Source: Haloarcula pelagica
GTDB taxonomy: Archaea > Halobacteriota > Halobacteria > Halobacteriales > Haloarculaceae
Assembly: GCF_030127105.1 (NCBI RefSeq)
Contig: NZ_CP126161.1
Span: 3,038,001 to 3,102,000, forward strand
Reading direction: 5' to 3'
DNA length: 64,000 nt
The notes under the pieces are model-generated. The model made no database searches. It saw only the letters and a list, made by a program, of their open reading frames with translations, and was not told where the DNA came from. Position 1 is the stretch's first letter. Every line of letters begins with the position of its first letter. Of this stretch, positions 1 to 64,000 are shown piece by piece. The position numbers and the translations under genes were made by a program.

Positions 1-1
1 G

Positions 2-2647
2 GACGAGGCGCTGGACCTGCTGGCCGAGAAGATGGCCCGGTTGGAGGACAACAAGCAGTTCCACATCTTCAACGCGATCAAGGCCGACGGGCTGTTTACC
101 CGTCACGGCGCCGGCCGACGGCTCGCGTCGATCTTCGGCGGCTGTGAGTGGACCGAGTACGACTGGTACGCCGACCTGCCGCCGGGCCACGTCATCACGA
201 CGGGCTACCAGACCAGCGACGCCGACGCCTCGGCGTGGCGGCAGGCCGACTACACGATCATCCAGGGCAAGAACCTCATCCACAACAAACTGGCGGACAA
301 CCACTTCCTGCAGGAGACCCGCGAGCGCGGCGGGGAGATGGTCGGCATCTACCCGGACTACTCCCCGACCGTCCAGAAGTGCGACCGCTGGCTTCCGGTT
401 CGGCCGGGCAGCGATCCCGCGGTCCCGCTGGGGATGGCCCACGTCATCATCGACGAAGGGCTGTACGACGCCGAGTTCATGCGCAAGTTCACGAGCCTCC
501 CGCTCCTGGTCCGGGAAGACGACGGGAAGTACCTCCGTGCCCACGAGGTGTTCTCCGACCACGAACCGCCGGCGGAGGCGGACGAACACGACTGGGGCGA
601 GTTCGTCGTCCTCGATCAGTCGGGATCGCCGGTCCCGATGGATCGGGAGTCGGTCGGCGAGGAGATGCCAGCGACGCCACGACTCGATGTCGACACCGAC
701 GTATCGTTGGCAGCGGGTGAGAGCGTCTCCGTCCGCAGCGACTTCGCCCGCCAGCGGGACAACGTGATGGCGAACTACGATCCCGAGACGGTCGCGGAGA
801 TCACGACGATCCCGGCCGACGCGCTGAGGAAGACCGCCCGGGAGTTCGCCGACGCCGAGCGTGCCCAGTGGTTCACCGGCGAGGGGACCAACCACTGGTT
901 CCACGCCAACGACTCGCTCCAGCGCTCGATCTTCTTCGTCCAGTCGATGCTCGGCAACATCGGCAGCCCGGGGAAGGGTTACTACAACTACTCGGGCCAG
1001 TACAAGATCGAACTGCTGGACGGCTACCCCCACTACGTCAACCCCGACGGCCACGCCGCCCACGGGATGTACCCCGGCTACGCCTTCGCTTTCTTCGGCG
1101 GCGAGCAACTGGACCCCCACGCGATCCGCGGGGACTTCGACGAGGACCTCGATCTCGTGCCACAGGGCGACGCCGACGAGCCCGTGATGCCGAAAGGCGC
1201 CGACTCGTACACGATGTCGAAGCCGACGGTCCTGTGGACGATGAACTGCAACCTCCTGAACCAGACCAAACACCAGGAGCACGTCATCGAGAACTTCGTC
1301 AAACACCCCGAGACTGGCAACGACCTGTTCGTCGTCTCGGACATGCACATGACCTACTCGGCCCGTCACGCCGACATCGTGCTTCCCGTCCCCTCCTGGC
1401 TCGAATGTGACTACCCCGACATCACGGTCGGCCCGGAGAACCCCTTCGTCCACATGGACCACGGCATCATGGACCCGATCTACGACACCAAACAGGACGG
1501 GGAGGCCATCGCCTTGCTGGCCGAGACACTCGACGAGAAGATTCCACCGGAGGACCGCAACGTCGACTCCTATCGCTCGTACTTCGATAAGTTCCTCGAC
1601 GACGACAAAGACCCCGTCGAGTACATCCGCGAGACCTTCGACAAGGGGATGACCACACGGAGTATCGATGTCGAGGATCTCCGGGACGGCCCGGAACGGT
1701 TGGACCTGAAGACGTATCCGCGCATCCCGTTCTACTCGCAGATCCACGAGGACCGCCCGTTCTACACCAAGACCGGCCGGATGGAGTTCCACAAGGAGGA
1801 AGACCGCTTCCTCGAACTCGGCCGGGACGACTTAGACCACATCGAGAGCGTCGAGGGAACACCCTACGGCGTGAACCAGCGGTGGGACGAGGCCAAAGAC
1901 GAGGAGAACCCGCTCTACCACGAGGAGGGCAACCAGTTCTACTACAACACTCCCCATCCGAAGTACCGGACCCACTCCTCGTGGGGGATGACCGACTGGA
2001 ACCTCATCTGGTCGGCCCGTGACTTCGGGAGCGTCAGCGCCGATCCGGAGGGAACCGATCGCCTGGTCGACGACTTCTCGTTCCCGCAGGGCGACGGCGA
2101 GACGGCCGACGCGCCGCCGCTCGGCGAACCGTTCGTCGAGATCCACCCGGAGGACGCGGCCGACATCGATGTCGAGAACGGCGACTACGTCCGCATCTCC
2201 GGGAAGCGGGGCGACCTCGTGGTCCGGGCGATGGTCAGCGAGCGCCAGCGGCCCCGCTCGGCCGGCGACATGGGGCAGTTGACCCTCTGGCACGGCTGGT
2301 GGCCCCAGCAGTTCCCGGACGACGAGGCCGACGACGACAGCATCAAGGGGTACAACACGATGACGAACATCTGGCTCGACCCGCTCCAGGAGACCGACGA
2401 ACTGGTCCACAAAGCGGTCTTCGGTGACCCGAACGTCGCCGAAGAGATCGACGAGGAGATCGTCTGGCACGGCGCCGAACTGGAACACGGCTACGAGGAG
2501 ACGGTGTGGGCGCCGACGGGGACCAACCGCGACGACCTCGTCGACGTGGAGAAGTACGCCGAGGCCGACTGGTGGCCCGGCGACGCCCGCCGGGACGACC
2601 TGGTCCAGGACTACATCGGTGGCAGTCTCCAGGGGGGTGACAGCTGA
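2..2647 (+). CDS. Type II DMSO-reductase-family molybdopterin oxidoreductase, catalytic (alpha) subunit, 5'-truncated
   Basis: The frame is open from the window edge, so 881 residues are visible and the N-terminus (signal peptide, FS0 cluster) lies outside. The segment around YDWYADLPPG matches the NarG region that carries the aspartate Mo ligand; the Asp codon is at 161-163. A C-terminal dinucleotide-binding domain follows (around SWGMTDWNLIW to the end). The protein should bind bis-MGD molybdenum and reduce or oxidise an oxyanion or sulfur compound with the beta and gamma subunits encoded next. It is clearly divergent from the NarG at 46287 in this window, so nitrate need not be its substrate; chlorate, selenate, DMSO or dimethyl sulfide are alternatives. 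The stop lies just after an SD-like GGGGGGTGA that serves the next gene. Family assignment is firm; substrate is unknown. Confidence 0.88.
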   Translation, partial: DEALDLLAEKMARLEDNKQFHIFNAIKADGLFTRHGAGRRLASIFGGCEWTEYDWYADLPPGHVITTGYQTSDADASAWRQADYTIIQGKNLIHNKLADNHFLQETRERGGEMVGIYPDYSPTVQKCDRWLPVRPGSDPAVPLGMAHVIIDEGLYDAEFMRKFTSLPLLVREDDGKYLRAHEVFSDHEPPAEADEHDWGEFVVLDQSGSPVPMDRESVGEEMPATPRLDVDTDVSLAAGESVSVRSDFARQRDNVMANYDPETVAEITTIPADALRKTAREFADAERAQWFTGEGTNHWFHANDSLQRSIFFVQSMLGNIGSPGKGYYNYSGQYKIELLDGYPHYVNPDGHAAHGMYPGYAFAFFGGEQLDPHAIRGDFDEDLDLVPQGDADEPVMPKGADSYTMSKPTVLWTMNCNLLNQTKHQEHVIENFVKHPETGNDLFVVSDMHMTYSARHADIVLPVPSWLECDYPDITVGPENPFVHMDHGIMDPIYDTKQDGEAIALLAETLDEKIPPEDRNVDSYRSYFDKFLDDDKDPVEYIRETFDKGMTTRSIDVEDLRDGPERLDLKTYPRIPFYSQIHEDRPFYTKTGRMEFHKEEDRFLELGRDDLDHIESVEGTPYGVNQRWDEAKDEENPLYHEEGNQFYYNTPHPKYRTHSSWGMTDWNLIWSARDFGSVSADPEGTDRLVDDFSFPQGDGETADAPPLGEPFVEIHPEDAADIDVENGDYVRISGKRGDLVVRAMVSERQRPRSAGDMGQLTLWHGWWPQQFPDDEADDDSIKGYNTMTNIWLDPLQETDELVHKAVFGDPNVAEEIDEEIVWHGAELEHGYEETVWAPTGTNRDDLVDVEKYAEADWWPGDARRDDLVQDYIGGSLQGGDS

Positions 2648-3828
2648 TGCCCGACGTGTACAACCCCCAACTGGGCCGCGAACAACCGTATCCCTACGAA
2701 CACCGGGCCGAGGACCGGGACTACCACTGGGGCATGGTCATCAACACGAACCGGTGTATCAACTGCAACACCTGCTCCTTTGCCTGTAAATCCACCTGGA
2801 CCTCCGGTGAGGGCGAGGAGTACATGTGGTGGATGAACGTCGAGACCGAGCCCTACGGCGGCTACCCGATGGGCTGGGACATGAAACTGCTCTCTGAACT
2901 GGAGGAGGGCCAGACCATCTTCGAGGCCGCCGACAGCGGCGAACAGGCGACGGGGTACATCGCCGCCAAACAGGAGTGGGAGTACCCCGCGCTGGGCGAC
3001 GACCAGGTCCACGGCGAGTACCCCACCGGCGAGACCGTCGAGTCGGACCTGGAGAACGACGAGTACCACGACATCTGGCAGTTCTACCTCCCGCGGCTCT
3101 GTAACCACTGCAAGAACCCGGCCTGTCTCGCGGGCTGTCCGCGCCAGGCCATCTACAAGCGCGAGGAGGACGGTATCGTCCTGCTGGACCAGGAGCGCTG
3201 TCGGGGCTACCGCCGGTGTGTGAAAGCCTGTCCGTACCACAAGCCGATGTACAACCCCGAGACGGGGATCACCGAGAAGCCGGTCGGCTGTTACCCCCGG
3301 ATCGAGGAGGGCAACGTCCCCCGGTGTGTCTCCTCGTGTATCGGCAAGACCAGACTGCACGGCAACATCAACCGTGGCCCCGACGCGGGCCACGCCGGCG
3401 GCAAGAAGTCGGCGGCCGACGGCCGCTCGCCGATCAACCACCTGGTCCACTCCGACGAGAAGGTGGCCCTGCCGCTGTACCCCCAGTTCGGGACCCAGCC
3501 GCAGGTGTTCTACATGCCCCCCTATCACGTCCCGCCGGAGTTCCTGACCCAGATGTTCACCCCCAACACCGAGCAAAAGCACAACGACTGGCCGGGGTCG
3601 ACCTACGAGGAGTCCGTCCGGATCGTTCAGGAACGGGCCAGAGACCCGAGTCACCACACGCTCGGGATCCTCCAGTTGTTCGGGGCGACGACACGGCTCA
3701 TCGAGACCTACACGGTCAAGGAGAACAAAGTGAAGGGGTGGGACCAGGACGGCGAGAAGGTCGTCGACGTGCCCATCTACGAGGACATCGAGGTCCGCGA
3801 GGGCGAACAGTGGACGAACCAACCATGA
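2647..3828 (+). CDS. Four-cluster ferredoxin-type beta subunit of the type II molybdoenzyme
   Basis: This 393-residue NarH/DdhB-like electron-transfer subunit relays electrons between the gamma haem and the alpha subunit. Cysteine groups are C37/C40/C43/C47, C152/C155/C160/C164, C185/C191/C195 (Tyr188 where a fourth Cys would be, typical of a [3Fe-4S] site), then C215, C227 and C231. The NarH motif EKCxxC reads EKPVGC here, so Pro212 replaces a cysteine that is retained in the NarH at 49198. One cluster may therefore lack a ligand or be remodelled. The ATG at 2647 follows GGGGGGTGA with six-base spacing. The subunit type is certain; cluster content is inferred. Confidence 0.9.
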   Translation: MPDVYNPQLGREQPYPYEHRAEDRDYHWGMVINTNRCINCNTCSFACKSTWTSGEGEEYMWWMNVETEPYGGYPMGWDMKLLSELEEGQTIFEAADSGEQATGYIAAKQEWEYPALGDDQVHGEYPTGETVESDLENDEYHDIWQFYLPRLCNHCKNPACLAGCPRQAIYKREEDGIVLLDQERCRGYRRCVKACPYHKPMYNPETGITEKPVGCYPRIEEGNVPRCVSSCIGKTRLHGNINRGPDAGHAGGKKSAADGRSPINHLVHSDEKVALPLYPQFGTQPQVFYMPPYHVPPEFLTQMFTPNTEQKHNDWPGSTYEESVRIVQERARDPSHHTLGILQLFGATTRLIETYTVKENKVKGWDQDGEKVVDVPIYEDIEVREGEQWTNQP

Positions 3829-3842
3829 CTGGAGGTGACACG

Positions 3843-4550
3843 ATGACAGAGACGCCAGCGTTCCACGCCGCCCGTGCGGGGCTGTACGCTGCCGTCGCGG
3901 GCGCGTTCGTCTATCCGGAAGCAGCGACAGTCGAGGAGCTGACCGACCGCGATGCGCTCGAAGGAATCGAACGAGCGGGTCGGCGGACTGGAGTCGAAGC
4001 GGAGGCAGCGGCGTTCACCGACGCACTCGCCGACTGCTCGCCGGTCGCCCTCCAGGCGGAGTACAACGACCTGTTCGGCGTCCCCGACGAGGACGGGACG
4101 TACGCCGTCGTTCCCTACGAAGGAAACTACACGGTCGGCTCCGAGATCGACGACGAGCAGCGCCGGATCGCGGCGGTCGTCGGCCTGTTAGAGACGGTCG
4201 GGCTCGAACCGAGCGACGAGTTCCGCGAACGCCAGGACCACGTCGCGACGGAACTGGAACTCATGCAGGTCGCCGCCGGGCAGCGCGCGGTCGTCCACGA
4301 GCGCGCCAGCGACCCCGAGGAAAACGAGGTGCTCGACGAGATCGTCGGCGTCGAGTCGGCGGTACTCTCGAACCACTTGATCGACTTCGTCCCGGCCTTC
4401 GCCCACGATGTCCGCGAGGCGACCGACTGTGACGTGTACCTGGCCGCTGCGGACCTCGCGCAGTCGCTCGTCGAGTCCGACGAGTCGCTGCACCCGCCGG
4501 CGCCGGCGGACCCGGACGACATCTCGGAGAGGGGGGTGGTCGGCCGATGA
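3843..4550 (+). CDS. TorD/NarJ/DmsD-like molybdoenzyme chaperone
   Basis: A 235-residue helical protein with the family look: an N-terminal RAGLYAAVAGAFVYP segment, then LQAEYNDLFG, then a C-terminal region with ELELMQVAA and LSNHLIDFVPAFA. Such chaperones bind the apo catalytic subunit, help insert the Mo cofactor and hold it back from Tat export until mature. The ATG at 3843 is chosen because a perfect GGAGGTGA lies at 3831-3838, four bases upstream; an in-frame ATG at 3825 overlaps the beta stop and would add six residues. It sits between beta and gamma here, whereas in the nar operon the chaperone follows gamma. Its client is presumably the alpha subunit at 2-2647. Confidence 0.8.
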   Translation: MTETPAFHAARAGLYAAVAGAFVYPEAATVEELTDRDALEGIERAGRRTGVEAEAAAFTDALADCSPVALQAEYNDLFGVPDEDGTYAVVPYEGNYTVGSEIDDEQRRIAAVVGLLETVGLEPSDEFRERQDHVATELELMQVAAGQRAVVHERASDPEENEVLDEIVGVESAVLSNHLIDFVPAFAHDVREATDCDVYLAAADLAQSLVESDESLHPPAPADPDDISERGVVGR

Positions 4551-5614
4551 GCGTCGGTGAGCTCCGCGACACTCTCGGTTCGGTGGACCTGCTCGACGGG
4601 GACGCCGCGGTCCGCGCGACGGCCGTCTCCCTGGCCGTCGTCCTCGGACTCCTCCTGGTCCAGGGCGCGGTCGCGGCGGCGGTCACCGGCCCGGGCCAGC
4701 CGACAGCACAGGTCCAGCGTGCGCCCCTGTCGCCGACGGCGACGACGTGGAGCGACGTGCCCAGCCAGACCGTCTCCCTCCAGAAACAGCAGATGGCGGT
4801 CCCCTACGGCGGCGGCTCCGTCGGCGAGATGGACGTACAGGTCGCCACGAACGACTCCCACGTCGCCTTCCGCCTCTCCTGGGCCGACCCGACCCGCGAC
4901 GCCGCCATCCAGTCGCCACGGAACTTCAGCGACGCCGTGGCGGTGATGGCCCGTACGGGGAGCCAGCCGCCGATCACGATGGGCGCGACCGGCAAACCGG
5001 TCAACATCTGGTACTGGCGGGCCAGCTGGCAGTTCCGCAACACGAGCGCTCCCTGGAGCAACGACATGTACGCCTACCCGCACCCGGACGCCGAGACCAA
5101 GCCCGGCCAGGCGGCCGGGAACCCCCTCTCGAAGGCGACCTACGAGCAGTACGCCCAGAACTACTACGCGAAGGGGTACGGCTCGCTGAGCGACGCCCCG
5201 ACCCAGCCAGTCAGGGCCCGCGGAGCCCGGACCGACGGCGAGTGGGCAGTGTCGTTCGTCCGCGAGCGGTCGACCGACGGGCAGTTCGACGCCGCCTTCG
5301 ACGGCTCCGAGACGGTGTATCTGGCCTTCGCCGTCTGGAACGGCAGCGCCGACGAAGTGAACGGGAAGAAGTCGATCACGCTGCGGTACTCGACGCTCGA
5401 CCTCTCGTCGGGGACGTTCTCGCCGCCGGCACAGTCCAGCGGTGGTGACGGCGGCAGCGGGTCGGGCGACGACGGGACCGCTGCTGGCGGGGCTGGCGGG
5501 AGCGCAGGCGGCGGCCCCGTCGGTTTCCTCGACGGCTTCGGCGGACTGATGGGCACCGCGCTCGCGGCCATCGCGGCGTCCTGGACGGTCGCGTACTGGA
5601 GGCTCACACGATGA
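4547..5614 (+). CDS. Haem-b gamma subunit (DdhC / ethylbenzene dehydrogenase gamma-like), membrane-anchored
   Basis: This 355-residue protein has an N-terminal hydrophobic segment (about residues 25-48), a beta-rich body, a Gly/Ser-rich linker (about 290-325) and a C-terminal transmembrane helix. It carries the two landmarks of EBDH-type gamma subunits: a Met in PPITMGATGKP (Met145) and a Lys in NGKKS (274-275), by analogy the axial ligands of haem b. It probably passes electrons between the membrane carrier pool or a halocyanin and the beta subunit. It overlaps the chaperone gene by four bases (ATGA). The full-length C-terminal anchor suggests a membrane-tethered complex, unlike soluble periplasmic DdhC. 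The haem ligation is inferred from family knowledge. Confidence 0.8.
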   Translation: MSVGELRDTLGSVDLLDGDAAVRATAVSLAVVLGLLLVQGAVAAAVTGPGQPTAQVQRAPLSPTATTWSDVPSQTVSLQKQQMAVPYGGGSVGEMDVQVATNDSHVAFRLSWADPTRDAAIQSPRNFSDAVAVMARTGSQPPITMGATGKPVNIWYWRASWQFRNTSAPWSNDMYAYPHPDAETKPGQAAGNPLSKATYEQYAQNYYAKGYGSLSDAPTQPVRARGARTDGEWAVSFVRERSTDGQFDAAFDGSETVYLAFAVWNGSADEVNGKKSITLRYSTLDLSSGTFSPPAQSSGGDGGSGSGDDGTAAGGAGGSAGGGPVGFLDGFGGLMGTALAAIAASWTVAYWRLTR

Positions 5615-6501
5615 CACTCGACGACTATCACAGCGCCCGTAACGGCGCACCGGCCACCGACGAACCGGCTCTCAGGGAGTGCCTCGACAGCTCCGAGCAG
5701 CGACGGGACGCGGCCCTCGCGCTGATCGATGTCGCCGACAGACAGGGACTCGACGACCGAACCGTCGACGCACTCGACGGTGTGGTCCGCGAGGCGACCG
5801 ATCCCGAGGCCCGACAGTACGCCGTCGAAGCCCTGGGGACCGCCGGTGTCGGCACCGAAAGCGTCCGGCGAGCGCTCGACGACGACCACGAGTGGGTGCG
5901 TGCGGAGGCCGTGGTCGCGCTCTCGCGGACGGACCCGAGTGACACCGACCGGCTCGAGAGCGCCATCGAGGACGACAGCGGCTGGGTCCGGCGCAACGCC
6001 ATCGTGGCCCTCGGGAAACTGGGGGCCGTCGATCAGCCGCTACTCGTCGACCGGATCAAGTCCGACGGCCATCCCGCCGTCCGGGAGTACGCGGCGCAGT
6101 TCCTCGGCGAAGTCACCGAGGACACCGAGGCAGTCGTCCGCATCCTCGCGGCGGTGCTGGCCCGGGAACCCAACGCCTACGTCCGGGCGAAAGCCGCCGA
6201 CAGCCTGGGCGAACTCGGGACCGACCGCGCCGAGGAGGCCCTGGAGTCCCAGGGGTTACACGACCGTAGCGAGGACGTGCGCCGGACCGCCAGGGTCGCA
6301 CTGGCGAGCGCCCGGGGGACCGACCCCGAGGAGATCGACCTGCCGGACAGCGGGGAGACCGACGGCTCGCCCCCGATGACCCGGCCGCCGGGTGGCGCCG
6401 ACGCGCCCAGCCCCACCGACCCGCGTGGCCCCGATCAGCCACAGCCAAGCGGTCCCGGGCCGGCGCCGAGTCGGGAGTACGACGGGGGTGACCACCGGTG
6501 A
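5611..6501 (+). CDS. HEAT-repeat (PBS-lyase-like) protein of the molybdoenzyme operon
   Basis: A 296-residue protein made of about six short helical repeats (residues ~25-235) with the recurring pattern V-R-x-x-A-V-x-A-L, for example WVRAEAVVALSR, WVRRNAIVALGK and YVRAKAADSLGE. A proline/glycine-rich acidic tail follows. HEAT proteins act as docking scaffolds; no catalytic motif is visible. It overlaps gamma by four bases, so it is translationally coupled to the enzyme. A second HEAT protein sits at the matching place in the nar operon (52576), which argues for a shared accessory role in assembly or localisation of these enzymes. The exact role is unknown. Confidence 0.8.
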   Translation: MTLDDYHSARNGAPATDEPALRECLDSSEQRRDAALALIDVADRQGLDDRTVDALDGVVREATDPEARQYAVEALGTAGVGTESVRRALDDDHEWVRAEAVVALSRTDPSDTDRLESAIEDDSGWVRRNAIVALGKLGAVDQPLLVDRIKSDGHPAVREYAAQFLGEVTEDTEAVVRILAAVLAREPNAYVRAKAADSLGELGTDRAEEALESQGLHDRSEDVRRTARVALASARGTDPEEIDLPDSGETDGSPPMTRPPGGADAPSPTDPRGPDQPQPSGPGPAPSREYDGGDHR

Positions 6502-7043
6502 GCGAGTCCCCCGCCGAGCAGTCCGTGGGGCTGTCGATCCCCGAGGAGTACGCCGGCGAGTTCGTCGCCGAAGTGTTCGAGGACGCCGAGCGGTCGACCG
6601 ACTGGCCGGGCGTCGTCGACGCCTTCGTCCCGCCCGCCCGACGCGAGGAGTGGGGAGAACTGGACGCGACGGCACAGGTCTGTCAGGTGTTAGACCGGGC
6701 GGGCGCCTACGATCAGTCGGCCGTCGACGCCCTGGAGCGGATCGACGCCGACGCCGAGCGACCGGCGGCCCGCGAGAAGTTCGACGAGGCGATCCGGTGC
6801 CGGCACAACGCAGACGGCTTCCGAAACGCCGTCGCCGACGCCTACGCCAGGGGACGAATCGACGACGACGGGCTGGTCGCGGCGGTCGAACGGACGGACT
6901 TTGGGACCGACACCATCGCTCGTCGCGAGGAGCTACTGGAACTGATCGCGGAGAAACACGAGTTCGAGTTCCGGCCCTACGGCGGGACCTTACTCGACGG
7001 CGAGCGGTTTCAGACCGACTCGTCGGACTCGGCGACCTGGTGA
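6498..7043 (+). CDS. Uncharacterised acidic protein at the end of the molybdoenzyme operon
   Basis: A 181-residue soluble acidic protein with no signal peptide, membrane segment or cysteine cluster; a single Cys lies in AQVCQVLD and one in IRCRHN. I do not recognise a family. The sequence looks helical throughout (EFVAEVFEDAERS, FRNAVADAYARG, EELLELIAEKHEFEF). It starts with GTG at 6498, overlapping the HEAT gene by four bases and preceded by GGGGGTGA, so it is the last gene of the operon. Its 3' end overlaps the convergent gene at 7010-7330 by 34 bases. It might be another assembly factor, inferred only from position. Confidence 0.7.
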   Translation: MSESPAEQSVGLSIPEEYAGEFVAEVFEDAERSTDWPGVVDAFVPPARREEWGELDATAQVCQVLDRAGAYDQSAVDALERIDADAERPAAREKFDEAIRCRHNADGFRNAVADAYARGRIDDDGLVAAVERTDFGTDTIARREELLELIAEKHEFEFRPYGGTLLDGERFQTDSSDSATW

Positions 7044-7330
7044 TCGTCGCCACCGGGTTCGTCGTCCCCGAGCACGTCGGACAGTTCCTCGTCCGGCGCT
7101 TCGACGAGGTCGCCGGCCAGGAGGCCGGTCAGTCCGGTGACGAGCATCCCGACGCCGGCGATCCGGGTCGATCGGACGTACCACTGTTTGGGTTCGAGGT
7201 CGCCGGGGTTCTCGTAGCCGCTCAGGAGGAGCCTCGCGTTCAGTTTGATCGCTTGCCGGGGCAGGAAAACGGCAAGCAGTCCCTGGACGACCATGTACGC
7301 GTACCCGACTGGGAGGAGTCGTCGTATCAT
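7010..7330 (-). CDS. Small membrane protein, two predicted TM helices
   Basis: A 106-residue protein with a hydrophobic stretch at residues 5-24 (LLPVGYAYMVVQGLLAVFLP) and a second at about 57-75 (IAGVGMLVTGLTGLLAG), followed by a highly acidic cytoplasmic tail. It resembles widespread haloarchaeal proteins of unknown function. It converges on and overlaps the last gene of the molybdoenzyme operon by 34 bases, so the two transcripts would be partly antisense. The acidic tail supports this being a true haloarchaeal gene and not a shadow frame. No function is proposed. Confidence 0.65.
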   Translation of the reverse strand: MIRRLLPVGYAYMVVQGLLAVFLPRQAIKLNARLLLSGYENPGDLEPKQWYVRSTRIAGVGMLVTGLTGLLAGDLVEAPDEELSDVLGDDEPGGDDHQVAESDESV

Positions 7331-7430
7331 CGTTCGGACGTAGGGACTCCACCACCGTCAACGCTCGCCTCGGAACAGCGGGCCACGACGGAGCCGGTCA
7401 CATTAATCCGCGCAGGCCGTCCCCTCCCAC

Positions 7431-7868
7431 ATGGCAGTCGAGACGATCGACGAGGTCCGGATCGACGCACCCGTCGAACGGGTGTTCGCGTTCATGGACG
7501 AGCCGACGAACCAGGCGGCGGTGACGCCCAGCCTCGCCGTCGCCGAACGCATCGAGCGGCTGGACAACGGCGGCAACCGCGCCCGGTACGTCTACCGGAT
7601 GGTCGGACTGACCTTCGAGGGGGAAGTCCGGGCGCGCCGGTACGAGCCACCCGAGCGGATCGACTACGATCTCGTCGGCGATCTCACCGGTACGATCACC
7701 TGGACGTTCGAGCCAGAGGACGGCGGGACGCGGCTCACGTACGCGGCCAGCTACGACGTACCGGGCCCGCTCCCGGAGTGGCTGTTGGCGCCGGTGATTC
7801 GGTGGTACAACGCACGCGAGGTCCGGCAGTTGTTGGTGGCGGTCCGGGAACGGCTCGAAGCCTCATAG
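7431..7868 (+). CDS. SRPBCC (START/polyketide-cyclase-like) family protein
   Basis: A 145-residue protein with the helix-grip pattern: an N-terminal beta strand then VRIDAPVERVFAFMDEP, central strands (YVYRMVGLTFEGEVRARRYEPPERIDYDL), TWTFEPEDGGTRLTY and a C-terminal amphipathic helix. SRPBCC folds form a hydrophobic pocket for lipids or other ligands; CoxG-like members associate with membrane or molybdoenzyme systems. No catalytic residue can be named. A short leader precedes the ATG at 7431, with a TATA-like cattaat near 7402. It converges on the MutS-like gene. Family firm, ligand unknown. Confidence 0.8.
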   Translation: MAVETIDEVRIDAPVERVFAFMDEPTNQAAVTPSLAVAERIERLDNGGNRARYVYRMVGLTFEGEVRARRYEPPERIDYDLVGDLTGTITWTFEPEDGGTRLTYAASYDVPGPLPEWLLAPVIRWYNAREVRQLLVAVRERLEAS

Positions 7869-7877
7869 CTCGCCTCC

Positions 7878-9641
7878 TCAGCCGCCGTCGCCGTCGGTCC
7901 AGCGCGCGTCCGAGAGCGTCCGCTGGACCGCCTCCTCGCCGACGGCGTGGGCCAGCGTCTCGAAGCCCGACCGTTCGACCGGGTCGCTGGCGTTCGCGAC
8001 CAGCCGCGAGACGATGAACTCCGGGGTGGACCTGCCGACGGTGCCGAAACGTGGCTGATAGTCGACCTGGAGGTCCAGGTCCGGATCGAGTCCCTCGGCG
8101 AAGATGCCGTCGGTCCGGGCCGTCTCGGGCAGCGGCTCCAGATCGGCGGCCAGGTGGGTGACGAACACGCCCAGCGCGCCCCGGTCGACGGTCAGCGTCA
8201 CCAGGCCGTGCAACAGGTCGGCGGCCGAGCCCGGTTCGGTGATCGCCTCGAACTCGTCGACGAGCATCAGCGCCCGGTCGCCGCCGGTCAGCGGCGGGAC
8301 GACCGACCGGAGCGTGGATTCGAGGACGCCGGCGTTGAACGAGGCGTGACGACGGTGGAAGACGACGGTGTCGACCACACCGACCTCGGCGGCCTCGGCC
8401 GGGACCGGCAGCCCCATCTGTGCGAGCAACTGGACCTGACAGAGCGTCTCCAGCAGCGTCGTCTTCCCGCCGGAGTTGGCGCCGGTGAGGACCGCGACGC
8501 GGTCGCCGCTTGGCGGGGCGTTCGGGCTCTGGACATCCAGCGTGTGATCGCCGACGGCGTAGGTGATCGGTTGCGGGTCGTCGACATCGGCGAGCGTGAG
8601 GTTCCGGGCATCGCGGACTGCGACGGTCTCCCGATCTTCGACGAGTGTCGGCCTGACGAGATCGAACGCGATAGCGAAGCGGGCGAGCGAGACCGACAGC
8701 GCGAGGTCGCCGACGGCCTCGACCGCTGCGTCGACCGTCTCGCGCGCGGCTTCGAGGTCGTCTTCCAGCCGATCGGCGACGGCCGACTCCCGCTGTTCCC
8801 GGTCGGCTCGGAGCCCGCTCCGGAGTTCCCGTAGCGCAGTCTCGACGAAGTCCCGGGCGTCCGTCGCCTCGCCGGGCATCGCCTCGCGGACCCGCGCCCG
8901 CGCCAACCCGGTCTCGTCGGTCACGTACCGCGCCAGTGCGTCCTGGAACTCCGACGGGCGTCCGGCGCCGTCCTGGACCGCCTCGACGACCTCGGCCGAG
9001 CCGGCCGCGAGGTCTTCGACGTGGCCCAACTGCTCACGGAGCCGATCCAGTTCCTCGTCGGCGCCGCGACCGACGCCGTCGCCCTCGCCTGCGAGACCGG
9101 CGAGCGCCGCCCGGGCCGACGTCAGGTGGTCGCTGTCCAGCGCTGCAACCGGCCCGAACACGCCGTCCGAGACACCGACCGCCTGGAGAGCGATCGCCGT
9201 CTCGACAGCGGCGCGGTCACCGCCAGAATCGTATCCCTCGAAGGAATCGACGACGGCGTCCCGCTTCTCCTCGGAGAGCGCTGCCCAGGTGTCCCGCGCA
9301 GAGAGCACGTCGTCGAGGCGTTCGTCCATCGATTCTTTCGAAGGCAGCGGCGTCAGCACGCGGACCCGGTCGGCGGCGTCCGGCGTGACGGCGTACTCCT
9401 CGGCCAGGTCGAGCAGTTCCTTGTAGACCTCACGAGTGTCCCGGGTGGCAAGCAGTTCCATCGACTCGGCGCCGCTGGCTCGCCGGAGGATTCGCGTCGC
9501 CCGGCCACGTGAGAGTCCAGCCGTCGTGAGTGTTCGGGTGTCGGCCGACTCGATCGCCTCGACGGCCCGTTCGACGCCCAGCTCCCCGGACAGCAGCTCG
9601 GCTGTCTTCGGGCCGATCCCCCAGTACTCCTCCAGTCGCAT
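7878..9641 (-). CDS. MutS-family ATPase with N-terminal helix-hairpin-helix (MutS5/MutS2-like)
   Basis: This 587-residue protein begins with a DNA-binding helix-hairpin-helix (about residues 4-50; YWGIGPKTAELL, TTAGLSRGRATRIL). A long helical region follows, then a C-terminal MutS ATPase domain: Walker A GANSGGKTT (about 395-403), Walker B LMLVDEFEAIT, and the STLRSVVPPL and VTHLAADLE segments. It lacks the mismatch-recognition domain of MutS1, so classical mismatch repair is unlikely; roles in recombination or DNA-structure processing are plausible for MutS2/MutS5-type proteins. It stands alone in orientation, with a short gap to the convergent SRPBCC gene. The ATPase family is certain; subfamily naming is tentative. 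Confidence 0.85.
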   Translation of the reverse strand: MRLEEYWGIGPKTAELLSGELGVERAVEAIESADTRTLTTAGLSRGRATRILRRASGAESMELLATRDTREVYKELLDLAEEYAVTPDAADRVRVLTPLPSKESMDERLDDVLSARDTWAALSEEKRDAVVDSFEGYDSGGDRAAVETAIALQAVGVSDGVFGPVAALDSDHLTSARAALAGLAGEGDGVGRGADEELDRLREQLGHVEDLAAGSAEVVEAVQDGAGRPSEFQDALARYVTDETGLARARVREAMPGEATDARDFVETALRELRSGLRADREQRESAVADRLEDDLEAARETVDAAVEAVGDLALSVSLARFAIAFDLVRPTLVEDRETVAVRDARNLTLADVDDPQPITYAVGDHTLDVQSPNAPPSGDRVAVLTGANSGGKTTLLETLCQVQLLAQMGLPVPAEAAEVGVVDTVVFHRRHASFNAGVLESTLRSVVPPLTGGDRALMLVDEFEAITEPGSAADLLHGLVTLTVDRGALGVFVTHLAADLEPLPETARTDGIFAEGLDPDLDLQVDYQPRFGTVGRSTPEFIVSRLVANASDPVERSGFETLAHAVGEEAVQRTLSDARWTDGDGG

Positions 9642-9769
9642 GGCGGGACCGTCGAGCGGTGGCCGCTTAGTCGTTGTTCTTGGACGCGGGCGGGAGGATC
9701 ACCGCACCGCACGCCACCCCAGCGGGCACAGCCGCACGACTCAAGCCCCCAGGGGCGCAACCAGCGGCT

Positions 9770-10366
9770 ATGGATTCCTGGCGCACGGCCGACGACCCGG
9801 CCTGTCCGGCCTGTGGCGAGCCCCTGGCGCCGACAGCCATGGAGTGTCCACACTGCGACGAGCAGTTCCTCTCCGAGGAGGAGGCCGAGGCGCTCGCCGA
9901 GCACCTGGCCGAGGCACTCGACGCGGAGCCCCGTGGGGCACCCCGGTGGGCCGTCCTCCTGACCGGGCTGGCGCTGGGGATCGCCATCGCACCGCTGGTG
10001 ACCTACGCCGGCGTCATCGCGACCGGCGCCCGATCGCTCGGGGTCGTCGCCACGCTCTTGCTCGCCGGCTGGCTGCTCCCCGGACTGTATCTCGCCCGGT
10101 TCCGGAACCCCAGCGAAGTGCTCTCCCGGGGCCTCTATCTGGTCGTCGCCGGGATCGGCGCTGTCGTCGTCGCCGTCGGCTACGACACGTTTTCGGCCGG
10201 TACCTCGACCGTCTCGGGGGGGACGGCGCTGCTCCTGGCACTCCTCGCCGTTCCCGCAGTGGTCGCTGCGTTGCTGGCCAGACGGGCCTCGAACCGCGCG
10301 GCTCGCCAGCTCCGCGGCGAGCCCGGCCGACTCCACGAGCGGGCCGGCCTCGACGACGAGGAGTGA
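9770..10366 (+). CDS. Zinc-ribbon membrane protein
   Basis: A 198-residue protein with an N-terminal double-CxxC ribbon (CPACGEPL, then CPHCDEQF) followed by a short acidic helix and four or five hydrophobic helices (from about residue 60). The ATG at 9770 is used because upstream codons in frame are not acidic and lie in the divergent promoter region. It resembles many haloarchaeal zinc-ribbon membrane proteins of unknown function. Its stop is immediately adjacent to that of a convergent gene with the same architecture (10367-10990), suggesting an inverted duplication or a functional pair. Confidence 0.75.
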   Translation: MDSWRTADDPACPACGEPLAPTAMECPHCDEQFLSEEEAEALAEHLAEALDAEPRGAPRWAVLLTGLALGIAIAPLVTYAGVIATGARSLGVVATLLLAGWLLPGLYLARFRNPSEVLSRGLYLVVAGIGAVVVAVGYDTFSAGTSTVSGGTALLLALLAVPAVVAALLARRASNRAARQLRGEPGRLHERAGLDDEE

Positions 10367-10990
10367 CTACCCCTCCGTCCCGGCGCCCTCGGGGACGAAC
10401 CGGCCGGCGATCCAGCCGACGACGGCGGCGATCACTGCCGGCACGCCGGCCATCAACAGCAGGACGAGGAAGAGGCTCCCGCGCTCGGCGAGACCGCCGT
10501 CGACGGCCACCAGCGGGCTGAGCGCGACCACCGGGACCAACAACAGGACCACAGCGACCGCGTAGCCGCTGTTCTCGACTGCGCCCTGGACGGTCCGGCG
10601 ACGGACGAGATAGGCGGTCGATCCGAGCCACGCGAGGAGACCGAAGGCGATGGCCCACCCGCTCTGGGTCGCGACCCCGAGCACGATCGTTCCGACGAGT
10701 CCGACGACGATGCCGCCGGCGATGCCGACGACGGCAGTGAGCGTGTTGTCGACGAGGCCGTCCGGATCGAGGACCTGGTCGCCGGCTTCCTCGCCGGCGA
10801 CGGTCGACGCTGTCGCCGTCTCGGCGTCGTCGGCCGATCCGGCCTGGACCTGGTCCCATACCCCGTCGTCGTTCTCGTCGGCAGCCTCCCACTCGTCGGT
10901 CAGGTCCGCCGAGCAGTGCATACAGTAGGTCGCGGTCAGACCGATGGGCTCGCCACACTCGGGACAGCGGGGGTCCTCGGGCGTGCTCAT
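10367..10990 (-). CDS. Zinc-ribbon membrane protein, paralogue-like partner
   Basis: A 207-residue protein with an N-terminal ribbon (CPECGEPIG, then CMHCSADL), a long acidic linker (about 32-80) and four to five TM helices. It shares layout, though little exact sequence, with the convergent gene at 9770-10366, with no bases between the two stops. Function is unknown; the ribbon would face the cytoplasm. The linker is typical of haloarchaeal surface adaptation. Confidence 0.75.
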   Translation of the reverse strand: MSTPEDPRCPECGEPIGLTATYCMHCSADLTDEWEAADENDDGVWDQVQAGSADDAETATASTVAGEEAGDQVLDPDGLVDNTLTAVVGIAGGIVVGLVGTIVLGVATQSGWAIAFGLLAWLGSTAYLVRRRTVQGAVENSGYAVAVVLLLVPVVALSPLVAVDGGLAERGSLFLVLLLMAGVPAVIAAVVGWIAGRFVPEGAGTEG

Positions 10991-11123
10991 CTCAGTTCCA
11001 CCGCCGCCGGGGTCCGGGCTCGCTTTGCGGCATTGGTACGTCCGTTCACACGACTCTCGTGGAGGATGTTTACTCTATGGGGTCAGTTCACACGGTGGGG
11101 GCGGGACGCTCGAACGCGCTCGC

Positions 11124-13949
11124 TCAGTCCCAGAACGACTGGGTGCGGGCGTACTCCCGTTCCTGGCGCAGGATGTCCCGGTAGAACTCGTCCTCGTCTT
11201 CCCGCAGACGGTTGATGATACGCGCGGCGTTGTGCGGGCCGACCCCGCGGGCCGCGAGCGCGACGACGGCCCGCTTCCCGTGACTCTGGACGAGTGATGC
11301 CGACCGGTAGGCGCGTTCGGTCATCGTCTCCTGCTCGTCGTCCTTCTCGCTCGCTCTGACTGCCGTCAGCACTTCGTCGGCCCAGGGGTTCAGCGCCGCG
11401 ATCCGGGTCGAACCGCACTGTGGACACTCCGGTTGCTCGCGGACCCGCTTGACCTGCTGTCTGCGGTCCCACTCCTTGCAGTGGAGACAGGCGAGGATCA
11501 CTCGGTCCTCCTGGATGCGCTCTCTGACCGTCTGGATGACGCTGGCGTCGGCGTTCTCCGGTGAGAGCAGTTCCCGGCCGGCCGAGCGGCCGCCCAGGCC
11601 GATTGGTGTCCGCTCGCCGACCGTCTCCAGGGCCAGTTCGCCCGACTGGAGCGCCGCCAGCAGGTCCGCCGTCTCCGAAAGGGCCAGGTCTTCGTGGCGG
11701 ACTTCCCGCAGGGCTTCCTCGTACATCGGTGTGTCCTCCAGGGCCGCGAGCAAGCGGTCGCGGCCGAACTCCGTCGAGCCTCGACCACGCCAGCGCTTGA
11801 GCGAGCCGAACTTCGTGGCGACCTGGGCGAGTTTGAACTTCAGCGCGTCGGCGTTCTTCAGGCTCAACTCGACGAGCGCGGTGAGGTGGTCGGGGTCGGT
11901 CTCCTCGAACACCTCGACCACGTCGCCGGCGGTGATCTGTCGTGGCACCTCCAGTTCGATCCGGTAGGGGTCTACCTCCATCGCGACCGACGAACCGGCC
12001 CGCTGACCCAGTAGCGCCGACAGCACCCGGCCCAGCGTCTCGTTGATCTTGTGGCCGAAACAGGCGTTGACGACGACTTCCCGGCCCTGGAACTCGACGA
12101 GGACGGTCCCGTCGTCGGGGATCGGAGCCTCGTGGCCGTCCAGTTGTTCGAGCCCGCTCGCGACGGTCTCGGCGTCGGCGTCGTAGCGGGTAGCGACGTG
12201 GTCGGCGACGCTGTCGACGGGGGCGCCGTCCTGTAACTGTCTCCCCGCGACGCGACGGAGTTCGCCGACCTCCTGGGCGACGGCTTTCGGGACGGGGATC
12301 TCCGAGCCGGTCCAGGAGGGGACTTCGCCGGCGGGGTCCTCGATCGGCGAGACGGTCACCGTCTCCTTCTCCTCGTCGATGTTCGTGATCCGCCACATCT
12401 CGCCGCGCTGGACGAACACCTCCCCGGGGGTCGCGAAGTTGACGACGAACCGCTCGTCCAGGGTCCCGACCTGCTGGCCCGAGGCCACGTCCTCCACGTC
12501 GTAGGTCGCCTCGTCGGGGATCATCGAGAGGTTCTGATAGAAGTACTGCCAGGTCCCGCGGCGCTTCTCTAGGGTGTCACGCTCCTCGTCCAGCCAGACG
12601 ACGTTGTTCTCGGCCAGTTCCCGGACGACCGCCTTGAACTGCTGTTCGGCCAGATCACGGAACGGGTACGCCCGCGTCAGCACGCGGTAGGCCTCCATCG
12701 CGCGGATCTCGCCGGTGTCCATCACGAGGCCGGCGATCTGGTTGGCGACGGTGTCGAGGCTGCCGTCGTGGATCTCGGCGGGTTCCACGTCCCCGTTGCG
12801 GGCCTGTCTGGCGATAGCCAGGGCTTCGAGCGTGTCGTCGGCGTGGGTTGTCACCACGGTCCCCGCAGAGACCTGGTCGCGGCGGTGGCCGGCGCGGCCG
12901 ACCCGCTGGACCAGCCGCGACACCTGTCGGGGGCTCCCGTACTGGACGACGTGGTCGACGTGACCCACGTCGATCCCCAGTTCCATCGAGGAGGTACACA
13001 GCAACGCGTCGAGTTCGCCCCGTTTGAACGCGTCCTCGACCTCGATGCGGGCCTCCTTCGAGAGGGAGCCGTGGTGGACGCCGAGGTTCGTCCCGAGTTC
13101 CTTGAACCGCGAACCCAGCGCCTCGGCCGTCTGTCGCGTGTTCACGAACACCAGCACGGACTCGTGGTCGGTGATCAGGTCGTCGATGAACCGGACGTGG
13201 CTGGCCGTCTCGGCGTCGGTGACCAGTTCGCTGGAGAGGCGTTCGTCGCGGTCGGTCACCGCGGGGTGGACCACGTCGATCGACAGCCGGCTCCCGATGT
13301 CAACCTCGATCACGCGACAGCCCCGACCCGCGGTCAGGAACCGACCGACCTCCTGTGGGTCACCGACGGTCGCCGAGAGCCCGATCCGCTGGAACGGCCC
13401 CGAGAGCTCCCGTAGCCGTTCCAAACCGACGGTCAACTGCGCGCCCCGCTTGGCGGCCGCGAGTTCGTGGACTTCGTCGACGACGACGTGGTCGATGTCT
13501 TCGAGCGCGGTCCGGAGTTTCGACCCCGTGAGCATCGCCTGTAACGTCTCGGGCGTGGTCACCAGCACGTCCGGCGGATCGTTGGCCTGCTTCTGTCGCT
13601 GATAGTCCGTGGTGTCGCCGTGTCGCACGTCGACAGCCAGGTCCAGCGTTTCGCCCCACCACTCCAGACGCTCGCGCATGTCCCGGTTCAGCGCCCGCAG
13701 CGGGGTGATATACAGCGCGCCGATCCCGAAGCGGTCGCCGGACTCGACCAGCGAGTCGAGCACCGGTAACATCGCGGTTTCGGTCTTGCCGGTTCCGGTC
13801 GGTGCGACCACGAGGCCGTCACGGCCATCGGCAAGCGGTGGGATGGCCTTTCGCTGTGGCTCGGTCGGTGTCGAGAACCCGCGTTCGGAGAGGGCGCTCC
13901 GGACAGCGTCGCCGAGGGCGGAGAACGCAGCGACACCCGTCTCGCTCAT
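11124..13949 (-). CDS. lhr: Lhr-family large ATP-dependent helicase
   Basis: A 941-residue superfamily 2 helicase. Seen motifs: Q/I region PTEPQRKAIPPLADG and APTGTGKTE (Walker A, about residues 50-58), VVDEVHEL (DEVH box, about 160), LSATVGD, VFVNTRQTAEAL, SSMELGIDVGHVD and QRVGRAGHR. The long C-terminal region includes a winged-helix-like part and a cysteine pair region (CLHCKEWD, CPQCGSTRI) consistent with a zinc-binding element. Lhr proteins translocate on single-stranded DNA and unwind duplexes in repair. It is a single gene with a short gap to the upstream neighbour. Full length for the family. Confidence 0.92.
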   Translation of the reverse strand: MSETGVAAFSALGDAVRSALSERGFSTPTEPQRKAIPPLADGRDGLVVAPTGTGKTETAMLPVLDSLVESGDRFGIGALYITPLRALNRDMRERLEWWGETLDLAVDVRHGDTTDYQRQKQANDPPDVLVTTPETLQAMLTGSKLRTALEDIDHVVVDEVHELAAAKRGAQLTVGLERLRELSGPFQRIGLSATVGDPQEVGRFLTAGRGCRVIEVDIGSRLSIDVVHPAVTDRDERLSSELVTDAETASHVRFIDDLITDHESVLVFVNTRQTAEALGSRFKELGTNLGVHHGSLSKEARIEVEDAFKRGELDALLCTSSMELGIDVGHVDHVVQYGSPRQVSRLVQRVGRAGHRRDQVSAGTVVTTHADDTLEALAIARQARNGDVEPAEIHDGSLDTVANQIAGLVMDTGEIRAMEAYRVLTRAYPFRDLAEQQFKAVVRELAENNVVWLDEERDTLEKRRGTWQYFYQNLSMIPDEATYDVEDVASGQQVGTLDERFVVNFATPGEVFVQRGEMWRITNIDEEKETVTVSPIEDPAGEVPSWTGSEIPVPKAVAQEVGELRRVAGRQLQDGAPVDSVADHVATRYDADAETVASGLEQLDGHEAPIPDDGTVLVEFQGREVVVNACFGHKINETLGRVLSALLGQRAGSSVAMEVDPYRIELEVPRQITAGDVVEVFEETDPDHLTALVELSLKNADALKFKLAQVATKFGSLKRWRGRGSTEFGRDRLLAALEDTPMYEEALREVRHEDLALSETADLLAALQSGELALETVGERTPIGLGGRSAGRELLSPENADASVIQTVRERIQEDRVILACLHCKEWDRRQQVKRVREQPECPQCGSTRIAALNPWADEVLTAVRASEKDDEQETMTERAYRSASLVQSHGKRAVVALAARGVGPHNAARIINRLREDEDEFYRDILRQEREYARTQSFWD

Positions 13950-13999
13950 CGGCTTCCATTACGGCTGGGCGAGGTTAAGCGCGTCGTGTCGGTGTGTGG

Positions 14000-14485
14000 T
14001 CAGCCGTCGGTCCCGCGGCGGCCGAGGACGACGTACCCGATACCGCTGGCGACGCAGATCACGAGGCCGACGGCGGCGACACCCATCCCGAGGACGAACC
14101 CGAAGAAGCCGGGTCCGATCGTCGTCCCGCCGTCCTGTCTGATCGTGTACAGCGTCCCGTTCCGTTCGACGAGGAAGGGCGGCTCCCGGTCGACGATCGG
14201 GTTCTCCAGGCGGGGCTCGTAGGTTCCGTAGTCGTCGCCGCTGCTGTTTGCGACGATGCGGTCGACCGCCCGCCGTTCGGCCGCCGACAGCGACCCGTAC
14301 TCGATCGCCGTCCGACCGTCCACCACGTCGGAGCGCCCGTCTTCGGCGTAGTAGCCGTGCTCGACTCGGGTCTGTGTTAGCCCGTCGATCGCGCCCGCGC
14401 CGTAGCCGAGATACAGCGGTGCGGGGAGACAGAGCAGTCCGAGAAAAAAGACACGGACCGAAAGCGTCCGGTAGTCGACATCCAT
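14000..14485 (-). CDS. Membrane protein with an extracytoplasmic domain between two TM helices
   Basis: A 161-residue protein with TM helices near residues 8-28 (VRVFFLGLLCLPAPLYLGYG) and 128-152, enclosing a hydrophilic domain with LSAAERRAVDRIVANSSGDD. This resembles haloarchaeal proteins whose only recognisable feature is this outer domain. I take the start at 14485 (MDVDYRTL); a much longer open frame runs upstream, but it is antisense to the creatininase gene and has shadow composition. Function unknown. Confidence 0.65.
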   Translation of the reverse strand: MDVDYRTLSVRVFFLGLLCLPAPLYLGYGAGAIDGLTQTRVEHGYYAEDGRSDVVDGRTAIEYGSLSAAERRAVDRIVANSSGDDYGTYEPRLENPIVDREPPFLVERNGTLYTIRQDGGTTIGPGFFGFVLGMGVAAVGLVICVASGIGYVVLGRRGTDG

Positions 14486-14581
14486 CTTCGTTCGGAGGGG
14501 CTCCGTCCGAATATATCGGTCTTGTGTTGTCCCCGCCCGCGCAGTCTCAACGTTGAAGGGGTTGGTCGCCCACCTGACCGT

Positions 14582-15352
14582 ATGTACCTCGCCGACGAGG
14601 CCTGGCCGGACCTCGAATCGTACTTCGAAGCCGAGTCGCTGGCGCTGGTCCCGCTCGGATCGACGGAACAGCACGGTCCGCACCTCCCCGAGGGAACGGA
14701 CCACATCATCGCCGAGGCGTTCGCCCGGCGGGCCGCCGAGGAGACGGGCTATCTCTGCACCCCGACGATAAACGTGGGCGTCAGCCCCCACCACCGGCAG
14801 TTCCATGGGACGATGTCCGTCGACGCGCCGGCCTTTCGCGACTACGTCGAGAGCCTGACCCGCAGTCTCACCGAGCACGGCATCGACCGGGTGCTCTACG
14901 TCAACGCCCACGGCGGTAACGTCGACCACCTCCGGGAGGTCGGGCGTCGCCTGCGCGACACCGAAACCATGTACGCCATCGAGTGGATGTGGGACGAGTC
15001 GATCACCGAGCGCATCCAGGAGGTCTTCGAGAGGCCCGGGCCACACGGCGGGCCGAAAGAGACCTCGCTCATCCAGCACCTCGCCGGCGAGTTGGTCCAC
15101 GAGGACCGCATCGAGGACGCCCGCGACGGCGGCCTCGTCGAGTTCGACGAGTCCTCGGGCCGGGTCCACGGCGCCCGAACGTTCTACGACGCGATCGACA
15201 ACACCGAAAACGGTGTCCTGGGCGACCAGACCGACGCCTCCGCGGCTGTCGGCGAGGAACTGTTCGAGGCAGCCCTGGAGCACCTCTGTAAGCTCTGTGA
15301 GTGGCTCGCCGCACAGCCCTTCGAGGACCTGATGCCGAAACCCCACGTCTGA
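14582..15352 (+). CDS. Creatininase-family metallohydrolase (ArfB candidate)
   Basis: A 256-residue protein with the family metal-binding pattern: PLGSTEQHGPHLPEGTDH (Glu, His and Asp ligands, about residues 24-41), VNAHGGN (about 107-113) and a C-terminal Glu region. Known family members hydrolyse cyclic amides. In archaea one branch (ArfB) deformylates a GTP-derived pyrimidine in riboflavin and F420 biosynthesis. The ArfC-type reductase of the same pathway is encoded in this window at 20159, which makes ArfB plausible but does not prove it; creatinine amidohydrolase is a poor fit for the context. The start is the ATG at 14582, about 30 bases after the C+T-rich divergent promoter. Confidence 0.75.
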   Translation: MYLADEAWPDLESYFEAESLALVPLGSTEQHGPHLPEGTDHIIAEAFARRAAEETGYLCTPTINVGVSPHHRQFHGTMSVDAPAFRDYVESLTRSLTEHGIDRVLYVNAHGGNVDHLREVGRRLRDTETMYAIEWMWDESITERIQEVFERPGPHGGPKETSLIQHLAGELVHEDRIEDARDGGLVEFDESSGRVHGARTFYDAIDNTENGVLGDQTDASAAVGEELFEAALEHLCKLCEWLAAQPFEDLMPKPHV

Positions 15353-15353
15353 G

Positions 15354-15620
15354 ATGCAGCGCCGACGCGTCTACGGGACTCTGTTCGCCTGTTTCGGCTT
15401 CCTGGCGGTCACGAACGCCGCGCTGGGCGTCCAGGACGGAACGTGGTCGACGCCCGCCGTGGCGCTGACCGCGGGTGGCGGCGCCGTGACCTTCCTCACG
15501 GCGCTGGCCGTCGCAGTGCGGCCGGCCGTCCTCGCCCGCCGCACACGGACCGGGACGGCCGCCGCGCTGGCGTTCGGTGTCGTCTCGTTCGCCGCCGGAA
15601 CGGTCCTCTCGCTGCTTTAG
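15354..15620 (+). CDS. Small membrane protein with three hydrophobic segments
   Basis: An 88-residue protein starting one base after the creatininase stop, so probably co-transcribed. Hydrophobic segments lie at about 8-26, 34-54 and 66-87, separated by an RRTRTG loop that would be cytoplasmic. No family is recognised. It overlaps the convergent phosphoesterase gene by four bases at its 3' end. Confidence 0.6.
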   Translation: MQRRRVYGTLFACFGFLAVTNAALGVQDGTWSTPAVALTAGGGAVTFLTALAVAVRPAVLARRTRTGTAAALAFGVVSFAAGTVLSLL

Positions 15621-16366
15621 ACCCGGCGGTACTCACCCAGTCGCGTCCCGTCCAGCAGGAACGCCTCGGCGTCGGTCAGCGCCGCCGGCAGGAACGGCGA
15701 GAGGAACGACTGGCCCTCGACGTTGACCCAGGTTCCCCCCGAGCGGTCGTTGAACGCCGGACAGACGACGATGTCGGCGTCGGTCTCGACCCGCTCGTCG
15801 AACTGCTCGGCGAACGGCGACGGGTCGAGCGGGCCACGGAGCCAGGCACGCTCCTTGCGTGCCCCGCCGACGGCGTCTTCGAGTCTGACGACCGGGTGCT
15901 CGTGGCCGACACAGACGAGGTCGGCCGCCAGCACGTCGGGAGCGGGCCAGGTGTGCCCGTGTGCGAACCCGACCGACCCGATCCGGATCCCGTGGGCCGG
16001 CGTCACCGTCACGTCGGCGTCCAGATCGGAGAGGACTGGTTCCAGGTCGCCGTCGTGGTTGCCCTTCACGAGAGTGACCGGGACCGGGAGCGCCTCGAAC
16101 AGCGCGCCGAGTTCGGCCCGTTCGTCCTCGAACGGGTCCCCGATCGCGTGGCCGAGGTCGCCGACGACGACGAGCCGGTCGGCACCGGTCCGGTCCAGCA
16201 GGGCCAACAGCCGCTCCCGTCGGTCGGCGGCCGCCGACTGGAGCTCCACGCCCTCGTATCGAAGCCCCGCCTCGATGCCGGCGTGGTAGTCGGCGACGAC
16301 CAGTAGCCGCTGGCCGTCGGTCTCGGCGGTCGCGGCCGGCGCTCCCGGGACCGGTTCGAGGTGCAT
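15617..16366 (-). CDS. rpe: Calcineurin-like metallophosphoesterase of the RPA operon (Rpe-type)
   Basis: A 249-residue phosphoesterase with the two-metal motifs in order: ADYHAGIE (D-x-H), VVGDLGHAIGDP (GD), VKGNHDGD (GNH), AHGHTW and VGHEHP. It lies downstream of rpa and rpap on the same strand with 54 bases between, matching the haloarchaeal arrangement in which such an enzyme (Rpe) accompanies RPA. A nuclease or phosphatase role in single-strand DNA metabolism is inferred. The ATG at 16366 is preferred over one nine codons earlier because the extra residues are not conserved-looking. Confidence 0.85.
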   Translation of the reverse strand: MHLEPVPGAPAATAETDGQRLLVVADYHAGIEAGLRYEGVELQSAAADRRERLLALLDRTGADRLVVVGDLGHAIGDPFEDERAELGALFEALPVPVTLVKGNHDGDLEPVLSDLDADVTVTPAHGIRIGSVGFAHGHTWPAPDVLAADLVCVGHEHPVVRLEDAVGGARKERAWLRGPLDPSPFAEQFDERVETDADIVVCPAFNDRSGGTWVNVEGQSFLSPFLPAALTDAEAFLLDGTRLGEYRRV

Positions 16367-16420
16367 CGGGACGCCGTACGGCGTCGGCGGCAAAAAGCGG
16401 CGCGGCTCGGCCGACCCGAC

Positions 16421-18151
16421 TCAGATCGGCGTCAGCTTCCCGTCTTCGGGTTCGTAACAGCGGCCGCCCATCAGGGCGTCCTGGATGGCCTCCTCGACGG
16501 CCTCTGTGTCGGCGCCGTACCGCTCGACGACGGTCGACAGCACCGCCTCGCGGTCGGCACCGCCGCCGTCGTTGAGCTCCTCCATGACCTCCATGACCGC
16601 GTCTTCCAGGTCCACGTCTTCGGCTGGTTCGCCGCCGCTCTCGTCGCCGCCGACAGGCTCTTCCTCCGGCACCTCCTCGACCGTCCGGGCCGTCTCGTCG
16701 GCACCGGCGTCGGTCGCCGTCTCGGGGGTCTCGGCCGGCGCATCGCTCGTCGCGGCGTCGGTGTCGGGCTGGACGGACTCGCTACCGGCCGGCGCACCCG
16801 TCGAGTCGGGTGCGGAGTCGGCGTCGGCAGCACCGGCGGGTGCCCCCTGCTGGGCGGCCTCGGCGTCGGCCAGTTCCTCGGGGTCGGGCGTCTCGATGTC
16901 GGCCGCGCCGGGCTCTTCGACTTCGGACCCGCTCTGGAAGTCCGTGCCGAACTCGTCTTTGATCTCCTCGCGCTCCTCGTCGTCGAGTTCGAACTCCGAG
17001 TCGAACTCGCCGAGATCGTCGTCCGAGTCCGCCTCGACGGTCGTCGTCTCGCCGATGTCGTCGGCACCGGCCGGCGTCTCACCGGGGTCGCCCGCCGAGG
17101 GCTCGTCGGCCGTCGGCTCCGGGTCCGCCGGTTCTGTGGACGCCGCCGACGCGGACTCGGCCGCCGGTTCGTCGGCCGACTCGGCGGTCCCGGTGTCAGT
17201 ACCGAGGTCGGGTTCGTCGGTTGCCGACGCCGCGGTGTCGGCCTCGCGCTGCTGGCTCGCCGGTTCGGCGCTCGTCGCGTCGTCGGACTCCGATTCGAGT
17301 TCGGTGAGCGTCGCCTCCGCTTCGTCGCCGTCGGTGGGTTCGGCCGGGGCCTGCTCGGCCCCGCTCGCGTCGGACGCGTCGGCGTCGGCACTCACGGACG
17401 GTTCGGCCGCGTCGAACTCCGTCGCCGCGAGGACCGGGACGGGGTCGTCACCGCCCTCGCCCGGCGACAGCGTCAGCGTCCCGGCCTCGTCCTGTTCGCC
17501 CGCGACGACGCGGGCGGCGTCAAGCGAGAGGTCCCGGAGCGCCTGGAGGTAGTCCCCGGTCGTCCCGTAGTGGTCCAGCGCGAGCGTGACGCCGGCGGCG
17601 TCGGCCTCGGAGACGCCCTGGTCGAGCAGCGCTTGCCGGAGGGCGTCGCCGGCCAGCCCGGTCTCTTTCGCGCCGGCCATCCGGCCGGTCCGATCCAGCG
17701 TCTGTTCCGTGGCTTGGACGACCCAGCGGTCCCGCGTGTCGGCGTCGACCTCGCTGATACTCTCCGGGCGGACCGACGTGAACACGCGGTCGCCGTCCTC
17801 GGGTTCGAAAGTCCGCGCCTTCCCGGTGACAGCGACGAACAGCGGCGGCGTCGCCGCCTCCAGGAAGGCCAGTTCGTCGGGCTGGTACTGGCCGGCGTAG
17901 ACGACGAAGGCGCCGGTCGGATCGACGACACGGGCTCGCAGGACCTCCTCGTTGACCTGTTCGATCTCGGTGAGGACGCCGACGACGAACAGGCGATTCA
18001 CGCGTGCGCCCGTGGGAGTGACGACGTAGTTGGGCGCCCGCTCCTCGTCGGACTCGGAGTACGAGAAGTCGGCGTCGTCGAACTCCGCGGCGAACAGGCG
18101 GTGGGCGACCTCGCGGGTCCCCGCGCCGCTGTCGTCCTCGGACTCGCTCAT
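16421..18151 (-). CDS. rpap1: RPA-associated protein (Rpap, COG3390) with a very long acidic linker
   Basis: A 576-residue protein. Residues ~1-215 form the OB-fold-containing Rpap domain (VVTPTGARVNRLFVVGVL, RVVDPTGAFVVYAGQY). Residues ~235-510 are low-complexity and made almost only of Asp, Glu, Ser, Ala, Pro and Thr. The last ~60 residues return to a folded winged-helix-like segment (VMEVMEELNDGGGADREAVLSTVVERY). Rpap proteins bind the cognate RPA and are needed with it for ssDNA protection. Its ATG overlaps the RPA stop (ATGA), indicating translational coupling. The linker is the longest disordered stretch in the window. Confidence 0.88.
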   Translation of the reverse strand: MSESEDDSGAGTREVAHRLFAAEFDDADFSYSESDEERAPNYVVTPTGARVNRLFVVGVLTEIEQVNEEVLRARVVDPTGAFVVYAGQYQPDELAFLEAATPPLFVAVTGKARTFEPEDGDRVFTSVRPESISEVDADTRDRWVVQATEQTLDRTGRMAGAKETGLAGDALRQALLDQGVSEADAAGVTLALDHYGTTGDYLQALRDLSLDAARVVAGEQDEAGTLTLSPGEGGDDPVPVLAATEFDAAEPSVSADADASDASGAEQAPAEPTDGDEAEATLTELESESDDATSAEPASQQREADTAASATDEPDLGTDTGTAESADEPAAESASAASTEPADPEPTADEPSAGDPGETPAGADDIGETTTVEADSDDDLGEFDSEFELDDEEREEIKDEFGTDFQSGSEVEEPGAADIETPDPEELADAEAAQQGAPAGAADADSAPDSTGAPAGSESVQPDTDAATSDAPAETPETATDAGADETARTVEEVPEEEPVGGDESGGEPAEDVDLEDAVMEVMEELNDGGGADREAVLSTVVERYGADTEAVEEAIQDALMGGRCYEPEDGKLTPI

Positions 18152-19425
18152 GGCTGGGCCTCCCGGAGCAGCGCGCTCGCACGCTCGGCCGGATCGTCGT
18201 CGGCCTCGGCGAACGTGTCGGCGTTGAGGTTGGCGCCGTACTCGTCGACCGACAGCGAGCCCCGGACGACGTACTCACGGCCGACGACACGCTGGGCGAT
18301 CCGGTCTGCGACGACCTCTTTGTCCATGGCGTCCCGGGCGTGGTCGCGGGCGTCGTCGAGGTCACCGCCGTAGATCTGAGCGGTGAGGTCGTCGCCCAGG
18401 ATGACGGTCACCGTCCCGGTGCCGTCGTCGAGGATGGCTTTCGTCCGCAGGTCGTCCTCGCCCTCGACGGCGCCGTGGGAGCGACACTGGCCGTTCTGGA
18501 TGACCCGGCCACACTCGGGACAGCGCTCGATCAGGCCCGAGCCGTCACGAATCTCGATGACGTTGCCGGTCAGTTCCACGTCGAAGAGGCCGCCGCTCTC
18601 GACTGCCTCGCGGATCGGCAGTCGCGGCGCGTCGTCTGCCACCTCGACTGGTGTCGACAGGGGCGTCACCGTCGAGAACTCCGAGACGTTCACCGACGGC
18701 GCGCCCCGGAACTCCCGGACGAACGTCTCCTCGATCCGGACCGACGCGCCCGCCTCGATGGCGTCGTGTGGGTCCCAGTCGGTAAACGGGAGCCGGCCGC
18801 TCCCGTCGCCGAGGACGCCGCTGAGGATCGTCGTCTCCCCGTCCCGGCCGTCGATGACTTTCTGCTCGCACTCCAGTACCAGGACCTCGACGGTGACACC
18901 GCGGTCGCCCGGCTCCAGGGCCGAAAGCGTCGCCTCGCCGCCGACCTCGGCGTCGATATCGAGCCTCTCGTCGACGACGCTGGCGTTGGTGCTCTCTCCG
19001 AGGTTCAGTTCCGGGTGGCCGTCCCACTCCCGGACGCCGGCGTTGCCGAACTGGACGGTCTGGCCGGGTTCGAGGTCGCCGTCGAACCCGTCCCAGGCGG
19101 TATAGGAGATCCGGCCGGTCTCGTCGGCCAGTTCGCCCTCGCGGATGACGTGTTGTTCGCCGTTGTACTGGATCGACCGGCGCCCGGTGGTGAGGACGAC
19201 AGCGGTCACAGTGACGTTGGAGTCGTCGGTCGTGACCTCGCCGATCGCCTTGCTCGACGGGGCACCCCCGTCGGTGTCGCCGTCGCCGTACTTCCGCCTG
19301 AGGCTCTGTTTGGCCTCGTCCATCGGGACCGAGTAGTTCACCAGGTTCTCCAGGTCGCGTTTGACCTCCTCTTTGTCGACGCCGAGGTCGGAGGCGAGTT
19401 CCTCGGCATGAGCTTCGAGAGACAT
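18148..19425 (-). CDS. rpa1: Replication protein A (single-strand DNA-binding), Rpa1-type
   Basis: A 425-residue ssDNA-binding protein with an N-terminal helical region (MSLEAHAEELASDLGVDKEE) and three OB folds (about 65-165, 170-280 and 285-400). The third contains a CxxC...CxxH zinc motif (CPECGRVI, CRSHG, about 312-326), typical of haloarchaeal Rpa1. It coats single-stranded DNA in replication and repair with the downstream Rpap. The start is taken at 19425; the open frame extends further upstream but with arginine-rich shadow composition. It is the first gene of the rpa-rpap-rpe operon. Confidence 0.9.
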   Translation of the reverse strand: MSLEAHAEELASDLGVDKEEVKRDLENLVNYSVPMDEAKQSLRRKYGDGDTDGGAPSSKAIGEVTTDDSNVTVTAVVLTTGRRSIQYNGEQHVIREGELADETGRISYTAWDGFDGDLEPGQTVQFGNAGVREWDGHPELNLGESTNASVVDERLDIDAEVGGEATLSALEPGDRGVTVEVLVLECEQKVIDGRDGETTILSGVLGDGSGRLPFTDWDPHDAIEAGASVRIEETFVREFRGAPSVNVSEFSTVTPLSTPVEVADDAPRLPIREAVESGGLFDVELTGNVIEIRDGSGLIERCPECGRVIQNGQCRSHGAVEGEDDLRTKAILDDGTGTVTVILGDDLTAQIYGGDLDDARDHARDAMDKEVVADRIAQRVVGREYVVRGSLSVDEYGANLNADTFAEADDDPAERASALLREAQP

Positions 19426-19510
19426 CGCCCGAGGGTTCGACGGCGCCGGTGAAAAGGGTTTGTGGGAGGCTTCCAGCGGCGGCGACGTGTCACTCAGTCT
19501 ACCTCCGGCC

Positions 19511-19667
19511 GGTATTTTTATTCGGCGGACCGACGCATGGCATACCATGGGTATCGGTCGCGTCAACCACGGTATCCGGAGCACCGTCGGCAGGGAGACG
19601 GCCGCCGGGCCGGCTTGTCGGCCGACAGTTCGCGCTGCTATCGATCTGGCAATCCGGGTGTGGTGAC
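19511..19667 (+). promoter_or_regulatory. TATA-like box and short leaderless ORF before the 19668 gene
   Basis: GGTATTTTTA at 19511-19520 is a good archaeal TATA box. About 30 bases downstream lies ATG 19547, opening a 39-codon ORF (MGIGRVNHGIRS...) that stops at 19664-19666, one base before the GTG of the next gene. The ORF is basic, unlike genuine haloarchaeal proteins, so it may be a translated leader and not a functional protein. GC-rich inverted segments (ggccgccgggccgg) also lie here. Confidence 0.4.
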
Positions 19668-20120
19668 GTGGGCGGCGTCTTCGGCTCGAAACCGTCGGAC
19701 GCACACGTGGTCTGGCGGAGCGGACGCGACGACGACGGCGTGAAACAGTTCGACTTCGAGTACCTCCGGCTGTGGGCGGCGCACTTCGGCGTCGACTACG
19801 AGCAGTGGGAGCGGGTGGACCACGAACGCGCCGACGAGCCACGGACCCAGCACGCCTGTGTGTTCCACTGGGCGGAGACCGGCGGACAGGAGTTCTCTCT
19901 CGGTGGGGCCGACTGGAGCATGGGGTCCCAGGAGAAGCCCCGGACGTTCATCGAGATCGACGAAGCGGGGATGGGACGGTTCAAAGGGTGGGCCAGTGAA
20001 GCCGTCCTCGATATCGACGAACTCGTGCTCGACGGGACGACCTGCCGGCTCAGGACCGCCGACGGCACACGGAAGGCGCTTGACGTGAGCAAACTCACGA
20101 CGGAACCGTCGCGGACGTAA
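19668..20120 (+). CDS. Uncharacterised haloarchaeal protein (beta-rich, acidic)
   Basis: About 150 residues from a GTG at 19668; the start is uncertain because no in-frame ATG with acidic sequence is available. The body is convincingly haloarchaeal and folded: FEYLRLWAAHFGVDYEQWERVD, HACVFHWAETGGQEFSL, PRTFIEIDEAGMGRFKGW, LDGTTCRLRTADGTRKALD. I do not recognise the family. It lies between the divergent rpa operon and the ArfC gene; only 38 bases separate it from ArfC. An upstream frameshift or an unusual start could explain the missing N-terminus. Confidence 0.6.
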   Translation: MGGVFGSKPSDAHVVWRSGRDDDGVKQFDFEYLRLWAAHFGVDYEQWERVDHERADEPRTQHACVFHWAETGGQEFSLGGADWSMGSQEKPRTFIEIDEAGMGRFKGWASEAVLDIDELVLDGTTCRLRTADGTRKALDVSKLTTEPSRT

Positions 20121-20158
20121 CCGAAACCCGTTTTCCCTCGAAGCGTCTCCCAGCGGGT

Positions 20159-20818
20159 ATGCACGTCGTCGTCAACGCCGCCATGAGCGCGGACGGCAAG
20201 CTCTCCTCCCGGCGTCGCGAACAGATCGCCATCTCCGGAGCGGACGACTTCGACCGTGTCGATCGACTCCGCGCGGACAGCGACGCCGTCATGGTCGGCG
20301 TCGGGACGGTACTGGCCGACGACCCGTCGCTGACTGTCGACGATCCCGATCGGCAGGCGGCCCGAACGAGCGAGGGCAAGCCCGCCAACCCCGCCCGCGT
20401 CGTCGCCGACTCGCGAGTCCGGACGCCGCCGGACGCACGGCTGCTCGACGACCAGGCGGCGACCTACCTGCTGGTCAGCGAGGCCGCGCCGACGGACTTC
20501 ATCGAGGAGATGGAGGAGGCCGGCGCCTACGTCATCGCGACCGGCGAGGACCGGGTCGACCTGACCACGGCGCTGGCGAAGCTCGAAGGCGAAGGGGTCG
20601 ATCAGCTCATGGTCGAAGGCGGCGGCGAACTCATCGCCGGCCTCTTCGCGGAGGGGCTGGTCGACGAACTGTCGGTGTTCGTCGGCCCCACGATCATCGG
20701 CGGGCGGGACGCGCCGACACTGGCGGACGGCGACGGGTTCGTCGAGGAGTTCCCGGCGCTGACACTCCAGTCGGTCGAGCGCGTCGACGACGGTGTCTTG
20801 CTCCGCTGGACCGTCTGA
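20159..20818 (+). CDS. arfC: 2,5-diamino-6-(ribosylamino)-pyrimidinone 5'-phosphate reductase (ArfC/RibD-C type)
   Basis: A 219-residue RibD C-terminal-type reductase: MHVVVNAAMSADGKLSS at the N-terminus, RADSDAVMVGVGTVLADDPSLTV (about 38-60), LMVEGGGELI (NADPH/substrate site, about 152-161) and a C-terminal SVFVGPTIIGGRDAPTL. It reduces the ribosyl side chain to ribityl in archaeal riboflavin/F420 biosynthesis. It is a stand-alone reductase without the deaminase half found in bacterial RibD, as in other archaea. The ATG at 20159 leaves a leader too short for an SD. Confidence 0.88.
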   Translation: MHVVVNAAMSADGKLSSRRREQIAISGADDFDRVDRLRADSDAVMVGVGTVLADDPSLTVDDPDRQAARTSEGKPANPARVVADSRVRTPPDARLLDDQAATYLLVSEAAPTDFIEEMEEAGAYVIATGEDRVDLTTALAKLEGEGVDQLMVEGGGELIAGLFAEGLVDELSVFVGPTIIGGRDAPTLADGDGFVEEFPALTLQSVERVDDGVLLRWTV

Positions 20819-20852
20819 TCGGTGTCCGCGGATAGACAGTAGAATCCGCTTT

Positions 20853-21140
20853 TCAGTGGTCGTGCCCGGTCAGTTCGCCGAAGGAGGCACCGAACCGCTC
20901 CTCGAAGAGCTCCAGCGTACTCTCCTCCAGGGCGGCGATCTCGTCGTCGACTTCGCCCTGCCCGTGGTGGACGGCCCCGTGGATCCGCTGGGCCAGGCCG
21001 AACATCGCGATGTCGCCCACGACCTGCGGGTCGGTCTCGTCGGGTTGTTCGCGGAGGATCTCCAGCAGGCCGCTGGGGACGGTCAGTTCGTCGGTCGCGT
21101 CGGCTGTCTCGATAGTGAGTGTGACAGTGTCGGATGCCAT
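20853..21140 (-). CDS. Small conserved haloarchaeal protein of unknown function
   Basis: A 95-residue acidic protein: a beta-rich N-terminus (DTVTLTIETADATDELTVPSG) followed by helices (LLEILREQPDETDPQVVGDIAMFGLAQRIHGAVHHGQGEVD and EESTLELFEERFG). The start at 21140 is chosen since codons further upstream are antisense to other features and arginine-rich. It lies downstream of trxB on the same strand, 64 bases away. No function is proposed. Confidence 0.65.
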   Translation of the reverse strand: MASDTVTLTIETADATDELTVPSGLLEILREQPDETDPQVVGDIAMFGLAQRIHGAVHHGQGEVDDEIAALEESTLELFEERFGASFGELTGHDH

Positions 21141-21204
21141 GGAATTCTGTTGGCGGACCGGACGGAAGGGTCTATCGGGTTCGTGTTCGGCGGTGACCGC
21201 GCCG

Positions 21205-22242
21205 TCAGTCGTCGGCTTCCGCGGCGGCCTCGGCCGCCGCGTCGACCTCGTCTTCGAGGTAGTCGTCGGCGTCCAGCGCCGCCTTCGACCCCATCCCCGC
21301 AGCCGTGACGGCCTGCTGGTAGTGGTAGTCGACGACATCGCCCGCGCCGAACAGCCCCGGAACGTCCGTCGCCGTCTGTCCGCCGCCCTTGCCGCCCTTG
21401 GCGACGATGTAGCCGGTGTCGTCCAGTTGGACGCCGGTATCTGCGAGGTAGTCGGTGTTGGGCGTGTGCCCGATCGCCATGAACACTGCACCCACGTCGA
21501 AGTCGAACGTCTCCGTGTCGGGGTCGTCTAAGTTCTCGGAGGGGTAGCCCGTCTCGTTTCGCGCGAGGGTGACGTGGTCGACGCCGTCCTCGGCCGAGCC
21601 GTGGATCTCCAGCAACTCGGTGTTGCGCATGATCTCGATGTCGCCCGAGTCGACTTTCTTCTGTACCTTGTCGATCCAGTAGTCCTCCGCGCGGAACTCC
21701 TCGCGGCGGTGGGCCAGGTAGACGGTGTCGGCGAACTTCGTCAGGAAGTGGGCCTCCTCGAAGGCGGCGTCGCCGCCGCCGACGACGAGCATGTCCTCGC
21801 CGCGGAAGAACGCGCCGTCACAGGTCGCACACGTCGAGACGCCGTAGCCCATCAGGTCGTCCTCGCCGGGGACGCCCAGCGTCCGGGCGCTCGCACCGGA
21901 GGCCGCGATGAACGCGTCGCAGGTGTAGACGGTTCCGTCACGCAGTTCCACCCGGAAGGGGCGGTCGCTGTCGTCGATTGCCGTGACGATCCCGTGCTCG
22001 ATCTCGGTGCCGAACCGCTCGGCCTGCTCTTTCATCCGGTTGATGAGGTCCGGCCCCGACAATCCCTCGGGGAAGCCGGGGTAGTTCTCGACTTCGCTGG
22101 TCAGGGTGAGCTGTCCGCCCGGTTCGTCACCCTCCAGGACGAGCGGGTCGTTGTTCGAGCGCGCGGCGTAGATGGCGGCTGTCAGTCCGGCGATACCCGA
22201 TCCGGCGACGATGAGGCGCCGGTGTTCTGGCGAATCTGTCAT
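21205..22242 (-). CDS. trxB: Thioredoxin reductase (FAD/NAD(P)H)
   Basis: A 345-residue flavoprotein with the FAD-binding GSGIAGLTAAIYAAR (about residues 13-27), redox-active CATCDGAFF (CxxC, about 137-145), the NAD(P)H-binding VVGGGDAAFEEA (about 152-163) and the C-terminal FAD motif GLFGAGDVVD. It reduces thioredoxin or a similar disulfide partner. The acidic Ala/Glu/Asp tail is a halophilic extension. A TATA-like element (cgtatttatttt read on the plus strand, 22265-22276) lies about 27 bases before the ATG, so the mRNA is probably leaderless. Confidence 0.92.
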   Translation of the reverse strand: MTDSPEHRRLIVAGSGIAGLTAAIYAARSNNDPLVLEGDEPGGQLTLTSEVENYPGFPEGLSGPDLINRMKEQAERFGTEIEHGIVTAIDDSDRPFRVELRDGTVYTCDAFIAASGASARTLGVPGEDDLMGYGVSTCATCDGAFFRGEDMLVVGGGDAAFEEAHFLTKFADTVYLAHRREEFRAEDYWIDKVQKKVDSGDIEIMRNTELLEIHGSAEDGVDHVTLARNETGYPSENLDDPDTETFDFDVGAVFMAIGHTPNTDYLADTGVQLDDTGYIVAKGGKGGGQTATDVPGLFGAGDVVDYHYQQAVTAAGMGSKAALDADDYLEDEVDAAAEAAAEADD

Positions 22243-22264
22243 TGGACGGATTACTGCCGGCCGG

Positions 22265-22276
22265 CGTATTTATTTT
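22265..22276 (-). promoter_or_regulatory. TATA box of trxB
   Basis: Read on the minus strand this is AAAATAAATACG, an A/T island in GC-rich sequence. It is centred about 28 bases before the trxB ATG at 22242, which places transcription start at or next to the start codon. Confidence 0.6.
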
Positions 22277-22413
22277 GCGCTGTCGTGCCCGACTCGTCCA
22301 GCGACCCCGTGGTGAGTGGTCACGAGTCACGCGCTAGGTGGATGTCGAGGGGACTGTTTCAGCACGCCGGACGGAGTCGCAACGCCCAGGGCAGTGGGCC
22401 GCGAACGGCGGGT

Positions 22414-22698
22414 ATGGCCGCCGACCTGGACGAGAAGACCGACCGCTACGAGGGACTGCTCGCCGAGGCCGTCGACGCGGCGGAGATCGCGCCGCCGGAG
22501 GGGACACCGATGCACGACGGCGCACAGGAGTGTGAAGAGATGGCACGGTCCTACCTCGAAGACGGGCGCCACTTCCGGGAGAACGACGATCCGGTCAACG
22601 CCCTGGCGGCGTTCTCCTACGGGCACGCGTGGCTCGATGCCGGGGCCCGGATCGGGCTGTTCGACGTTCCGGAAGAGGGTCACCTGTTCACGCAGTGA
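22414..22698 (+). CDS. DUF357 family protein
   Basis: A 94-residue helical protein with the DUF357 pattern: YEGLLAEAVDAAEI, then ECEEMARSYLEDGRHFRENDDPVNALAAFSYGHAWLDAGARIGLF. The NDDPVNALAAFSYGHAWLDA segment is the family core. The domain is archaeal and of unknown biochemical role. The ATG at 22414 is taken; upstream codons in the same frame are non-acidic. It stands in its own short unit ahead of the wHTH gene. Confidence 0.75.
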   Translation: MAADLDEKTDRYEGLLAEAVDAAEIAPPEGTPMHDGAQECEEMARSYLEDGRHFRENDDPVNALAAFSYGHAWLDAGARIGLFDVPEEGHLFTQ

Positions 22699-22757
22699 CA
22701 GCCCCGAGCGGCTTCCATGCGGTGGTCTTACGTAGCTACCGCGAGAGCAACTGAACG

Positions 22758-23033
22758 ATGGAGGCCGTCCTATGGTACGTGCTGACGAGTACGCGGGGCG
22801 GCGAGAACCGCATCCGTATCCTTCGTACCATCGACGAGCGGCCACGCAACGCCAACAAACTGGCCGAGAAATTGGATCTGGACTACAAGACGGTCCGACA
22901 CCACCTCGACGTACTGGCGGAAAACGACATCGTCGCCGACAGCGGTGACGACTACGGGGCCGTCTATCTGCCCTCCGACCGTGTCCGGAACTACTGGGAC
23001 ACGGTCGAGGAGATCATGGAGACAGTGGAGTGA
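22758..23033 (+). CDS. Winged-helix transcriptional regulator (ArsR-like)
   Basis: A 91-residue wHTH protein: STRGGENRIRILRTIDERPRN, helix-turn-helix ANKLAEKLDLDYKTVRHHLDVLAENDIV, then a wing DSGDDYGAVYLPSDR and a short C-terminal helix. It has no effector domain and no metal-binding cysteines. Similar minimal regulators in haloarchaea sit directly before a small membrane protein, as here (23088), so the two may work together. The target is unknown. Confidence 0.8.
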   Translation: MEAVLWYVLTSTRGGENRIRILRTIDERPRNANKLAEKLDLDYKTVRHHLDVLAENDIVADSGDDYGAVYLPSDRVRNYWDTVEEIMETVE

Positions 23034-23087
23034 CTATGGCTGAATTTGGGAAAGAGTATATCCGCGGAAACCGGCAAAGGTGGAGTA

Positions 23088-23393
23088 ATGGTCGTCTGGG
23101 TTGACCTCGCACGAGTCGCGGTTGTCGTCAACATGGCGTTGTTGGCGTCGCTGATCTTCGTGTGGGGCCGTAACTACTACAGGCTCCGGTCGAAACACAC
23201 GCTCGGCCCGCTCCTGTTTGCCGTGTTGTTGTTCGGCGAGAACGCCCTGGCGCTGTACTTCTATCTCCTCGACCCGCTGCTGTCGGTGTGGTTTAGTTCG
23301 CAGGTCCCCGCCCCGGCCTGGCAGGGGATGATCGCCCTGCACGTCCTGGAGAGCGTGGCACTGGCCGTCCTCGCTCTGGTGACCTGGGACTGA
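23088..23393 (+). CDS. Small membrane protein paired with the wHTH regulator
   Basis: A 101-residue protein with three hydrophobic segments (about 6-26, 36-57 and 80-100). The start is ATG 23088, preceded by GGTGGAG and by a TATA-like gagtatatcc at about 23053-23062. It follows the wHTH gene by 54 bases. No family function is known to me. Confidence 0.65.
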   Translation: MVVWVDLARVAVVVNMALLASLIFVWGRNYYRLRSKHTLGPLLFAVLLFGENALALYFYLLDPLLSVWFSSQVPAPAWQGMIALHVLESVALAVLALVTWD

Positions 23394-23730
23394 CCGCACA
23401 CGCCGGACAGCGGTCGGGCAAAAAGCGCACAAAACTGCCTCGTTCGACTGCACCGAGAGATCGGTGCTGGCGTGTTCGTTCGTCGGATCTTCCGGACCAG
23501 TTCTATGATACCAGTACGCATGGAAACTGCGAAAATCGTGCAGAATACCCTCGATCGAGTGTCGTGAGCCCGGTCAAGATCCTGCCGAGTTATCGCTATG
23601 TCGTGGTTGGTGTATTGGCTGTACAGTGCACAACAGCGAAAGCTTTATATAGTTTTCTACCTAACTAAAGGTAACGAGAACCCCGAAAGGGATATCCACC
23701 GTTCTGCACCCACCAGGACGAATCAGTACC
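23394..23730. other. Intergenic region with the TFB promoter and 5' leader
   Basis: No convincing gene is seen here. A strong TATA box, CTTTATATAG, lies at 23643-23652. Transcription should then start near 23675, leaving an unusually long leader of about 55 bases before the TFB ATG at 23731; the leader contains an aaccccgaaaggg stretch. The remainder (23394-23640) is lower in GC than its surroundings and contains only very short ORFs, for instance a 14-codon one at 23520. Confidence 0.6.
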
Positions 23731-24699
23731 ATGAGTGAGACAAAGACGACTACCAACACCCGATCCCGAGAACGCGTAGAGCCCGAGCAGCGAGAGCACG
23801 AACAGGAAGACACCTGTCCGGAGTGTGGCGGCGACCTCGTCACCGATACCGAACACGGCGAGACAGTCTGTGGAGACTGTGGCCTGGTCGTCGAGGAAGA
23901 CGAGATCGACCGCGGCCCCGAGTGGCGTGCCTTCGACTCCTCGGAGAAAGACAGGAAGTCCCGCGTCGGTGCCCCGACGACGAACATGATGCACGACAAG
24001 GGACTCTCGACCAACATCGGCTGGCAGAACAAGGACGCCTACGGGCGGTCCCTCTCGGCCGAGCAGCGCCAGAAGATGCAGCGCCTGCGCACCTGGAACG
24101 AACGGTTCCGCACGCGTGACTCGAAAGAGCGCAACCTCAAACAGGCCCTGGGCGAGATCGACCGCATGGCCTCGGCGCTGGGGCTGCCCCAGAACGTGCG
24201 TGAGACCGCAAGCGTCATCTACCGACGGGCGCTCAGCGAGGACCTGCTCCCCGGCCGCTCGATCGAGGGCGTCGCGACCTCCGCGCTGTACGCCGCCGCA
24301 CGGATGGCCGGCAGTCCGCGCTCGCTCGACGAGATGGCGAGGGTCTCCCGCGTCGACAAGATGGAGCTCACGCGGACGTACCGATACATCGTCCGTGAAC
24401 TGAACCTGGAGGTCCAGCCCGCCGACCCCGAGCACTACCTGCCGCGGTTCGTCTCGGACTTAGACCTCAGCGACGAGACCGAACGCCGTGCCCGGCAACT
24501 CGTCGAGAACGCCCGTAAAGGCGGGTTGCTCTCAGGGAAATCGCCGGTCGGCCTAGCGGCTGCCGCGGTGTACGCGGCGGCACTGCTGACCAACGAGAAG
24601 GTGACCCAGAGCGAGGTCAGCGAGGTGGCGAACATCTCCGAAGTCACCATCCGAAACCGCTACAAGGAACTGCTGGAAGCCGAGGATCTGTCGGCCTGA
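23731..24699 (+). CDS. tfb: Transcription initiation factor TFB
   Basis: A 322-residue TFIIB homologue. The N-terminal zinc ribbon has CPECGGDLV (C29, C32) and CGDCGLVV. The B-finger/linker GPEWRAFDSSEKDRKSRVGAP follows, then two cyclin repeats (about 125-215 and 220-315; for example SVIYRRALSEDLLPGRSIEGV and GLAAAAVYAAALLTNEKVTQ). It recruits RNA polymerase to TBP-bound promoters. Haloarchaea carry several TFBs; nothing here says which paralogue this is. Length and order are standard. Confidence 0.96.
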   Translation: MSETKTTTNTRSRERVEPEQREHEQEDTCPECGGDLVTDTEHGETVCGDCGLVVEEDEIDRGPEWRAFDSSEKDRKSRVGAPTTNMMHDKGLSTNIGWQNKDAYGRSLSAEQRQKMQRLRTWNERFRTRDSKERNLKQALGEIDRMASALGLPQNVRETASVIYRRALSEDLLPGRSIEGVATSALYAAARMAGSPRSLDEMARVSRVDKMELTRTYRYIVRELNLEVQPADPEHYLPRFVSDLDLSDETERRARQLVENARKGGLLSGKSPVGLAAAAVYAAALLTNEKVTQSEVSEVANISEVTIRNRYKELLEAEDLSA

Positions 24700-24753
24700 G
24701 ACGTGTCCCACAGCAACCTTTTTCACCCCTCCAACTGTGTGTGACTAACACAC

Positions 24754-24933
24754 ATGGAGGAAGCGTATGTCCGGTTGCTCTGTCCGGAATGTAAGAAAGA
24801 CTGGGAGTCGACGCCAAGCGAACTGCCACGTCACGACACCGTGTTTCACTGTCCGAACTGTCACGCGAGCCGGCGGCTCGCCGAGTTCACCCGGACAGAT
24901 CGCGACCTCGGGACGCTGAAACGGCTCCAGTAG
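24754..24933 (+). CDS. Short zinc-ribbon protein
   Basis: A 59-residue protein with two CxxC knuckles, LLCPECKKDWES and FHCPNCHASRR, and a basic/acidic C-terminus. It belongs to the many haloarchaeal small zinc-finger proteins of unknown function. It starts at the ATG at 24754 after a T-rich stretch that may terminate the tfb transcript (aacctttttc, 24715-24724). Its stop is immediately adjacent to the stop of the convergent aIF2-beta gene. Confidence 0.75.
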   Translation: MEEAYVRLLCPECKKDWESTPSELPRHDTVFHCPNCHASRRLAEFTRTDRDLGTLKRLQ

Positions 24934-25338
24934 CTAGTTCTCGACCGGAGAGCGTGCGCCGCACGCCTCACACCGGCGGATTATCGCACCCTGTTCACGT
25001 TCGAGCCGCGTGTCCGGCAGTCCACACTCGGGACAGAGGACGTACTCGTCGACGTACTCGCCGACGGCGTTCGCGACGCGGCCGGCGTCGAACTCGCCGG
25101 TCAACCGCGCCCGGCCGCTCTCGTCGATGTGGCCGCTCGTCCCGACATCGTTCTGGAGGAACTGCATCACGTGGTCGGGGTCTCTGTCGAGTCGACGACA
25201 GACCTGCTGGAAGTTCTCGAAGACGGTGACGTTCCCCTCCTGCCTGACCTCCGGGTCGGGCACCTCGAACCGTTCCGAAGTCCCGTCGATCTCCGGTGAT
25301 TCCTCGATCGCCCGGTCGAGCATGTCGTCGTACTCCAT
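24934..25338 (-). CDS. Translation initiation factor aIF2, beta subunit
   Basis: A 134-residue protein with the eIF2-beta/eIF5 core: an alpha-beta domain (RQEGNVTVFENFQQVCRRLDRDPDHVMQFLQNDVGTSG) followed by a C-terminal zinc ribbon (CPECGLPDT, CEACGARSP). It is part of the heterotrimer that delivers initiator tRNA to the small ribosomal subunit. A TATA-like ttttatcg on the minus strand about 26 bases upstream suggests a leaderless transcript. Confidence 0.9.
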   Translation of the reverse strand: MEYDDMLDRAIEESPEIDGTSERFEVPDPEVRQEGNVTVFENFQQVCRRLDRDPDHVMQFLQNDVGTSGHIDESGRARLTGEFDAGRVANAVGEYVDEYVLCPECGLPDTRLEREQGAIIRRCEACGARSPVEN

Positions 25339-25635
25339 GCACGGGTGTGGTTACTCCCCCGATAAAAACCTTCAGGGACGACGCGTCCAGTGGTCCGTGT
25401 GCTAAACGCCGCGACTGGGTGTCAGAGCGCCCGAACCGGACCACCGGTCGCCGTGGGAACTGTCGGGACGTGTCGTCGGCGCCGAGCGACAGAGCGCGAT
25501 TCGGGGAGCGCGACTGTCGTCGTGAACGACCGTAAGCGGCGCTAGTGGCGCGATTCTCATGGTTTTACACTGAGACGTGTGCTAACCCTCGTCAAAGTAA
25601 TACTATATCCTTCCAGTTGCAAGCATGCGGTGACC
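25339..25635. promoter_or_regulatory. Divergent intergenic region between aIF2-beta and the UPF0058 gene
   Basis: The left end holds the aIF2-beta promoter (gataaaaacc, about 25361-25370). The right end has a TATA box, TACTATATCC, at 25601-25610, about 30 bases before ATG 25636. I see no gene or clear RNA structure in the 230 bases between. Confidence 0.5.
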
Positions 25636-25872
25636 ATGAAGAAGCAGGAGCTCATTCATCTCCACGGCCTGCTTGCACAGGTACAGAACCACTACGAACA
25701 CGAGTCCGGAGACGAGGTCGAACACGACGAATACGCGACACTGGGCGTCAAGCCTACTTCTATCCACAAGTCGAAGACGGACCACAAGGCGGCCGTCTTC
25801 GCCATCGCGAAGGGGATCACCTCGGAGATGACTGCAGACGAGAAAGAGCCTGTTTCCGCCGCTGCGGACTAA
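25636..25872 (+). CDS. UPF0058 family protein
   Basis: A 78-residue protein beginning MKKQELIHLHGLLAQVQNHYEH, continuing with EYATLGVKPTSIHKSKTDHKAAVFAI and a variable acidic end. This matches the archaeal UPF0058 family, which has no established activity. It is monocistronic, driven by the TATA box at 25601-25610. Confidence 0.8.
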   Translation: MKKQELIHLHGLLAQVQNHYEHESGDEVEHDEYATLGVKPTSIHKSKTDHKAAVFAIAKGITSEMTADEKEPVSAAAD

Positions 25873-25915
25873 CTGGTCACTGCGTTCTCACCGACATCAC
25901 TTTCGCCCAGCCGTG

Positions 25916-26395
25916 CTATTCGTCGATGAGCTCCTCGAACTCCGGTAACACGTCCTCGTCGTCGCTGGCGTCGTCCTCACTCGCCTCGTCGTCGCTGGCG
26001 TCGTCCTCACTCGCCTCGTCGTCGCTGGCGTCGTCCTCACTCGATTCGTCGTCGTCGGGTTCGATCTCCGTGATGTCGAGCACTTCAAGCGGGATGTTTT
26101 CGAGCCGTTGCCCGATCTCCTTCCGGGCGATCCGTGCGGCGTGTTCGTCACGCTCGACGTTGAAGACGGTCATCTCCAGTTCGAGTGCGACGAGGCTCTC
26201 GTCGGCCGCGATGAAGGCGGGTTCGATCGTTTCGCCACAGTGGGGACACTGGCGTTCGCCCATGTTGATCTCCACGTAGTTGAGATCCGGGTTCAGCATC
26301 TCCCCTGTCTTGGAGATGGCGATCCGGACGGCCTCGTCACTGGTCGCCACGTCGTAGACGGGGACCGCGGCCTCGACGACGACTCTACAGTCCAT
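25916..26395 (-). CDS. UPF0212 (DUF555) family protein with an acidic repeat tail
   Basis: A 159-residue protein. Residues ~1-115 form the family domain (DEAVRIAISKTGEMLNPDLNYVEI, then the zinc-knuckle ERQCPHCGETIEPAF). The C-terminus carries three copies of a ten-residue acidic unit (SEDDASDDEA) encoded by a 30-base tandem repeat. Function is unknown; the protein is widespread in archaea. It is divergent from the OGG gene. Confidence 0.8.
   Translation of the reverse strand: MDCRVVVEAAVPVYDVATSDEAVRIAISKTGEMLNPDLNYVEINMGERQCPHCGETIEPAFIAADESLVALELEMTVFNVERDEHAARIARKEIGQRLENIPLEVLDITEIEPDDDESSEDDASDDEASEDDASDDEASEDDASDDEDVLPEFEELIDE
25951..26040. repeat. 30-bp tandem repeat, three units, within the UPF0212 coding sequence
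   Basis: Units run 25951-25980, 25981-26010 and 26011-26040. The second and third are identical and the first differs only in its first bases; a partial fourth unit begins at 26041. The length is a multiple of three, so copy-number change would lengthen or shorten the acidic tail in frame. Confidence 0.9.
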
Positions 26396-26498
26396 AGCGT
26401 GGTATTAGCTAGCGGATATAATGAAGGTTAGCCTGGTGACACGCTCGGGATCGCCCGACTCGAAACCCCGAAGAGCGCCCGGCCCGTCGGTTTCCCTG

Positions 26499-27407
26499 AT
26501 GGAGCAGGGATACATCGACGTGGCGTCGCTGCCTGGTGGCCTGGACCTCCAGGCGACCGTCGAGAGCGGCCAGTCGTATCTGTGGGACCGCGAGGACGAC
26601 CGGATGTACGAACGTGACGCCGCAAGCGGCGGTGACGCCTGGTACTGGACGACGATACGTCCCGAGGGCGAGCCGGTCGTCGTCCGCGTTCGCCAGGCGG
26701 ACGGTCGGCTGGCGTGGGAGTCGACGGTCGACGCGGAACCGGTGTTGCGAGAACTGCTCGGGCTGGACGACGACCTCGGAGCGATCCGTGAGACGGCGCC
26801 CGCCGACGCCGTCGTCGAGGAGGCATACGACGCCTACTGGGGTATGCGGATCGTCCGCGACCCGGTGTTTCCGACGCTGATCTCGTTTATCTGCTCGGCT
26901 CAGATGCGGGTCGGTCGGATCCACGGGATGCAGCAAGCGCTGCGTCGGGAGTTCGGCGAACCGGTCGCGTTCGACGGCGAGACGTACCACGCGTTCCCGA
27001 CGCCCGAGGCGCTCGCAGGAGCGACCGAGGCCGAACTCAGAGAGTTGAGTCTCGGCTACCGCGCGCCGTACGTCCAGCGGACGGCCGAACTGGTCGCCAC
27101 CGGCGAGGTCGACCCCGACGACGCCCGCGGTCGGGAGTACGAGGCGGCCCGCGAGTTCCTGACCCAGTTCGTCGGCGTCGGCGAGAAGGTCGCCGACTGC
27201 GTGCTGTTGTTCTCGCTGGACTACCTGGAGGCCGTCCCACTCGACACCTGGATCCGGACGACTATCGAGGAGTACTACCCTGACTGCGAGCGGGGCAACT
27301 ACACGGAGACCTCCCGTGCCATCCGGGCGGCACTCGGCGGCGAGTACGCCGGCTACACGCAGACGTACCTCTTCCACTACCTCCGGTCGGGCGGGCGAGA
27401 CCACTGA
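26499..27407 (+). CDS. ogg: 8-oxoguanine DNA glycosylase/AP lyase (OGG-like)
   Basis: A 302-residue HhH-GPD glycosylase. Features in order: an N-terminal beta domain (LDLQATVESGQSYLW), helix SFICSAQMRVGRI, hairpin FVGVGEKVADC with Lys230 in the catalytic-lysine position, and VPLDTW with Asp249 as the activating aspartate. It removes 8-oxoguanine from oxidised DNA. The ATG at 26499 is preferred; an earlier in-frame ATG at 26421 overlaps the TATA-like gatata and would add 26 residues not seen in this family. Confidence 0.88.
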   Translation: MEQGYIDVASLPGGLDLQATVESGQSYLWDREDDRMYERDAASGGDAWYWTTIRPEGEPVVVRVRQADGRLAWESTVDAEPVLRELLGLDDDLGAIRETAPADAVVEEAYDAYWGMRIVRDPVFPTLISFICSAQMRVGRIHGMQQALRREFGEPVAFDGETYHAFPTPEALAGATEAELRELSLGYRAPYVQRTAELVATGEVDPDDARGREYEAAREFLTQFVGVGEKVADCVLLFSLDYLEAVPLDTWIRTTIEEYYPDCERGNYTETSRAIRAALGGEYAGYTQTYLFHYLRSGGRDH

Positions 27408-27472
27408 CGTTGCCCCGCCGAGCAGGCGACCGGGACCACCGAAGCTAACTGGCTGCCGTCGGTACATCGGGT

Positions 27473-27748
27473 ATGGCTCGCACTCGCGCACACGTGTACG
27501 TCTCCGGTCGTGTCCAGGGTGTCTACTACCGCGCGACGACCAGAGAGACCGCACGGGAGCAGGGCGTCGACGGCTGGGTGACGAACCTCGACGACGGCCG
27601 GGTCGAGGCGGTCTTCGAAGGGAGCGAAGACGACATCGAGGCGATGCTCGACTTCTGTCACGAGGGGAGCAAGCGGGCGAACGTCACCGATGTCGAGGTC
27701 ACCTACGAGGATCCCGAGGGCCTGGACGGCTTCGAGGTCCGCTGGTAG
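27473..27748 (+). CDS. acyP: Acylphosphatase
   Basis: A 91-residue enzyme with SGRVQGVYYRATT, where Arg20 is the phosphate-binding arginine, and GWVTNLDDGRVEAVFEG, where Asn38 orients the water. It hydrolyses carboxyl-phosphate bonds. Length is normal for the family. It lies 39 bases ahead of the nnr gene and may be co-transcribed with it. Confidence 0.93.
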   Translation: MARTRAHVYVSGRVQGVYYRATTRETAREQGVDGWVTNLDDGRVEAVFEGSEDDIEAMLDFCHEGSKRANVTDVEVTYEDPEGLDGFEVRW

Positions 27749-27787
27749 TCCCCCACAGTTACGAGCGTGGCCGGCCAACGCCCGGCT

Positions 27788-29227
27788 ATGCTCACCGGTT
27801 CCGAGATGGCCGTCGTCGACGCAAACGCCGCGGCGCTGGGGGTCCCGCGCAAACAGTTGATGGAGTCCTCGGGGCACGCGCTCGCACGCGAGATCCGCGA
27901 GCACGTCGACCCCGGCGCGACGGTCACGGTCGTCGCCGGCCGCGGAAACAACGGCGGGGATGCGCTCGTAGCTGCCCGATTTCTCGACGCGTACGACCTG
28001 CGGACCTGTCTGCTGGGCCGGCCCGAGACGATCACGACCGACATCGCCCGGGAGAACTGGGACGCGCTCGGGCGGGCCGAGTATCCGACCGAGCAGGTCC
28101 GGGACTCCACGTCGTTCGGGCTGGCCGACCCGGATCTGGTCGTCGACGCGATGCTCGGCACGGGTATCGCCGGCGACCTCCGGGAACCGGCGGCGACGGC
28201 CGCCCGCGCGATGAACGACAGCGACGCGACGGTGCTGTCGGTCGACGTTCCCTCCGGCCTCGACGCCGAGACGGGGACCCTCGCCGAGACCGCGGTCGAC
28301 GCCGACCATGTCGTCACCTTTCACGACACCAAGCCGGGCCTGGACGACCTGGACGCGACTGTGACGGTCGCCGACATCGGCATCCCCGACGCGGCCGAAC
28401 TGTTCGTCGAGCGCGGTGACCTCCTCCGTCTCGATCGGGACCCGGCCAGCCACAAGGGCGACAACGGCGAGGTACTGATCGTCGGCGGCGGCCCTTACAC
28501 CGGTGCGCCGGCGCTGGCTGCACAGTCGGCGCTCCGGGGCGGCGCGGACCTCGTTCGCGTGGCCTGCCCGGAACGGATCGCACGGGAGATCCAGGGATAC
28601 AGCGAGAACCTCATCGTCCTGCCGTACGACGGTGACAGGCTCGCGCCCGAGCACGTCGACTGGCTGGCCGACCGTGCCGACGCCCACGACACGCTCGTCC
28701 TCGGTCCCGGGCTCGGTGACGCCGACGAGACGCTGGACGCGGTCGCCGAGCTGCTGGGGCGGTTCGACGGGACCGCCGTCGTCGACGCCGACGCGCTACA
28801 GGTAGTCCCAGAAGTCGACACCGACGCCGACCTGCTCTGTACGCCCCATCAGGGCGAACTCCTGGGGATGGGCGGCGAGACGAGCGACGACTGGCGTGAA
28901 CGGACCGATCTCGTCGAGTCGTTCGCCGCCGAACTGGGCGTGACGCTGCTGGTCAAGGGACCGTACGACATCGTCTCGGACGGCGACCGGACCCGCGTGG
29001 GGCGGACCGGCAACCCCGGGATGACCGTCGGCGGGACCGGCGACGTGCTGGCGGGACTGACCGGGGCGCTCGCCTGCGTCCAGGCCCCGCTCGACGCGGC
29101 GGCGCTCGGGGCCTACGCCAACGGCGCGGCCGGTGATCGCGTCGTCGACGACCGCGGGAACGGGCTGGTCGCGACGGATCTGCTGGACGCGATTCCGACG
29201 GTGCTGTGGGGAGGCGCCGACGACTGA
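27788..29227 (+). CDS. nnr: Bifunctional NAD(P)H-hydrate epimerase / ADP-dependent dehydratase
   Basis: A 479-residue repair enzyme. The N-terminal YjeF epimerase domain (about 1-210) contains VVAGRGNNGGDALVAAR and VDAMLGTGI. The C-terminal YjeF_C kinase-like dehydratase domain (about 225-475) contains KGDNGEVLIVGGGPYTGAP, LVLGPGLG, LVKGPYDIVSDG and the MTVGGTGDVLAGL nucleotide site. It restores damaged hydrated NADH and NADPH. ATG 27788 is preferred over a GTG seven codons upstream. Confidence 0.93.
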   Translation: MLTGSEMAVVDANAAALGVPRKQLMESSGHALAREIREHVDPGATVTVVAGRGNNGGDALVAARFLDAYDLRTCLLGRPETITTDIARENWDALGRAEYPTEQVRDSTSFGLADPDLVVDAMLGTGIAGDLREPAATAARAMNDSDATVLSVDVPSGLDAETGTLAETAVDADHVVTFHDTKPGLDDLDATVTVADIGIPDAAELFVERGDLLRLDRDPASHKGDNGEVLIVGGGPYTGAPALAAQSALRGGADLVRVACPERIAREIQGYSENLIVLPYDGDRLAPEHVDWLADRADAHDTLVLGPGLGDADETLDAVAELLGRFDGTAVVDADALQVVPEVDTDADLLCTPHQGELLGMGGETSDDWRERTDLVESFAAELGVTLLVKGPYDIVSDGDRTRVGRTGNPGMTVGGTGDVLAGLTGALACVQAPLDAAALGAYANGAAGDRVVDDRGNGLVATDLLDAIPTVLWGGADD

Positions 29228-29239
29228 TCTCGCGTCTGG

Positions 29240-30550
29240 CTACGCGGACGCCCCGACGAGGTCGCCGGCCCGCGACCGGGACTGCTCGACGACGGCGGGC
29301 CTGGCCTCGAACTCGATGACGACCTGGTCGCCGTAGTCGACCGACTCGACGTGGGCGTGGTCGTGGATCCAAGAGACGAGACTCATGGTGTCGTCGGTCA
29401 TCGGGAGGACGAGTCGTTCCGACTCGTAGTCGGGGAGTTCGTCGTCGATGCGTACGGCGAGTTCCTCGACGTTGGTCCCCTCGCGGGCGCTGACTGCCAC
29501 GGGGTTCGGCGCCAGCGCGGAGAGCGCGGCCTTCTTGCGCTCGACCTCCTCGTCGTCGACCGCGTCGGTCTTGTTCAGGACGGTGACGATCGGTGCCTCG
29601 TTGCGCTCGTACAGGGTGTCGTGGCTCGTCACGAGTTTCTCGCGGATCTCCTCGACGGACTCGGAGATGTCGACGACGAGCAGGACGAGGTCGGCCCGGT
29701 ACACGGAGTCGAGCGTCGACTTGAACGACTCGACGAGCCAGTGGGGCAGGTTCTGGATGAACCCGACGGTGTCGGTGACCAGTACCTCCCGTTTCCCGAC
29801 CTCGGCGCGCCTGGTGGTGGTTCCAAGCGTCGTGAACAGGCGATCCTCGCTCTCGGCGGTCGTGTCCAGATCGGGGTGGAGGTCCTCGTTCTCGTCGATC
29901 TCTAAGTCGGCCGCGAGCCGTCGCAACAGTGTGGACTTCCCGGCGTTGGTGTAACCAGCCAGGGCGACCAGATCGAAGCCCGACTCCCGGCGCTGCTCGC
30001 GCCGGTGTTGCTCGGTCTCCTCGATGGATTCGAGTTCGTCGTTGATCCGGGCGATCTGCTTTTTGATGTCCTCCTCGCGGCTCTCGTCGTACTCGCCCAG
30101 CCCCATGAACCCGGGGCGCTCGTCGCGTTTGGCCAGGCTCGCCTTCGCCTCGGCCCGCGGGAGTTCGTAGCGCAACTCCGCCAGTTCGACCTGAAGCTGT
30201 GCCTTCCGGGTCTGTGCCCGCTGGCCGAAGATCTCGATGATGAGCCGGAATCGGTCGATCACTCTGACGCCGGTCGGGAGCTTGTTCCCGATGTTGTACG
30301 TCTGGTAGGGACCGAGTTGGTTGTCGAAGATGACGACCGTCGCTTCCTCGCGTGCGACGACGTTGCTCAGCCGGACGACCTTCCCCTCGCCCATGTGGTA
30401 GGCGGGGTCCTCGGTCCGTGTCTGTGTGATCTCTCCGGCGATCTCGTAGCCGGCAGCCCGTGCGAGATCGTTGATCTCCGTGGTTTCGGCGGTTCCGCTG
30501 TCGACCCGCTTTGCCACCACGGCGCGTTCGGTTGACTGTCTCGCTGTCAC
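29240..30550 (-). CDS. hflX: GTPase HflX
   Basis: A 436-residue ribosome-associated GTPase. The N-terminal HflX domain has VIFDNQLGPYQTYNI and TGVRVIDRFRLIIEIFGQRA, followed by a helical hairpin (about 130-185). The G domain has GYTNAGKSTL (G1, about 197-206), TTLGTTTR (G2), DTVGFIQNLP (G3) and NKTD (G4). It binds 50S subunits and can split stalled ribosomes in other organisms. TATTTAAATT at 30575-30584, read on the minus strand, lies about 28 bases before the ATG. Confidence 0.95.
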   Translation of the reverse strand: MTARQSTERAVVAKRVDSGTAETTEINDLARAAGYEIAGEITQTRTEDPAYHMGEGKVVRLSNVVAREEATVVIFDNQLGPYQTYNIGNKLPTGVRVIDRFRLIIEIFGQRAQTRKAQLQVELAELRYELPRAEAKASLAKRDERPGFMGLGEYDESREEDIKKQIARINDELESIEETEQHRREQRRESGFDLVALAGYTNAGKSTLLRRLAADLEIDENEDLHPDLDTTAESEDRLFTTLGTTTRRAEVGKREVLVTDTVGFIQNLPHWLVESFKSTLDSVYRADLVLLVVDISESVEEIREKLVTSHDTLYERNEAPIVTVLNKTDAVDDEEVERKKAALSALAPNPVAVSAREGTNVEELAVRIDDELPDYESERLVLPMTDDTMSLVSWIHDHAHVESVDYGDQVVIEFEARPAVVEQSRSRAGDLVGASA

Positions 30551-30574
30551 TTACCGGGAACTATGGCCCGGGAG

Positions 30575-30625
30575 TATTTAAATTCAATTCGGCTGTCGGC
30601 TCCCAGGGGACACAAAGGTCTTAAC
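30575..30625. promoter_or_regulatory. Divergent TATA elements of hflX and the FUN14 gene
   Basis: TATTTAAATT (30575-30584) is positioned for the minus-strand hflX (ATG at 30550). TCTTAAC (30619-30625) is positioned for the plus-strand gene (ATG at 30648). Both distances, about 25-30 bases, fit leaderless transcripts. Confidence 0.5.
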
Positions 30626-30647
30626 GCGTGCCCGTCTGCTCCCGGCT

Positions 30648-30971
30648 ATGGTCGAGTTCAACCTCCAGCAGTTGGGGCTCGAAGCAGGCGGTGGCGCCCT
30701 CATCGGTGGGATCATCGGGTTCGCCGCCAAGAAGGTCGCGAAGCTCGTCGCGATCATCGTCGGCTTGGAGCTGGCGCTGTTCAAGTTCCTCGAAACCCGC
30801 GGGATTCTCGAAGTCAACTGGACGGCCATCGGTGGAGCCGCACAGAACGCGACGCAGGGTGGCGGCGCGGCGGCCGGGCAGCCCCCGTCCTGGATCGTCT
30901 CGCTGCTCTCTGCACTACCGGTCAGTGCGGGTTTCGCGACCGGCTTCTTCGTCGGGTTCAAGAAGGGATGA
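30648..30971 (+). CDS. FUN14 family membrane protein
   Basis: A 107-residue protein with glycine-rich hydrophobic helices at about 12-30 and 34-50 and a C-terminal PVSAGFATGFFVGFKKG, the FUN14 signature. In eukaryotes FUN14 proteins act at mitochondrial membranes; the archaeal role is unknown. A glycine/alanine-rich loop (about 68-82) separates the helices. It converges on the SDO1 gene with four bases between. Confidence 0.85.
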   Translation: MVEFNLQQLGLEAGGGALIGGIIGFAAKKVAKLVAIIVGLELALFKFLETRGILEVNWTAIGGAAQNATQGGGAAAGQPPSWIVSLLSALPVSAGFATGFFVGFKKG

Positions 30972-30975
30972 GTCG

Positions 30976-31701
30976 CTAGCGGGTGTTGAGGTCGTCCTCG
31001 TCCTTGATGATCTGCGTCTCGGCCTCCCCGCTCGTATGTTCGTTGACCAGATCGTAGAAGTCGTTCTGTAGTCCGGCCGGGAACGTGAGCACACCGACCC
31101 AGGAGCCGTCGGACTGCCACTCCTCGCGTTCGAGGTCGCCGAACTGGCGGATCTGTGCCTGTGCGCTGCCGGCGTAGTCGGCCGGTACCTGCACGGCGAC
31201 GGTCACCTCGTCGAACCGGATCGGGATCACCGGTCGGAGCGCGTCAAGGGCGTCGTCGACCTGGCTCTCGACCGGTTCCATCGGATCGACCCGGAAGTCC
31301 GTCTCCTCCAGGGCGGATTCGATCCGTTCCGGCGGGTGGGGGGCGTCGTCCATCTGGGGGTTGACGGCGTTGCGGGTGATCCGCTGGATCAGCTGTTTGT
31401 GCTTCTGTTCTTGCATCTCGCGGCGCTGTTCGGCGGTGATCTGGATCTCTCCGCGCTCGATGACCGCCGGGATAATCTCCAGGGGATCGGTCGTGTCGAA
31501 CACCTCTTTCAGACTGTTCTCCGGTGGTCGGTCGCCCCGGGACGCGTTCTCGAAGATGTCCTCGGCCGCGATGACATCTTCTAGGTCCCCCTCGAACTCG
31601 CCACGTTTGATGGCCAGCGCCGCGTCCGGATCGACGAGTACCTCGAACCGCTGGCCGTGGGATTCGAGGCGCGCCGTCACCGCCTCTTCGAGTGATATCA
31701 T
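30976..31701 (-). CDS. sdo1: Ribosome maturation factor SDO1 (SBDS homologue)
   Basis: A 241-residue SBDS protein with the three usual domains. The N-terminal FYSH domain has SHGQRFEVLVDPDAALAIKRGE, LEDVIAAEDIFENASRGDRP and LKEVFDTTD. A central helical domain has TAEQRREMQEQKHKQLIQRITRNAVNPQ. The C-terminal ferredoxin-like domain runs from FDEVTVAVQVPADYAGSA. In eukaryotes it releases eIF6 from 60S subunits. ATG 31701 is chosen; earlier codons are out of character. In many archaea sdo1 adjoins psmA and rnp genes; here they are four kb apart. Confidence 0.93.
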   Translation of the reverse strand: MISLEEAVTARLESHGQRFEVLVDPDAALAIKRGEFEGDLEDVIAAEDIFENASRGDRPPENSLKEVFDTTDPLEIIPAVIERGEIQITAEQRREMQEQKHKQLIQRITRNAVNPQMDDAPHPPERIESALEETDFRVDPMEPVESQVDDALDALRPVIPIRFDEVTVAVQVPADYAGSAQAQIRQFGDLEREEWQSDGSWVGVLTFPAGLQNDFYDLVNEHTSGEAETQIIKDEDDLNTR

Positions 31702-31786
31702 ACTCGGCGGTAGCGGTGGCCCATGTAAAGACCTTACTGCGATCCGCGGGGGAACGTTTTTGGGCACCTCGACACACACGTGTCGT

Positions 31787-32140
31787 ATGACAACAGGAAC
31801 CAGCCTGAACTGTCTGTCGTGTGGTACCACGCTCGACCAGCGCCGCGAACACGGTGTCACCGTCGATTACTGTCCGGACTGTGGCGGAGTCTGGCTCGAC
31901 CCCGGGGAACTCGAACAGTTGACCGGCCACAGCAGCCATCATCACAAGGACAGGGACATCGACATCGACATCGAGGCCGAGGAGGAAGACGAGTTCGAGG
32001 AAGCGGAGGAAGAGGAGGCGGGCATCCTCGGAACGATCGCCGGCGCACTCGGTGGCGAAGAGGCCGAAGGCGAGTTCGAAGAGGAGGGCTTCGAGGAGGA
32101 AGGGTTCGAAGAGGAGTTCGGCGGCGAAGAAGAGTTCTGA
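31787..32140 (+). CDS. TFIIB-type zinc-ribbon protein with an acidic repetitive tail
   Basis: A 117-residue protein: LNCLSCGTTLDQ and VDYCPDCGGVWLDPGELEQL form the zf-TFIIB ribbon. A histidine run (HSSHHHK) follows, and the last two thirds is almost entirely Glu/Phe/Gly with repeated EEEGF units. The family has no known reaction; the His run could also bind metal. A TATA-like cgttttt lies about 30 bases upstream. Confidence 0.75.
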   Translation: MTTGTSLNCLSCGTTLDQRREHGVTVDYCPDCGGVWLDPGELEQLTGHSSHHHKDRDIDIDIEAEEEDEFEEAEEEEAGILGTIAGALGGEEAEGEFEEEGFEEEGFEEEFGGEEEF

Positions 32141-32232
32141 GTCGGTCGGGGAACCGGTGGCTGTCGCCCGCTGGTGACCACCGTCCGCGTCGAGGCTACC
32201 TTTATGAGCGAGTCGGGCAAAGGCTGTCACGA

Positions 32233-32991
32233 ATGCGGTCGCTGGAACTCACCGTCGACGACGAGACCGCCAGGTCGCTCGCTGTCGAAGCCGAACTCCT
32301 CGACTTCGACGATGTCGAGCGGTACCTCGGCTGGCTCGTCGCCAACCGGTTCGCGATCGAGGACGACAGCCAGCGGGGGCGCCGCCTCGGTGCCTACGCG
32401 CGCCGACGGAACGATGTCGACGCCGACGGCGATGTCGCGGCCGTCGCCAGCGCCGCCGCCGGGGAGGACGGTCTGAGCATCGCCGGCGAGGAAGACAGCG
32501 TCGCACGCATCGAAGACCGGGAGCTCGAAGCCGCGGCCGACGCCCTCTCGTCGGTCGAGGGCCAGCGGTTCGACGAGTTCGTCCAGCGGGCGGTGACCCA
32601 GACCCGCGAACGGCTCGGGGACGGCGTCGGGAGCGGGATCGACTACAGCTCCCGGGAGACGCTCTCGGACGACAGGCGGCTCGGTGAGGACATCACCGAC
32701 CTCGACGAACTCGAAGTTCCCGGCTGGGACGAGGACCGCCAGGCCAGCCGGCGGCGTGCTGTCGGAGCGGCGCTCGCCTACCTCAAGGATGTCGAAGAGG
32801 CGACCCGGAGCGACTTCGTCGACGAACTGTACGAGGAGTATCCCGCCGGCTACGCCAGCGAACAGAGCTGGTGGTCCTGTATCAAACGGGGGCTCAGACA
32901 GGTCGACCGTGTCGACCCGGCCCGCGAGGGCAGTCGAATCTGGCGGTTCCGGACGACACCGGGCCGTGTTACGCGGATCTCCTACGTATGA
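32233..32991 (+). CDS. Uncharacterised haloarchaeal protein with possible winged-helix C-terminus
   Basis: A 252-residue protein. The N-terminus is acidic and helical (ETARSLAVEAELLDFDDVERYLGWLVANRF). The middle is low-complexity. The C-terminal third (SRRRAVGAALAYLKDVEEAT, SDFVDELYEEYPAGYASEQSWWSCIKRGLRQVDRV, GSRIWRF) resembles a small DNA-binding winged helix seen in haloarchaeal orphan proteins. I do not recognise it by name. The ATG at 32233 follows a TATA-like cctttatg about 20-25 bases upstream. Confidence 0.65.
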   Translation: MRSLELTVDDETARSLAVEAELLDFDDVERYLGWLVANRFAIEDDSQRGRRLGAYARRRNDVDADGDVAAVASAAAGEDGLSIAGEEDSVARIEDRELEAAADALSSVEGQRFDEFVQRAVTQTRERLGDGVGSGIDYSSRETLSDDRRLGEDITDLDELEVPGWDEDRQASRRRAVGAALAYLKDVEEATRSDFVDELYEEYPAGYASEQSWWSCIKRGLRQVDRVDPAREGSRIWRFRTTPGRVTRISYV

Positions 32992-33068
32992 ACGGCCGCC
33001 GGGAAAGACTGATTACGGATCCCTTGGAATCGTTTAGCAACTCCCGTGACTGAAATAACCGATCGACT

Positions 33069-33974
33069 ATGACAGACGAGACCGACGACGGACGACTCTT
33101 CGAGTGGTATCGAACGTACATCGGCGAGCCCGATCGGGAAATCGACGTGTATCTCGGGTTCGCACTGTTTTTCGGTGGGATCGGTCTCGGAATCGCGGCG
33201 TTCGTCATCGGTGCCGCCGGGCAGGTGACCGGTGCCGGCGGTCCGTCGTCGAACTTCGTCTTCCGGGAAGCCGCGATCGCCGTCGGAATGCTCGCGCTGC
33301 CGGCGACGCTCTCGAGCGTGGTCGTCTTGCTCCCGGTCGGTAGGCGCGCTGTCTACGGTGCCGTCGTCGGGTCGGCCGTCAGTCTCGTCGGCCTGGGCCT
33401 GTTCGTCTGGGCGTACCCCTACAGCTGGGCGACGGGATCGGGGCCGCGGTACAGCATCCAGGTCCTGTTCGTCTACGGGCTCGGACTGGCGTCGCTGCTG
33501 GCGGCGACCGGCGGGGCGCTGGTGGCGTACCACATCGACCGCGCCAAGCCACGTCCCGGTGATTTCCAGGCCCCGGAGGATAACGAAGAGGAGTCGTACA
33601 GCGACGAAGAGATCGAACAGGACATCGAGTCCGCGATGGAGAACGTCGATCTCACCTGGGGCGGCGTCGAACGCCACGAGGGCAGCGATCTGAAACTCAC
33701 CGCCAGCGAGAGCGAGACGGAGATGGATGTCTCCGGAATGAACGCGAGCGTCGACCGCGTCCACCGAAGCAGCGTCGACGAGCAAGTCGCCGGCCTGAAG
33801 ACGGTCAAAGGCGGCGAGAAGGCGACGGACCGATCGACCTCGACCGTCGACGAACAGACCGACCAGTTGAAGAAACTCCGGGAGCGCAAACAGCAGGAGG
33901 CCGAAAGCGAGGACGACAAAACCGTTCTGGAGGGCGTCCTCGATCGGGCGGCCCGTCTGTTCGGTCGCTCCTGA
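33069..33974 (+). CDS. Four-TM haloarchaeal membrane protein with a long acidic cytoplasmic tail
   Basis: A 301-residue protein with four TM helices (about 30-55, 66-86, 92-115 and 128-152) and a 145-residue hydrophilic tail rich in Glu, Ser and Lys that includes two helical stretches (EEQVAGLKTVK region; QTDQLKKLRERKQQEAESE, coiled-coil-like). It resembles the DUF7139 type. It lies upstream of the actin-like gene on the same strand, with a separate promoter between. Function unknown. Confidence 0.7.
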   Translation: MTDETDDGRLFEWYRTYIGEPDREIDVYLGFALFFGGIGLGIAAFVIGAAGQVTGAGGPSSNFVFREAAIAVGMLALPATLSSVVVLLPVGRRAVYGAVVGSAVSLVGLGLFVWAYPYSWATGSGPRYSIQVLFVYGLGLASLLAATGGALVAYHIDRAKPRPGDFQAPEDNEEESYSDEEIEQDIESAMENVDLTWGGVERHEGSDLKLTASESETEMDVSGMNASVDRVHRSSVDEQVAGLKTVKGGEKATDRSTSTVDEQTDQLKKLRERKQQEAESEDDKTVLEGVLDRAARLFGRS

Positions 33975-34110
33975 TACACGTCAGTTTCAGTCACGTGTCG
34001 GTTCCGGTACCCGTTCGCCCGGGTACCACGCCACGAGTTCGGCCACGACAGTTTCACGGAAACGTGTTCAAATTCGAACCCTTTCGCATCATTATCCTGG
34101 CAGATACGTA

Positions 34111-34119
34111 CTTTTATTA
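34111..34119 (+). promoter_or_regulatory. TATA box of the actin-like gene
   Basis: CTTTTATTA sits 33-41 bases before ATG 34152, in a 176-base intergenic stretch that is clearly lower in GC than its flanks. It implies a short leader of about ten bases. Confidence 0.55.
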
Positions 34120-34151
34120 CACGATGTGACGCAGGTATTTGTGAGCTACTT

Positions 34152-35195
34152 ATGGCAAAAGGCCTCGATGTCGGTACGATGAACCTTATCTCCGCACAGC
34201 AAGAAGGAAACGAGACGGTCTTCGTCCAGCAGCGAAACTCGTTCGTCGAGATCGAGTACAGCGACATGGCAGAGCAGATGCTCTCCCGCTCGGACGTACT
34301 CCACATCCGCAAGGACGACGATGTCTACGTCCTGGGTGACGACGCCCTGAACTTCGCGAACATCTTCAACCAGGAGACACGCCGCCCGATGTCACAGGGG
34401 ATTCTCTCCTCCGACGAGAAGTCCGCGATCCCGATGATGAAACTCATCATCGAACAGGTCGTTGGCTCGCCGGAGTATCCCAACGAGAAACTGTTCTTCT
34501 CCTCGCCGGCCGACCCGATGGACTCGGACCTGTCGACGCTCTACCACCAGAAGACCATCGAGTCGTTCCTCAACGACATGGGGTACGACGCCGAACCGAT
34601 CAACGAGGGGATGTCGGTCATCTACTCCGATCTCGCCGACAACGACTTCACCGGACTGGGTATCAGCTTCGGTGCCGGGATGACCAACGTCTGTCTCTCG
34701 TACTACGCCGTGCCCGTCATGAAGTTCTCTGTCGCCCGCGGCGGGGACTGGGTCGACGAGCAGGCCGCACAGGCCACCGGCACGCAGGTCGACAAGGTCA
34801 CCTCGATCAAGGAAGACGACTTCGAACTCGACTTCGAGACCGATGTCGGCGGTGTCGAAGGCGCCCTCTCGATCTACTACGAGAACCTGCTCGATTACGT
34901 CATCGACCGTATCCAGGAGGAAGTCGACGAGGAAGACATCGAGGAAGGCCTGGACGTTCCGGTCGTCGTCACCGGCGGGACCTCCTCGCCGAACGGCTTC
35001 ACGAAACTGTTCCGCCAGCACCTCGACGACGCCGACATCCCGTTCTCGATCAGCGAGGTCCGCCACGCCGACGAACCGATGTACAGCGTCTCCCGCGGTG
35101 CGCTGGTCGCGGCCCGCTCGGACGAGGAGGAGCAGCGTGATTCGGGCAACAGCGGTCACGACGAAGAGGAAGTCGAAGCGCAGTCCGACGACTGA
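34152..35195 (+). CDS. Actin-like ATPase, salactin/volactin family
   Basis: A 347-residue protein with actin-fold landmarks: N-terminal phosphate-1 loop [12 protein letters not shown] (about residues 4-15), a mid-protein [18 protein letters not shown] (phosphate-2, about 173-190) and [17 protein letters not shown] (adenosine motif, about 274-290). The haloarchaeal actins salactin and volactin are filament-forming cytoskeletal proteins linked to cell shape or chromosome partitioning; this protein reads like that group more than bacterial MreB. A charged tail of about 25 residues is extra. It is monocistronic. Actin-superfamily membership is strong; naming salactin or volactin is from memory of family features. 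Confidence 0.8.
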
Positions 35196-35280
35196 CGGGG
35201 TTCGAGGCCCGCTCGCATCCAGGTGGCCGTCGCCGCGTAGCACTCCCGTTTTACCGGCCTCTCGCTGTCGGAGACCGTAG

Positions 35281-35661
35281 TCAGTCACCCGCGTCGGCAG
35301 ACGCCGGCTCTCTGTTCCTGTCGGTCTCGTCGTCGGGTGAGTCGTCGTCGGTCGCCGCCCGCTCGGGTGACGGATCGTCGTCCGAGTCAGCACGCTCGTC
35401 GGCTTCGGTGTCCGGTCCGCTTTCGGATTCGTCGTCGGTCACCGTCGAAAACACGTCAGTATCGGTGATCTCCGTGACCCGTTTGACCGTCTGTTGCTGC
35501 CCGTTGAACCGGTCCAGCGCGTCGTCCCAGGACTCGCGCTTCCGATCTTCGCTCTTGTGGTCGACGGGAACTCCCAGGTAGGCACAGCTCCCACACGCCG
35601 CTGTCTCCGAATCGCCGAGTCGATAGGATTCGAGCGGGTCCCCGCACCGTGGACAGTCCAT
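35281..35661 (-). CDS. Zinc-ribbon protein with disordered acidic tail
   Basis: A 126-residue protein: CPRCGDPLESY and AACGSCAYLGVPVDHKSE form a ribbon, then RESWDDALDRFNG, then about 55 residues of Asp/Glu/Ser-rich tail. Function unknown. The start (35661) is close to a plausible minus-strand promoter. Confidence 0.7.
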   Translation of the reverse strand: MDCPRCGDPLESYRLGDSETAACGSCAYLGVPVDHKSEDRKRESWDDALDRFNGQQQTVKRVTEITDTDVFSTVTDDESESGPDTEADERADSDDDPSPERAATDDDSPDDETDRNREPASADAGD

Positions 35662-35721
35662 ACGCGACGGGTTTGCGGCCCGCCGGCTTAATTCTAGCGC
35701 CGCCGGCGGCTGAACGATCGG

Positions 35722-36483
35722 TTACTCAGACTGCTCTTCGTCTTCGGGCTCCGAAGCGGCCAGATCCGCTGCTTCGATGTGTGTCGCCTTCTCGTCGTCG
35801 GTCAGTTCGTGGAAGGTCTCGGTCTCAGTGTCGATCGTCGCGACCCCGATCCCTTCCGGCGAGATGCCGTCCTCGGCGACCGAGGCCAGTGCTTCGAGCG
35901 CGAGATCGACGCCGGCGTCCAGTGTCATCCCTTCGTCGTAGTGTTCTTCCAGGTAGTCCCGGATGTCGCCCCGATCGGCCCCGACTGCGAGGGCCTTCCA
36001 CTCGTAGGGTGTGCCCGACGGATCGGTCTCGTAGAGGCGCGGTTCGCCGTCGACGATCCCGCCGATGATGAGCGCGACGCCGAACGGTCGGGCGCCGCCG
36101 ACCTGCGTGTACTGCTGGATGTAGTCGGTGATCTCTTTCGTGAGCGTCTCGACACCGACCGGCTCGCCGTACCGGAGCTGGTTGACCTGGGCCTGTCGGC
36201 GGGCGAAGTCGATCAGCTGTCGGGCGTCGGCCACGTGGCCGGCAGAGGCGATCCCGATGTGGTCGTCGGCCTTGTGGATCTTCTCGACGGAGGAGCGCTC
36301 CATCAGCGGCGAGCGGATCCGTTTGTCGACGGCGAGGACGACGCCACCGGCCGTTCGGACGCCGATGCTCGCGGTCCCGCGCTTGACGGCTTCGCGTGCG
36401 TACTCGACCTGATAGAGGCGGCCGTCAGGGGAGAAGATGGTGATTCCGCGGTCGTACGCCTGCTGTTGGTTTTGTCCCTGCAT
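35722..36483 (-). CDS. psmA: Proteasome alpha subunit
   Basis: A 253-residue 20S proteasome outer-ring subunit. The conserved N-terminal gate helix region YDRGITIFSPDGRLYQVEYAREAVKRGT is present, followed by GVVLAVDKRIRSPLMERSSVEKI, HIGIASAGHVADARQLIDFAR and RPFGVALIIGG. It lacks the catalytic N-terminal Thr of beta subunits, as expected. An acidic tail ends the protein. Two bases separate it from rnp2 upstream, so they are co-transcribed. Confidence 0.96.
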   Translation of the reverse strand: MQGQNQQQAYDRGITIFSPDGRLYQVEYAREAVKRGTASIGVRTAGGVVLAVDKRIRSPLMERSSVEKIHKADDHIGIASAGHVADARQLIDFARRQAQVNQLRYGEPVGVETLTKEITDYIQQYTQVGGARPFGVALIIGGIVDGEPRLYETDPSGTPYEWKALAVGADRGDIRDYLEEHYDEGMTLDAGVDLALEALASVAEDGISPEGIGVATIDTETETFHELTDDEKATHIEAADLAASEPEDEEQSE

Positions 36484-36485
36484 AG

Positions 36486-36965
36486 TTATTGGAGATCGAG
36501 TTCGGTCGCCCCCGCGAACGCGTGGTTCGTCCGGACATCGACGCGACGACCCCGCACGACTGCGTCCCGTGTCACGTCCTCGAACACGACCTGTCTCTGG
36601 CCGGATGGTTCCGCCGGCCCGCGTATATACTTTTCTTCACAAGCACGCATCGTGCCGCTGGTTCCGCGGACCCGGATGCCGACCTGTGCCCCGTCGATGT
36701 CGCCGAGCGCGGCCAGTGCGGCCCGTGCCTCGTCGACCTGGGCTCGACGGACGCGGACGATCGCGTGGCCCGCCCCGTCACCGAACGCGAACTCGACGAC
36801 GTTCATGTCGGCCGCCGCGCTGCCGACATCTCCCAGGAGGTTCTGTGCGGCGTACCACACCGAGCGCTGGAAGGATCGGCGGTCGATCTCGGCGTCCGGC
36901 CAGCTCTCGATGCCGACGGCCAGATAGCGCCAGCGCGGGCGCAGGTGCTTCGGGAGGTGTTTCAT
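36486..36965 (-). CDS. rnp2: RNase P protein component 2 (Rpp14/Pop5)
   Basis: A 159-residue protein with LRPRWRYLAVGIESW at the N-terminus, FQRSVWYAAQNLLGDVGSA and GHAIVRVRRAQVDEARAALAAL, matching Pop5/Rpp14. With Rnp3 it forms the archaeal RNase P protein pair that activates the RNA for tRNA 5' maturation. It sits between psmA and the membrane protein at 37050. Confidence 0.9.
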   Translation of the reverse strand: MKHLPKHLRPRWRYLAVGIESWPDAEIDRRSFQRSVWYAAQNLLGDVGSAAADMNVVEFAFGDGAGHAIVRVRRAQVDEARAALAALGDIDGAQVGIRVRGTSGTMRACEEKYIRGPAEPSGQRQVVFEDVTRDAVVRGRRVDVRTNHAFAGATELDLQ

Positions 36966-37049
36966 CGGCTGTCACCCGCCGAACGGCCGTGTCCGTCACG
37001 CATACGCGACACTGAGGGCAGCGCCCACAAGAACACGTCGGTGTCGCCG

Positions 37050-37484
37050 TTACGGGAGGCCGACGGTCTGGGAGTTCTCCGTGTCGTCGATATCGGGCCG
37101 TGCGTCCTCGATCGCCGAGCGGCTGGAGAACAGGTAGCCGGCGATCAGGAGGTTCAGGACCGCCTCGACGACGAACAGCAGATCGTTCGTCAGTAACGTC
37201 CACCCGATCGACAGGATCCCCAGCAGGACGAGACCGCCCCCGCCGAGCCCTCGCCCCCAGTTCCCGTTGACGAACAGTCCGTACGTCGCGACCGCGAGGA
37301 CACCCCCCAGCGCGATGCTGAGGCCGGCGAAGACGAGCGTCAACAGCAGCGGATCGCTGTTCCCGGTGAGGAACCCGTGATACCCCATGGTTCCGTGCAC
37401 CAGGTGTCGGCTCCCCTCTAGTGTCATGAATCCCCCTGCGACCGTCACCCCGAACGGTCGGCTCACCCTTTGCACCATAGACAC
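37050..37484 (-). CDS. Membrane protein with four TM helices between rnp2 and rnp3
   Basis: A 144-residue protein with hydrophobic segments at about 10-28, 44-66, 74-98 and 104-122, then an acidic tail (EDARPDIDDTENSQ). It is not related to RNase P or the proteasome, yet lies on the same strand between their genes, interrupting the usual rnp3-rnp2 adjacency, with about 85 bases on each side. The 37485-37572 stretch is AT-richer and probably carries its promoter (gataaaatattttcgc). Confidence 0.65.
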   Translation of the reverse strand: MSMVQRVSRPFGVTVAGGFMTLEGSRHLVHGTMGYHGFLTGNSDPLLLTLVFAGLSIALGGVLAVATYGLFVNGNWGRGLGGGGLVLLGILSIGWTLLTNDLLFVVEAVLNLLIAGYLFSSRSAIEDARPDIDDTENSQTVGLP

Positions 37485-37572
37485 GTCTTTTCAACACAGC
37501 GATAAAATATTTTCGCCTATCGTCCGGAATTTATCGCAGCGAGGGTCGGATCGCCCGTTTCCCGTCCGGCGC

Positions 37573-38268
37573 TCACTCCTCGTCGATACTGACGCCCGGT
37601 TCGACGAACCCCTCGGAGCGGCGCTCGCGGTTCCGTTCGACGAGGTGCCCCCACTCGGCGAGCCCCGTCCGTACTTCCTCCGCCTCGAAACCGATCCGTT
37701 CGCCGAGCGCGGCGAGATCACGCGGCGCCCGTAGTTCGAGGTGTGTCGCGGGGTCGACCGAGACGACGTAGGGGGTGCCCGCGTCGACGACGAGATCACG
37801 GAGCTTCCGCAGTCCTTGGATGGCGCGGACACGGCTCCCGCCGGACTGCTGGACGATCGCCCCCAGCGAGAACTCGACTCTGACGCCGTTGTCGGCGGCG
37901 GCCTTCGCCAGGACGTGGTTGAAATCACCGCTCCCACACATCGGGTGGGCCAACACGTCGACGGCGGCCTGTTCGACGGCAAAGCGGTTCATCGCGGTGC
38001 TCCCGCCGTGGACGGCGACGATCGTTCGGTCCGGCCGGTAGTTCCCGAGAAATCCGCTGGCCCGCGAGGGGTCGTCGGCGCGAATCTCGATCCCGGTCGC
38101 CACGTCGACGCCGTACTCCTCGGCGATCCGATCGCGGTCGTAGGCGGCCTGACTGTCGCCGTGGTTGCGGACGACGATGCCGTCGTAGCCGTATTCGCCT
38201 GCTGTCAGCGCCTGCCGGGCGACCGTGCTCTCGCCGTCCGGGCGGGCGTGGACGGCCTCGTACATCAC
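37573..38268 (-). CDS. rnp3: RNase P protein component 3 (Rpp30/RNase P p30)
   Basis: A 231-residue TIM-barrel RNase P protein: MYEAVHARPDG, GYDGIVVRNHGD, TIVAVHGGSTAMNRFAVEQAAVDVLAHPM, VRVEFSLGAIVQQSGGSRVRAIQGL, TPYVVSVDPATHLELRAPRDLAALG. It pairs with Rnp2. It overlaps the upstream COG1325 gene by four bases (ATGA), so translation is coupled. Two adjacent ATGs (38268, 38265) are possible starts. Confidence 0.92.
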   Translation of the reverse strand: MMYEAVHARPDGESTVARQALTAGEYGYDGIVVRNHGDSQAAYDRDRIAEEYGVDVATGIEIRADDPSRASGFLGNYRPDRTIVAVHGGSTAMNRFAVEQAAVDVLAHPMCGSGDFNHVLAKAAADNGVRVEFSLGAIVQQSGGSRVRAIQGLRKLRDLVVDAGTPYVVSVDPATHLELRAPRDLAALGERIGFEAEEVRTGLAEWGHLVERNRERRSEGFVEPGVSIDEE

Positions 38269-38690
38269 AACTCCTCTAGCAGTTCACGGGCGTTGGCGAC
38301 GGCGTGTTCCCGCTTTGCCGGGTAGGCTTCCACTTTCGCCCGGAGCGTGATCCCGTCACCGCGGGCGACATCGCCACGGAACGCCGCCTGCTTGTCGAAC
38401 GTGAGGAAGAACGAACAGTTGTCGTCGACACGGTCGTCCAGTTCCGCTTTCACCGTCTCGATGTCCGAAAGCGTGGCGACCTGTGAGAGGACGTGTCGGA
38501 TCTCGTCGGCGTTCTCGACGCGCGCCGAGAGGACGACGATCCGGTCGCCGTAGTGGCCCTCGCTGTCGGCCCGTTCGATCGGGTACTCCCCCGGGAGGAA
38601 GGTCCGGAGCGCCTGCTCGACCCGCCGGTCGTCCTCGGTCGCGTAACAGAAGGTGCGGAGGTCGACGTAGTGGAACGGAACCGACGACAT
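38265..38690 (-). CDS. Predicted RNA-binding exosome-linked protein (COG1325)
   Basis: A 141-residue protein with YVDLRTFCYATEDDRRVEQALRTFLPG, GHYGDRIVVLSARVENADEIRHVLSQVATL and CSFFLTFDKQAAFRGDVARGDGITLRAKVEAYPAKRE, the COG1325 pattern (a double-domain RNA-binding protein encoded next to exosome or RNase P genes in archaea). Its role in RNA processing is inferred from context. Confidence 0.85.
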   Translation of the reverse strand: MSSVPFHYVDLRTFCYATEDDRRVEQALRTFLPGEYPIERADSEGHYGDRIVVLSARVENADEIRHVLSQVATLSDIETVKAELDDRVDDNCSFFLTFDKQAAFRGDVARGDGITLRAKVEAYPAKREHAVANARELLEEL

Positions 38691-38696
38691 CGGGCC

Positions 38697-38876
38697 TTAC
38701 TCCGCCGCTTCGAGGTTGTCTTCGGGGACACCCTGCTCCTGGCCGTCCTCGAACGAGACGGTGTAGTTCGCGTCACCGAACATGGTCTCGACGACCTGCG
38801 TGACGGTCCCTTCCTGGCCGTCGTACTCACTGTGCTCGTCGTGCAGAATCACGGTATCGTCTTCTTCGAATGCCAT
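38697..38876 (-). CDS. Small beta-barrel (tudor/SH3-like) protein
   Basis: A 59-residue acidic protein (MAFEEDDTVILHDEHSEYDGQEGTVTQVVETMFGDANYTVSFEDGQE), whose strand-loop pattern resembles KOW/tudor-like barrels. It lies six bases upstream of the COG1325 gene in the same direction. Start 38876 is preferred; an earlier in-frame codon adds a basic extension. Function unknown. Confidence 0.65.
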   Translation of the reverse strand: MAFEEDDTVILHDEHSEYDGQEGTVTQVVETMFGDANYTVSFEDGQEQGVPEDNLEAAE

Positions 38877-38938
38877 GCGCGGCGGTACTCGGTGACTGCT
38901 CAAAAAGGGACTGATTCGCGCCGACCGGGGTGTCGAAG

Positions 38939-39040
38939 ACTTATAGGGACCTCCGCCGTACTGGCTCGCATGACCCGCTCTTCGCTCCCTCTCGGACAGT
39001 CGTTGGGACCGCCACGCCAGCCTCTACGTGACGGCCACTG
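38939..39040 (+). promoter_or_regulatory. TATA box and 23-codon leaderless ORF overlapping the Nudix start
   Basis: ACTTATAG at 38939-38946 is a TATA-like box. ATG 38970 lies about 28 bases downstream, where a leaderless transcript would begin. It opens a 23-codon ORF (MTRSSLPLGQ...) whose TGA at 39039-39041 overlaps the ATG of the Nudix gene (TGATG). The Nudix gene itself has no SD, so coupling through this ORF is a reasonable idea. Confidence 0.45.
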
Positions 39041-39598
39041 ATGACCGTCGACAACCTCTGGTATCTCGCCGACGTGGCCAGCCAGGAGGCCGAACAGACC
39101 TATCATCGCCTCCTCGAGGAGTACGACCCGGCCGTCGAGTTCAGCCGACACCGCCGCGTGCCCAGACCGCGGTTCCGGACAGTCGCGGAGGCGGCCCGCG
39201 ACCACGGCGCACCCTACGGGGCACACACCCTCGCCTACCGGCCCGACGGCGACCTGCTGTTGGTCCGTCACGAGGGCGTCGACAAGTGGGTCCTCCCGGG
39301 CGGGGAACTCGACGGCAGCGAGTCGTTCCGCGAGGCTGCGTTGCGGGAACTGTCCGAGGAAGGCGGTATCGAGGGCACGATCGAGGGGCTCGGACTCCTC
39401 GGTCGGGTCGAGTTCTACCACGACGGGAACATGGCCTGGGGCGTCCTCCCCGTCTTCGAGACCCGCGCGGAGACGACCACGCCACACGTCGACGACCCCG
39501 ACGAGGAGATCAGCGACGCACAGTGGTTCAGCGACCTCCCGCAGGACACCCGCGACCGTGACGAGATCCAGCGGTGGCGTGACCGGCGGTTCCGCTGA
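39041..39598 (+). CDS. Nudix hydrolase
   Basis: A 185-residue protein with the Nudix box at about residues 87-110 (GGELDGSESFREAALRELSE then EGGI), matching GX5EX7REUXEEXGU. A preceding PYGAHTLAYRPDGDLLLVRH strand and a FRTVAEAARDHG helix complete the fold. It likely hydrolyses a nucleoside-diphosphate-linked substrate; the N-terminal 60 residues (WYLADVASQEAEQTYHRLLEEY) are an extra helical extension. Substrate unknown. Confidence 0.85.
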   Translation: MTVDNLWYLADVASQEAEQTYHRLLEEYDPAVEFSRHRRVPRPRFRTVAEAARDHGAPYGAHTLAYRPDGDLLLVRHEGVDKWVLPGGELDGSESFREAALRELSEEGGIEGTIEGLGLLGRVEFYHDGNMAWGVLPVFETRAETTTPHVDDPDEEISDAQWFSDLPQDTRDRDEIQRWRDRRFR

Positions 39599-39634
39599 CC
39601 CGGCGTCTCGGGACCGCCGCTGTCGCTGCTCGCT

Positions 39635-40459
39635 CTACTCCGGCCCGAACGACTGCCCCTCGCGGGCATCGGCGTCCAGTCGCCGGACCGTCGCTCTGGC
39701 GTTGCTGGCGTCGTAGCCGAACAGCACCGTCTCGGCGTACTCGCCGGCGACCTCCGCCGCCTTGCTCAGGTCGTCGATGTCCACGTCGACCGCGTACAAC
39801 TCGACACTGAACGGCGTGTCGAGTTCGTCGCGAAAGCCCTTCGCGAGGATCTCCAGCCAGTAGGTCGTCGAGTAGGCCATATCGTAGATCGGGACGACGA
39901 ACTCGTCGACGAACTCGTCGACGGCGTCCGTATCGACGCCGCTGCGGGCTTCGAGGTGGCCCGGGTACGGGTCGGGATACAGCGTGAGATAGAGGTCACC
40001 GGGGACCCGCTCGCGGGCGTCGGCGACGAACTCGGTGATGACGTTCGTCCGCCAGGCCGACCAGTCCTCGAACTCGCTCTCGGCGAACGTCCGCTCGCAA
40101 CGCTCGCAGTGGCAGTACTCCTCCCGCGGGAAGCCAACGTCGTCGAGGCGAACGTCGCCGTTTACCTCGGCGGCGTCGGCGACGATGTCGAGTAGGCCGT
40201 CCCGGTAGCGCTCGTGGGTCGGACAGACGTAGGTCCAGTCGAAGTACGGTTCGTTCCGGGTCGCCGCGGTCCCCTCGTCGTCGAACGCGAGCAGTTCCTC
40301 CTCGCCCTCGACAGCGTTGTCCCCGAAACACGATACCATGTTGACAGCGCCGGCGATGGGCTCTGCGGCCCGACCGGTGACATCTTTGACCTCGTAGAAG
40401 GCGCGGTCGAACTCCGACCACTCGGTCTCGTCTTCGTTGCGCGTGACGACGCCGTACAT
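39635..40459 (-). CDS. Uncharacterised protein with CHCERC motif, possibly a TIM-barrel hydrolase-like fold
   Basis: A 274-residue protein. Recognisable pieces are HERYRDGLLDIVADAAEV, REEYCHCERCERTFAES (C-x-C-x2-C), LYLTLYPDPYPGHL and VVPIYDMAYSTTYWLEILAKGF. The CxCxxCxxxF signature followed by LTLYPDPY and VPIYDMAY resembles TIM-barrel glycosidase-like proteins that share a cysteine loop, but I cannot assign a family. It stands alone, convergent with the Nudix gene. Confidence 0.6.
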   Translation of the reverse strand: MYGVVTRNEDETEWSEFDRAFYEVKDVTGRAAEPIAGAVNMVSCFGDNAVEGEEELLAFDDEGTAATRNEPYFDWTYVCPTHERYRDGLLDIVADAAEVNGDVRLDDVGFPREEYCHCERCERTFAESEFEDWSAWRTNVITEFVADARERVPGDLYLTLYPDPYPGHLEARSGVDTDAVDEFVDEFVVPIYDMAYSTTYWLEILAKGFRDELDTPFSVELYAVDVDIDDLSKAAEVAGEYAETVLFGYDASNARATVRRLDADAREGQSFGPE

Positions 40460-40528
40460 GCCGTCGAGTAGGACACTCGTCCCGGTAAGGGTTCGGAAAC
40501 GTGGTTCGCTGGCTGTCCCGCTGTGCCC

Positions 40529-40603
40529 TCAGCGACGGTAGACGTACGCGAGGGCGATGGCTCCGACGAGGGCGACGACTGCGAGTGTTTTCTTCGACAT
40601 CAT
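40529..40603 (-). CDS. Very small single-TM protein (24 residues)
   Basis: The minus strand reads MMSKKTLAVVALVGAIALAY and then VYRR before a TGA. It is a basic N-terminus, one hydrophobic helix and a basic end, an arrangement expected of a micro membrane protein. It lies between two same-strand genes, 69 bases after the 39635 gene's start and 47 bases before the MobB-MoaE stop. A gagtgtacaatatat-like promoter is not obvious; the upstream segment gatataaag (40621-40629) is AT-rich. Confidence 0.45.
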   Translation of the reverse strand: MMSKKTLAVVALVGAIALAYVYRR

Positions 40604-40650
40604 TTCTACGTCTACAGCCAGATATAAAGAACTGTCGGGAGAGTGTACTG

Positions 40651-41478
40651 TTACCGCTCGTGGGCCCAGAACTCGTCCTCGACGGTGACTTCCTTCTTGA
40701 ACAGCGGGACTTCCTCCTTGAGACGGTTGATACCGTCCTCGACGGCCCGGAACGCTTCGCCGCGGTGGCCCGCCAGCACGACGACGAAGACGATGTCCTC
40801 ACCGGCCTCGACGACGCCGGTCTTGTGGTGGAGGGCGACGGCGTAGACGCCGTCACGCGATTCGAGGGACTGTCGCAGCTGTGCCATCCGGTCGGCGGCG
40901 ACCTCGTCGTAGCGCTCGAACTCCAGGAACTCCGTCGGCGGGTCGTCGGGGCCGTCTCGCGCTCGGACCCGGCCGGTGAAGGTCGCGATGGCACCGGCGC
41001 GGTCCTCGTCGGCCGAGGCCTTCACCCGCTGGACCAGCGTCTCCAGGGTGACGTACGGGTCCCGCCCGCGCATCGCGTCGACGACGGCGTCGAGGTCGGC
41101 CTCGCTGCCGCTGTCGGCCCGGTGAACGACCGGATCGGCCGCGTCTCGATCGCCCAGGACGACCTTCGGGATCGCGGCGTCGCTGTACCCCTCGACGAGC
41201 GCGTAGTCGTACTCCGGAGCGAGCGCGTCGAGTGTCGCCGGCAGCGACCGGTCCTCGCCGGTGGCGAACCACTCCCCGTCGTCGGTCAGCGCCACCGTCT
41301 CGCTCGCCCCGGCGGCTCGGTGGCGGGCGGTGTCTTTCCCCTCGGTGTCCACGTCGGGCGGATGGGTGCAGTGTTTGACAGTCGCCACTGATCCCCGTTC
41401 CGAGAGGTGCTCGGTCAACCGCTCGACGAGGGTGGTCTTCCCGGCGTCGGAGTGACCAACGATTCCCAGGACTTGCAT
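40651..41478 (-). CDS. MobB-MoaE fusion: Moco guanylyl transfer accessory GTPase and molybdopterin synthase large subunit
   Basis: A 275-residue two-domain protein. Residues ~1-115 are MobB-like, with P-loop GHSDAGKTTLVERL and VEGYSD. Residues ~140-275 are MoaE: TFTGRVRA, LEFERYDEVAADRM, HKTGVVEAGEDIVFVVVLAGHRGEAF and the lysine-rich INRLKEEVPLFKKEV, which contains the catalytic lysines. MoaE with MoaD inserts dithiolene sulfurs into cPMP; MobB aids Mo-MGD formation. The fusion places an early and a late Moco step in one polypeptide. It is first in a Moco group with moaC and moaB upstream. Confidence 0.9.
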   Translation of the reverse strand: MQVLGIVGHSDAGKTTLVERLTEHLSERGSVATVKHCTHPPDVDTEGKDTARHRAAGASETVALTDDGEWFATGEDRSLPATLDALAPEYDYALVEGYSDAAIPKVVLGDRDAADPVVHRADSGSEADLDAVVDAMRGRDPYVTLETLVQRVKASADEDRAGAIATFTGRVRARDGPDDPPTEFLEFERYDEVAADRMAQLRQSLESRDGVYAVALHHKTGVVEAGEDIVFVVVLAGHRGEAFRAVEDGINRLKEEVPLFKKEVTVEDEFWAHER

Positions 41479-41523
41479 GCGACCGTCTACCGGTCGGGCA
41501 CGGGTATGTGTTTCCGAACGCGG

Positions 41524-42000
41524 TCAGGGGCGTTCGACGGACTTCTCGACGACTTCGACCCCCTCGATTCCGGTTCCGGGGTACTGCCCGTCGGCGTCTT
41601 TCTCGCTCGCTTTCACCATGTCCCAGACGACGTTGAGGCCGGTCGTCACACCCTCCAGCGCCTCCATCTCGCAGCCGGTCTTCCCGACCGTCTCGACGGC
41701 GACGGTGAGTTCCACCCGGCCGTCCGCGACCTCGAACGCTGTTTCGACGTTCGTGATCGGGATCTGGTGGCACATCGGGATCGTCTCCCAGGTGTGTTTG
41801 ACCGCCTGGATCGCGCCGATCCGGGCCGTCGTCAACACGTCGCCTTTCTCCACGTCGTCGGCCTCGATCGCCGCGAGCGTGTCGTCGGTCAACCGGATCT
41901 CGCCCCGGGCGACGGCTCGGCGCTTGCTGTCTGCTTTCTCCCCGACATCGACCATCTGGGCGTCACCGTCCTCGTCGACGTGTGTGAACTCCTCACTCAT
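41524..42000 (-). CDS. moaC: Cyclic pyranopterin monophosphate synthase MoaC
   Basis: A 158-residue enzyme with MVDVGEKADSKRRAVARGEI, IPMCHQIPIT (the CH motif), GCEMEALEGV and VWDMVKASEK, all MoaC landmarks. It converts the MoaA product into cPMP, the first Moco intermediate. Start 42000 is preferred over one nine codons earlier. It lies 45 bases from both neighbouring Moco genes on the same strand. Confidence 0.94.
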   Translation of the reverse strand: MSEEFTHVDEDGDAQMVDVGEKADSKRRAVARGEIRLTDDTLAAIEADDVEKGDVLTTARIGAIQAVKHTWETIPMCHQIPITNVETAFEVADGRVELTVAVETVGKTGCEMEALEGVTTGLNVVWDMVKASEKDADGQYPGTGIEGVEVVEKSVERP

Positions 42001-42045
42001 GCCCGCTGGTAGCGCCACCGGCCCCAAAACCGTGCGGGTCTGGCC

Positions 42046-42588
42046 TCACCGTCGGACGAGGCCGAGGAGGTGACCGACTGCGGGAGCGATCAGTTCTTCG
42101 GTGCCCGTCCGGGCGGCGTTCTCGCTGCCGGGCAGACAGAAGACGAGTCGATCCTCGACCACGCCCGCGGTCGCCCGCGAGGCCATCGCCATCGGTCCGA
42201 CCTCCTCGTAGGACAGCCAGCGGAACAGCTCCCCGAACCCGGGGATCGGCCGGTCGAACAGGTCGCCGACTGCCTCGACGGTCACGTCGTCCGCCGTCAG
42301 GCCGGTGCCGCCGGTCGTGACGACAACGTCGGCGCCGCCCTCGAACAGTCCCGCGACAGCCCCGGCGATCGCGTCGGCGTCGTCGGCGACGAGCCGACGG
42401 TCTGTGACCGCGTGCCCTGCCGCTTCGCAGGCCGCCTCGACGGCGTCGCCGCCGGGGTCGTCCGCCAGTGTCCGGGACGAGGAGACGGTCAAGACGGCGA
42501 TGTCGACCGTCTCGCGGTCGTGTGCGTGGTGATCGTCGTGGCTATCGTGATCGTGGCCGTCTGTGCTGTCGCCGTGATCGTGACCCAT
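42046..42588 (-). CDS. moaB: Molybdopterin adenylyltransferase-type MoaB with a His-rich N-terminus
   Basis: A 180-residue MoaB/MogA protein: VDIAVLTVSSSRTL, GGADVVVTTGGTGLTADDVTVEAV, FRWLSYEEVGPMAMASRATAGVV, LVFCLPGSENAARTG. It adenylylates molybdopterin before metal insertion. The first 23 residues contain eight His and many Asp (MGHDHGDSTDGHDHDSHDDH), a likely metal-binding extension absent from the usual family N-terminus. It is the first Moco gene downstream of narO. Confidence 0.92.
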   Translation of the reverse strand: MGHDHGDSTDGHDHDSHDDHHAHDRETVDIAVLTVSSSRTLADDPGGDAVEAACEAAGHAVTDRRLVADDADAIAGAVAGLFEGGADVVVTTGGTGLTADDVTVEAVGDLFDRPIPGFGELFRWLSYEEVGPMAMASRATAGVVEDRLVFCLPGSENAARTGTEELIAPAVGHLLGLVRR

Positions 42589-42627
42589 ACCCCGGTGTGG
42601 GGACGAGACACGGATAACTGTCGGCGG

Positions 42628-43284
42628 TCACGGTTCGTCGAGGAGGTCGCCGAACACCTTCCGCTGGGCGGCCGCGAGGTGTTCGGTGAACGTCGCGGTC
42701 GTGATTCCCAGCTCGTCGGCGACCTCGCCGGCGTTGGCACCTCGCGGGTGTTCGAAGTACCCCAGTTCGTGGGCGCGTTCCAGCACCTCGCGCTGGCGCG
42801 CCGTGAGTTTCTCGCGGTCGAGGACCACCGGTCGACCCCGGTCTGCGGCGTCGTCGGTCTCGACCAGCCGCCGGAGATTCACGTGGTCGCTCGTCGACTG
42901 GAGATCCGCGATCACCTCCCTGAGCGTGGCCACGTCTTCGACGAGGAACGTCACCGTCAGCGACCGCGCCGTGGCGCTCAGTTCCTGAACGACACAGTCC
43001 GCCCGCTCGATCCGCTCGCAGACACACCCCTGGCCCGCCTGGCGACGGAGGCGGTAGACCCGCCCGTGCTCGTAGTCGAACACCGCTTCGACAGCCTCGT
43101 CGTCGGGGGCCGGCGGCGCCTCACCGTCGCCGACGAGCGTGAACTCCTCGACGACCTCCTCGTCGTCGCCGCCCAGCGCGCTCCTGGAGACCGAGGCGAC
43201 CCGCCAGTCCTCACCGGCGTGGGGCTGGACCTGACAGGCCTGTGGGTCGACGACTTCGACCTCCGCGAGTACCCGACTGGACAT
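42628..43284 (-). CDS. narO: NarO-type cysteine-containing HTH regulator
   Basis: A 218-residue regulator. The N-terminal sensor part has Cys17 (PQACQVQPHAG) and a cluster GQGCVCERIERADC, a four-cysteine set consistent with redox or Fe-S sensing. The C-terminus has the bacterio-opsin-activator type HTH (LTARQREVLERAHELGYFEHPR, GEVADELGITTATFTEHLAAAQRKV). This fits NarO, the haloarchaeal regulator of anaerobic nitrate respiration, and it is divergent from the nar operon. DmsR-like paralogues are an alternative. Its TATA-like element is gaactatttg on the minus strand (43311-43320). Confidence 0.85.
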   Translation of the reverse strand: MSSRVLAEVEVVDPQACQVQPHAGEDWRVASVSRSALGGDDEEVVEEFTLVGDGEAPPAPDDEAVEAVFDYEHGRVYRLRRQAGQGCVCERIERADCVVQELSATARSLTVTFLVEDVATLREVIADLQSTSDHVNLRRLVETDDAADRGRPVVLDREKLTARQREVLERAHELGYFEHPRGANAGEVADELGITTATFTEHLAAAQRKVFGDLLDEP

Positions 43285-43466
43285 GTGTCGAGATGTCGAG
43301 CTGTTTCCGGCAAATAGTTCAGCGCGAACATGTTCGGCACCGATTTTCACGTAAAAAGCACCCGAGATGTTTGGTCCGACGTTCACCGTCGTCGTCGCGT
43401 AAGGCTCGGACACGAGGGACCGGCTCGAACAGTCAGAAGACTATCATACCCGGCCTCGCCCAAGCT
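43285..43466. promoter_or_regulatory. narO-narA divergent promoter region
   Basis: A perfect palindrome CGAACATGTTCG lies at 43325-43336 (CGAA-N4-TTCG), a few bases upstream of the narO TATA region (43311-43320). The narA TATA-like ctatcata is at 43441-43448, about 22 bases before ATG 43467, so narA is likely leaderless. A CGAAC half-site is at 43426-43430, eleven bases upstream of that TATA. The palindrome matches the operator form I recall for NarO in haloarchaea. Confidence 0.6.
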
Positions 43467-44045
43467 ATGAGACGGAACACGATACTCATCGTCCTGCTGG
43501 TGACCGCGGTGTTGCTCCCGATGTGGTACGTGGCGTTACACGGCGAACCGCCCTCCGAGGAGATCGCGATCGACGAGAGCGTCACCGATCTCCGACCGCT
43601 GGAGGGGCCGATCGACACCCCGAACAAGCTCTCGCCGAGCCAGGTCGGCGTCGTCGTCTGGGTCGCCCTCTTCGGCCTCGTCGGCGTCCTGGCCGGCGCC
43701 CACCAGTTCATGAACCGGGCCGTTCGACCGCCGGACGAAGCGCCGGTCGCCGACGGCGGCCAGCTCACGCCCAGCCTGCCGTGGCTCGAATCGGACAACC
43801 GCTGGGTCGTCGAGTACCACGACGCCTCCGACGCCATCGAGGGACTGGTCGCGATGGGCGGGCTGACCGTCCTCTCGATCGTCTTCGCGGCGCTGTTTAC
43901 CGGCGAGTACCTGACGCTCGCGCGGACCCAGTACTTCGGGCTGTACGCCACCGGGATGTTCGTCTCGCTGGCGCTGTCGACGGTCGCGTACTACGCCTGG
44001 TTCATGCCACACGTCGAGGTCGCGGAATACAGGAGGCACGACTGA
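43467..44045 (+). CDS. narA: NarA: membrane protein of the respiratory nitrate reductase operon
   Basis: A 192-residue protein with three hydrophobic helices (about 5-22, 56-78, 128-150) plus a fourth near 160-182, and a hydrophilic region facing out between the first two. It is the first gene of the haloarchaeal nar operon; its function in electron transfer is not established. The stop overlaps the ATG of narB by one base. The gene name rests on position and on similarity of the operon layout. Confidence 0.7.
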   Translation: MRRNTILIVLLVTAVLLPMWYVALHGEPPSEEIAIDESVTDLRPLEGPIDTPNKLSPSQVGVVVWVALFGLVGVLAGAHQFMNRAVRPPDEAPVADGGQLTPSLPWLESDNRWVVEYHDASDAIEGLVAMGGLTVLSIVFAALFTGEYLTLARTQYFGLYATGMFVSLALSTVAYYAWFMPHVEVAEYRRHD

Positions 44046-44686
44046 TGGACTACCCGAAACCCGACGAGGACGACACGGACGACTGTGGATGCAGCGACAC
44101 CCCGGCGGCCCGCCAGAGCCTCTACAGCGACGCGCGGGCCGAACTCCGGCGGCGGGACTTCGCGAAGTTCCTCGCGACAGTCGGCGGTCTCACCGCCGTC
44201 GCCAGCCTGACGGCGCCCCTGGCCAGCACCACCCAGGTGTTCGAGCGCAGCTACGAGGGGCCGATCTACTCCGACGGCGTCGCGCTCGTCGACGACGCGG
44301 GCGAACCGATCGAGGAGGGCCGCCTCGCTGAGGGCGAGCACATGACGGTCTTCCCCGAGCCCCGGCCCGGCATCGAGGACGCGCCGACGCTGTTGGTGCG
44401 CTACGCCGAAGACGCCTACAGCAACGTCAAAGAGGGCTTTACCGTCAGCGGCTACGCGGCGTTCTCGAAGGTGTGTACCCACGCCGGCTGTATGGTCGGC
44501 AACCGCGACGGGGACCTCATGGTCTGCCCGTGTCACTACGGGAAGTTCGACCCACTCTCCGGCGGGAGCGTCCAGGGCGGCCCGCCGGGGCGGGCGCTCC
44601 CCCAACTCCCGATCACGCTGTCCAGCGACGGGGCGCTGATCGCGACCGGCGACTTCGAAGGGCCAGTCGGCCCGGGGGGTGAGTGA
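44045..44686 (+). CDS. narB: NarB: Rieske iron-sulfur protein with twin-arginine signal
   Basis: A 213-residue Rieske protein. A twin-arginine signal ([18 protein letters not shown], about 31-48) followed by a hydrophobic core predicts Tat export and an N-terminal membrane anchor. The cluster motif is CTHAGCMVG (about 141-149) and [10 protein letters not shown], with Cys and His ligands for the [2Fe-2S] centre. It should take electrons from quinol through narC and pass them to the nitrate reductase. Two extra cysteines (DCGCSD, residues 14 and 16) lie in the N-terminal part. Confidence 0.93.
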
Positions 44687-46122
44687 TGTCCCGCGCCGAC
44701 CGACTCTACGACTGGTTCGACACCAGGCTCGATGTCGAGCGGGGCCAGCAGTTCCTCGGGAAGGCGTTCCCCGCCGAGGACTCGTTCCTGCTCGGGGAGG
44801 TCGCGCTGTTCTGTTTCCTCCTGCTCGTCCTCTCGGGGATCTTCCTGGGCTTTTTCTTCGAGCCCTCGACCTCCGCGGTCGAGTACGACGGCAGCGTCGA
44901 GAAGTTCCAGGGCCAGGAGATGCCCGAGGCGTTCGTCTCCGTGTTGCACATTACCTACGACGTGCCCTTCGGCATGTTCATCCGGCGGCTCCACCACTGG
45001 GCGGCCCACCTCTTTGTCGCCTCGATCGGGTTGCACATGCTCAGGGTGTTTTTCACCGGGGCCTACCGCAACCCACGTGAGCCAAACTGGATCGTCGGCA
45101 CCGGACTGGCGGCGCTGTCGATGGGCGCGGCTTACACCGGCTACGCCCTCCCGTTCGACGAGTTCGCTGCCACCGCGACCAGCATCGGCTACAACCTCAC
45201 CATCTCGGTGCCGCTGCTGGGTGACTTCCTCGGACAGGTGGTCTTCGGTGGGGAGTTCCCCTCCAGCGCGACCATCCCGCGGCTGTACTTCCTGCACGTA
45301 CTGGTCATCCCCATGGCGATTGCAGGGGGCCTAGCGCTGCACATGGCGATCCTGATACGCCAGAAACACACCGAGGCCCCCCGCGAGGGCGACCTGACCG
45401 TCGGCGACGAGACGGTCGACCAGGACGACGACAGCGTCATCATCGGCCTGCCGGCCGTCCCCAACCAGGCGGCCGTCTCGGCGGTCGTGTTCTTCCTGAC
45501 GGCCGCGACCCTCTCGGCGCTCGCGGGGCTGCTCCCGGTCCACAACGTCGCCGAGTACGGCCCCAACGACCCCGCCAGCACGCCGGCACTCATCATGCCC
45601 GACTGGTTCCTGATGTGGGTGTACGGCTTCCTGAAACTGCTCCCCCAGATCAGTCTCTCCATCGGGCCGGCCCACATCAACGGCGAGTTCGTCGGCGGCG
45701 TCCTCATGCCGGGGCTGGTCTTCCTGGCGATCGCCGCCTGGCCGTTCATCGACCGGACGCCCGAGCCGACCCACTTCACGGCCGACCCGCTGGAGCGGCC
45801 CTGGCAGACCGGCGTCGGCGTCGCCGCCGTCGCGTTCGTCATGATCGCCTCGATCGCGGGGATGAACAACATCCTCGCCGACCAGGTGCTGGGGACGACC
45901 ACCGGCGTCGTCAACCCCGTCCTGACTGGGGCGTTGCTCGTGGTCCCGCCGGTGCTTGGCGGGCTCACCTATCTCCTGTTGCGCGACGGTGAGCAGTCGA
46001 CCCCGCCCGACGACGAGGGGGTCGCCGCAGACGGCGGGACGACCGGCAGTGAGAGCGCCGACGCGGGCGCAGTCGGCACCCCTGCCATCGACGACAGCGA
46101 CGGAGGTGGGAGCGATGACTGA
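44686..46122 (+). CDS. narC: NarC: cytochrome b of the nitrate reductase electron-transfer module
   Basis: A 478-residue fused cytochrome b (b6 plus subunit IV-like halves). It includes His ligands in [14 protein letters not shown] and [17 protein letters not shown], a Qo-site segment [11 protein letters not shown] (PEWY-like), and about nine TM helices. It oxidises quinol and reduces the Rieske protein NarB. The C-terminal ~40 residues are acidic. Start at 44686 follows GGGGGGTGAGTG; a GTG just upstream at 44683 is possible. Confidence 0.93.
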
Positions 46123-46294
46123 GATCGCCATCTCCCGCAGACAGTATCGCCTGCTAGACACGGCGAGCAAACTGGTCGGACTCGGCCTCGTGGCCGCCGG
46201 ACTGGAGGCCGGCGGCTCGACGCCGACCGGCCTGGCCCTCGCGCTCGTCGGTACCGCCTGTGCGACTGCGACGGTGTTTCTGAGCCATGAGTAG
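46115..46294 (+). CDS. Small membrane protein between narC and narG
   Basis: A 59-residue protein with two hydrophobic segments (about 17-35 and 38-57; [34 protein letters not shown]). It overlaps narC by eight bases and narG by eight bases, so it is embedded in the translationally coupled operon; SD-like GGAGGTGG precedes its ATG. An open reading frame at this position is known from other haloarchaeal nar operons, without assigned function. Confidence 0.75.
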
Positions 46295-49205
46295 ACAGAC
46301 TCCCGACGACGACCGCTGGACGGATAGTTCGCTGAGCCGCCGCGACTTCGTGCGCGGGCTCGGCGCGGCATCGCTGCTGGGCGCGACCGGCCTCTCGTTC
46401 GCCGACGACGGCATGGAGGGCCTGGAGGCAGTCGACGACCCGATCGGTAACTACCCCTACCGGGACTGGGAGGACCTCTACCGCGAGGAGTGGGACTGGG
46501 ACGACATCGCCCGCTCGACCCACAGCGTCAACTGCACCGGCTCCTGTTCCTGGAACGTCTTCGTCAAGGACGGCCAGGTCTGGCGCGAGGAGCAGGCCGG
46601 GGACTACCCCACGTTCGACGAGAGCCTCCCGGACCCGAACCCGCGAGGCTGCCAGAAAGGGGCCTGTTACACCGACTACGTCAACGCCGACCAGCGCGTG
46701 CTCCACCCCCTTCGCCGTACCGGCGAGCGCGGCGAGGGCCAGTGGGAACGGATCAGTTGGGACGAGGCGCTGACCGAGATCGCCGACCACGTCATCGACG
46801 AGGTCGTCGAGGGGAGATACGACGCTATCTCCGGGTTCACGCCGATCCCGGCGATGTCGCCGGTGAGCTTCGCCAGCGGCTCCCGGCTCATCAACCTCCT
46901 CGGGGGCGTCTCCCACTCGTTCTACGACTGGTACTCGGACCTGCCGCCGGGCCAGCCCATCACCTGGGGCACCCAGACGGACAACGCCGAGAGCGCCGAC
47001 TGGCACAACGCCGACTACATCGTCGCCTGGGGGTCGAACATCAACGTCACGCGCATCCCCGACGCGAAGTACTTCCTCGACGCGGGCTACGAGGGGGCCA
47101 AACGGGTCGGCATCTTCACCGACTACTCCCAGACGGCGATCCACACCGACGAGTGGCTCTCCCCGGAGGGCGGCAGTGACACCGCCCTGGCGCTGGGGAT
47201 GGCCCAGACCATCGTCGACGAAGGCCTGTACGACGAGGCCCACCTGAAAGAGCAGACCGACATGCCCCTGCTCGTCCGGGAGGACACCGGGAAGTTCCTC
47301 CGGGCCGGCGAGGTCGGTCTGGCGGGGGACGCCGACGACCCCGAGAAGGTGTTCGTGATGGTCGACGCCGACGGAAACCTGCGACGCGCGCCGGGCTCTC
47401 TTGGCGAACGCGACGGCCAACACGATCCCGAGGCGAGCATCGAACTGGACTTCGACCCGCAGTTGGGCGTCGAACGGACCGTCGGGACCGACGACGGCGA
47501 GGTGCCGGTGCGGTCGGTCTGGGAGAACCTCCGGGACGAACTCGCCCAGTACACCCCGGAGTTCGTCCACGAGGAGACCGGCGTCGGCGAGAACACCTAC
47601 CAGCGGGTCGCCCGTGAGTTCGCCGAGGCCGACGCCGCCAAGATCATCCACGGCAAGGGCGTCAACGACTGGTACCACAACGACCTGGGCAACCGTGCCA
47701 TCCAGTTGCTCGTCACCCTGACCGGGAACCTCGGCGATCCGGGCACCGGGCTGGACCACTACGTCGGCCAGGAGAAGATCTGGACGTTCCACGGCTGGAA
47801 GGTCCTCTCGTTCCCGACCGGGAGTGTGCGGGGGGTGCCGACGACGCTGTGGACGTACTTCCACGGTGGCATCCTCGACAACACGGATCCCGACACCGCC
47901 GAGAAGATCCGCGAGTCGATCGACAAGGGGTGGATGCCCCTCTACCCGACGGAACGCGAGGACGGCTTCCGGCCCGACCCCTCGACGATGTTCGTCTGGC
48001 GGGGCAACTACTTCAACCAGGCCAAGGGTAACGTCGCCGTCGAGGAGCAACTGTGGCCGAAACTCGACCTCGTGGTCGACATCAACTTCCGGATGGACTC
48101 GACGGCGATGTACTCCGACATCGTCCTCCCCGCGGCGAGCCACTACGAGAAGTACGACCTCTCCGAGACGGACATGCACACCTACGTCCACCCGTTCACG
48201 CCGGCGGTCGAACCGCTGGGGGAGGCAAAGACCGACTGGGAGATCTTCCGCCTGCTCGCCGAGAAGATCCAGGAACGCGCCCGGGAACGGGGCGTCGACC
48301 CCGTCGAGGACAGGAAGTTCGACCGCACGATCGACCTGACGACGATCTACGACGACTTTGTCCGCGACTGGGAGACCGGTGAGGCGGGCGCACTGGAGGA
48401 GGACCGCGCCGCCGCGGAGTTCATCCTCGAACACTCCGAGGAGTCCAACCCCAGCGATAGCGACGAGCAGATCACCTTCGCCGACACCGAGGAACAACCA
48501 CAGCGGCTCCTGAAAGCGGGTCCTCACTGGTCCTCGGACATCAAAGCGGACGAGGCCTACGTCCCCTGGCAGGACTACGTTCACGACAAGGAGCCCTGGC
48601 CGACCTTCACCGGCCGCCAGCAGTACTACGTCGACCACGACTGGTTCCTCGAACTCGGCGAGGAACTGCCCACGCACAAGCGCGGGCCACAGGACACCGG
48701 CGGGGACTACCCGCTGACCTACAACACGCCCCACGGCCGGTGGTCGATCCACTCGACCTGGCGCGACAGCGAGAAGATGCTCCGGCTCCAGCGTGGCGAA
48801 CCGGTCGTCTACCTCAACCCCGACGACGCCGCCGACCGCGGTATCGAGGACGGGGACACCGTCGAGGTGTTCAACGACATGGGTAGCGTCGAGGTCCAGG
48901 CGAAGATCTACCCGTCCGGGGAACCCGGGACCGCCCGCCAGTACTTCGCCTGGGAGAAGTTCCAGTACCCCGACCGGGACAACTTCAACACGCTCGTCCC
49001 GATGTACATGAAGCCGACCCAGCTCGTCCAGTACCCGGAGGACACCGGCGAGCATCTGTACTTCTTCCCGAACTACTGGGGGCCGACCGGCGTCAACAGC
49101 GACGTGAACGTGGACGTTCGACTGACCGACGGGCAGTCGGGCTCGGGAGACGAGCAGCGCGGGTCTGCCGGTGTGGGCCCCGCGGGAGGTGAGTCCGATG
49201 AGTAG
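46287..49205 (+). CDS. narG: Respiratory nitrate reductase alpha subunit NarG
   Basis: A 972-residue Mo-bisMGD enzyme. Tat signal SLSRRDFVRGLG (residues 16-26). FS0 motif His79/Cys83/Cys87 (STHSVNCTGSCSW) and Cys122 (RGCQKGA). FYDWYSDLPPG with Asp214 in the Mo-ligand position. Mid and C-terminal dinucleotide-binding domains extend to TGVNSDVNV. The whole pattern matches NarG closely. The Tat signal predicts catalysis outside the cytoplasmic membrane, so nitrate uptake is not needed. Overlaps its neighbours on both sides. Confidence 0.96.
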   Translation: MSRQTPDDDRWTDSSLSRRDFVRGLGAASLLGATGLSFADDGMEGLEAVDDPIGNYPYRDWEDLYREEWDWDDIARSTHSVNCTGSCSWNVFVKDGQVWREEQAGDYPTFDESLPDPNPRGCQKGACYTDYVNADQRVLHPLRRTGERGEGQWERISWDEALTEIADHVIDEVVEGRYDAISGFTPIPAMSPVSFASGSRLINLLGGVSHSFYDWYSDLPPGQPITWGTQTDNAESADWHNADYIVAWGSNINVTRIPDAKYFLDAGYEGAKRVGIFTDYSQTAIHTDEWLSPEGGSDTALALGMAQTIVDEGLYDEAHLKEQTDMPLLVREDTGKFLRAGEVGLAGDADDPEKVFVMVDADGNLRRAPGSLGERDGQHDPEASIELDFDPQLGVERTVGTDDGEVPVRSVWENLRDELAQYTPEFVHEETGVGENTYQRVAREFAEADAAKIIHGKGVNDWYHNDLGNRAIQLLVTLTGNLGDPGTGLDHYVGQEKIWTFHGWKVLSFPTGSVRGVPTTLWTYFHGGILDNTDPDTAEKIRESIDKGWMPLYPTEREDGFRPDPSTMFVWRGNYFNQAKGNVAVEEQLWPKLDLVVDINFRMDSTAMYSDIVLPAASHYEKYDLSETDMHTYVHPFTPAVEPLGEAKTDWEIFRLLAEKIQERARERGVDPVEDRKFDRTIDLTTIYDDFVRDWETGEAGALEEDRAAAEFILEHSEESNPSDSDEQITFADTEEQPQRLLKAGPHWSSDIKADEAYVPWQDYVHDKEPWPTFTGRQQYYVDHDWFLELGEELPTHKRGPQDTGGDYPLTYNTPHGRWSIHSTWRDSEKMLRLQRGEPVVYLNPDDAADRGIEDGDTVEVFNDMGSVEVQAKIYPSGEPGTARQYFAWEKFQYPDRDNFNTLVPMYMKPTQLVQYPEDTGEHLYFFPNYWGPTGVNSDVNVDVRLTDGQSGSGDEQRGSAGVGPAGGESDE

Positions 49206-50262
49206 CCAGAATCAGGACGGCGAGGACACCCACGTCAACGTCGCCGACGGCGTCGACCACCAGGTCGCGATGGTGATGGACCTGAACAAGTGCATCGGCT
49301 GTCAGACCTGCACCATCGCCTGCAAGTCCCTCTGGACGGAGGGCGGCGGCACCGACTACATGTACTGGAACAACGTCGAGACCAAGCCCGGCGAGGGCTA
49401 CCCGAAGGGCTGGGAGGACTCCGGTGGCGGCTGGCAGTCCAGCGAGCACAAGGACCGCGAGACCGGCGACATCCCGTCCCGCGAGGAGTACGGCCGCGCC
49501 TGGGAGTTCAACCACGAGGAGATCATGTACGAGGGCAGCGACGAGCCGCTTCGCCCCCGGGAAGGCGCCGAGTGGGGGCCCAACTGGGACGAGGACCAGG
49601 GCGCCGGCGAGTACCCCAACAGCTACTACTTCTACCTCCCGCGGATCTGCAACCACTGCACCCACCCCTCCTGTGTCGAGGCTTGCCCGCGCTCGGCAAT
49701 ATACAAACGCGAGGAGGACGGCATCGTCCTGGTCGATCAGGACCGCTGTCGGGGGTATCGGTACTGCGTCGAGGGGTGTCCGTACAAGAAGGTGTACTAC
49801 AACACCGTCTCGAAGAAGTCCGAGAAGTGCATCTTCTGTTACCCCCGCCTGGAGGGCGAGGGACCGGACGGCGAGACGTACGCGCCCGCCTGTGCCGAGG
49901 AGTGCCCCCCACAGCTCCGACTGGTCGGCTTCCTCGACGACGAGGACGGCCCCATCTACAAGCTCGTCGAAGAGTACGAGGTCGCACTGCCGCTGCATCC
50001 GGAGTTCCAGACCCAGCCCAACGTCTACTACATCCCGCCCTATGCCCCCGGCCAGCACACCGAGGACGGCGAGACGGTCGACGTTGACCGCATCCCGCGC
50101 CAGTACCTCCGTGAGCTGTTCGGTGACCGCGTCGACGATGCCTTGGACACCATCGAGCGCGAGCGACAGCGCGCCCGACAGGGGGCCGACAGCGAACTGA
50201 TGGAACTGCTCCAGGACAAGAACCCCGCCAAACAGTACCGACTGGAGGTCTTCGATGACTGA
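49198..50262 (+). CDS. narH: Nitrate reductase beta subunit NarH
   Basis: A 354-residue four-cluster subunit. Group 1: C32, C35, C38, C42 (KCIGCQTCTIACKS). Then CNHCTHPSCVEACP, CRGYRYCVEGCP (Tyr in place of Cys, [3Fe-4S] type), SEKCIFCYPR and CAEECPP. Unlike the beta subunit at 2647, it keeps the KCxxC pair. It conducts electrons from the gamma haem to FS0 of NarG. The ATG at 49198 follows GGGAGGTGAGTCCG and overlaps narG by eight bases. Confidence 0.95.
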   Translation: MSSQNQDGEDTHVNVADGVDHQVAMVMDLNKCIGCQTCTIACKSLWTEGGGTDYMYWNNVETKPGEGYPKGWEDSGGGWQSSEHKDRETGDIPSREEYGRAWEFNHEEIMYEGSDEPLRPREGAEWGPNWDEDQGAGEYPNSYYFYLPRICNHCTHPSCVEACPRSAIYKREEDGIVLVDQDRCRGYRYCVEGCPYKKVYYNTVSKKSEKCIFCYPRLEGEGPDGETYAPACAEECPPQLRLVGFLDDEDGPIYKLVEEYEVALPLHPEFQTQPNVYYIPPYAPGQHTEDGETVDVDRIPRQYLRELFGDRVDDALDTIERERQRARQGADSELMELLQDKNPAKQYRLEVFDD

Positions 50263-51073
50263 CGCCCACCACATCGGGACGGCACTGCTGCTGGGCCTGG
50301 TCGTGGTGACCGCGACGGTCGCGGCGCCGCTCGCGAGCGCCCGCCCGGCCCACGAGATACCGGTCTCGCCGGCGACCGGGAACCTCTCGACGCCGGCCGC
50401 CGACGGCTGGGCGTCGGTCCCGGCCGCTGAGGTTCCGATGACCAGCGCACCGAGTAGCGTCCCCAACGCCGACGACACGACCGTCGAGCGGGTCCACGTC
50501 CAGGCTGCGCGCGGCGATGGGACCCTCTACCTGCGGTTGCAGTGGGACGACGCCACCCGCGACCAGAGCGCCGCCAGCCCCGAGGCGTTCGCCGACCAGG
50601 TCGCGGTCCAGTTCCCGGTCAACGAAAGCGCCCGGCCACCGATCGCGATGGGCGGCCCGGGGAACATGGTCAACGTCTGGTACTGGAGCGCCGACGCCGG
50701 CACGCAGGAACTGCTGGCCGGTGGCGCCGGGTCGACCACCGCGTTCGGCCAGCCCGCGGTCGACGCCGACGCCCGATACGACAACGGCACCTGGTCGGTC
50801 GTCTACGCCCGTTCGGTCAACGCCAGCGGGACCAACCGGACGACCATCACCGACGACGGCGACCTCGACGTGGCCTTCGCGGTCTGGAACGGTTCGAACG
50901 GCGAGCGGGCCGGCCAGAAATCGGTTTCGGAGTGGCACTACTTCCCGTTCGGTGACGGGCCGAGCGGCCCGCCCTACGAGGCCCTGCTGTGGTCCGTCGC
51001 CGGCGTCGCCATCGTCGCGGTCGTCGGCGTGACCGCCTTCGGCGTCCAGCGCGCGAGAGGGGGGATGAAGTGA
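50255..51073 (+). CDS. Haem-b gamma subunit of nitrate reductase (EBDH/DdhC-like)
   Basis: A 272-residue protein with a signal-like hydrophobic N-terminus (about 8-28), a beta-rich domain and a C-terminal TM helix (about 245-265). Met132 in PPIAMGGPG and Lys222 in RAGQKSVSEWH correspond to the axial haem ligands of ethylbenzene dehydrogenase gamma. It is a paralogue of the gamma at 4547. It replaces the classical NarI, so this enzyme is of the archaeal type II form. Overlaps narH by eight bases. Confidence 0.85.
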   Translation: MTDAHHIGTALLLGLVVVTATVAAPLASARPAHEIPVSPATGNLSTPAADGWASVPAAEVPMTSAPSSVPNADDTTVERVHVQAARGDGTLYLRLQWDDATRDQSAASPEAFADQVAVQFPVNESARPPIAMGGPGNMVNVWYWSADAGTQELLAGGAGSTTAFGQPAVDADARYDNGTWSVVYARSVNASGTNRTTITDDGDLDVAFAVWNGSNGERAGQKSVSEWHYFPFGDGPSGPPYEALLWSVAGVAIVAVVGVTAFGVQRARGGMK

Positions 51074-51753
51074 TGGCGACGACGCCCGCCGACGCGCCCG
51101 AGGACCTCGACAGTGACGCGGCCGCCCGCGGGACCGTCTACCGGACGCTCTCGGCGGCGTTCCGGTACCCCGACGAGGCGTTCCACGCCGCGGCCGCGTC
51201 CGGTAGCCTGACGCGGGACCTGCGGCAGTGTCTCGCCCGGACCGCACTCGCGGTCGAGGCCCCCGACCTGGCGACCGGGGACGACTACGAGACGCTCGCC
51301 GCCCGGTACAACGACCTGTTCGAACTGGGCTACAGCGAGTACACCGACCGGACCGACGGCTCGCTGGACAGTTCCGGCCCGCCGGTGCCGCTGTACGAGT
51401 CCAAATACCGGCCCGACCAGTCCTGGAACGACGTGAATCTCGACTTGGCGCGGGCCTACGACCACTACGGCCTGGAGATCGATCAGGACCGCCGGGACAA
51501 CCACGACGCGCTCCGGTACGAACTGGAGTTCGCCGGCTACCTCGCCCGCCGGGAAGCGGTCGCCGAGGCCGACGCGGCGCTGGCCCGCCTGGACTTCCAG
51601 GACCGCCACCTCGGCCACGCGGCCGCCGGCGTCGCCGACCGACTGGCCGACGAACCGGGGACCGACATCTACGGCGCGCTGGGCGACTTTCTGGAGGCGT
51701 TCGTCCGCGCCGACCGGAACGACCTCGCCGACCGGCTGGAGGGGGAGCGATGA
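51073..51753 (+). CDS. narJ: NarJ/TorD-like chaperone
   Basis: A 226-residue helical chaperone: AARGTVYRTLSAAFRYPDEAFH, ETLAARYNDLFELGYSEYTDRTDG, VPLYESKYRPDQSW, HYGLEIDQDRRDNHDALRYELEFAGYLA and a C-terminal YGALGDFLEAFVRADR. It should guide cofactor insertion into NarG and its Tat export. Its ATG overlaps the gamma stop by one base. Confidence 0.88.
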   Translation: MATTPADAPEDLDSDAAARGTVYRTLSAAFRYPDEAFHAAAASGSLTRDLRQCLARTALAVEAPDLATGDDYETLAARYNDLFELGYSEYTDRTDGSLDSSGPPVPLYESKYRPDQSWNDVNLDLARAYDHYGLEIDQDRRDNHDALRYELEFAGYLARREAVAEADAALARLDFQDRHLGHAAAGVADRLADEPGTDIYGALGDFLEAFVRADRNDLADRLEGER

Positions 51754-52579
51754 GCACCCGAGAGGCAGTCGTCGGCCGGCTGCCCGCACTCACAGCGCAG
51801 CGTCGCCGATCGATCCCGGTCGCAGTCGTCGGGGTCGCGGCCGCCGCCGTCGCAGTCCGGTTCGCCGCCGCGCTTTCGGTCAACGCGCCCGGTGGCCCCT
51901 CGATGGGCCTGCCGTCGGTCGACGCGACTGCGACCGCGACCGCCGCGCTCGCGGCCGTCGTCGTCGGCGCGCTCGCCGACCGACCGGCAGCCGGGTTCGG
52001 CCTGCTGTTCGTCGGCGTGTTCGGGCTGCTCTCGCTCGGCTCGGGAGCCGCCGCACTGCCGGCCGCCGTCGCGGTCGTCGCCGGCACGGCTACGGTCGTC
52101 GTCGCCACACGCGACCGGGCCTCGATCGGTGAACTCGCCGTCGGGACCGTCCTCGTGTCGGCGCTCGTGCTCGGGCTAGCAAGCGGTGTGGGCGGCCTCG
52201 CGGCGCTGCGTTCGGTGGCCTCCACGGTCGCGCTGGCCGGCCTGGGACTACTTCCGGTGTTCGCGGCGACCGACGGACGTGCGCTGGTCGGTGGCGGCCT
52301 GGCGTTCGGCGCGGTCGTCTTCGTCGGCCTCTCGGTCCCGTTCGTCACCGGCGCCGTGACCCTCGTCGGCGGCGGCGTCGTCGGGGCTTCGCTCCCGGTC
52401 GTCGCCCTCGCGGCCGCCGGGACCGTCTCGACTGCAGTGCCGCCGGCCGGACGCGAAACTGGCCGCTGCTTGCCGGTGTCGCGCTCCTGGCGCTCGCCGG
52501 TGTCCCGGCGACGCTGGGTCGTGCCGTCCCGTTCGCGCTGGGGATCGCCACGCTGGTCGCCCTGGAGGGGTCGCGATGA
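51750..52579 (+). pseudogene. Multi-TM membrane protein gene of the nar operon, apparently frameshifted
   Basis: From ATG 51750 the sequence encodes a hydrophobic Ala/Val-rich protein with about seven TM segments. The frame stays good until roughly 52420-52455, where it turns into arginine-rich shadow sequence that runs on to 53003 across the next gene. In the -1 frame the hydrophobic character continues (NWPLLAGVALLALAGVPATL) and ends in GSR and a TGA at 52577-52579 that overlaps the ATG of the HEAT gene (ATGA). A single extra base near 52420-52455 restores this. It is either a sequencing error or a real mutation; if intact it would be about 276 residues. Function unknown. Confidence 0.75.
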
Positions 52580-53424
52580 CCGACGACCGCAGCGAGTACG
52601 AGAAACAACTGGAGGCAGAGCCGGACCCGCAACTGGACCCCGAGCGCAGCCCGGGGATGCACACCGACATCGAAGCGCTCGAAGACATCGAGGTGAGCCG
52701 CGCGGACGTGACTATCGGCGAGGCGACGCCCGAGGAACTGGCCGCAGCGGATACGGAACCGGTCGAGGACGCCGACCTCGCGGCCCTGCTCGCCGATCTC
52801 CGGGAGGGCAGCGACACCGACCGGCGCCGGGCGGCCCTGGCGTTGAAGGACGAGCCGACCGACGAGGCGGTCGTGACCGCACTCGCCCGTGCCGCGACGA
52901 CAGACGACGACAGCGATGTCCGGCAGTTCGCCGTCGAGGCGCTGACCGAACACGGCGACGAGCGGACGGCCGCGGTCGCGGTCGAACTGCTCGACGACGC
53001 TGACCCGTGGGTCCGGGCCGAGGCCGTCGTCGCGCTGGACAACCTCGACCGCGAGGCCCACGAGGACGACATCGCGGCCGCGCTCGCCGAGGACGACCAC
53101 CACGCAGTCCGTCGAAACGCTGCCATCTCGCTGTTCAAACTCCGCGGCGAGGCGATGGCAGACGAACTGCTGGAACTGAGCCACGCCGACAGCGAACGGC
53201 TCCGGGAGTGGGCCGCACACATGCTCGCCGGCGTCGACGAGGACCGCGCCCGGGAGCGCCTCGACGCCCTGACCGACGACCCGGCGACCGTCGTCCGCCA
53301 GACGGCAGAGCGCTCCCTGGAGGAAGAGCCGGGGCAGTTCCGCCGGCAGTTCGGCGGCGCCCTGGAGAACGACGCTCGCCTGCTCCCCGGCGAGGACCGA
53401 CTCAACAGGATGCCCGATCTATGA
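52576..53424 (+). CDS. HEAT-repeat protein of the nar operon
   Basis: A 282-residue protein with an acidic N-terminal region (about 1-65) and about five HEAT-like repeats (65-250): DVRQFAVEALTEHG, WVRAEAVVALDNL, AVRRNAAISLFKL, RLREWAAHMLAGV, VVRQTAERSLEEE. It parallels the HEAT protein at 5611 in position and repeat type. SD-like GGAGGGG precedes the ATG. It probably supports maturation or membrane placement of the nitrate reductase, inferred from conserved placement only. Confidence 0.8.
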   Translation: MTDDRSEYEKQLEAEPDPQLDPERSPGMHTDIEALEDIEVSRADVTIGEATPEELAAADTEPVEDADLAALLADLREGSDTDRRRAALALKDEPTDEAVVTALARAATTDDDSDVRQFAVEALTEHGDERTAAVAVELLDDADPWVRAEAVVALDNLDREAHEDDIAAALAEDDHHAVRRNAAISLFKLRGEAMADELLELSHADSERLREWAAHMLAGVDEDRARERLDALTDDPATVVRQTAERSLEEEPGQFRRQFGGALENDARLLPGEDRLNRMPDL

Positions 53425-54674
53425 GCGAGAACGCCCACCAGACGCTGACCGACCGCGTCGAAGCACAGCTCCGCGAAGTGCGTGACCCACAGGCCGACCT
53501 CTCGGTGTTCGAGGCCGGCTTCGTCCAGGATATCGCAGTCGACGACGGCGAGGTGACGATCGAGACCGACCTGACTGCCGTCGACGGCGACACCGCCGAT
53601 TCCGTCGTCGAGGCGATGTTGCGGGCCGTCGACGACGTTGACGGCGTCGACAGCGTCCACGTCGAGAGCACCACCCCTTCCAGCGAGGGGCGCTCCGCCG
53701 TCGCGGCCTTCGACCACGTGATCGCCGTCGCCAGCGCGAAAGGCGGCGTCGGGAAGTCAACGACCGCAGCCCACCTGGCCTGCGGGCTGGCTGCCGACAG
53801 CGACGTGGCGCTGTTCGACGCCGACATCCACGGTCCGAACGTCCCCGATCTGCTGGCGGTCTCCGGGCCGATCCACTCCAGCGACGAGGGCGACCCGCTC
53901 CCGGTCCGGACCGGGGGCCTGGACGTGATGAGCGTCGGTCTGATGGAGGACGGCGCGCCGCTGGCCTGGCGCGGCGCGATGGCTCACGACGCGCTGGATG
54001 ACCTCTTTACGAACACCGCCTGGCGCAACGACGACGTGCTCGTCATCGATCTCCCGCCGGGGACCGGTGACGTGGTGTTGACGACGCTCCAGGAGGTCCC
54101 CGTCGACGGCGTCGTCGTCGTCACCACCCCGTTCCACGCGAGCGTCAGCGACACGAGTCGGACGGTGGAACTGTTCCGTGACAACGACGTGCCGGTGCTG
54201 GGAACCGTCGTCAACATGGCCGAGTACGTCTGTGACTGCTGTGGCGAGGCGAACGACCTCTTCGCCGAGGCCGCGGGACCGTCCGGGATCGGCGACCTCG
54301 ACACGTCCGTCCTCGCTCGGCTACCGTTCACGCACGACCTCCAGGCGACGCCCGAACCCGGCGACGTTCCCGACCCGATCACGGACCTCGCGGACGGGGT
54401 CGCCGAGGCCGCCGAGACGGCCGGCGAGGTCGACGTTCCCGAGGGCGCGGTCGACATCCGCGGGCTCGAACCCCAGGAACGAAAGGACCGCGTGCGCGAA
54501 CGGTTCGGCGAGCTCGACGCGGGCGAGGCGTTCGTCCTCGTCAGCGACCGGGACCCGGCGCCGGTCGGTCCGTTCCTGGGCCGACTGGCCGAGGCGCCCC
54601 GGGAGGCGTTCGATCCCTTCGAGACTCGCCGGGCGACGCCCGACGCCTGGGTCCTCCGGACCGAGAAACCGTGA
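53421..54674 (+). CDS. MIP18-Mrp/NBP35-DUF2249 fusion, Fe-S carrier ATPase
   Basis: A 417-residue three-domain protein. Residues ~1-85 are a MIP18 (DUF59) domain (LREVRDPQADLSVFEAGFVQDIAV). Residues ~93-340 are an Mrp/ApbC ATPase with deviant Walker A ASAKGGVGKSTTAAHL, FDADIHGPNVPDLL, IDLPPGTGDVVLT and a cysteine motif YVCDCCGEAND. Residues ~345-417 are DUF2249 (DIRGLEPQERKDRVRERFG). Mrp proteins hold and transfer Fe-S clusters. Placement between the HEAT gene and mobA, with four-base overlaps on both sides, argues that it serves NarG, NarH or NarB maturation. Confidence 0.88.
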   Translation: MSENAHQTLTDRVEAQLREVRDPQADLSVFEAGFVQDIAVDDGEVTIETDLTAVDGDTADSVVEAMLRAVDDVDGVDSVHVESTTPSSEGRSAVAAFDHVIAVASAKGGVGKSTTAAHLACGLAADSDVALFDADIHGPNVPDLLAVSGPIHSSDEGDPLPVRTGGLDVMSVGLMEDGAPLAWRGAMAHDALDDLFTNTAWRNDDVLVIDLPPGTGDVVLTTLQEVPVDGVVVVTTPFHASVSDTSRTVELFRDNDVPVLGTVVNMAEYVCDCCGEANDLFAEAAGPSGIGDLDTSVLARLPFTHDLQATPEPGDVPDPITDLADGVAEAAETAGEVDVPEGAVDIRGLEPQERKDRVRERFGELDAGEAFVLVSDRDPAPVGPFLGRLAEAPREAFDPFETRRATPDAWVLRTEKP

Positions 54675-55297
54675 CCAAGGCGACCGGTGTCGTCCTCGCG
54701 GGCGGCCGCTCGCGTCGGTTCGCGGGCGGCGACAAGGCCCTGGCGACACTGGACGGCGACCCGCTGCTCGTCCACGTCGTCCGGGCGCTGGCCGCGGTGG
54801 CCGACGGGGTCGTCGTGAACTGCCGAGCGGACCAGCGACCGTCGTTCGAGGCCGCCCTCGCTGCCGCCGATCTCGACGGGCCGGTCTCGTTCGCCGTCGA
54901 CGACCGGCCCGACGAGGGACCGCTGGCCGGCCTCGTTCGGGCGTTCGGTGTGATCGACACCGAGTACGCCGTCGTCCTCGCCTGTGACATGCCGCTGGTC
55001 CCGGCGTCGTCGCTCACGGCACTGCTAGAGCGTGCGGCCGACGCGGGGACGGCTGTCGTCCCACGGACGACCGGCGGCCTCGAACCGACCTGTGCGGTGT
55101 ATCGGGTCGGCCGGGGCCGTTCCGCTGCCGAGACGGCCTACACCGACGGCGAGCGGAGCCTCCACGCGCTGTTGCAGCGGCTATCGCCGACCGTCGTAGA
55201 CATTTCGGCGGTCGGCCTCGACGAGCGGTCGCTGACCAGCGTCGATACCGTCGAGACGCTCGCTCGCCTCCGCGGGGCGTCCCGGGGAAACCACTAA
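54671..55297 (+). CDS. mobA: Molybdenum cofactor guanylyltransferase MobA
   Basis: A 208-residue enzyme with LAGGRSRRFAGGDKALATLDG (nucleotide-binding N-terminus), DEGPLAGLVRAF and VVLACDMPLVP. It adds GMP to Mo-MPT to form MGD, the cofactor used by both NarG and the alpha subunit at 2. The GTG start at 54671 overlaps the previous stop by four bases. It is the last clear gene of the nar transcription unit. Confidence 0.9.
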   Translation: MTKATGVVLAGGRSRRFAGGDKALATLDGDPLLVHVVRALAAVADGVVVNCRADQRPSFEAALAAADLDGPVSFAVDDRPDEGPLAGLVRAFGVIDTEYAVVLACDMPLVPASSLTALLERAADAGTAVVPRTTGGLEPTCAVYRVGRGRSAAETAYTDGERSLHALLQRLSPTVVDISAVGLDERSLTSVDTVETLARLRGASRGNH

Positions 55298-55324
55298 TTA
55301 CCGGTCACCCTACGGTTGGTGTAG

Positions 55325-57772
55325 ATGCAAGCGGGGTTCGAGGGATTGCTGTACGCCGTCGCCGTGGTGTCGCTGGGAGTCGCGACACTCGCCTGGGTGA
55401 GACGCGACGCCCCCGGCGGGACGCCGATGGTGGTGTTCCACGTCGCGCTCGCGGTGGGGGCCGTCGCGTACGCCCGGGAACTCGCGGCGGTGACGGTGGC
55501 GACACAGGCGTTCTGGGTCCGGCTCTGGCTGCCGGCACAGACCGTCGTCGCCGTGTCGTGGCTCTACGCCGCGCTCCAGTACGCGGGCTCGACGCGGTTC
55601 ACGACCCGGCGAGTCGCCGGACTGCTCGCCGTCGAACCGGTGCTCCTCTCGCTGTTGCTGGCCGGCGAGCGCCGGCTTGTGTACGTCCCGCCGGAGCGGG
55701 GCGTGTCGGGGTCGCTGCTCCAGACCGCCGGGACCGACCTCGCCGTGGGGTTCCTGCTGCACTCGATCTTCCTCCTCGTGGTCGCCCTGGCCGGTACGAC
55801 CGTCCTCGTCAGACTGTACCTCCGGTCGCGACACCTCTACCGGGTCCAGGCTGGTGCGGTGCTGGTCTCGGCGCTTGCCCCCTGGGCGGCGATCGTCGGC
55901 CAGGCGCTCTTTTTCGACATCGATGTCGACACCAGCATCTTCGCCTGGGCCGTCTCCGGGGCCGCACTCACCCTGGGCCTGTCGACGTTCAAGCAACTCG
56001 ACCCCGTCCCGACGGCCAGAAAGACCATCGTCGAGGAGATGGGCGACGGTGTCGTCGTCGTCGACAACGACGGCATCGTCACCGATACGAACCGCGCTGC
56101 CCGCGACATCCTCGCGCTCGGTGACGACCTCGTCGGTCAGCCGCTGGCGTCGATCGTGGAGCGACTCGGGGACCTCGCCGTCGGCGAGGCGGCGACCGAC
56201 GGCTTCGTCGAACGCTCGGTGACGGTCGACGGGGACCGGCGGTTCCTCGAAGTCGAACTGTCGGAGTTCACCGACCGGTTCGACCGATCGGCCGGCCGCC
56301 TGCTGCTCATCCGGGACGTGACCGAGCGAAAGCGCCGCGAACAGCAGTTCGAACGGTACAAGACGATCTTCGATTCGGTGAACGAACCCGTCTACGTCCT
56401 CGACGGATCGGGTCGGTTTGTGCTGTACAACGGCCCCTTCGAAGCGTTCGTCGGCGCCGACGGGGACGCGCTCGTCGGCGAACCGTTCGACCGATTGCTG
56501 GCCGACGGCGAGACGACCCCGACCGCCGACGGCGAACGCCGAACGGTCGAACTGGCCCTCCAGACCAGGGCCGGCGAACCGCGACCGTGCGAGGCCGACC
56601 TCGCCCCCATCTCTTTCGAGACCGCCGACTCGGGCTCTGTCGGGGTCCTCCGAGATGTCTCCCAGCGCAAGCGTATCGAGTCGGAACTCGTCGAGACCAG
56701 CGAGCGCCTGGAAACCCTCGTCGAGGCGTCGCCCCTGGCGATCGTCGCGGTCGACCGTGACGGCGTCGTCGAGGTGTGGAACCCGGCCGCGGCGGACCTG
56801 TTCGGCTGGCGCGCCGAGGAGGTCATCGCGGAGCGAATCCCCGTCATCCCCGACGACCAGGCCGACCGTCTCGCCGATCAGTACGACCAGGTTCTGGCCG
56901 GCGAGCGCCTCACGAACCTCGAAAACGTCCTCCAGCGGAAAGACGGCACTCGCGTCGAGGTGAGCGTCTCGATCGCCCCGATCCACGACGCCGACGGGAC
57001 GGTGACCGGCAGCGTCTCGATCATCACGGACATCACCGAGCGGAAGGCGCGTGAACGGAAACTCGAACGACAGAACGAGCGACTCGACGAGTTCGCGGAC
57101 ATCGTCAGCCACGACCTGCGCAACCCGATCCAGGTCGCGTCCGGACACCTCGACCTCCTGGGCGACTCGGTTCCCGCGGAGAACCGCGACCACCTCGACG
57201 GGGCCTTGCAGGCCCTCGAACGGATGGAGACGATCATCGAGAGCACACTCACGCTCGCGAGGGAAGGACGGGACATCGAGACACCCGAACCGGTCGCGTT
57301 CGCGGCTATCGTCGAGCGGGCCTGGGCGTCGGTCGCGACCGACGACGGGACGCTCACCGTCGACGATGTCCCGGAGACCGTACAGGGTGACCCGACCCGA
57401 CTCGCGACACTGCTCGAGAACCTCTTTCGGAACGCCGTCGAACACGGTTCGACAGGCAATCAGACGGAGTCCGATGACAGTGTGGAGCACGGCCCCACGG
57501 GCAGTCGGCCAGAAGCCGACGACAGCGTCGACATCACCGTCGGTGGACTCGACGACGGGTTCTACGTCGCCGACGACGGCGCCGGGATCCCCGAGACGGA
57601 ACGGGGGTCCGTCTTCGATTCGGGGTACTCCTCCGAGCAGGACAACACGGGGTTCGGGCTGGCGATCGTCCAGCGCATCGCCCACGCACACGACTGGTCT
57701 GTCTCCGTCACGGAGAGCGAGGACGGCGGTGCGCGGTTCGAGTTCCGGGGAGTCGTCGAGTACTCCGAGTGA
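55325..57772 (+). CDS. Sensor histidine kinase, 7TM-PAS-PAS-PAS-HisKA-HATPase
   Basis: An 815-residue kinase. Residues ~1-225 hold seven hydrophobic helices of the histidine-kinase 7TM type. PAS domains follow at about 230-330 (MGDGVVVVDNDGIVTDTNRAA), 340-455 (FDSVNEPVYVLDGSGRFVLYN) and 460-575 (VEASPLAIVAVDRDGVVEVWN). The H-box is IVSHDLRNPIQ with His596. Ahead of DITVGGLDDG an acidic insert repeats EHG-TG-DDSV twice. N-box LENLFRNAVEHG, G1 VADDGAGIP, G2 GFGLAIVQRIA. It starts 27 bases after mobA and may respond to membrane or redox signals; no response regulator is adjacent. Confidence 0.9.
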   Translation: MQAGFEGLLYAVAVVSLGVATLAWVRRDAPGGTPMVVFHVALAVGAVAYARELAAVTVATQAFWVRLWLPAQTVVAVSWLYAALQYAGSTRFTTRRVAGLLAVEPVLLSLLLAGERRLVYVPPERGVSGSLLQTAGTDLAVGFLLHSIFLLVVALAGTTVLVRLYLRSRHLYRVQAGAVLVSALAPWAAIVGQALFFDIDVDTSIFAWAVSGAALTLGLSTFKQLDPVPTARKTIVEEMGDGVVVVDNDGIVTDTNRAARDILALGDDLVGQPLASIVERLGDLAVGEAATDGFVERSVTVDGDRRFLEVELSEFTDRFDRSAGRLLLIRDVTERKRREQQFERYKTIFDSVNEPVYVLDGSGRFVLYNGPFEAFVGADGDALVGEPFDRLLADGETTPTADGERRTVELALQTRAGEPRPCEADLAPISFETADSGSVGVLRDVSQRKRIESELVETSERLETLVEASPLAIVAVDRDGVVEVWNPAAADLFGWRAEEVIAERIPVIPDDQADRLADQYDQVLAGERLTNLENVLQRKDGTRVEVSVSIAPIHDADGTVTGSVSIITDITERKARERKLERQNERLDEFADIVSHDLRNPIQVASGHLDLLGDSVPAENRDHLDGALQALERMETIIESTLTLAREGRDIETPEPVAFAAIVERAWASVATDDGTLTVDDVPETVQGDPTRLATLLENLFRNAVEHGSTGNQTESDDSVEHGPTGSRPEADDSVDITVGGLDDGFYVADDGAGIPETERGSVFDSGYSSEQDNTGFGLAIVQRIAHAHDWSVSVTESEDGGARFEFRGVVEYSE

Positions 57773-59512
57773 TCAGGGGTGAGCGAAGTACGCGACCGAC
57801 TCGCCGTCCGCGTCGAGGGCGTCGAGCCTGGCGAACCCGATCCGTTCGAACTGCAAGAGGTCGTCGGTGTCGTACTCCAGGACGCCGGGCTCCGCGACTC
57901 CGGTCACGTCGCCGTCCATCGTCCGGAGTCTGAGCGCCGGCCCGTCGGCGGGCGCCCAGTGGACTACGTCGACGCCCTCCTCACGGACTGCGCTGATGTC
58001 GTCGCCGACGTACTCGAAGGCGTCTCTGGTGTGGCGCACGCAGCCGTAGCCTTTCAGCCAGACCCGTTCACCGTGTGGCGGCAGGTCGTCGCCCTCGATC
58101 ACGACACCGCTCGTGACAGGGATCTCACGCCGCCCGCGGTCCTCGTGGTCGGGATGTAGCGGCGGCTCTCCCGCGTCGGGCCCACCGATGATCTGGCGCT
58201 CGACGAGTCCGCCGTACTCCTCGCCCTCGCGGACGAAGAACGCCCGGTCGGTGTCGTCGTCGATCAACTCGCGGTTGTTGGCGTACACCGAGGACATCGC
58301 CAGGTCGACGTTTGAGGTCGAAGTCCCCAACTCGATCATCGCGTCGACGAGGGCCTGTCCGCGGATTCCGCGGCGTTCGAGGCTGGCGACCGTCGGCGCA
58401 CGGGGGTCGTCCCAGCCGTCGAGGTCGCCCTCGGCGATCAGTTCCGAGATGGTCGAAGTCGACAGCGACACGTCGTACTCGTCGACCTGGACGTGACCCC
58501 AGTGGACGACCTCGGGGTACTCCCAGCCGAAGTAGTCGTAGACGAACTGCTGGCGTTTCGCCGAGTCCTGGAGGTCGATCCCGCGGATGATGTGAGTGAT
58601 ATCGAGCAGGTGGTCGTCGACGCCGCTCTGGAAGTCCAGCATCGGCCAGCAGCGGTACTCCTCTGCCGCCTCGCGGGGGTGTGGCGTGTCGATGATCCGG
58701 AAGGCGACGAAGTCCCGCAGCGCGGGGTTCTTGTGGGTGATGTCGGTCCGGACCCGCAGGACCATCTCGCCGCTCTCGTACTCGCCGTTCACCATCTCCT
58801 CGAACTCCTCGTGGACCGTCCCGGCGTCTTTCTCGCGGTGCGGGCAGGCTTCGCCGTTGTTTTTCAGGTCGGAGAACTCGCCCTGCGGGCACGAGCAGGT
58901 GTAGGCCCCGCCGGCGTCGATGAGGTCCCGCGCGTGGTCGTAGTAGGTCCCGACGCGGTCGCTCGCTTTGACGACCGAGTCCGGTTCGAAGCCCAGGTAG
59001 TCGATGGCGTCGAGGATTTGGTCGTAGGCGTCCAGATCCGGCCGTTTGGTCTCCGGGTCGGTGTCGTCGAACCGGCAGACGAACGCGCCGTCGTACCGTT
59101 CCTTGTAGGTGCCTACGACGGCTGCCATCCGCGCGTGGCCGATGTGCCACGGGCCGTTCGGGTTCGGTGCGACGCGCATCCGGACGCCCTCGCTCTCGTC
59201 GACGTTCGGGAGGTCGGGCAGCGGGTGGTCCTCGCCCTCGCCCTCGTCCTCGCTCTCGATCTCTTCGAGCCGGTCGGGCGCCAACTCGGCGATCCGGTCA
59301 CGCCGTTCCTGGCCGTCCATCCCGTTGACGCGATCGACGACCGGGGTGATGATCCCCGGGATCTCGTCGCCGTGCTCGCGGAACTCGGGGTTCTCGCCCA
59401 TGAGCGGCCCCATGATGGCCCCGACCTGCGCCTCGCTTTCGTGTTTGACCGCGTTGAGGAGGGCGTTGACCTCGGCGGCCTCCTCGATGCGGGCACGAAG
59501 TTCGTCGTCCAT
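57773..59512 (-). CDS. gltX: Glutamyl-tRNA synthetase (archaeal, GlnRS-like class)
   Basis: A 579-residue class I synthetase with an acidic helical N-terminal domain (about 1-95), MRVAPNPNGPWHIGHARM (HIGH motif, about 101-110), DPETKRPDLDAYDQILDAIDYLGF, the archaeal LSTSTI in place of canonical KMSKS, and a C-terminal anticodon-binding beta barrel ending in ADGESVAYFAHP. In haloarchaea this enzyme also charges tRNA-Gln with Glu for the GatDE or GatCAB route. Its stop abuts that of the histidine kinase with no gap. Confidence 0.95.
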   Translation of the reverse strand: MDDELRARIEEAAEVNALLNAVKHESEAQVGAIMGPLMGENPEFREHGDEIPGIITPVVDRVNGMDGQERRDRIAELAPDRLEEIESEDEGEGEDHPLPDLPNVDESEGVRMRVAPNPNGPWHIGHARMAAVVGTYKERYDGAFVCRFDDTDPETKRPDLDAYDQILDAIDYLGFEPDSVVKASDRVGTYYDHARDLIDAGGAYTCSCPQGEFSDLKNNGEACPHREKDAGTVHEEFEEMVNGEYESGEMVLRVRTDITHKNPALRDFVAFRIIDTPHPREAAEEYRCWPMLDFQSGVDDHLLDITHIIRGIDLQDSAKRQQFVYDYFGWEYPEVVHWGHVQVDEYDVSLSTSTISELIAEGDLDGWDDPRAPTVASLERRGIRGQALVDAMIELGTSTSNVDLAMSSVYANNRELIDDDTDRAFFVREGEEYGGLVERQIIGGPDAGEPPLHPDHEDRGRREIPVTSGVVIEGDDLPPHGERVWLKGYGCVRHTRDAFEYVGDDISAVREEGVDVVHWAPADGPALRLRTMDGDVTGVAEPGVLEYDTDDLLQFERIGFARLDALDADGESVAYFAHP

Positions 59513-59638
59513 GCACGACTCTGGCACCGCCCCGGTCAAAACGGCGTCGGGTTTTGTCGGCGCTGGCTGGGTCTGTCATACGACTCCGCTCTCACTTCGT
59601 TGGTCCTGGTCGACCCTGTCCGCTCCTGGGACGACCAC

Positions 59639-60577
59639 CTACGTACCGTTTCCTATGTGGGTACTAATTCGTTCGAGGGCTTCTACGCCCGTCACTTCGC
59701 CGGGTTCGTCGGGGACGGTCCGGAGTTCGAGTTCCGGGAGCGATTCCCGCAGGGTCTCGATCGCCTCCCTCTGGACGGTCTGTTTCCCGCGACAGCGCTC
59801 GCAGTCGCTAGGGTCCTCGATGACCTTGTTGACGACCAGCGTCCGCACGGGGACCTCGAAGGTCCGCAACTGCTCGACCAACCGCTCGGTCTCGCGGACG
59901 GCCATCGTCTCGGCTATCGTGACCGCGCGGAACTCGGTCCGGGAGGGGTCCCGGAGCACGGTCCCGACCCGTTCCATCCGGTCGCGCATCTCGGTGAAAT
60001 CGTCCCGTTCGTCGTCGTCCCGCCGGCCCGCCATCGGACCGAACATCATCGTCCGGGCGGTGTCGACCTTCCGGCGGATCTGTCCGCGCAGATCCAGGGC
60101 GGTCGCCATCCCGCGATCCAGCACGTCTGGCAGGTCGAGGAGCCGGAGCGTGTGACCGGTCGGTGCCGTGTCGAAGACGATCCGATCCCAGCGGTCGCTC
60201 TCGATGTACGTCGCGAATCCGTCGAGGGCAGCGAGCTCGTCGCTCCCGGGCATGACACCGCTCGTGAACAGCGCCGAGACCGCCTCCTCGTCGAGGTCGA
60301 TGCCGGCCTGGCTGAACTCCGCGGCCAGTGCCTCGAACAGCGACCGGTAGCGGTCGATGCCTGCCTGCGGGTCGACCTCGACGCCCCACAGCCGATCGCG
60401 TATCGCCGTCGGCTCGCCACCGAGGGTTGTCTCGACGGCGTCGGCGAGCGAGTGGGCCGGATCGGTCGAGACGACGAGCGTCTCGTATCCCTGGCGCGCC
60501 AGGGCCAGCCCAGTCGCCGAGGCGATGGTCGTCTTGCCGACGCCACCCTTGCCACCGTAGAGGACGAACTCCGTCAC
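59639..60577 (-). CDS. Get3/ArsA-family ATPase
   Basis: A 312-residue ATPase with deviant Walker A GGKGGVGKTTIASA (residues ~8-21), VVSTDPAHSLADA (switch I), FDTAPTGHTLRLLDLPD (switch II) and a CERC pair (about 265-268) as in Get3 zinc-dimerising members. Archaeal Get3 proteins bind tail-anchored membrane proteins; an arsenite-pump role would need an arsB partner, which is not seen. Single gene. Confidence 0.88.
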   Translation of the reverse strand: MTEFVLYGGKGGVGKTTIASATGLALARQGYETLVVSTDPAHSLADAVETTLGGEPTAIRDRLWGVEVDPQAGIDRYRSLFEALAAEFSQAGIDLDEEAVSALFTSGVMPGSDELAALDGFATYIESDRWDRIVFDTAPTGHTLRLLDLPDVLDRGMATALDLRGQIRRKVDTARTMMFGPMAGRRDDDERDDFTEMRDRMERVGTVLRDPSRTEFRAVTIAETMAVRETERLVEQLRTFEVPVRTLVVNKVIEDPSDCERCRGKQTVQREAIETLRESLPELELRTVPDEPGEVTGVEALERISTHIGNGT

Positions 60578-60638
60578 GGCTACTGCTAGGCGATGCTGGT
60601 GTATAACTGGTCGCCCGACCCGGTTCCCGGGCGGGGCG

Positions 60639-61679
60639 TCAGTACTCCCGCTCGACGAGGTAGTCCGCGATCCCCGCCAGCAGGAAGCGCGCCTCGTTGT
60701 CCGGGAGGACTTCGAGGTTCTCCTTCCCGCTTGCGATCAGGTCGTGGGCCGTCTCGCGGGCGTACTCGATCGAACCGACCTCGTGGAGGCGGTCGACGGC
60801 CGCGTCGATCTCCGCCTCCGAGACCGCGTCGACGGACTCGGTCGTGACGAGCGACTCGAGATCGACACCCTGCTGGCGCGCGTGCAGCGTCACCAGCGTC
60901 TGTTTGTTCTCGACGAGGTCCGAGCCGCGCTGTTTCCCCAGCTTCTCGGAGGGGGTGGTCAGGTCCAGCAGGTCGTCCTGGATCTGGAACGCCCGCCCAA
61001 CGTCGAGTCCGTAGTTGTACAGCGCGTCGACAGTCCCGTCGTCGGCCCCCAGCAAGGTCGCCGGGATGGCCGCCGCCGCCCCGTAGAGGACGGCGGTCTT
61101 GAGTTCGACCATCTCCAGGTACTCCTCGGGCGTGACTGCCTCGCGCTGCTCGAACTCGATGTCGAGCGACTGCCCTTCACAGATTCGGGTGCAGGTGGTC
61201 GCGAGCCGTCTCGTGGCGTCGACGGACCGCTCCGGTGCGGCACCGGTCGAGAGCAGGAACTCGAACGCCTTCGAGTACAGCGTGTCCCCGGCCAGGATGG
61301 CCGTCGAGAGGTCGTATTCCTCGTGGACGGCCGGGACACCACGACGAAGGGGGTCGTCGTCCATGATGTCGTCGTGGATGAGCGTGAACGTCTGGATGAC
61401 CTCGATTGCGATGGCCGCGGCGAGCACGTCCGCTTCGCCGCCGTCGAGCGTCGGGAACGCCCGGTACTCCGTGGCCGACGGGTCGACATCGAGCAGCGAC
61501 TCGGCGACCAACAGGAGGACGGTCGGCCGGAGCCGCTTGCCACCAGCGTCCAGCAGGTATCGCGACGCCTCGTAGAGGTGGTCCGGTCGTTTGACCGGCA
61601 AGTCCTCCGGGAGCGCGCTGTTGACCCGCTCGCGCCGGGCGACGATGGCGTCTTCGACCTGCTGATGGCGTTCGGACAT
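60639..61679 (-). CDS. idsA: Polyprenyl diphosphate synthase (GGPP/GFPP type)
   Basis: A 346-residue trans-prenyltransferase with the first aspartate-rich motif LIHDDIMDDDPLRRG and the second FQIQDDLLDLT, plus GKRLRPTVLLLVAESL (IPP site) and GKQRGSDLVENKQTL. It makes the C20 or C25 isoprenoid for archaeal lipids. The stop of RNase J lies just upstream (four bases between), so the two genes are likely one unit. Confidence 0.92.
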   Translation of the reverse strand: MSERHQQVEDAIVARRERVNSALPEDLPVKRPDHLYEASRYLLDAGGKRLRPTVLLLVAESLLDVDPSATEYRAFPTLDGGEADVLAAAIAIEVIQTFTLIHDDIMDDDPLRRGVPAVHEEYDLSTAILAGDTLYSKAFEFLLSTGAAPERSVDATRRLATTCTRICEGQSLDIEFEQREAVTPEEYLEMVELKTAVLYGAAAAIPATLLGADDGTVDALYNYGLDVGRAFQIQDDLLDLTTPSEKLGKQRGSDLVENKQTLVTLHARQQGVDLESLVTTESVDAVSEAEIDAAVDRLHEVGSIEYARETAHDLIASGKENLEVLPDNEARFLLAGIADYLVEREY

Positions 61680-61683
61680 ACTC

Positions 61684-63030
61684 TCACTCGGTGAGCTGAA
61701 TCATGTTGCCGTTACGGGTCACGTGGAGGTCCCGGCCCAGCTTGTAGCCCTGGTCCTCACAGAGGTCGACGTAGGGCGCGAAGCCTTTGAGATTCTGGTG
61801 GGCGGGGATGACGTTCTGGGGCTGGAGCGCGTCGAGCATCTCGTAGTGACCCTCGCGGTTGAGGTGGCCGGAGACGTGGATGTCGTCGTAGATGCGCGCG
61901 CCCTGCATGCCCAGGAGCTTCTCGGACTGGTAGCGCTGGCCCTCGTTGGTCGGCTCGGGGATGACCCGGGCCGAGAAGATGACCTTGTCGCCGTTGTCCA
62001 GTTCGTAGGGCGTCTCGCCACGGCCCATGCGGGTGAGCATCGCGCGCGGCTCGCCCTGGTGACCGGTGACGATCGGCAGGAAGTTCTCCTTCCCTTCGTT
62101 CATAATCCGCTTGAACGTCCGGTCGACCGACTTGCGGTGGCCGTACATCCCCAGGTCCTCGGGGAAGTCGACGAAGTCGAGTCGTTCCGCGGTCCCGGAG
62201 TACTTCTCCATCGAGCGGCCCAGCAGGACCGGCTGACGGCCGATGTCGTCGGCGAACTCGACCAGCGACTTCACGCGGGCGATGTGACTGGAGAAGGTCG
62301 TCGCGACGATACCGCCGTCGTAGTCCTCGACGGAGTACATCACGTCCTTGAGGTGGCGTCGGGCGACCGACTCCGAGGGCGTTCGGCCCTTCTTGCCGGC
62401 GTTCGTACAGTCCTCGATGTACGCCAGGACGCCGTTGCCCTCGCGGCCGATCTCGCGGAACCGCTCCATGTCGATCGGGTCACCGATGACCGGCGTGTGG
62501 TCCATGCGTTTGTCCAGGCCGTAGACGACCGATCCCTCGGGCGTGTGCAGCACCGGGTTGATGGCGTCGATGATGGAGTGGGTGACGTTGACGAACTCCA
62601 GTTCGTTGCGGTCGCCGATATCCATCGTCTCGCCGGCCTCCATCTTGATGAGGTCGTTCTGGACCCCGAACTTCTCCTCGCCTTTGATCTGCTGTTTGAC
62701 CAGTTCGATCGTAAAGGGCGTGGCGACGACCGGTGCGTCGTAGCGGTGGGCGAGCTTCGAGATGGCGCCGATGTGGTCGAGGTGGCCGTGTGTCGGCACG
62801 ATCGCCTTCACGTCGCCCTCCAGATCGGACATGACCCGGTCGTCCGGGATCGCGCCCATGTCGATCAGATCGAGCGAGTGCATCCGCTCGGTCTCGACGT
62901 TGTCGTGAATCAGTACCTTCGAGAGGTTCAGGCCCATGTCGAAGATGACGACGTCGTCACCTGCACGGACTGCCGTCATCTGACGGCCGACCTCTTCGTA
63001 TCCGCCGATTGTTGCGATTTCGACTTCCAT
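61684..63030 (-). CDS. rnj: Archaeal RNase J (beta-CASP metallo-beta-lactamase)
   Basis: A 448-residue nuclease: [13 protein letters not shown] (metal motif, about 79-91), the beta-CASP part with [19 protein letters not shown] and [20 protein letters not shown], and the C-terminal [30 protein letters not shown]. It is a 5'-3' exoribonuclease in archaea and lacks the bacterial C-terminal domain, as expected. It is preceded by a 259-base leader region with hairpins. Confidence 0.93.
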
Positions 63031-63289
63031 GGTTGTAGCTCCGAGTGGAAGCCGTCCGCGTGCACGCGGTCGGCAGTGGCGACGACGGTAACGGCTGTGA
63101 AACGGCGTCTCGATTCCGCGGCGACCCCGAGGCCAGTCGGTGGACCCGTAGCCCCGGAGTCGGAGGGGTGGACTCTCGTCCGGACGACATACACCCGTCG
63201 TCTGCCGGCCGCCGATCCGCGCCCTGCGGGCGGCCGTACGCTCGGTTACCCGGCCCTACAACGTGCCGTCTTAAAACGGTGTGGGTTCG
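63031..63289 (-). promoter_or_regulatory. Long structured leader and promoter region of RNase J
   Basis: No convincing gene lies here. A TATA-like element with CTTAAAAC read on the plus strand is at 63270-63277, within CCGTCTTAAAACGG. Transcription toward rnj would then have a leader of about 215 bases. The leader contains a perfect 14-base palindrome CCGCGTGCACGCGG (63056-63069) and an 8-bp stem CGGCCGCC (63206-63213) with GGCGGCCG (63229-63236) around a 15-base loop. Confidence 0.5.
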
Positions 63290-64000
63290 CTACGACCGCT
63301 CGTCGTCGAGCCGGTCAGACAGCGGATCGCCGTCCTCGCTCTCTGTCCCGTCCGACGAGCCCGGCCGTGACTCGCCCGTCGGTTCTCCCGGGTCGGAGAC
63401 GAACGGGTCCGTTTCGTCGGCGTCGAACGACTCCGAATCGTTGATCGGTTCCGGTTCCAGTGTATCCGTGCCCGCCTCGTCCGGCGGGTCCGGGTGTGGC
63501 GAGCCACCGTCGTCGACCGCTGTCTCGAACGTCTCCGACTCGTCCGCGCCCGCTGTCGACTCCTCGGTCGGAGCCGTCTGGAACGCGTCGTCGGTCGATC
63601 CGTCGCTCCCGGTGCCGGCGTCGACAGCCCCGAACGACGCCGTGCTCTCGTCTACGTCGTCCGCCGTCGCTCGTTCGGTCGCTTGCTGTGTCTCCCCGTC
63701 GGGTGCTGTCCCGCTGTCGTCGAACTCCGTCGGGTCCGGCGGCGACCACTCCCGGGGCGGCGCGGACGGATCGGGCTCCGCTGCCGGCGGTTCCGACTGT
63801 CCGGTTCGGTCGTCACGCTCCGGGCTGTCGTCCTCGGTCGAACTGTCGGCGCCGTCGGCCGTGCCCGCCTCGGCACTCGTTTCGGTCGGCTCGGACTCGG
63901 GTGCCGTGTCGGTCTCGGCGAGCGGGTCCGACTGGGACACGGCGGCCGGCGCCTCGTTCGGGGACCGTTCGGCGGACTCCCCAGCCTCAACTGGGTCGCT
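63290..64000 (-). CDS. C-terminal acidic, disordered part of a truncated protein
   Basis: The frame is open from the right window edge to a stop at 63290, giving 236 visible residues and no convincing start. The composition is extremely biased to Asp, Glu, Ser, Thr, Pro and Gly throughout, with no recognisable domain, TM helix or motif. It looks like a long disordered C-terminal tail of a larger haloarchaeal protein whose folded part lies beyond the window. Confidence 0.6.
   Translation of the reverse strand, partial: SDPVEAGESAERSPNEAPAAVSQSDPLAETDTAPESEPTETSAEAGTADGADSSTEDDSPERDDRTGQSEPPAAEPDPSAPPREWSPPDPTEFDDSGTAPDGETQQATERATADDVDESTASFGAVDAGTGSDGSTDDAFQTAPTEESTAGADESETFETAVDDGGSPHPDPPDEAGTDTLEPEPINDSESFDADETDPFVSDPGEPTGESRPGSSDGTESEDGDPLSDRLDDERS

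Follow-up and report, generated by a model that had tools for sequence, protein, structure and literature searches.

The window, that is, the whole stretch of 64,000 nucleotides of Haloarcula pelagica DNA that was analysed, opens inside an operon for an alpha-beta-gamma molybdoenzyme and carries a second type II enzyme further downstream. The relevant features, in positions of the window, are the following.

1-2647, + strand: 3' part of the gene for alpha, the catalytic (Mo-bisMGD) subunit; best PDB match Kuenenia NXR-A (7b04), E 1.3e-121
2647-3828, + strand: beta subunit (Fe-S relay), 393 aa with 14 Cys; best PDB match Kuenenia NXR-B (7b04), E 1.2e-84
2755-2787, + strand: first ferredoxin motif of beta, C37xxC40xxC43xxxC47, with C37, C40 and C43 assigned to FS1 and C47 to FS2
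3277-3291, + strand: K-P-V-G-C, in which Pro212 (codon 3280-3282, CCG) occupies the position of the first FS2 Cys and Cys215 is retained
3325-3339, + strand: C227xxxC231, with C227 assigned to FS2 and C231 as the fourth FS1 ligand
3843-4550, + strand: delta, a TorD/NarJ-type assembly chaperone (PF02613 3.2e-18, TIGR03482 7.9e-16), outside the mature enzyme
4547-5614, + strand: gamma, an EB_dh-type haem b protein with hydrophobic stretches at both ends
5611-6501, + strand: HEAT-repeat protein, found in 21/21 named relatives
6498-7043, + strand: 181-aa protein, conserved in 20/21 loci; the locus without it stops at a contig edge
46287-50262: second type II enzyme, of the haloarchaeal pNar type
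49171-50262, + strand: beta subunit of this second, pNar-like enzyme, EKCIFCYPR, with both Cys

The operon and the cluster ligands of its beta subunit

The alpha gene starts about 490 bases before the window; the full gene (L054:9510-12647) encodes 1045 aa with a twin-arginine (Tat) signal, LSRRDF, at the N-terminus. Alpha, beta and gamma all have Kuenenia NXR (7b04) as their best PDB match. The enzyme shows the marks of the type II (Asp-ligated) DMSO reductase family, namely the Mo-ligand Asp and an alpha-beta-(chaperone)-gamma operon with a haem b gamma. The Asp lies in YDWYADLPPG, present in 23/23 alphas of the Pro-bearing group (termed clade A below) and aligning with the corresponding region of NXR-A and PcrA, and the gamma haem ligands Met145 and Lys275 align with Met155 and Lys305 of NXR-C and are kept in 22 gammas. 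The NCBIfam DMSO_red_II models are the best or near-best families, all of them below cut-off (TIGR03478, 240.9 against 480.7 bits; TIGR03479, 335.2 against 984.75 bits for the 881-aa part that lies in the window; TIGR03477, 142.3 against 169.85 bits; TIGR03482, 58.6 against 152.3 bits), and the operon therefore appears to represent a lineage apart within type II, outside these models.

The order alpha-beta-chaperone-gamma-HEAT-181-aa ORF recurs in 20-21 of the 21 named loci, and no Pfam or NCBIfam match was obtained for the 181-aa protein. Of the 20 loci whose flank is long enough, 16 carry an Mrp/NUBPL-type Fe-S carrier NTPase directly downstream of the clade A operon. This protein is fused to DUF2249 (e.g. 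L057:12456-13700, L061:12482-13756 and L059:12660-14003), whereas in the window a homologue (53007-54671) is found close to the pNar-like second operon. The latter has a pNar-type arrangement, with a MobB-MoaE fusion, MoaC, a Rieske protein, cytochrome b, alpha, beta, an EB_dh gamma, the Fe-S carrier and a MobA-like protein encoded within 40654-55294. Also, a genome of the same order contains a pNarH-like frame interrupted by a TGA (G224:C1:3333589-3334422).

A preliminary description of this DNA held that the motif EKCxxCYPR of NarH-type subunits appears in this beta subunit as EKPVGCYPR, with Pro212 at a ligand position. Positions 3274-3300 (GAGAAGCCGGTCGGCTGTTACCCCCGG), which translate to EKPVGCYPR, and the codon at 3280-3282 bear this out, as does the paralogue its statement that both Cys are kept there: EKCIFCYPR lies in a GTG-started frame (49171-50262, with an ATG at 49198), its first Cys being encoded at 49828. 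The assignment of the column to FS2, based in that description on NarH numbering, is supported by both the NarH alignment and ferredoxin motif pairing. Residues 138-247 of beta align with E. coli NarH 170-279 (1q16_B) in phmmer without gaps, so that Pro212 pairs with residue 244 (Cys244), Cys215 with 247, Cys227 with 259 and Cys231 with 263, and beta C37/C40/C43/C47 fall on NarH C16/C19/C22/C26; the FS2 ligands of NarH we take to be C26, C244, C247 and C259. In double ferredoxin motifs the last Cys of one motif and the first three of the other bind one cluster, and because of this pairing rule FS1 is assigned C37, C40, C43 and C231, and FS2 is assigned C47, position 212, C215 and C227. The Cys inventory of beta comprises three complete cluster sets and one set with Pro212; FS4 has its expected three Cys, and the 14 Cys therefore equal the 15 cluster ligands minus one. 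FS2 retains three Cys (C47, C215, C227) and has a non-ligating fourth residue (Pro212), which is the composition of a [3Fe-4S] site at the level of sequence only.

Conservation of the proline among haloarchaeal genomes

The class-wide sample comprised 391 genomes, of which 36 carry a beta subunit at least 82% identical to that of the window (range 82-100%). Together with 21 named loci and one plasmid these give 58 loci; distinct proteins (37) were also counted, because some named loci possibly belong to the same species as sampled genomes. The named hosts span eight genera (Haloarcula, Halomicroarcula, Halosimplex, Halorussus, Halobaculum, Halostella, Natrinema and Natrialba). All 58 loci (37 distinct proteins) have Pro at the FS2 position, encoded by CCG in 39 and by CCC in 19. 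A sequencing or assembly error at 3280-3282, for which the preliminary description had allowed, is ruled out by these independent genomes: Pro recurs in all 36 of the sampled genomes that have this beta subunit and in another 22 loci, under two codons, and a change from TGC or TGT to CCG or CCC takes at least two base changes, leaving this explanation a negligible probability. A compensating Cys, the other outcome that could have overturned the claim, was sought across the whole Pro-bearing subfamily (58 loci), and none was found nearby or elsewhere in the proteins, each of the 37 holding exactly 14 Cys. The flanking FS1 and FS2 motifs are intact, and all remaining cluster ligands invariant, in 58/58 loci. 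These results confirm that the replacement of an FS2 ligand Cys by Pro is a genuine sequence feature.

The distribution of Pro needs no more than a single ancestral event, and would in that respect be consistent with relaxed drift at a site that is now unimportant, with no functional effect. Drift, however, would leave the column variable, whereas Pro is fixed across several families and in genes diverged to 82% identity, which makes this account very improbable. The same conservation bears on the possibility that FS2 is absent or degenerate and that beta has ceased to pass electrons down the whole relay. A cluster that loses a ligand can become unstable, and one ligand is gone at Pro212. Nevertheless, the three FS2 Cys are as invariant as the other ligands, dN/dS values against the window beta gene are low (0.12-0.23, 15 pairs computed) and beta is the most conserved protein of the operon (about 85% mean identity). 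Also, without FS2 the distance from FS1 to FS3 would probably exceed the usual tunnelling gap. A missing FS2 is thus considered improbable.

A pattern scan for the Pro motif in 393 genomes of the phylum recovered 8 clade A genomes and three other matches. Two of these (G455 and G508), the most similar in appearance, were rejected as further Pro-type beta subunits, both genomes being without any beta homologue, and the third (G639) appears to be a coincidental hit in AT-rich sequence. On the bacterial side, the scan for the Pro column covered plasmids and PDB chains.

Related clades and the all-cysteine FS0

The homologue alignment that the preliminary description had proposed sets Pro throughout clade A against Cys at the same column in all relatives compared. 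These include Kuenenia NxrB (anammox), PcrB, E. coli NarH, the window paralogue and the next haloarchaeal group, clade B (loci L034-L052), in which Cys occurs in 19/19 loci, typically within SQKCVGCYPK. When 54 beta proteins were placed in a maximum-likelihood tree, clade A and clade B were each split off by a branch with support 100/99, Kuenenia NxrB fell among them, with an exact placement that is unsure because of long branches, and PcrB and the paralogue lay outside. The simplest history suggested by this distribution would be one Cys-to-Pro substitution at the base of clade A. Three further residues near the FS1/FS2 motifs (N41, F45 and T235) are fixed in clade A and absent in the others. 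Beyond what the preliminary description had noted, the Pro defines a clade, the closest solved relative is NXR and not NarH, and FS0 is also changed.

Clade B shares with clade A the gene order alpha-beta, in many loci a chaperone, and a beta subunit that is about 45-51% identical, but differs in the retained Cys and in an NXR-like FS0 motif, CxPNDTHxC. The clade B alpha open frames span 1187-1244 aa, their FS0 motif fits the 3Cys/1Asp pattern of Kuenenia NXR-A, and the beta subunits have all 15 Cys. By these sequence traits the clade B enzymes are candidate archaeal nitrite oxidoreductases or nitrate reductases. A literature search for nitrite oxidoreductase activity in haloarchaea, judged partly by title, found no case.

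In the alpha subunit of the window operon FS0 reads C66-HPN-C70-TQS-C74 ... C119, i.e. four Cys, and CHPNCTQSC together with NPRGCMKG occurs in 23/23 clade A alphas. FS0 has been described as 3Cys/1Asp or 3Cys/1His in the compared NXR and NAR lineages, the other clusters being all-Cys and conserved (PMC8387239), and a paper on EbDH regards the FS0 His as conserved, apparently without exception, throughout subfamily II (PMC8840923); the all-Cys FS0 of clade A departs from both descriptions. Cys66 stands where the nitrate reductase NarGHI has the FS0 His, and a His-to-Cys change at FS0 has been reported to abolish activity of E. coli NarGHI (PMC8301774). In one locus (L067, Natrinema pallidum DSM 3751) alpha is open over 698 codons only, versus about 1050-1100 in the others, which may reflect a frameshift or a fault of the assembly.

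The ligands used by FS0 are also pertinent to a further alternative, in which FS2 stays a [4Fe-4S] cluster with its fourth iron on a non-Cys ligand, be it water/hydroxide, Glu210, Lys211, a backbone atom or an alpha residue. A [4Fe-4S] cluster held by three Cys and water or a carboxylate is chemically possible, and His or Asp serves at FS0 in related enzymes (PMC8387239), so that the family accommodates non-Cys ligands. E210 and K211 lie beside Pro212 and are invariant in the A1 alignment, yet the same pair is found in the Cys-bearing NxrB, E. coli NarH and the paralogue, and therefore provides no clade-specific replacement ligand. Nor are any of the residues fixed in clade A only (N41, F45, T235) established cluster ligands. 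Retention of a [4Fe-4S] FS2 is, on this evidence, an unlikely outcome, though the strongest of the alternatives.

Proposed electron relay and comparison with known systems

The reading favoured here, to which we assign a probability of about 0.68, is that the operon encodes a functional extracytoplasmic NXR-like type II alpha-beta-gamma molybdoenzyme in which two relay stations have been re-tuned and FS2 is a [3Fe-4S] cluster. FS2 would most likely assemble on C47, C215 and C227 with Pro at the fourth ligand position, and FS0 would have exchanged its customary His or Asp ligand for Cys, giving a set of four. A [3Fe-4S] FS2 is ranked first of the three options for this cluster because Pro is a known natural [3Fe-4S] signature in [NiFe] hydrogenases, and also because the 14 remaining ligands show no variation under purifying selection. 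In uptake [NiFe] hydrogenases, Pro at a ligand position gives a [3Fe-4S] medial cluster, and the reverse change from Pro to Cys reportedly turns it into [4Fe-4S] and changes the catalytic bias (PMC3701524; PMC4070099). [3Fe-4S] couples lie about +250 mV above those of [4Fe-4S] clusters, and in the Huc hydrogenase three [3Fe-4S] clusters arising through such ligand losses tune the relay and the overpotential (PMC10017518). What counts against a [3Fe-4S] FS2 is that the Pro signature is drawn, by analogy, from a protein that is not related to beta.

FS0-FS1-FS2-FS3-FS4 would form the electron path that links Mo with the high-potential haem b in gamma. Every subfamily II enzyme characterised so far has its FS2 at -336 to about -420 mV, the other known relay stations of type II enzymes fall between about -200 and +330 mV, and the low-potential FS2 has been interpreted as a barrier that keeps electron flow under control (PMC8840923). 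With FS2 as a [3Fe-4S] cluster, the potential of this step, near -400 mV, would be some 250 mV or more higher, so that the barrier would be lowered or gone. For the broader proposition, that clade A is a widespread haloarchaeal NXR-like group without the low-potential FS2 cubane, having two [3Fe-4S] clusters (FS2 and FS4), an all-Cys FS0 and a flatter Mo-to-haem wire, the odds seem about even. As a default guess from the nearest relative, the substrate may be an oxyanion couple such as nitrite/nitrate.

The purpose of the very low-potential FS2 step is an open question, and a clade in which the cubane has apparently been removed at FS2 and FS0 is changed offers a natural comparison for the purpose of the FS2 barrier; if the proposed chemistry is true, clade A is a natural test. 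The Pro also marks an uncharacterised haloarchaeal molybdoenzyme beside a second clade that resembles nitrite oxidoreductase.

Among known systems, the medial cluster of the [NiFe] hydrogenase small subunit has Pro where a cluster Cys would stand and, as a result, a [3Fe-4S] cluster in mid-wire (PMC3701524); it resembles FS2 by analogy only. E. coli NarGHI has in common with the window enzyme the beta fold, the other 14 of the 15 Cys and the Asp-ligated Mo, but differs in Cys244 at FS2, in a His-ligated FS0 (Cys66 here) and in the di-haem membrane subunit NarI, of which the window operon has none, its gamma being of EB_dh type. PcrAB and haloarchaeal pNar share membership of the type II family and a beta subunit with the Fer4_11 domain, but keep both Cys and fall outside the group of clade A, clade B and NxrB in the tree. 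Kuenenia stuttgartiensis NXR-ABC (7b04) shares the Asp Mo ligand, an EB_dh gamma with Met/Lys haem ligands, a Tat-type alpha start and a beta subunit about 50% identical over the aligned part. However, NXR has a 3Cys/1Asp FS0 and all-Cys FS1-FS4 (PMC8387239), whereas the window enzyme has neither the 3Cys/1Asp nor the 3Cys/1His arrangement at FS0, which is built of four Cys (CHPNCTQSC, 23/23 alphas), and lacks one Cys at FS2 (Pro in 58/58 loci).

Follow-up and report, generated by a model that had tools for sequence, protein, structure and literature searches.

A 417-aa protein encoded in the nitrate reductase (nar) operon of Haloarcula pelagica joined a MIP18 domain, an Mrp/NBP35-type P-loop ATPase and a DUF2249 domain in a single chain. 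Its relatives in other haloarchaea accompanied molybdoenzyme operons and formed a clade apart from the housekeeping Mrp. The simplest reading of its domains, motifs and operon linkage is an Fe-S carrier for Nar/Nxr-type enzymes. We give a probability of about 0.6 to the fuller proposal, that the fusion is an operon-dedicated carrier for these molybdoenzymes, in which the cluster binding, the dimer, the client and the role of DUF2249 are all predicted.

Three-domain Mrp protein of the nar operon

The nar operon lay on the forward strand of the window, the 64,000-nt stretch of contig NZ_CP126161.1 that was analysed. An exact copy of the published haloarchaeal denitrification promoter motif CGAAYATDKTYG (PMC11218638; this and the other papers are cited from excerpts), a palindrome, was present at 43325-43336, ahead of the first operon gene (43467-44045), which holds the narA/ORF1 position and is named by position only. 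Allowing up to one mismatch gave five matches across the window, where 2.46 would be expected, and the analysis therefore relied on the exact copy alone. Domain scans identified the genes that followed as those for a Rieske protein (NarB, 44045-44686), cytochrome b (NarC, 44686-46122) and the catalytic subunit NarG (46287-49205; TIGR03479, 1323.7 bits, cut-off 984.75). The Fe-S subunit NarH (49198-50262; TIGR03478), a heme-b gamma subunit (50255-51073; EB_dh and TIGR03477) and a NarJ-type chaperone (51073-51753; TIGR03482) all scored above their NCBIfam cut-offs. A membrane-protein gene (51750-52579), which had gone unmentioned in the initial annotation, separated narJ from the gene of a 282-aa HEAT-repeat protein (52576-53424); the membrane-protein gene was frameshifted near 52430 in the window. 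The fusion (53421-54674) was the penultimate gene, and a MobA-like NTP transferase gene with a GTG start (54671-55297) came last. The fusion overlapped each neighbour by 4 nt, beginning within an ATGA shared with the stop codon of HEAT and ending in a GTGA that also holds the mobA-like start. The triple fusion described earlier was confirmed. The mobA-like product scored 102.3 bits on the NCBIfam MobA model (cut-off 151.85), so that its name rests on the domain.

Open reading frame, Pfam and NCBIfam scans placed the MIP18 (FeS_assembly_P) domain of the fusion at residues 11-81 (53451-53663; E 1.6e-9, 38.3 bits, Pfam cut-off 23.5). The Mrp/NUBPL P-loop ATPase domain, recognized by Pfam, the structural model and Foldseek, occupied residues 98-315 (53712-54365), with an E-value of 5.9e-65 for NUBPL/ParA and 219.6 bits on PF10609 against a curated cut-off of 27.1. 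The DUF2249 domain covered residues 344-415 (54450-54665; E 5.1e-15, 55.5 bits, Pfam cut-off 29.5). The two flanking domains were each matched in 35 of 36 relatives at E<=0.01. Within the ATPase, alignment located a deviant Walker A motif, KGGVGKS, at residues 107-113 (53739-53759) and a CxxC cluster motif formed by C271 and C274 (54231-54242); K107, K112 and both cysteines were invariant columns in an alignment of 36 fusions. KGGVGK was retained in all 74 Nar-type and all 26 second-operon proteins and in seven of the eight Nxr-type proteins (the operon types are described below). The raw sequences of 14 of the 26 second-operon copies had CxC in place of CxxC, and the cysteines were missing from one of the eight Nxr-type rows in the alignment.

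The full-length model of the fusion matched the solved structures of ApbC (8zkc, E 3.6e-24) and Cfd1 (6g2g, E 1.6e-18) in Foldseek, and these carriers were the best solved matches by both sequence and fold. By domain, motif and fold the protein belongs to the Mrp/NBP35 (ApbC) family, with which it shares MIP18 and the P-loop ATPase with CxxC. Unlike those carriers, it has a DUF2249 domain and an apparent dedication to one operon. It scored under the NCBIfam equivalog thresholds for ApbC (PRK11670, 182.8 bits, cut-off 348) and for MrpORP (190.8 bits, cut-off 450). Proteins of the fusion type had SAKGG or STKGG where housekeeping Mrp copies have SGKGG.

Modelled alone with 48 aligned rows, the DUF2249 domain gave a pLDDT of 93.4 and a pTM of 0.81, with the order beta-alpha-beta-alpha-beta-beta. 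Its best Foldseek match was E. coli TusA in 3lvj, at a modest E-value of 7.4e-3 (TM 0.65) and with no match at E<=0.001. VIA-align 2 aligned 72 residues with the TsuB part of 8k1r (Z 9.2, rmsd 2.2), and five of its top six rows were titled TusA, SirA-like or TsuB. The first two matches of the sequence in the PDB were TusA proteins (E about 0.03), and in the single hhalign comparison made with a haloarchaeal TusA the probability was 65% (E 6e-5). On these models DUF2249 is TusA-like in fold, and shared descent is likely but not proved. However, the catalytic cysteine of TusA (CP motif) was absent at its position in DUF2249, no cysteine was conserved, and the domain was free of cysteine in 62 of 74 Nar-type copies. 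TusA-type sulfur chemistry was rejected for DUF2249 on this ground. That the domain acts as a TusA-like sulfur carrier, for instance in sulfuration of the molybdenum cofactor, would agree with its fold and weak sequence similarity but is extremely improbable given the missing cysteine. A TusA fold without its cysteine is more likely a partner binder than a sulfur carrier. TusA went unmentioned in the excerpts of PMC11218638 and PMC6282519, two papers that deal with DUF2249 proteins.

Linkage to molybdoenzyme operons

When the fusion was searched against 292 genomes of the haloarchaeal class (E<=1e-60), 97 matches were obtained in 83 genomes. Eighty of them, in 68 genomes, reached into DUF2249 (query end at residue 395 or beyond) and were counted as fusions; six of the 80 started past residue 70, leaving the MIP18 part wholly or partly outside the match. 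A search for narG returned 62 loci in 61 of the 292 genomes. At 53 of these a same-strand fusion followed narG at a distance of 4.2-6.0 kb, a count in which G121 and G267 are included on the condition that their contigs are circular. The check proposed with the initial annotation was whether such fusions lie mostly away from Nar or Dmso operons, and the answer was no, since 53 of the 80 were linked to narG in this way. At genome level, fusion and enzyme (narG or the second alpha described below) occurred together in 65 genomes, the fusion alone in three, an enzyme alone in eight and neither in 216.

Nine narG loci had no fusion downstream. Two of these (L060 and L061, in G128 and G187) reached the contig end first, and the remaining seven, in five genus g5 genomes, G001 and the second narG locus of G224, genuinely lacked it, showing that the fusion cannot be strictly required. 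Such genomes may rely on the housekeeping Mrp. All neighbourhoods of the 27 fusions away from narG were inspected, and 22 adjoined a second, Nxr-like molybdoenzyme operon. The other five were a copy at a contig end beside HEAT (G187), one with HEAT alone (G244), one near a single second-operon gene (G168:C11), a truncated copy between Rieske and MobA-like genes (G165), and one among unrelated metabolic genes in a genome without narG (G281). The 17 matches that ended before the end of DUF2249 comprised nine in Psr-like operons, six in Nxr-type operons, an orphan of the Nxr-type-operon kind (G117) and a housekeeping copy beside the genes for IMPDH and ribonucleotide reductase (G218). Taken over the four operon types (53, 22, 9 and 6), 90 of the 97 Mrp matches sat with a molybdoenzyme operon. 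In a phylum-level sample of 294 genomes, none of the matches listed from outside the class reached the end of DUF2249, all of them ending by residue 368, although weak matches may have escaped the listing. At the loci outside the haloarchaea (Hyphomicrobiaceae, Hyphomonadaceae, Rhodopirellula and actinobacterial MAGs), the alignment extended to residue 337 at most.

The window carried a second operon of the Nxr-like type at its left edge (2-7043, forward strand), with the genes for alpha (truncated at the window edge), beta, a TorD-type chaperone, a heme-b gamma subunit, a HEAT protein and an unknown protein, in this order. In relatives the order ended with a fusion, except in two g6 genomes where the fusion was upstream instead. 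Among solved proteins, the window's second alpha, compared without its gene start (which lies outside the window), was closest to subunit A of Kuenenia nitrite oxidoreductase (297 bits, against 223 for the next, of perchlorate-reductase type). This alpha was found in 25 of the 292 genomes and was adjoined by a fusion in 22 of them, or in 23 when a more divergent copy in G146 (L156) is counted. The two without an adjacent fusion were G088, where a contig end cuts the locus, and the window's own genome, in which tblastn detected no Mrp remnant behind the operon (6801-8200, best E 0.074).

The six short Mrp matches of the Nxr type preceded an operon for an alpha subunit of about 1,200 aa, a beta subunit and a chaperone. 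At L161, the one locus on which closeness to Kuenenia NXR among solved proteins was checked, alpha scored 739.8 bits with NxrA over 1,141 residues (next protein 139.8) and beta 332.7 bits with NxrB (next 188.9). Nxr-type alpha was present at 27 loci in 23 of the 292 genomes. When the sister Mrp was used as the query within those 23 genomes, it was found upstream on the same strand at 24 of the 27 loci, within 0.8 kb at 23 of them and at 5.4 kb in G257; the three loci without it were G166:C44 and both loci of G117. DUF2249 was not detected in the five Nxr-type Mrps scanned (that of L161 and four others), and their tails aligned at the same place. Fe-S delivery to Nar, as proposed in the initial annotation, is therefore favoured by the linkage and the carrier motifs but does not hold as an exclusive role: with 22 of the 27 other fusions at the Nxr-like operon and sister Mrps before Nxr-type operons, the carrier is not Nar-specific.

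Nine further Mrp matches were located in Psr-like operons, which encode alpha and beta subunits, an NrfD membrane subunit and a TorD-type chaperone. Their Mrps were housekeeping-like, without DUF2249. The family scans of this operon type were made on L164 alone, and the best solved match was thiosulfate reductase (2vpw).

The linkage did not extend to the DmsA-like enzymes. Their name reflects an operon make-up with an NrfD subunit and a DmsD-like chaperone, as every NCBIfam alpha model stayed below its cut-off. A DmsA-like alpha (query L104) was present at 46 loci in 40 genomes. A same-strand Mrp was found at none of the 46, in a control in which 31 of the 97 Mrp matches were entered, from the DmsA-bearing genomes plus some others, leaving out three copies (in G084, G106 and G115) that were more than 300 kb distant or on a different contig. 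An Mrp lay within 15 kb of ten of these loci, always on the opposite strand; all ten were in genus g1 and had the nar operon as their neighbour. An association with DmsA-like operons was thus not borne out, and a DMSO-type reductase was rejected as a further client. Since DmsA-like loci encode Fe-S molybdoenzymes and have no carrier of their own, Fe-S content alone cannot explain the linkage.

Phylogeny and the housekeeping Mrp

A quick tree without bootstrap was built from the MIP18 and ATPase part of 82 rows, with housekeeping rows picked by blastp. The Nar, second-operon and Nxr-type Mrps fell on one side of a branch with an SH-aLRT of 100, and the Mrps of Psr-like operons fell on the housekeeping side. 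The six labels required five changes on the tree, the minimum possible, after contig-cut or orphan Nar-like rows had been relabelled as Nar, L044 as second-operon and L073 as Nxr-type; because rows of unclear context were relabelled by neighbours or identity, this count is somewhat favoured. The Nar, second-operon and Nxr-type Mrps are accordingly a clade apart from the housekeeping Mrp and split by enzyme type. The presence of housekeeping-like Mrps in nine Psr-like operons suggests more than one recruitment of Mrps into operons of this kind. Some long rows of the tree met (L059 and L150).

A housekeeping Mrp was present in all 44 genomes searched. In the window's genome one more strong Mrp match (E 4.4e-50) was found 22 kb away, aligned only to residue 321. 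This background, together with the existence of nar operons that lack the fusion, would accord with a redundant paralogue kept by its operon linkage and of little effect, its function overlapping that of the housekeeping Mrp. We consider this quite improbable, as the motifs were conserved over 36 diverse copies and the tree followed operon type.

Operon neighbours, precedents and proposed role

The gene immediately before the fusion encoded a HEAT protein in 54 of 56 other distinct nar loci, in most cases overlapping it or separated from it by a short gap, and HEAT was present in 26 of the 28 second-operon loci examined. A MobA-like gene directly followed the fusion in just four of the 56. A conserved coupling with MobA and MGD formation was rejected on this count, and the coordination with MGD synthesis put forward in the initial annotation does not hold in general.

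In eukaryotes, cytosolic Fe-S assembly involves the HEAT protein MMS19, CIAO2/MIP18 and NBP35. A comparable targeting module, in which the HEAT protein docks the client and cooperates with MIP18 and the NBP35-type ATPase, would agree with the frequent pairing of HEAT with the fusion. It is nonetheless distinctly unlikely. Mrp occurred without HEAT at all seven Nxr-type and nine Psr-like loci examined, HEAT could occur without the fusion in g5 genomes, and in the PDB the HEAT profile picked out designed alphaReps and HEAT proteins of a generic kind rather than MMS19. Across operon types HEAT accompanied the heme-b gamma subunit, suggesting that it may serve that subunit.

A role in sensing or stress has been suggested for DUF2249/hemerythrin proteins and DrpA. 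DUF2249 might play a similar part in the fusion, which would then repair Fe-S clusters that NO or O2 had damaged in denitrifying cells. In keeping with this, all four DUF2249 genes of Haloferax mediterranei were induced under denitrification (PMC11218638), the DUF2249 proteins DrpA and DrpB are encoded in gene clusters for nitrate respiration in Thermus (PMC6282519), and the window's genome likewise held four DUF2249 matches. However, the fusion followed molybdoenzyme operons, including the 22 Nxr-like copies, with relatives at Nxr-type operons, and reportedly just one of the H. mediterranei paralogues, which is not the fusion, retains the histidines of DrpA (PMC11218638). Repair therefore seems unlikely, and the place of the fusion with chaperone and HEAT genes fits assembly better. 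DrpA and DrpB have no Mrp part (PMC6282519), and a nitrate-sensing role has been proposed for them, as cited in PMC11218638.

In the preferred reading, that of a dedicated carrier, the fusion would act as a dimer, with a [4Fe-4S] cluster bridging its CxxC motifs. The ATPase would drive transfer of clusters to the exported molybdoenzyme of the operon, whose apo-subunits (NarG, NarH and perhaps the Rieske protein) would be loaded in the cytoplasm ahead of Tat export. MIP18 at the N-terminus and DUF2249 at the C-terminus may be docking or adaptor modules, the latter possibly for the chaperone, the HEAT protein or a desulfurase/scaffold. The lineage would be divided by client, with one branch for Nar and others for the Nxr-like and Nxr-type enzymes. 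The client could also be another product of the operon. Weighing against a dedicated carrier are the seven fusion-less narG loci, the 46 DmsA-like loci with no carrier of their own, the G281 copy and the CxC variants.

NUBPL/IND1, a mitochondrial complex I assembly factor, is an example of a NUBPL-type protein that serves a single respiratory enzyme with several clusters, and to our knowledge it carries no DUF2249. Its function is established by experiment, whereas that of the haloarchaeal fusion is predicted. MrpORP is a two-domain Mrp and a proposed Fe-S biogenesis factor (PMC6345978); its added domain differs from that of the fusion.

The fusion and its place in the nar operon are already in print. 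E6P09_17415 of H. mediterranei, a nar operon gene induced under denitrification (log2FC 3.60), was described as encoding a P-loop NTPase and iron-sulfur carrier that includes DUF2249, and was remarked on as a possible gene fusion (PMC11218638). That annotation already implies Fe-S delivery. MIP18, a separate clade and a link to other molybdoenzyme operons were not given in the excerpted text, which did not mention Mrp. The Haloferax loci compared here were those of Haloferax denitrificans and relatives (L112, L113, L116, L117) rather than the E6P09_17415 sequence. In the open-access literature, a weak guide, we found neither a link of Mrp with haloarchaeal nitrate reductase or the nar operon, nor one of DUF2249 with Mrp, nor biochemistry of the fusion protein. 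Excerpts of PMC8305020, PMC8301774, PMC10100899, PMC9765009 and PMC2483277 held nothing on it. What is new is the distribution over 292 genomes, the links with Nxr-like and Nxr-type operons, the separate clade and, judged against the two DUF2249 papers, the TusA-like fold of DUF2249.

More tentatively, and judging from sequence, haloarchaea might possess a family of ATPases that each deliver Fe-S clusters to one client, the molybdoenzyme encoded with them (Nar, Nxr-like, Nxr-type and, separately, Psr-like), with the client set by the tail domain and perhaps HEAT. Such a family would parallel, in compact form, the targeting of Fe-S clusters in the eukaryotic cytosol, and the Nxr-type alpha/beta pairs of 23 of the 292 genomes would be candidates for archaeal nitrite oxidation. 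In our judgement, Fe-S supply to multi-cluster exported enzymes and the client specificity of carriers are largely open questions in archaea. With a carrier clade that follows enzyme type, natural cases of presence and absence, and a workable host in Haloferax, client specificity is directly testable. The carrier linkage also flags the Nxr-like and Nxr-type enzymes, both uncharacterised.

The second molybdoenzyme operon and the Nxr-type alpha/beta pairs

The second molybdoenzyme operon of the window (2-7043, forward strand; alpha gene cut by the window start) contained genes for a heme-b gamma subunit, a chaperone and a HEAT-repeat protein, and the best match of its alpha subunit was NxrA. Versions of this operon in relatives carried their own Mrp-DUF2249 gene, which was absent from that of the window. 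The CxxC cluster motif was replaced by CxC in 14 of 26 second-operon Mrps (e.g., at loci L053 and L160).

Nxr-type alpha genes were found at 27 loci in 23 of the 292 haloarchaeal genomes. Judged by sequence, Kuenenia nitrite oxidoreductase appears to be by far the nearest solved protein to the haloarchaeal alpha/beta pairs; the pair compared, which matched this enzyme, lies at L161:10993-15800.

Fusions without narG

Three fusions have apparently remained after the loss of narG: a truncated one flanked by Rieske and MobA-like genes (L050, genome G165), one with HEAT as its sole companion (L041, G244) and an isolated one (L040, G281). Elsewhere in the window's own genome, two more DUF2249 matches (L001 and L004) lay adjacent to each other on opposite strands (G000:C1:2921709-2922726).

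A split membrane protein gene

Between narJ and the HEAT gene, a membrane protein gene (window 51750-52579) was broken into two frames near 52430, reflecting either a mutation or a sequencing error. Of the 65 other nar loci compared, 58 carried an unbroken ORF of at least 220 aa at this position.
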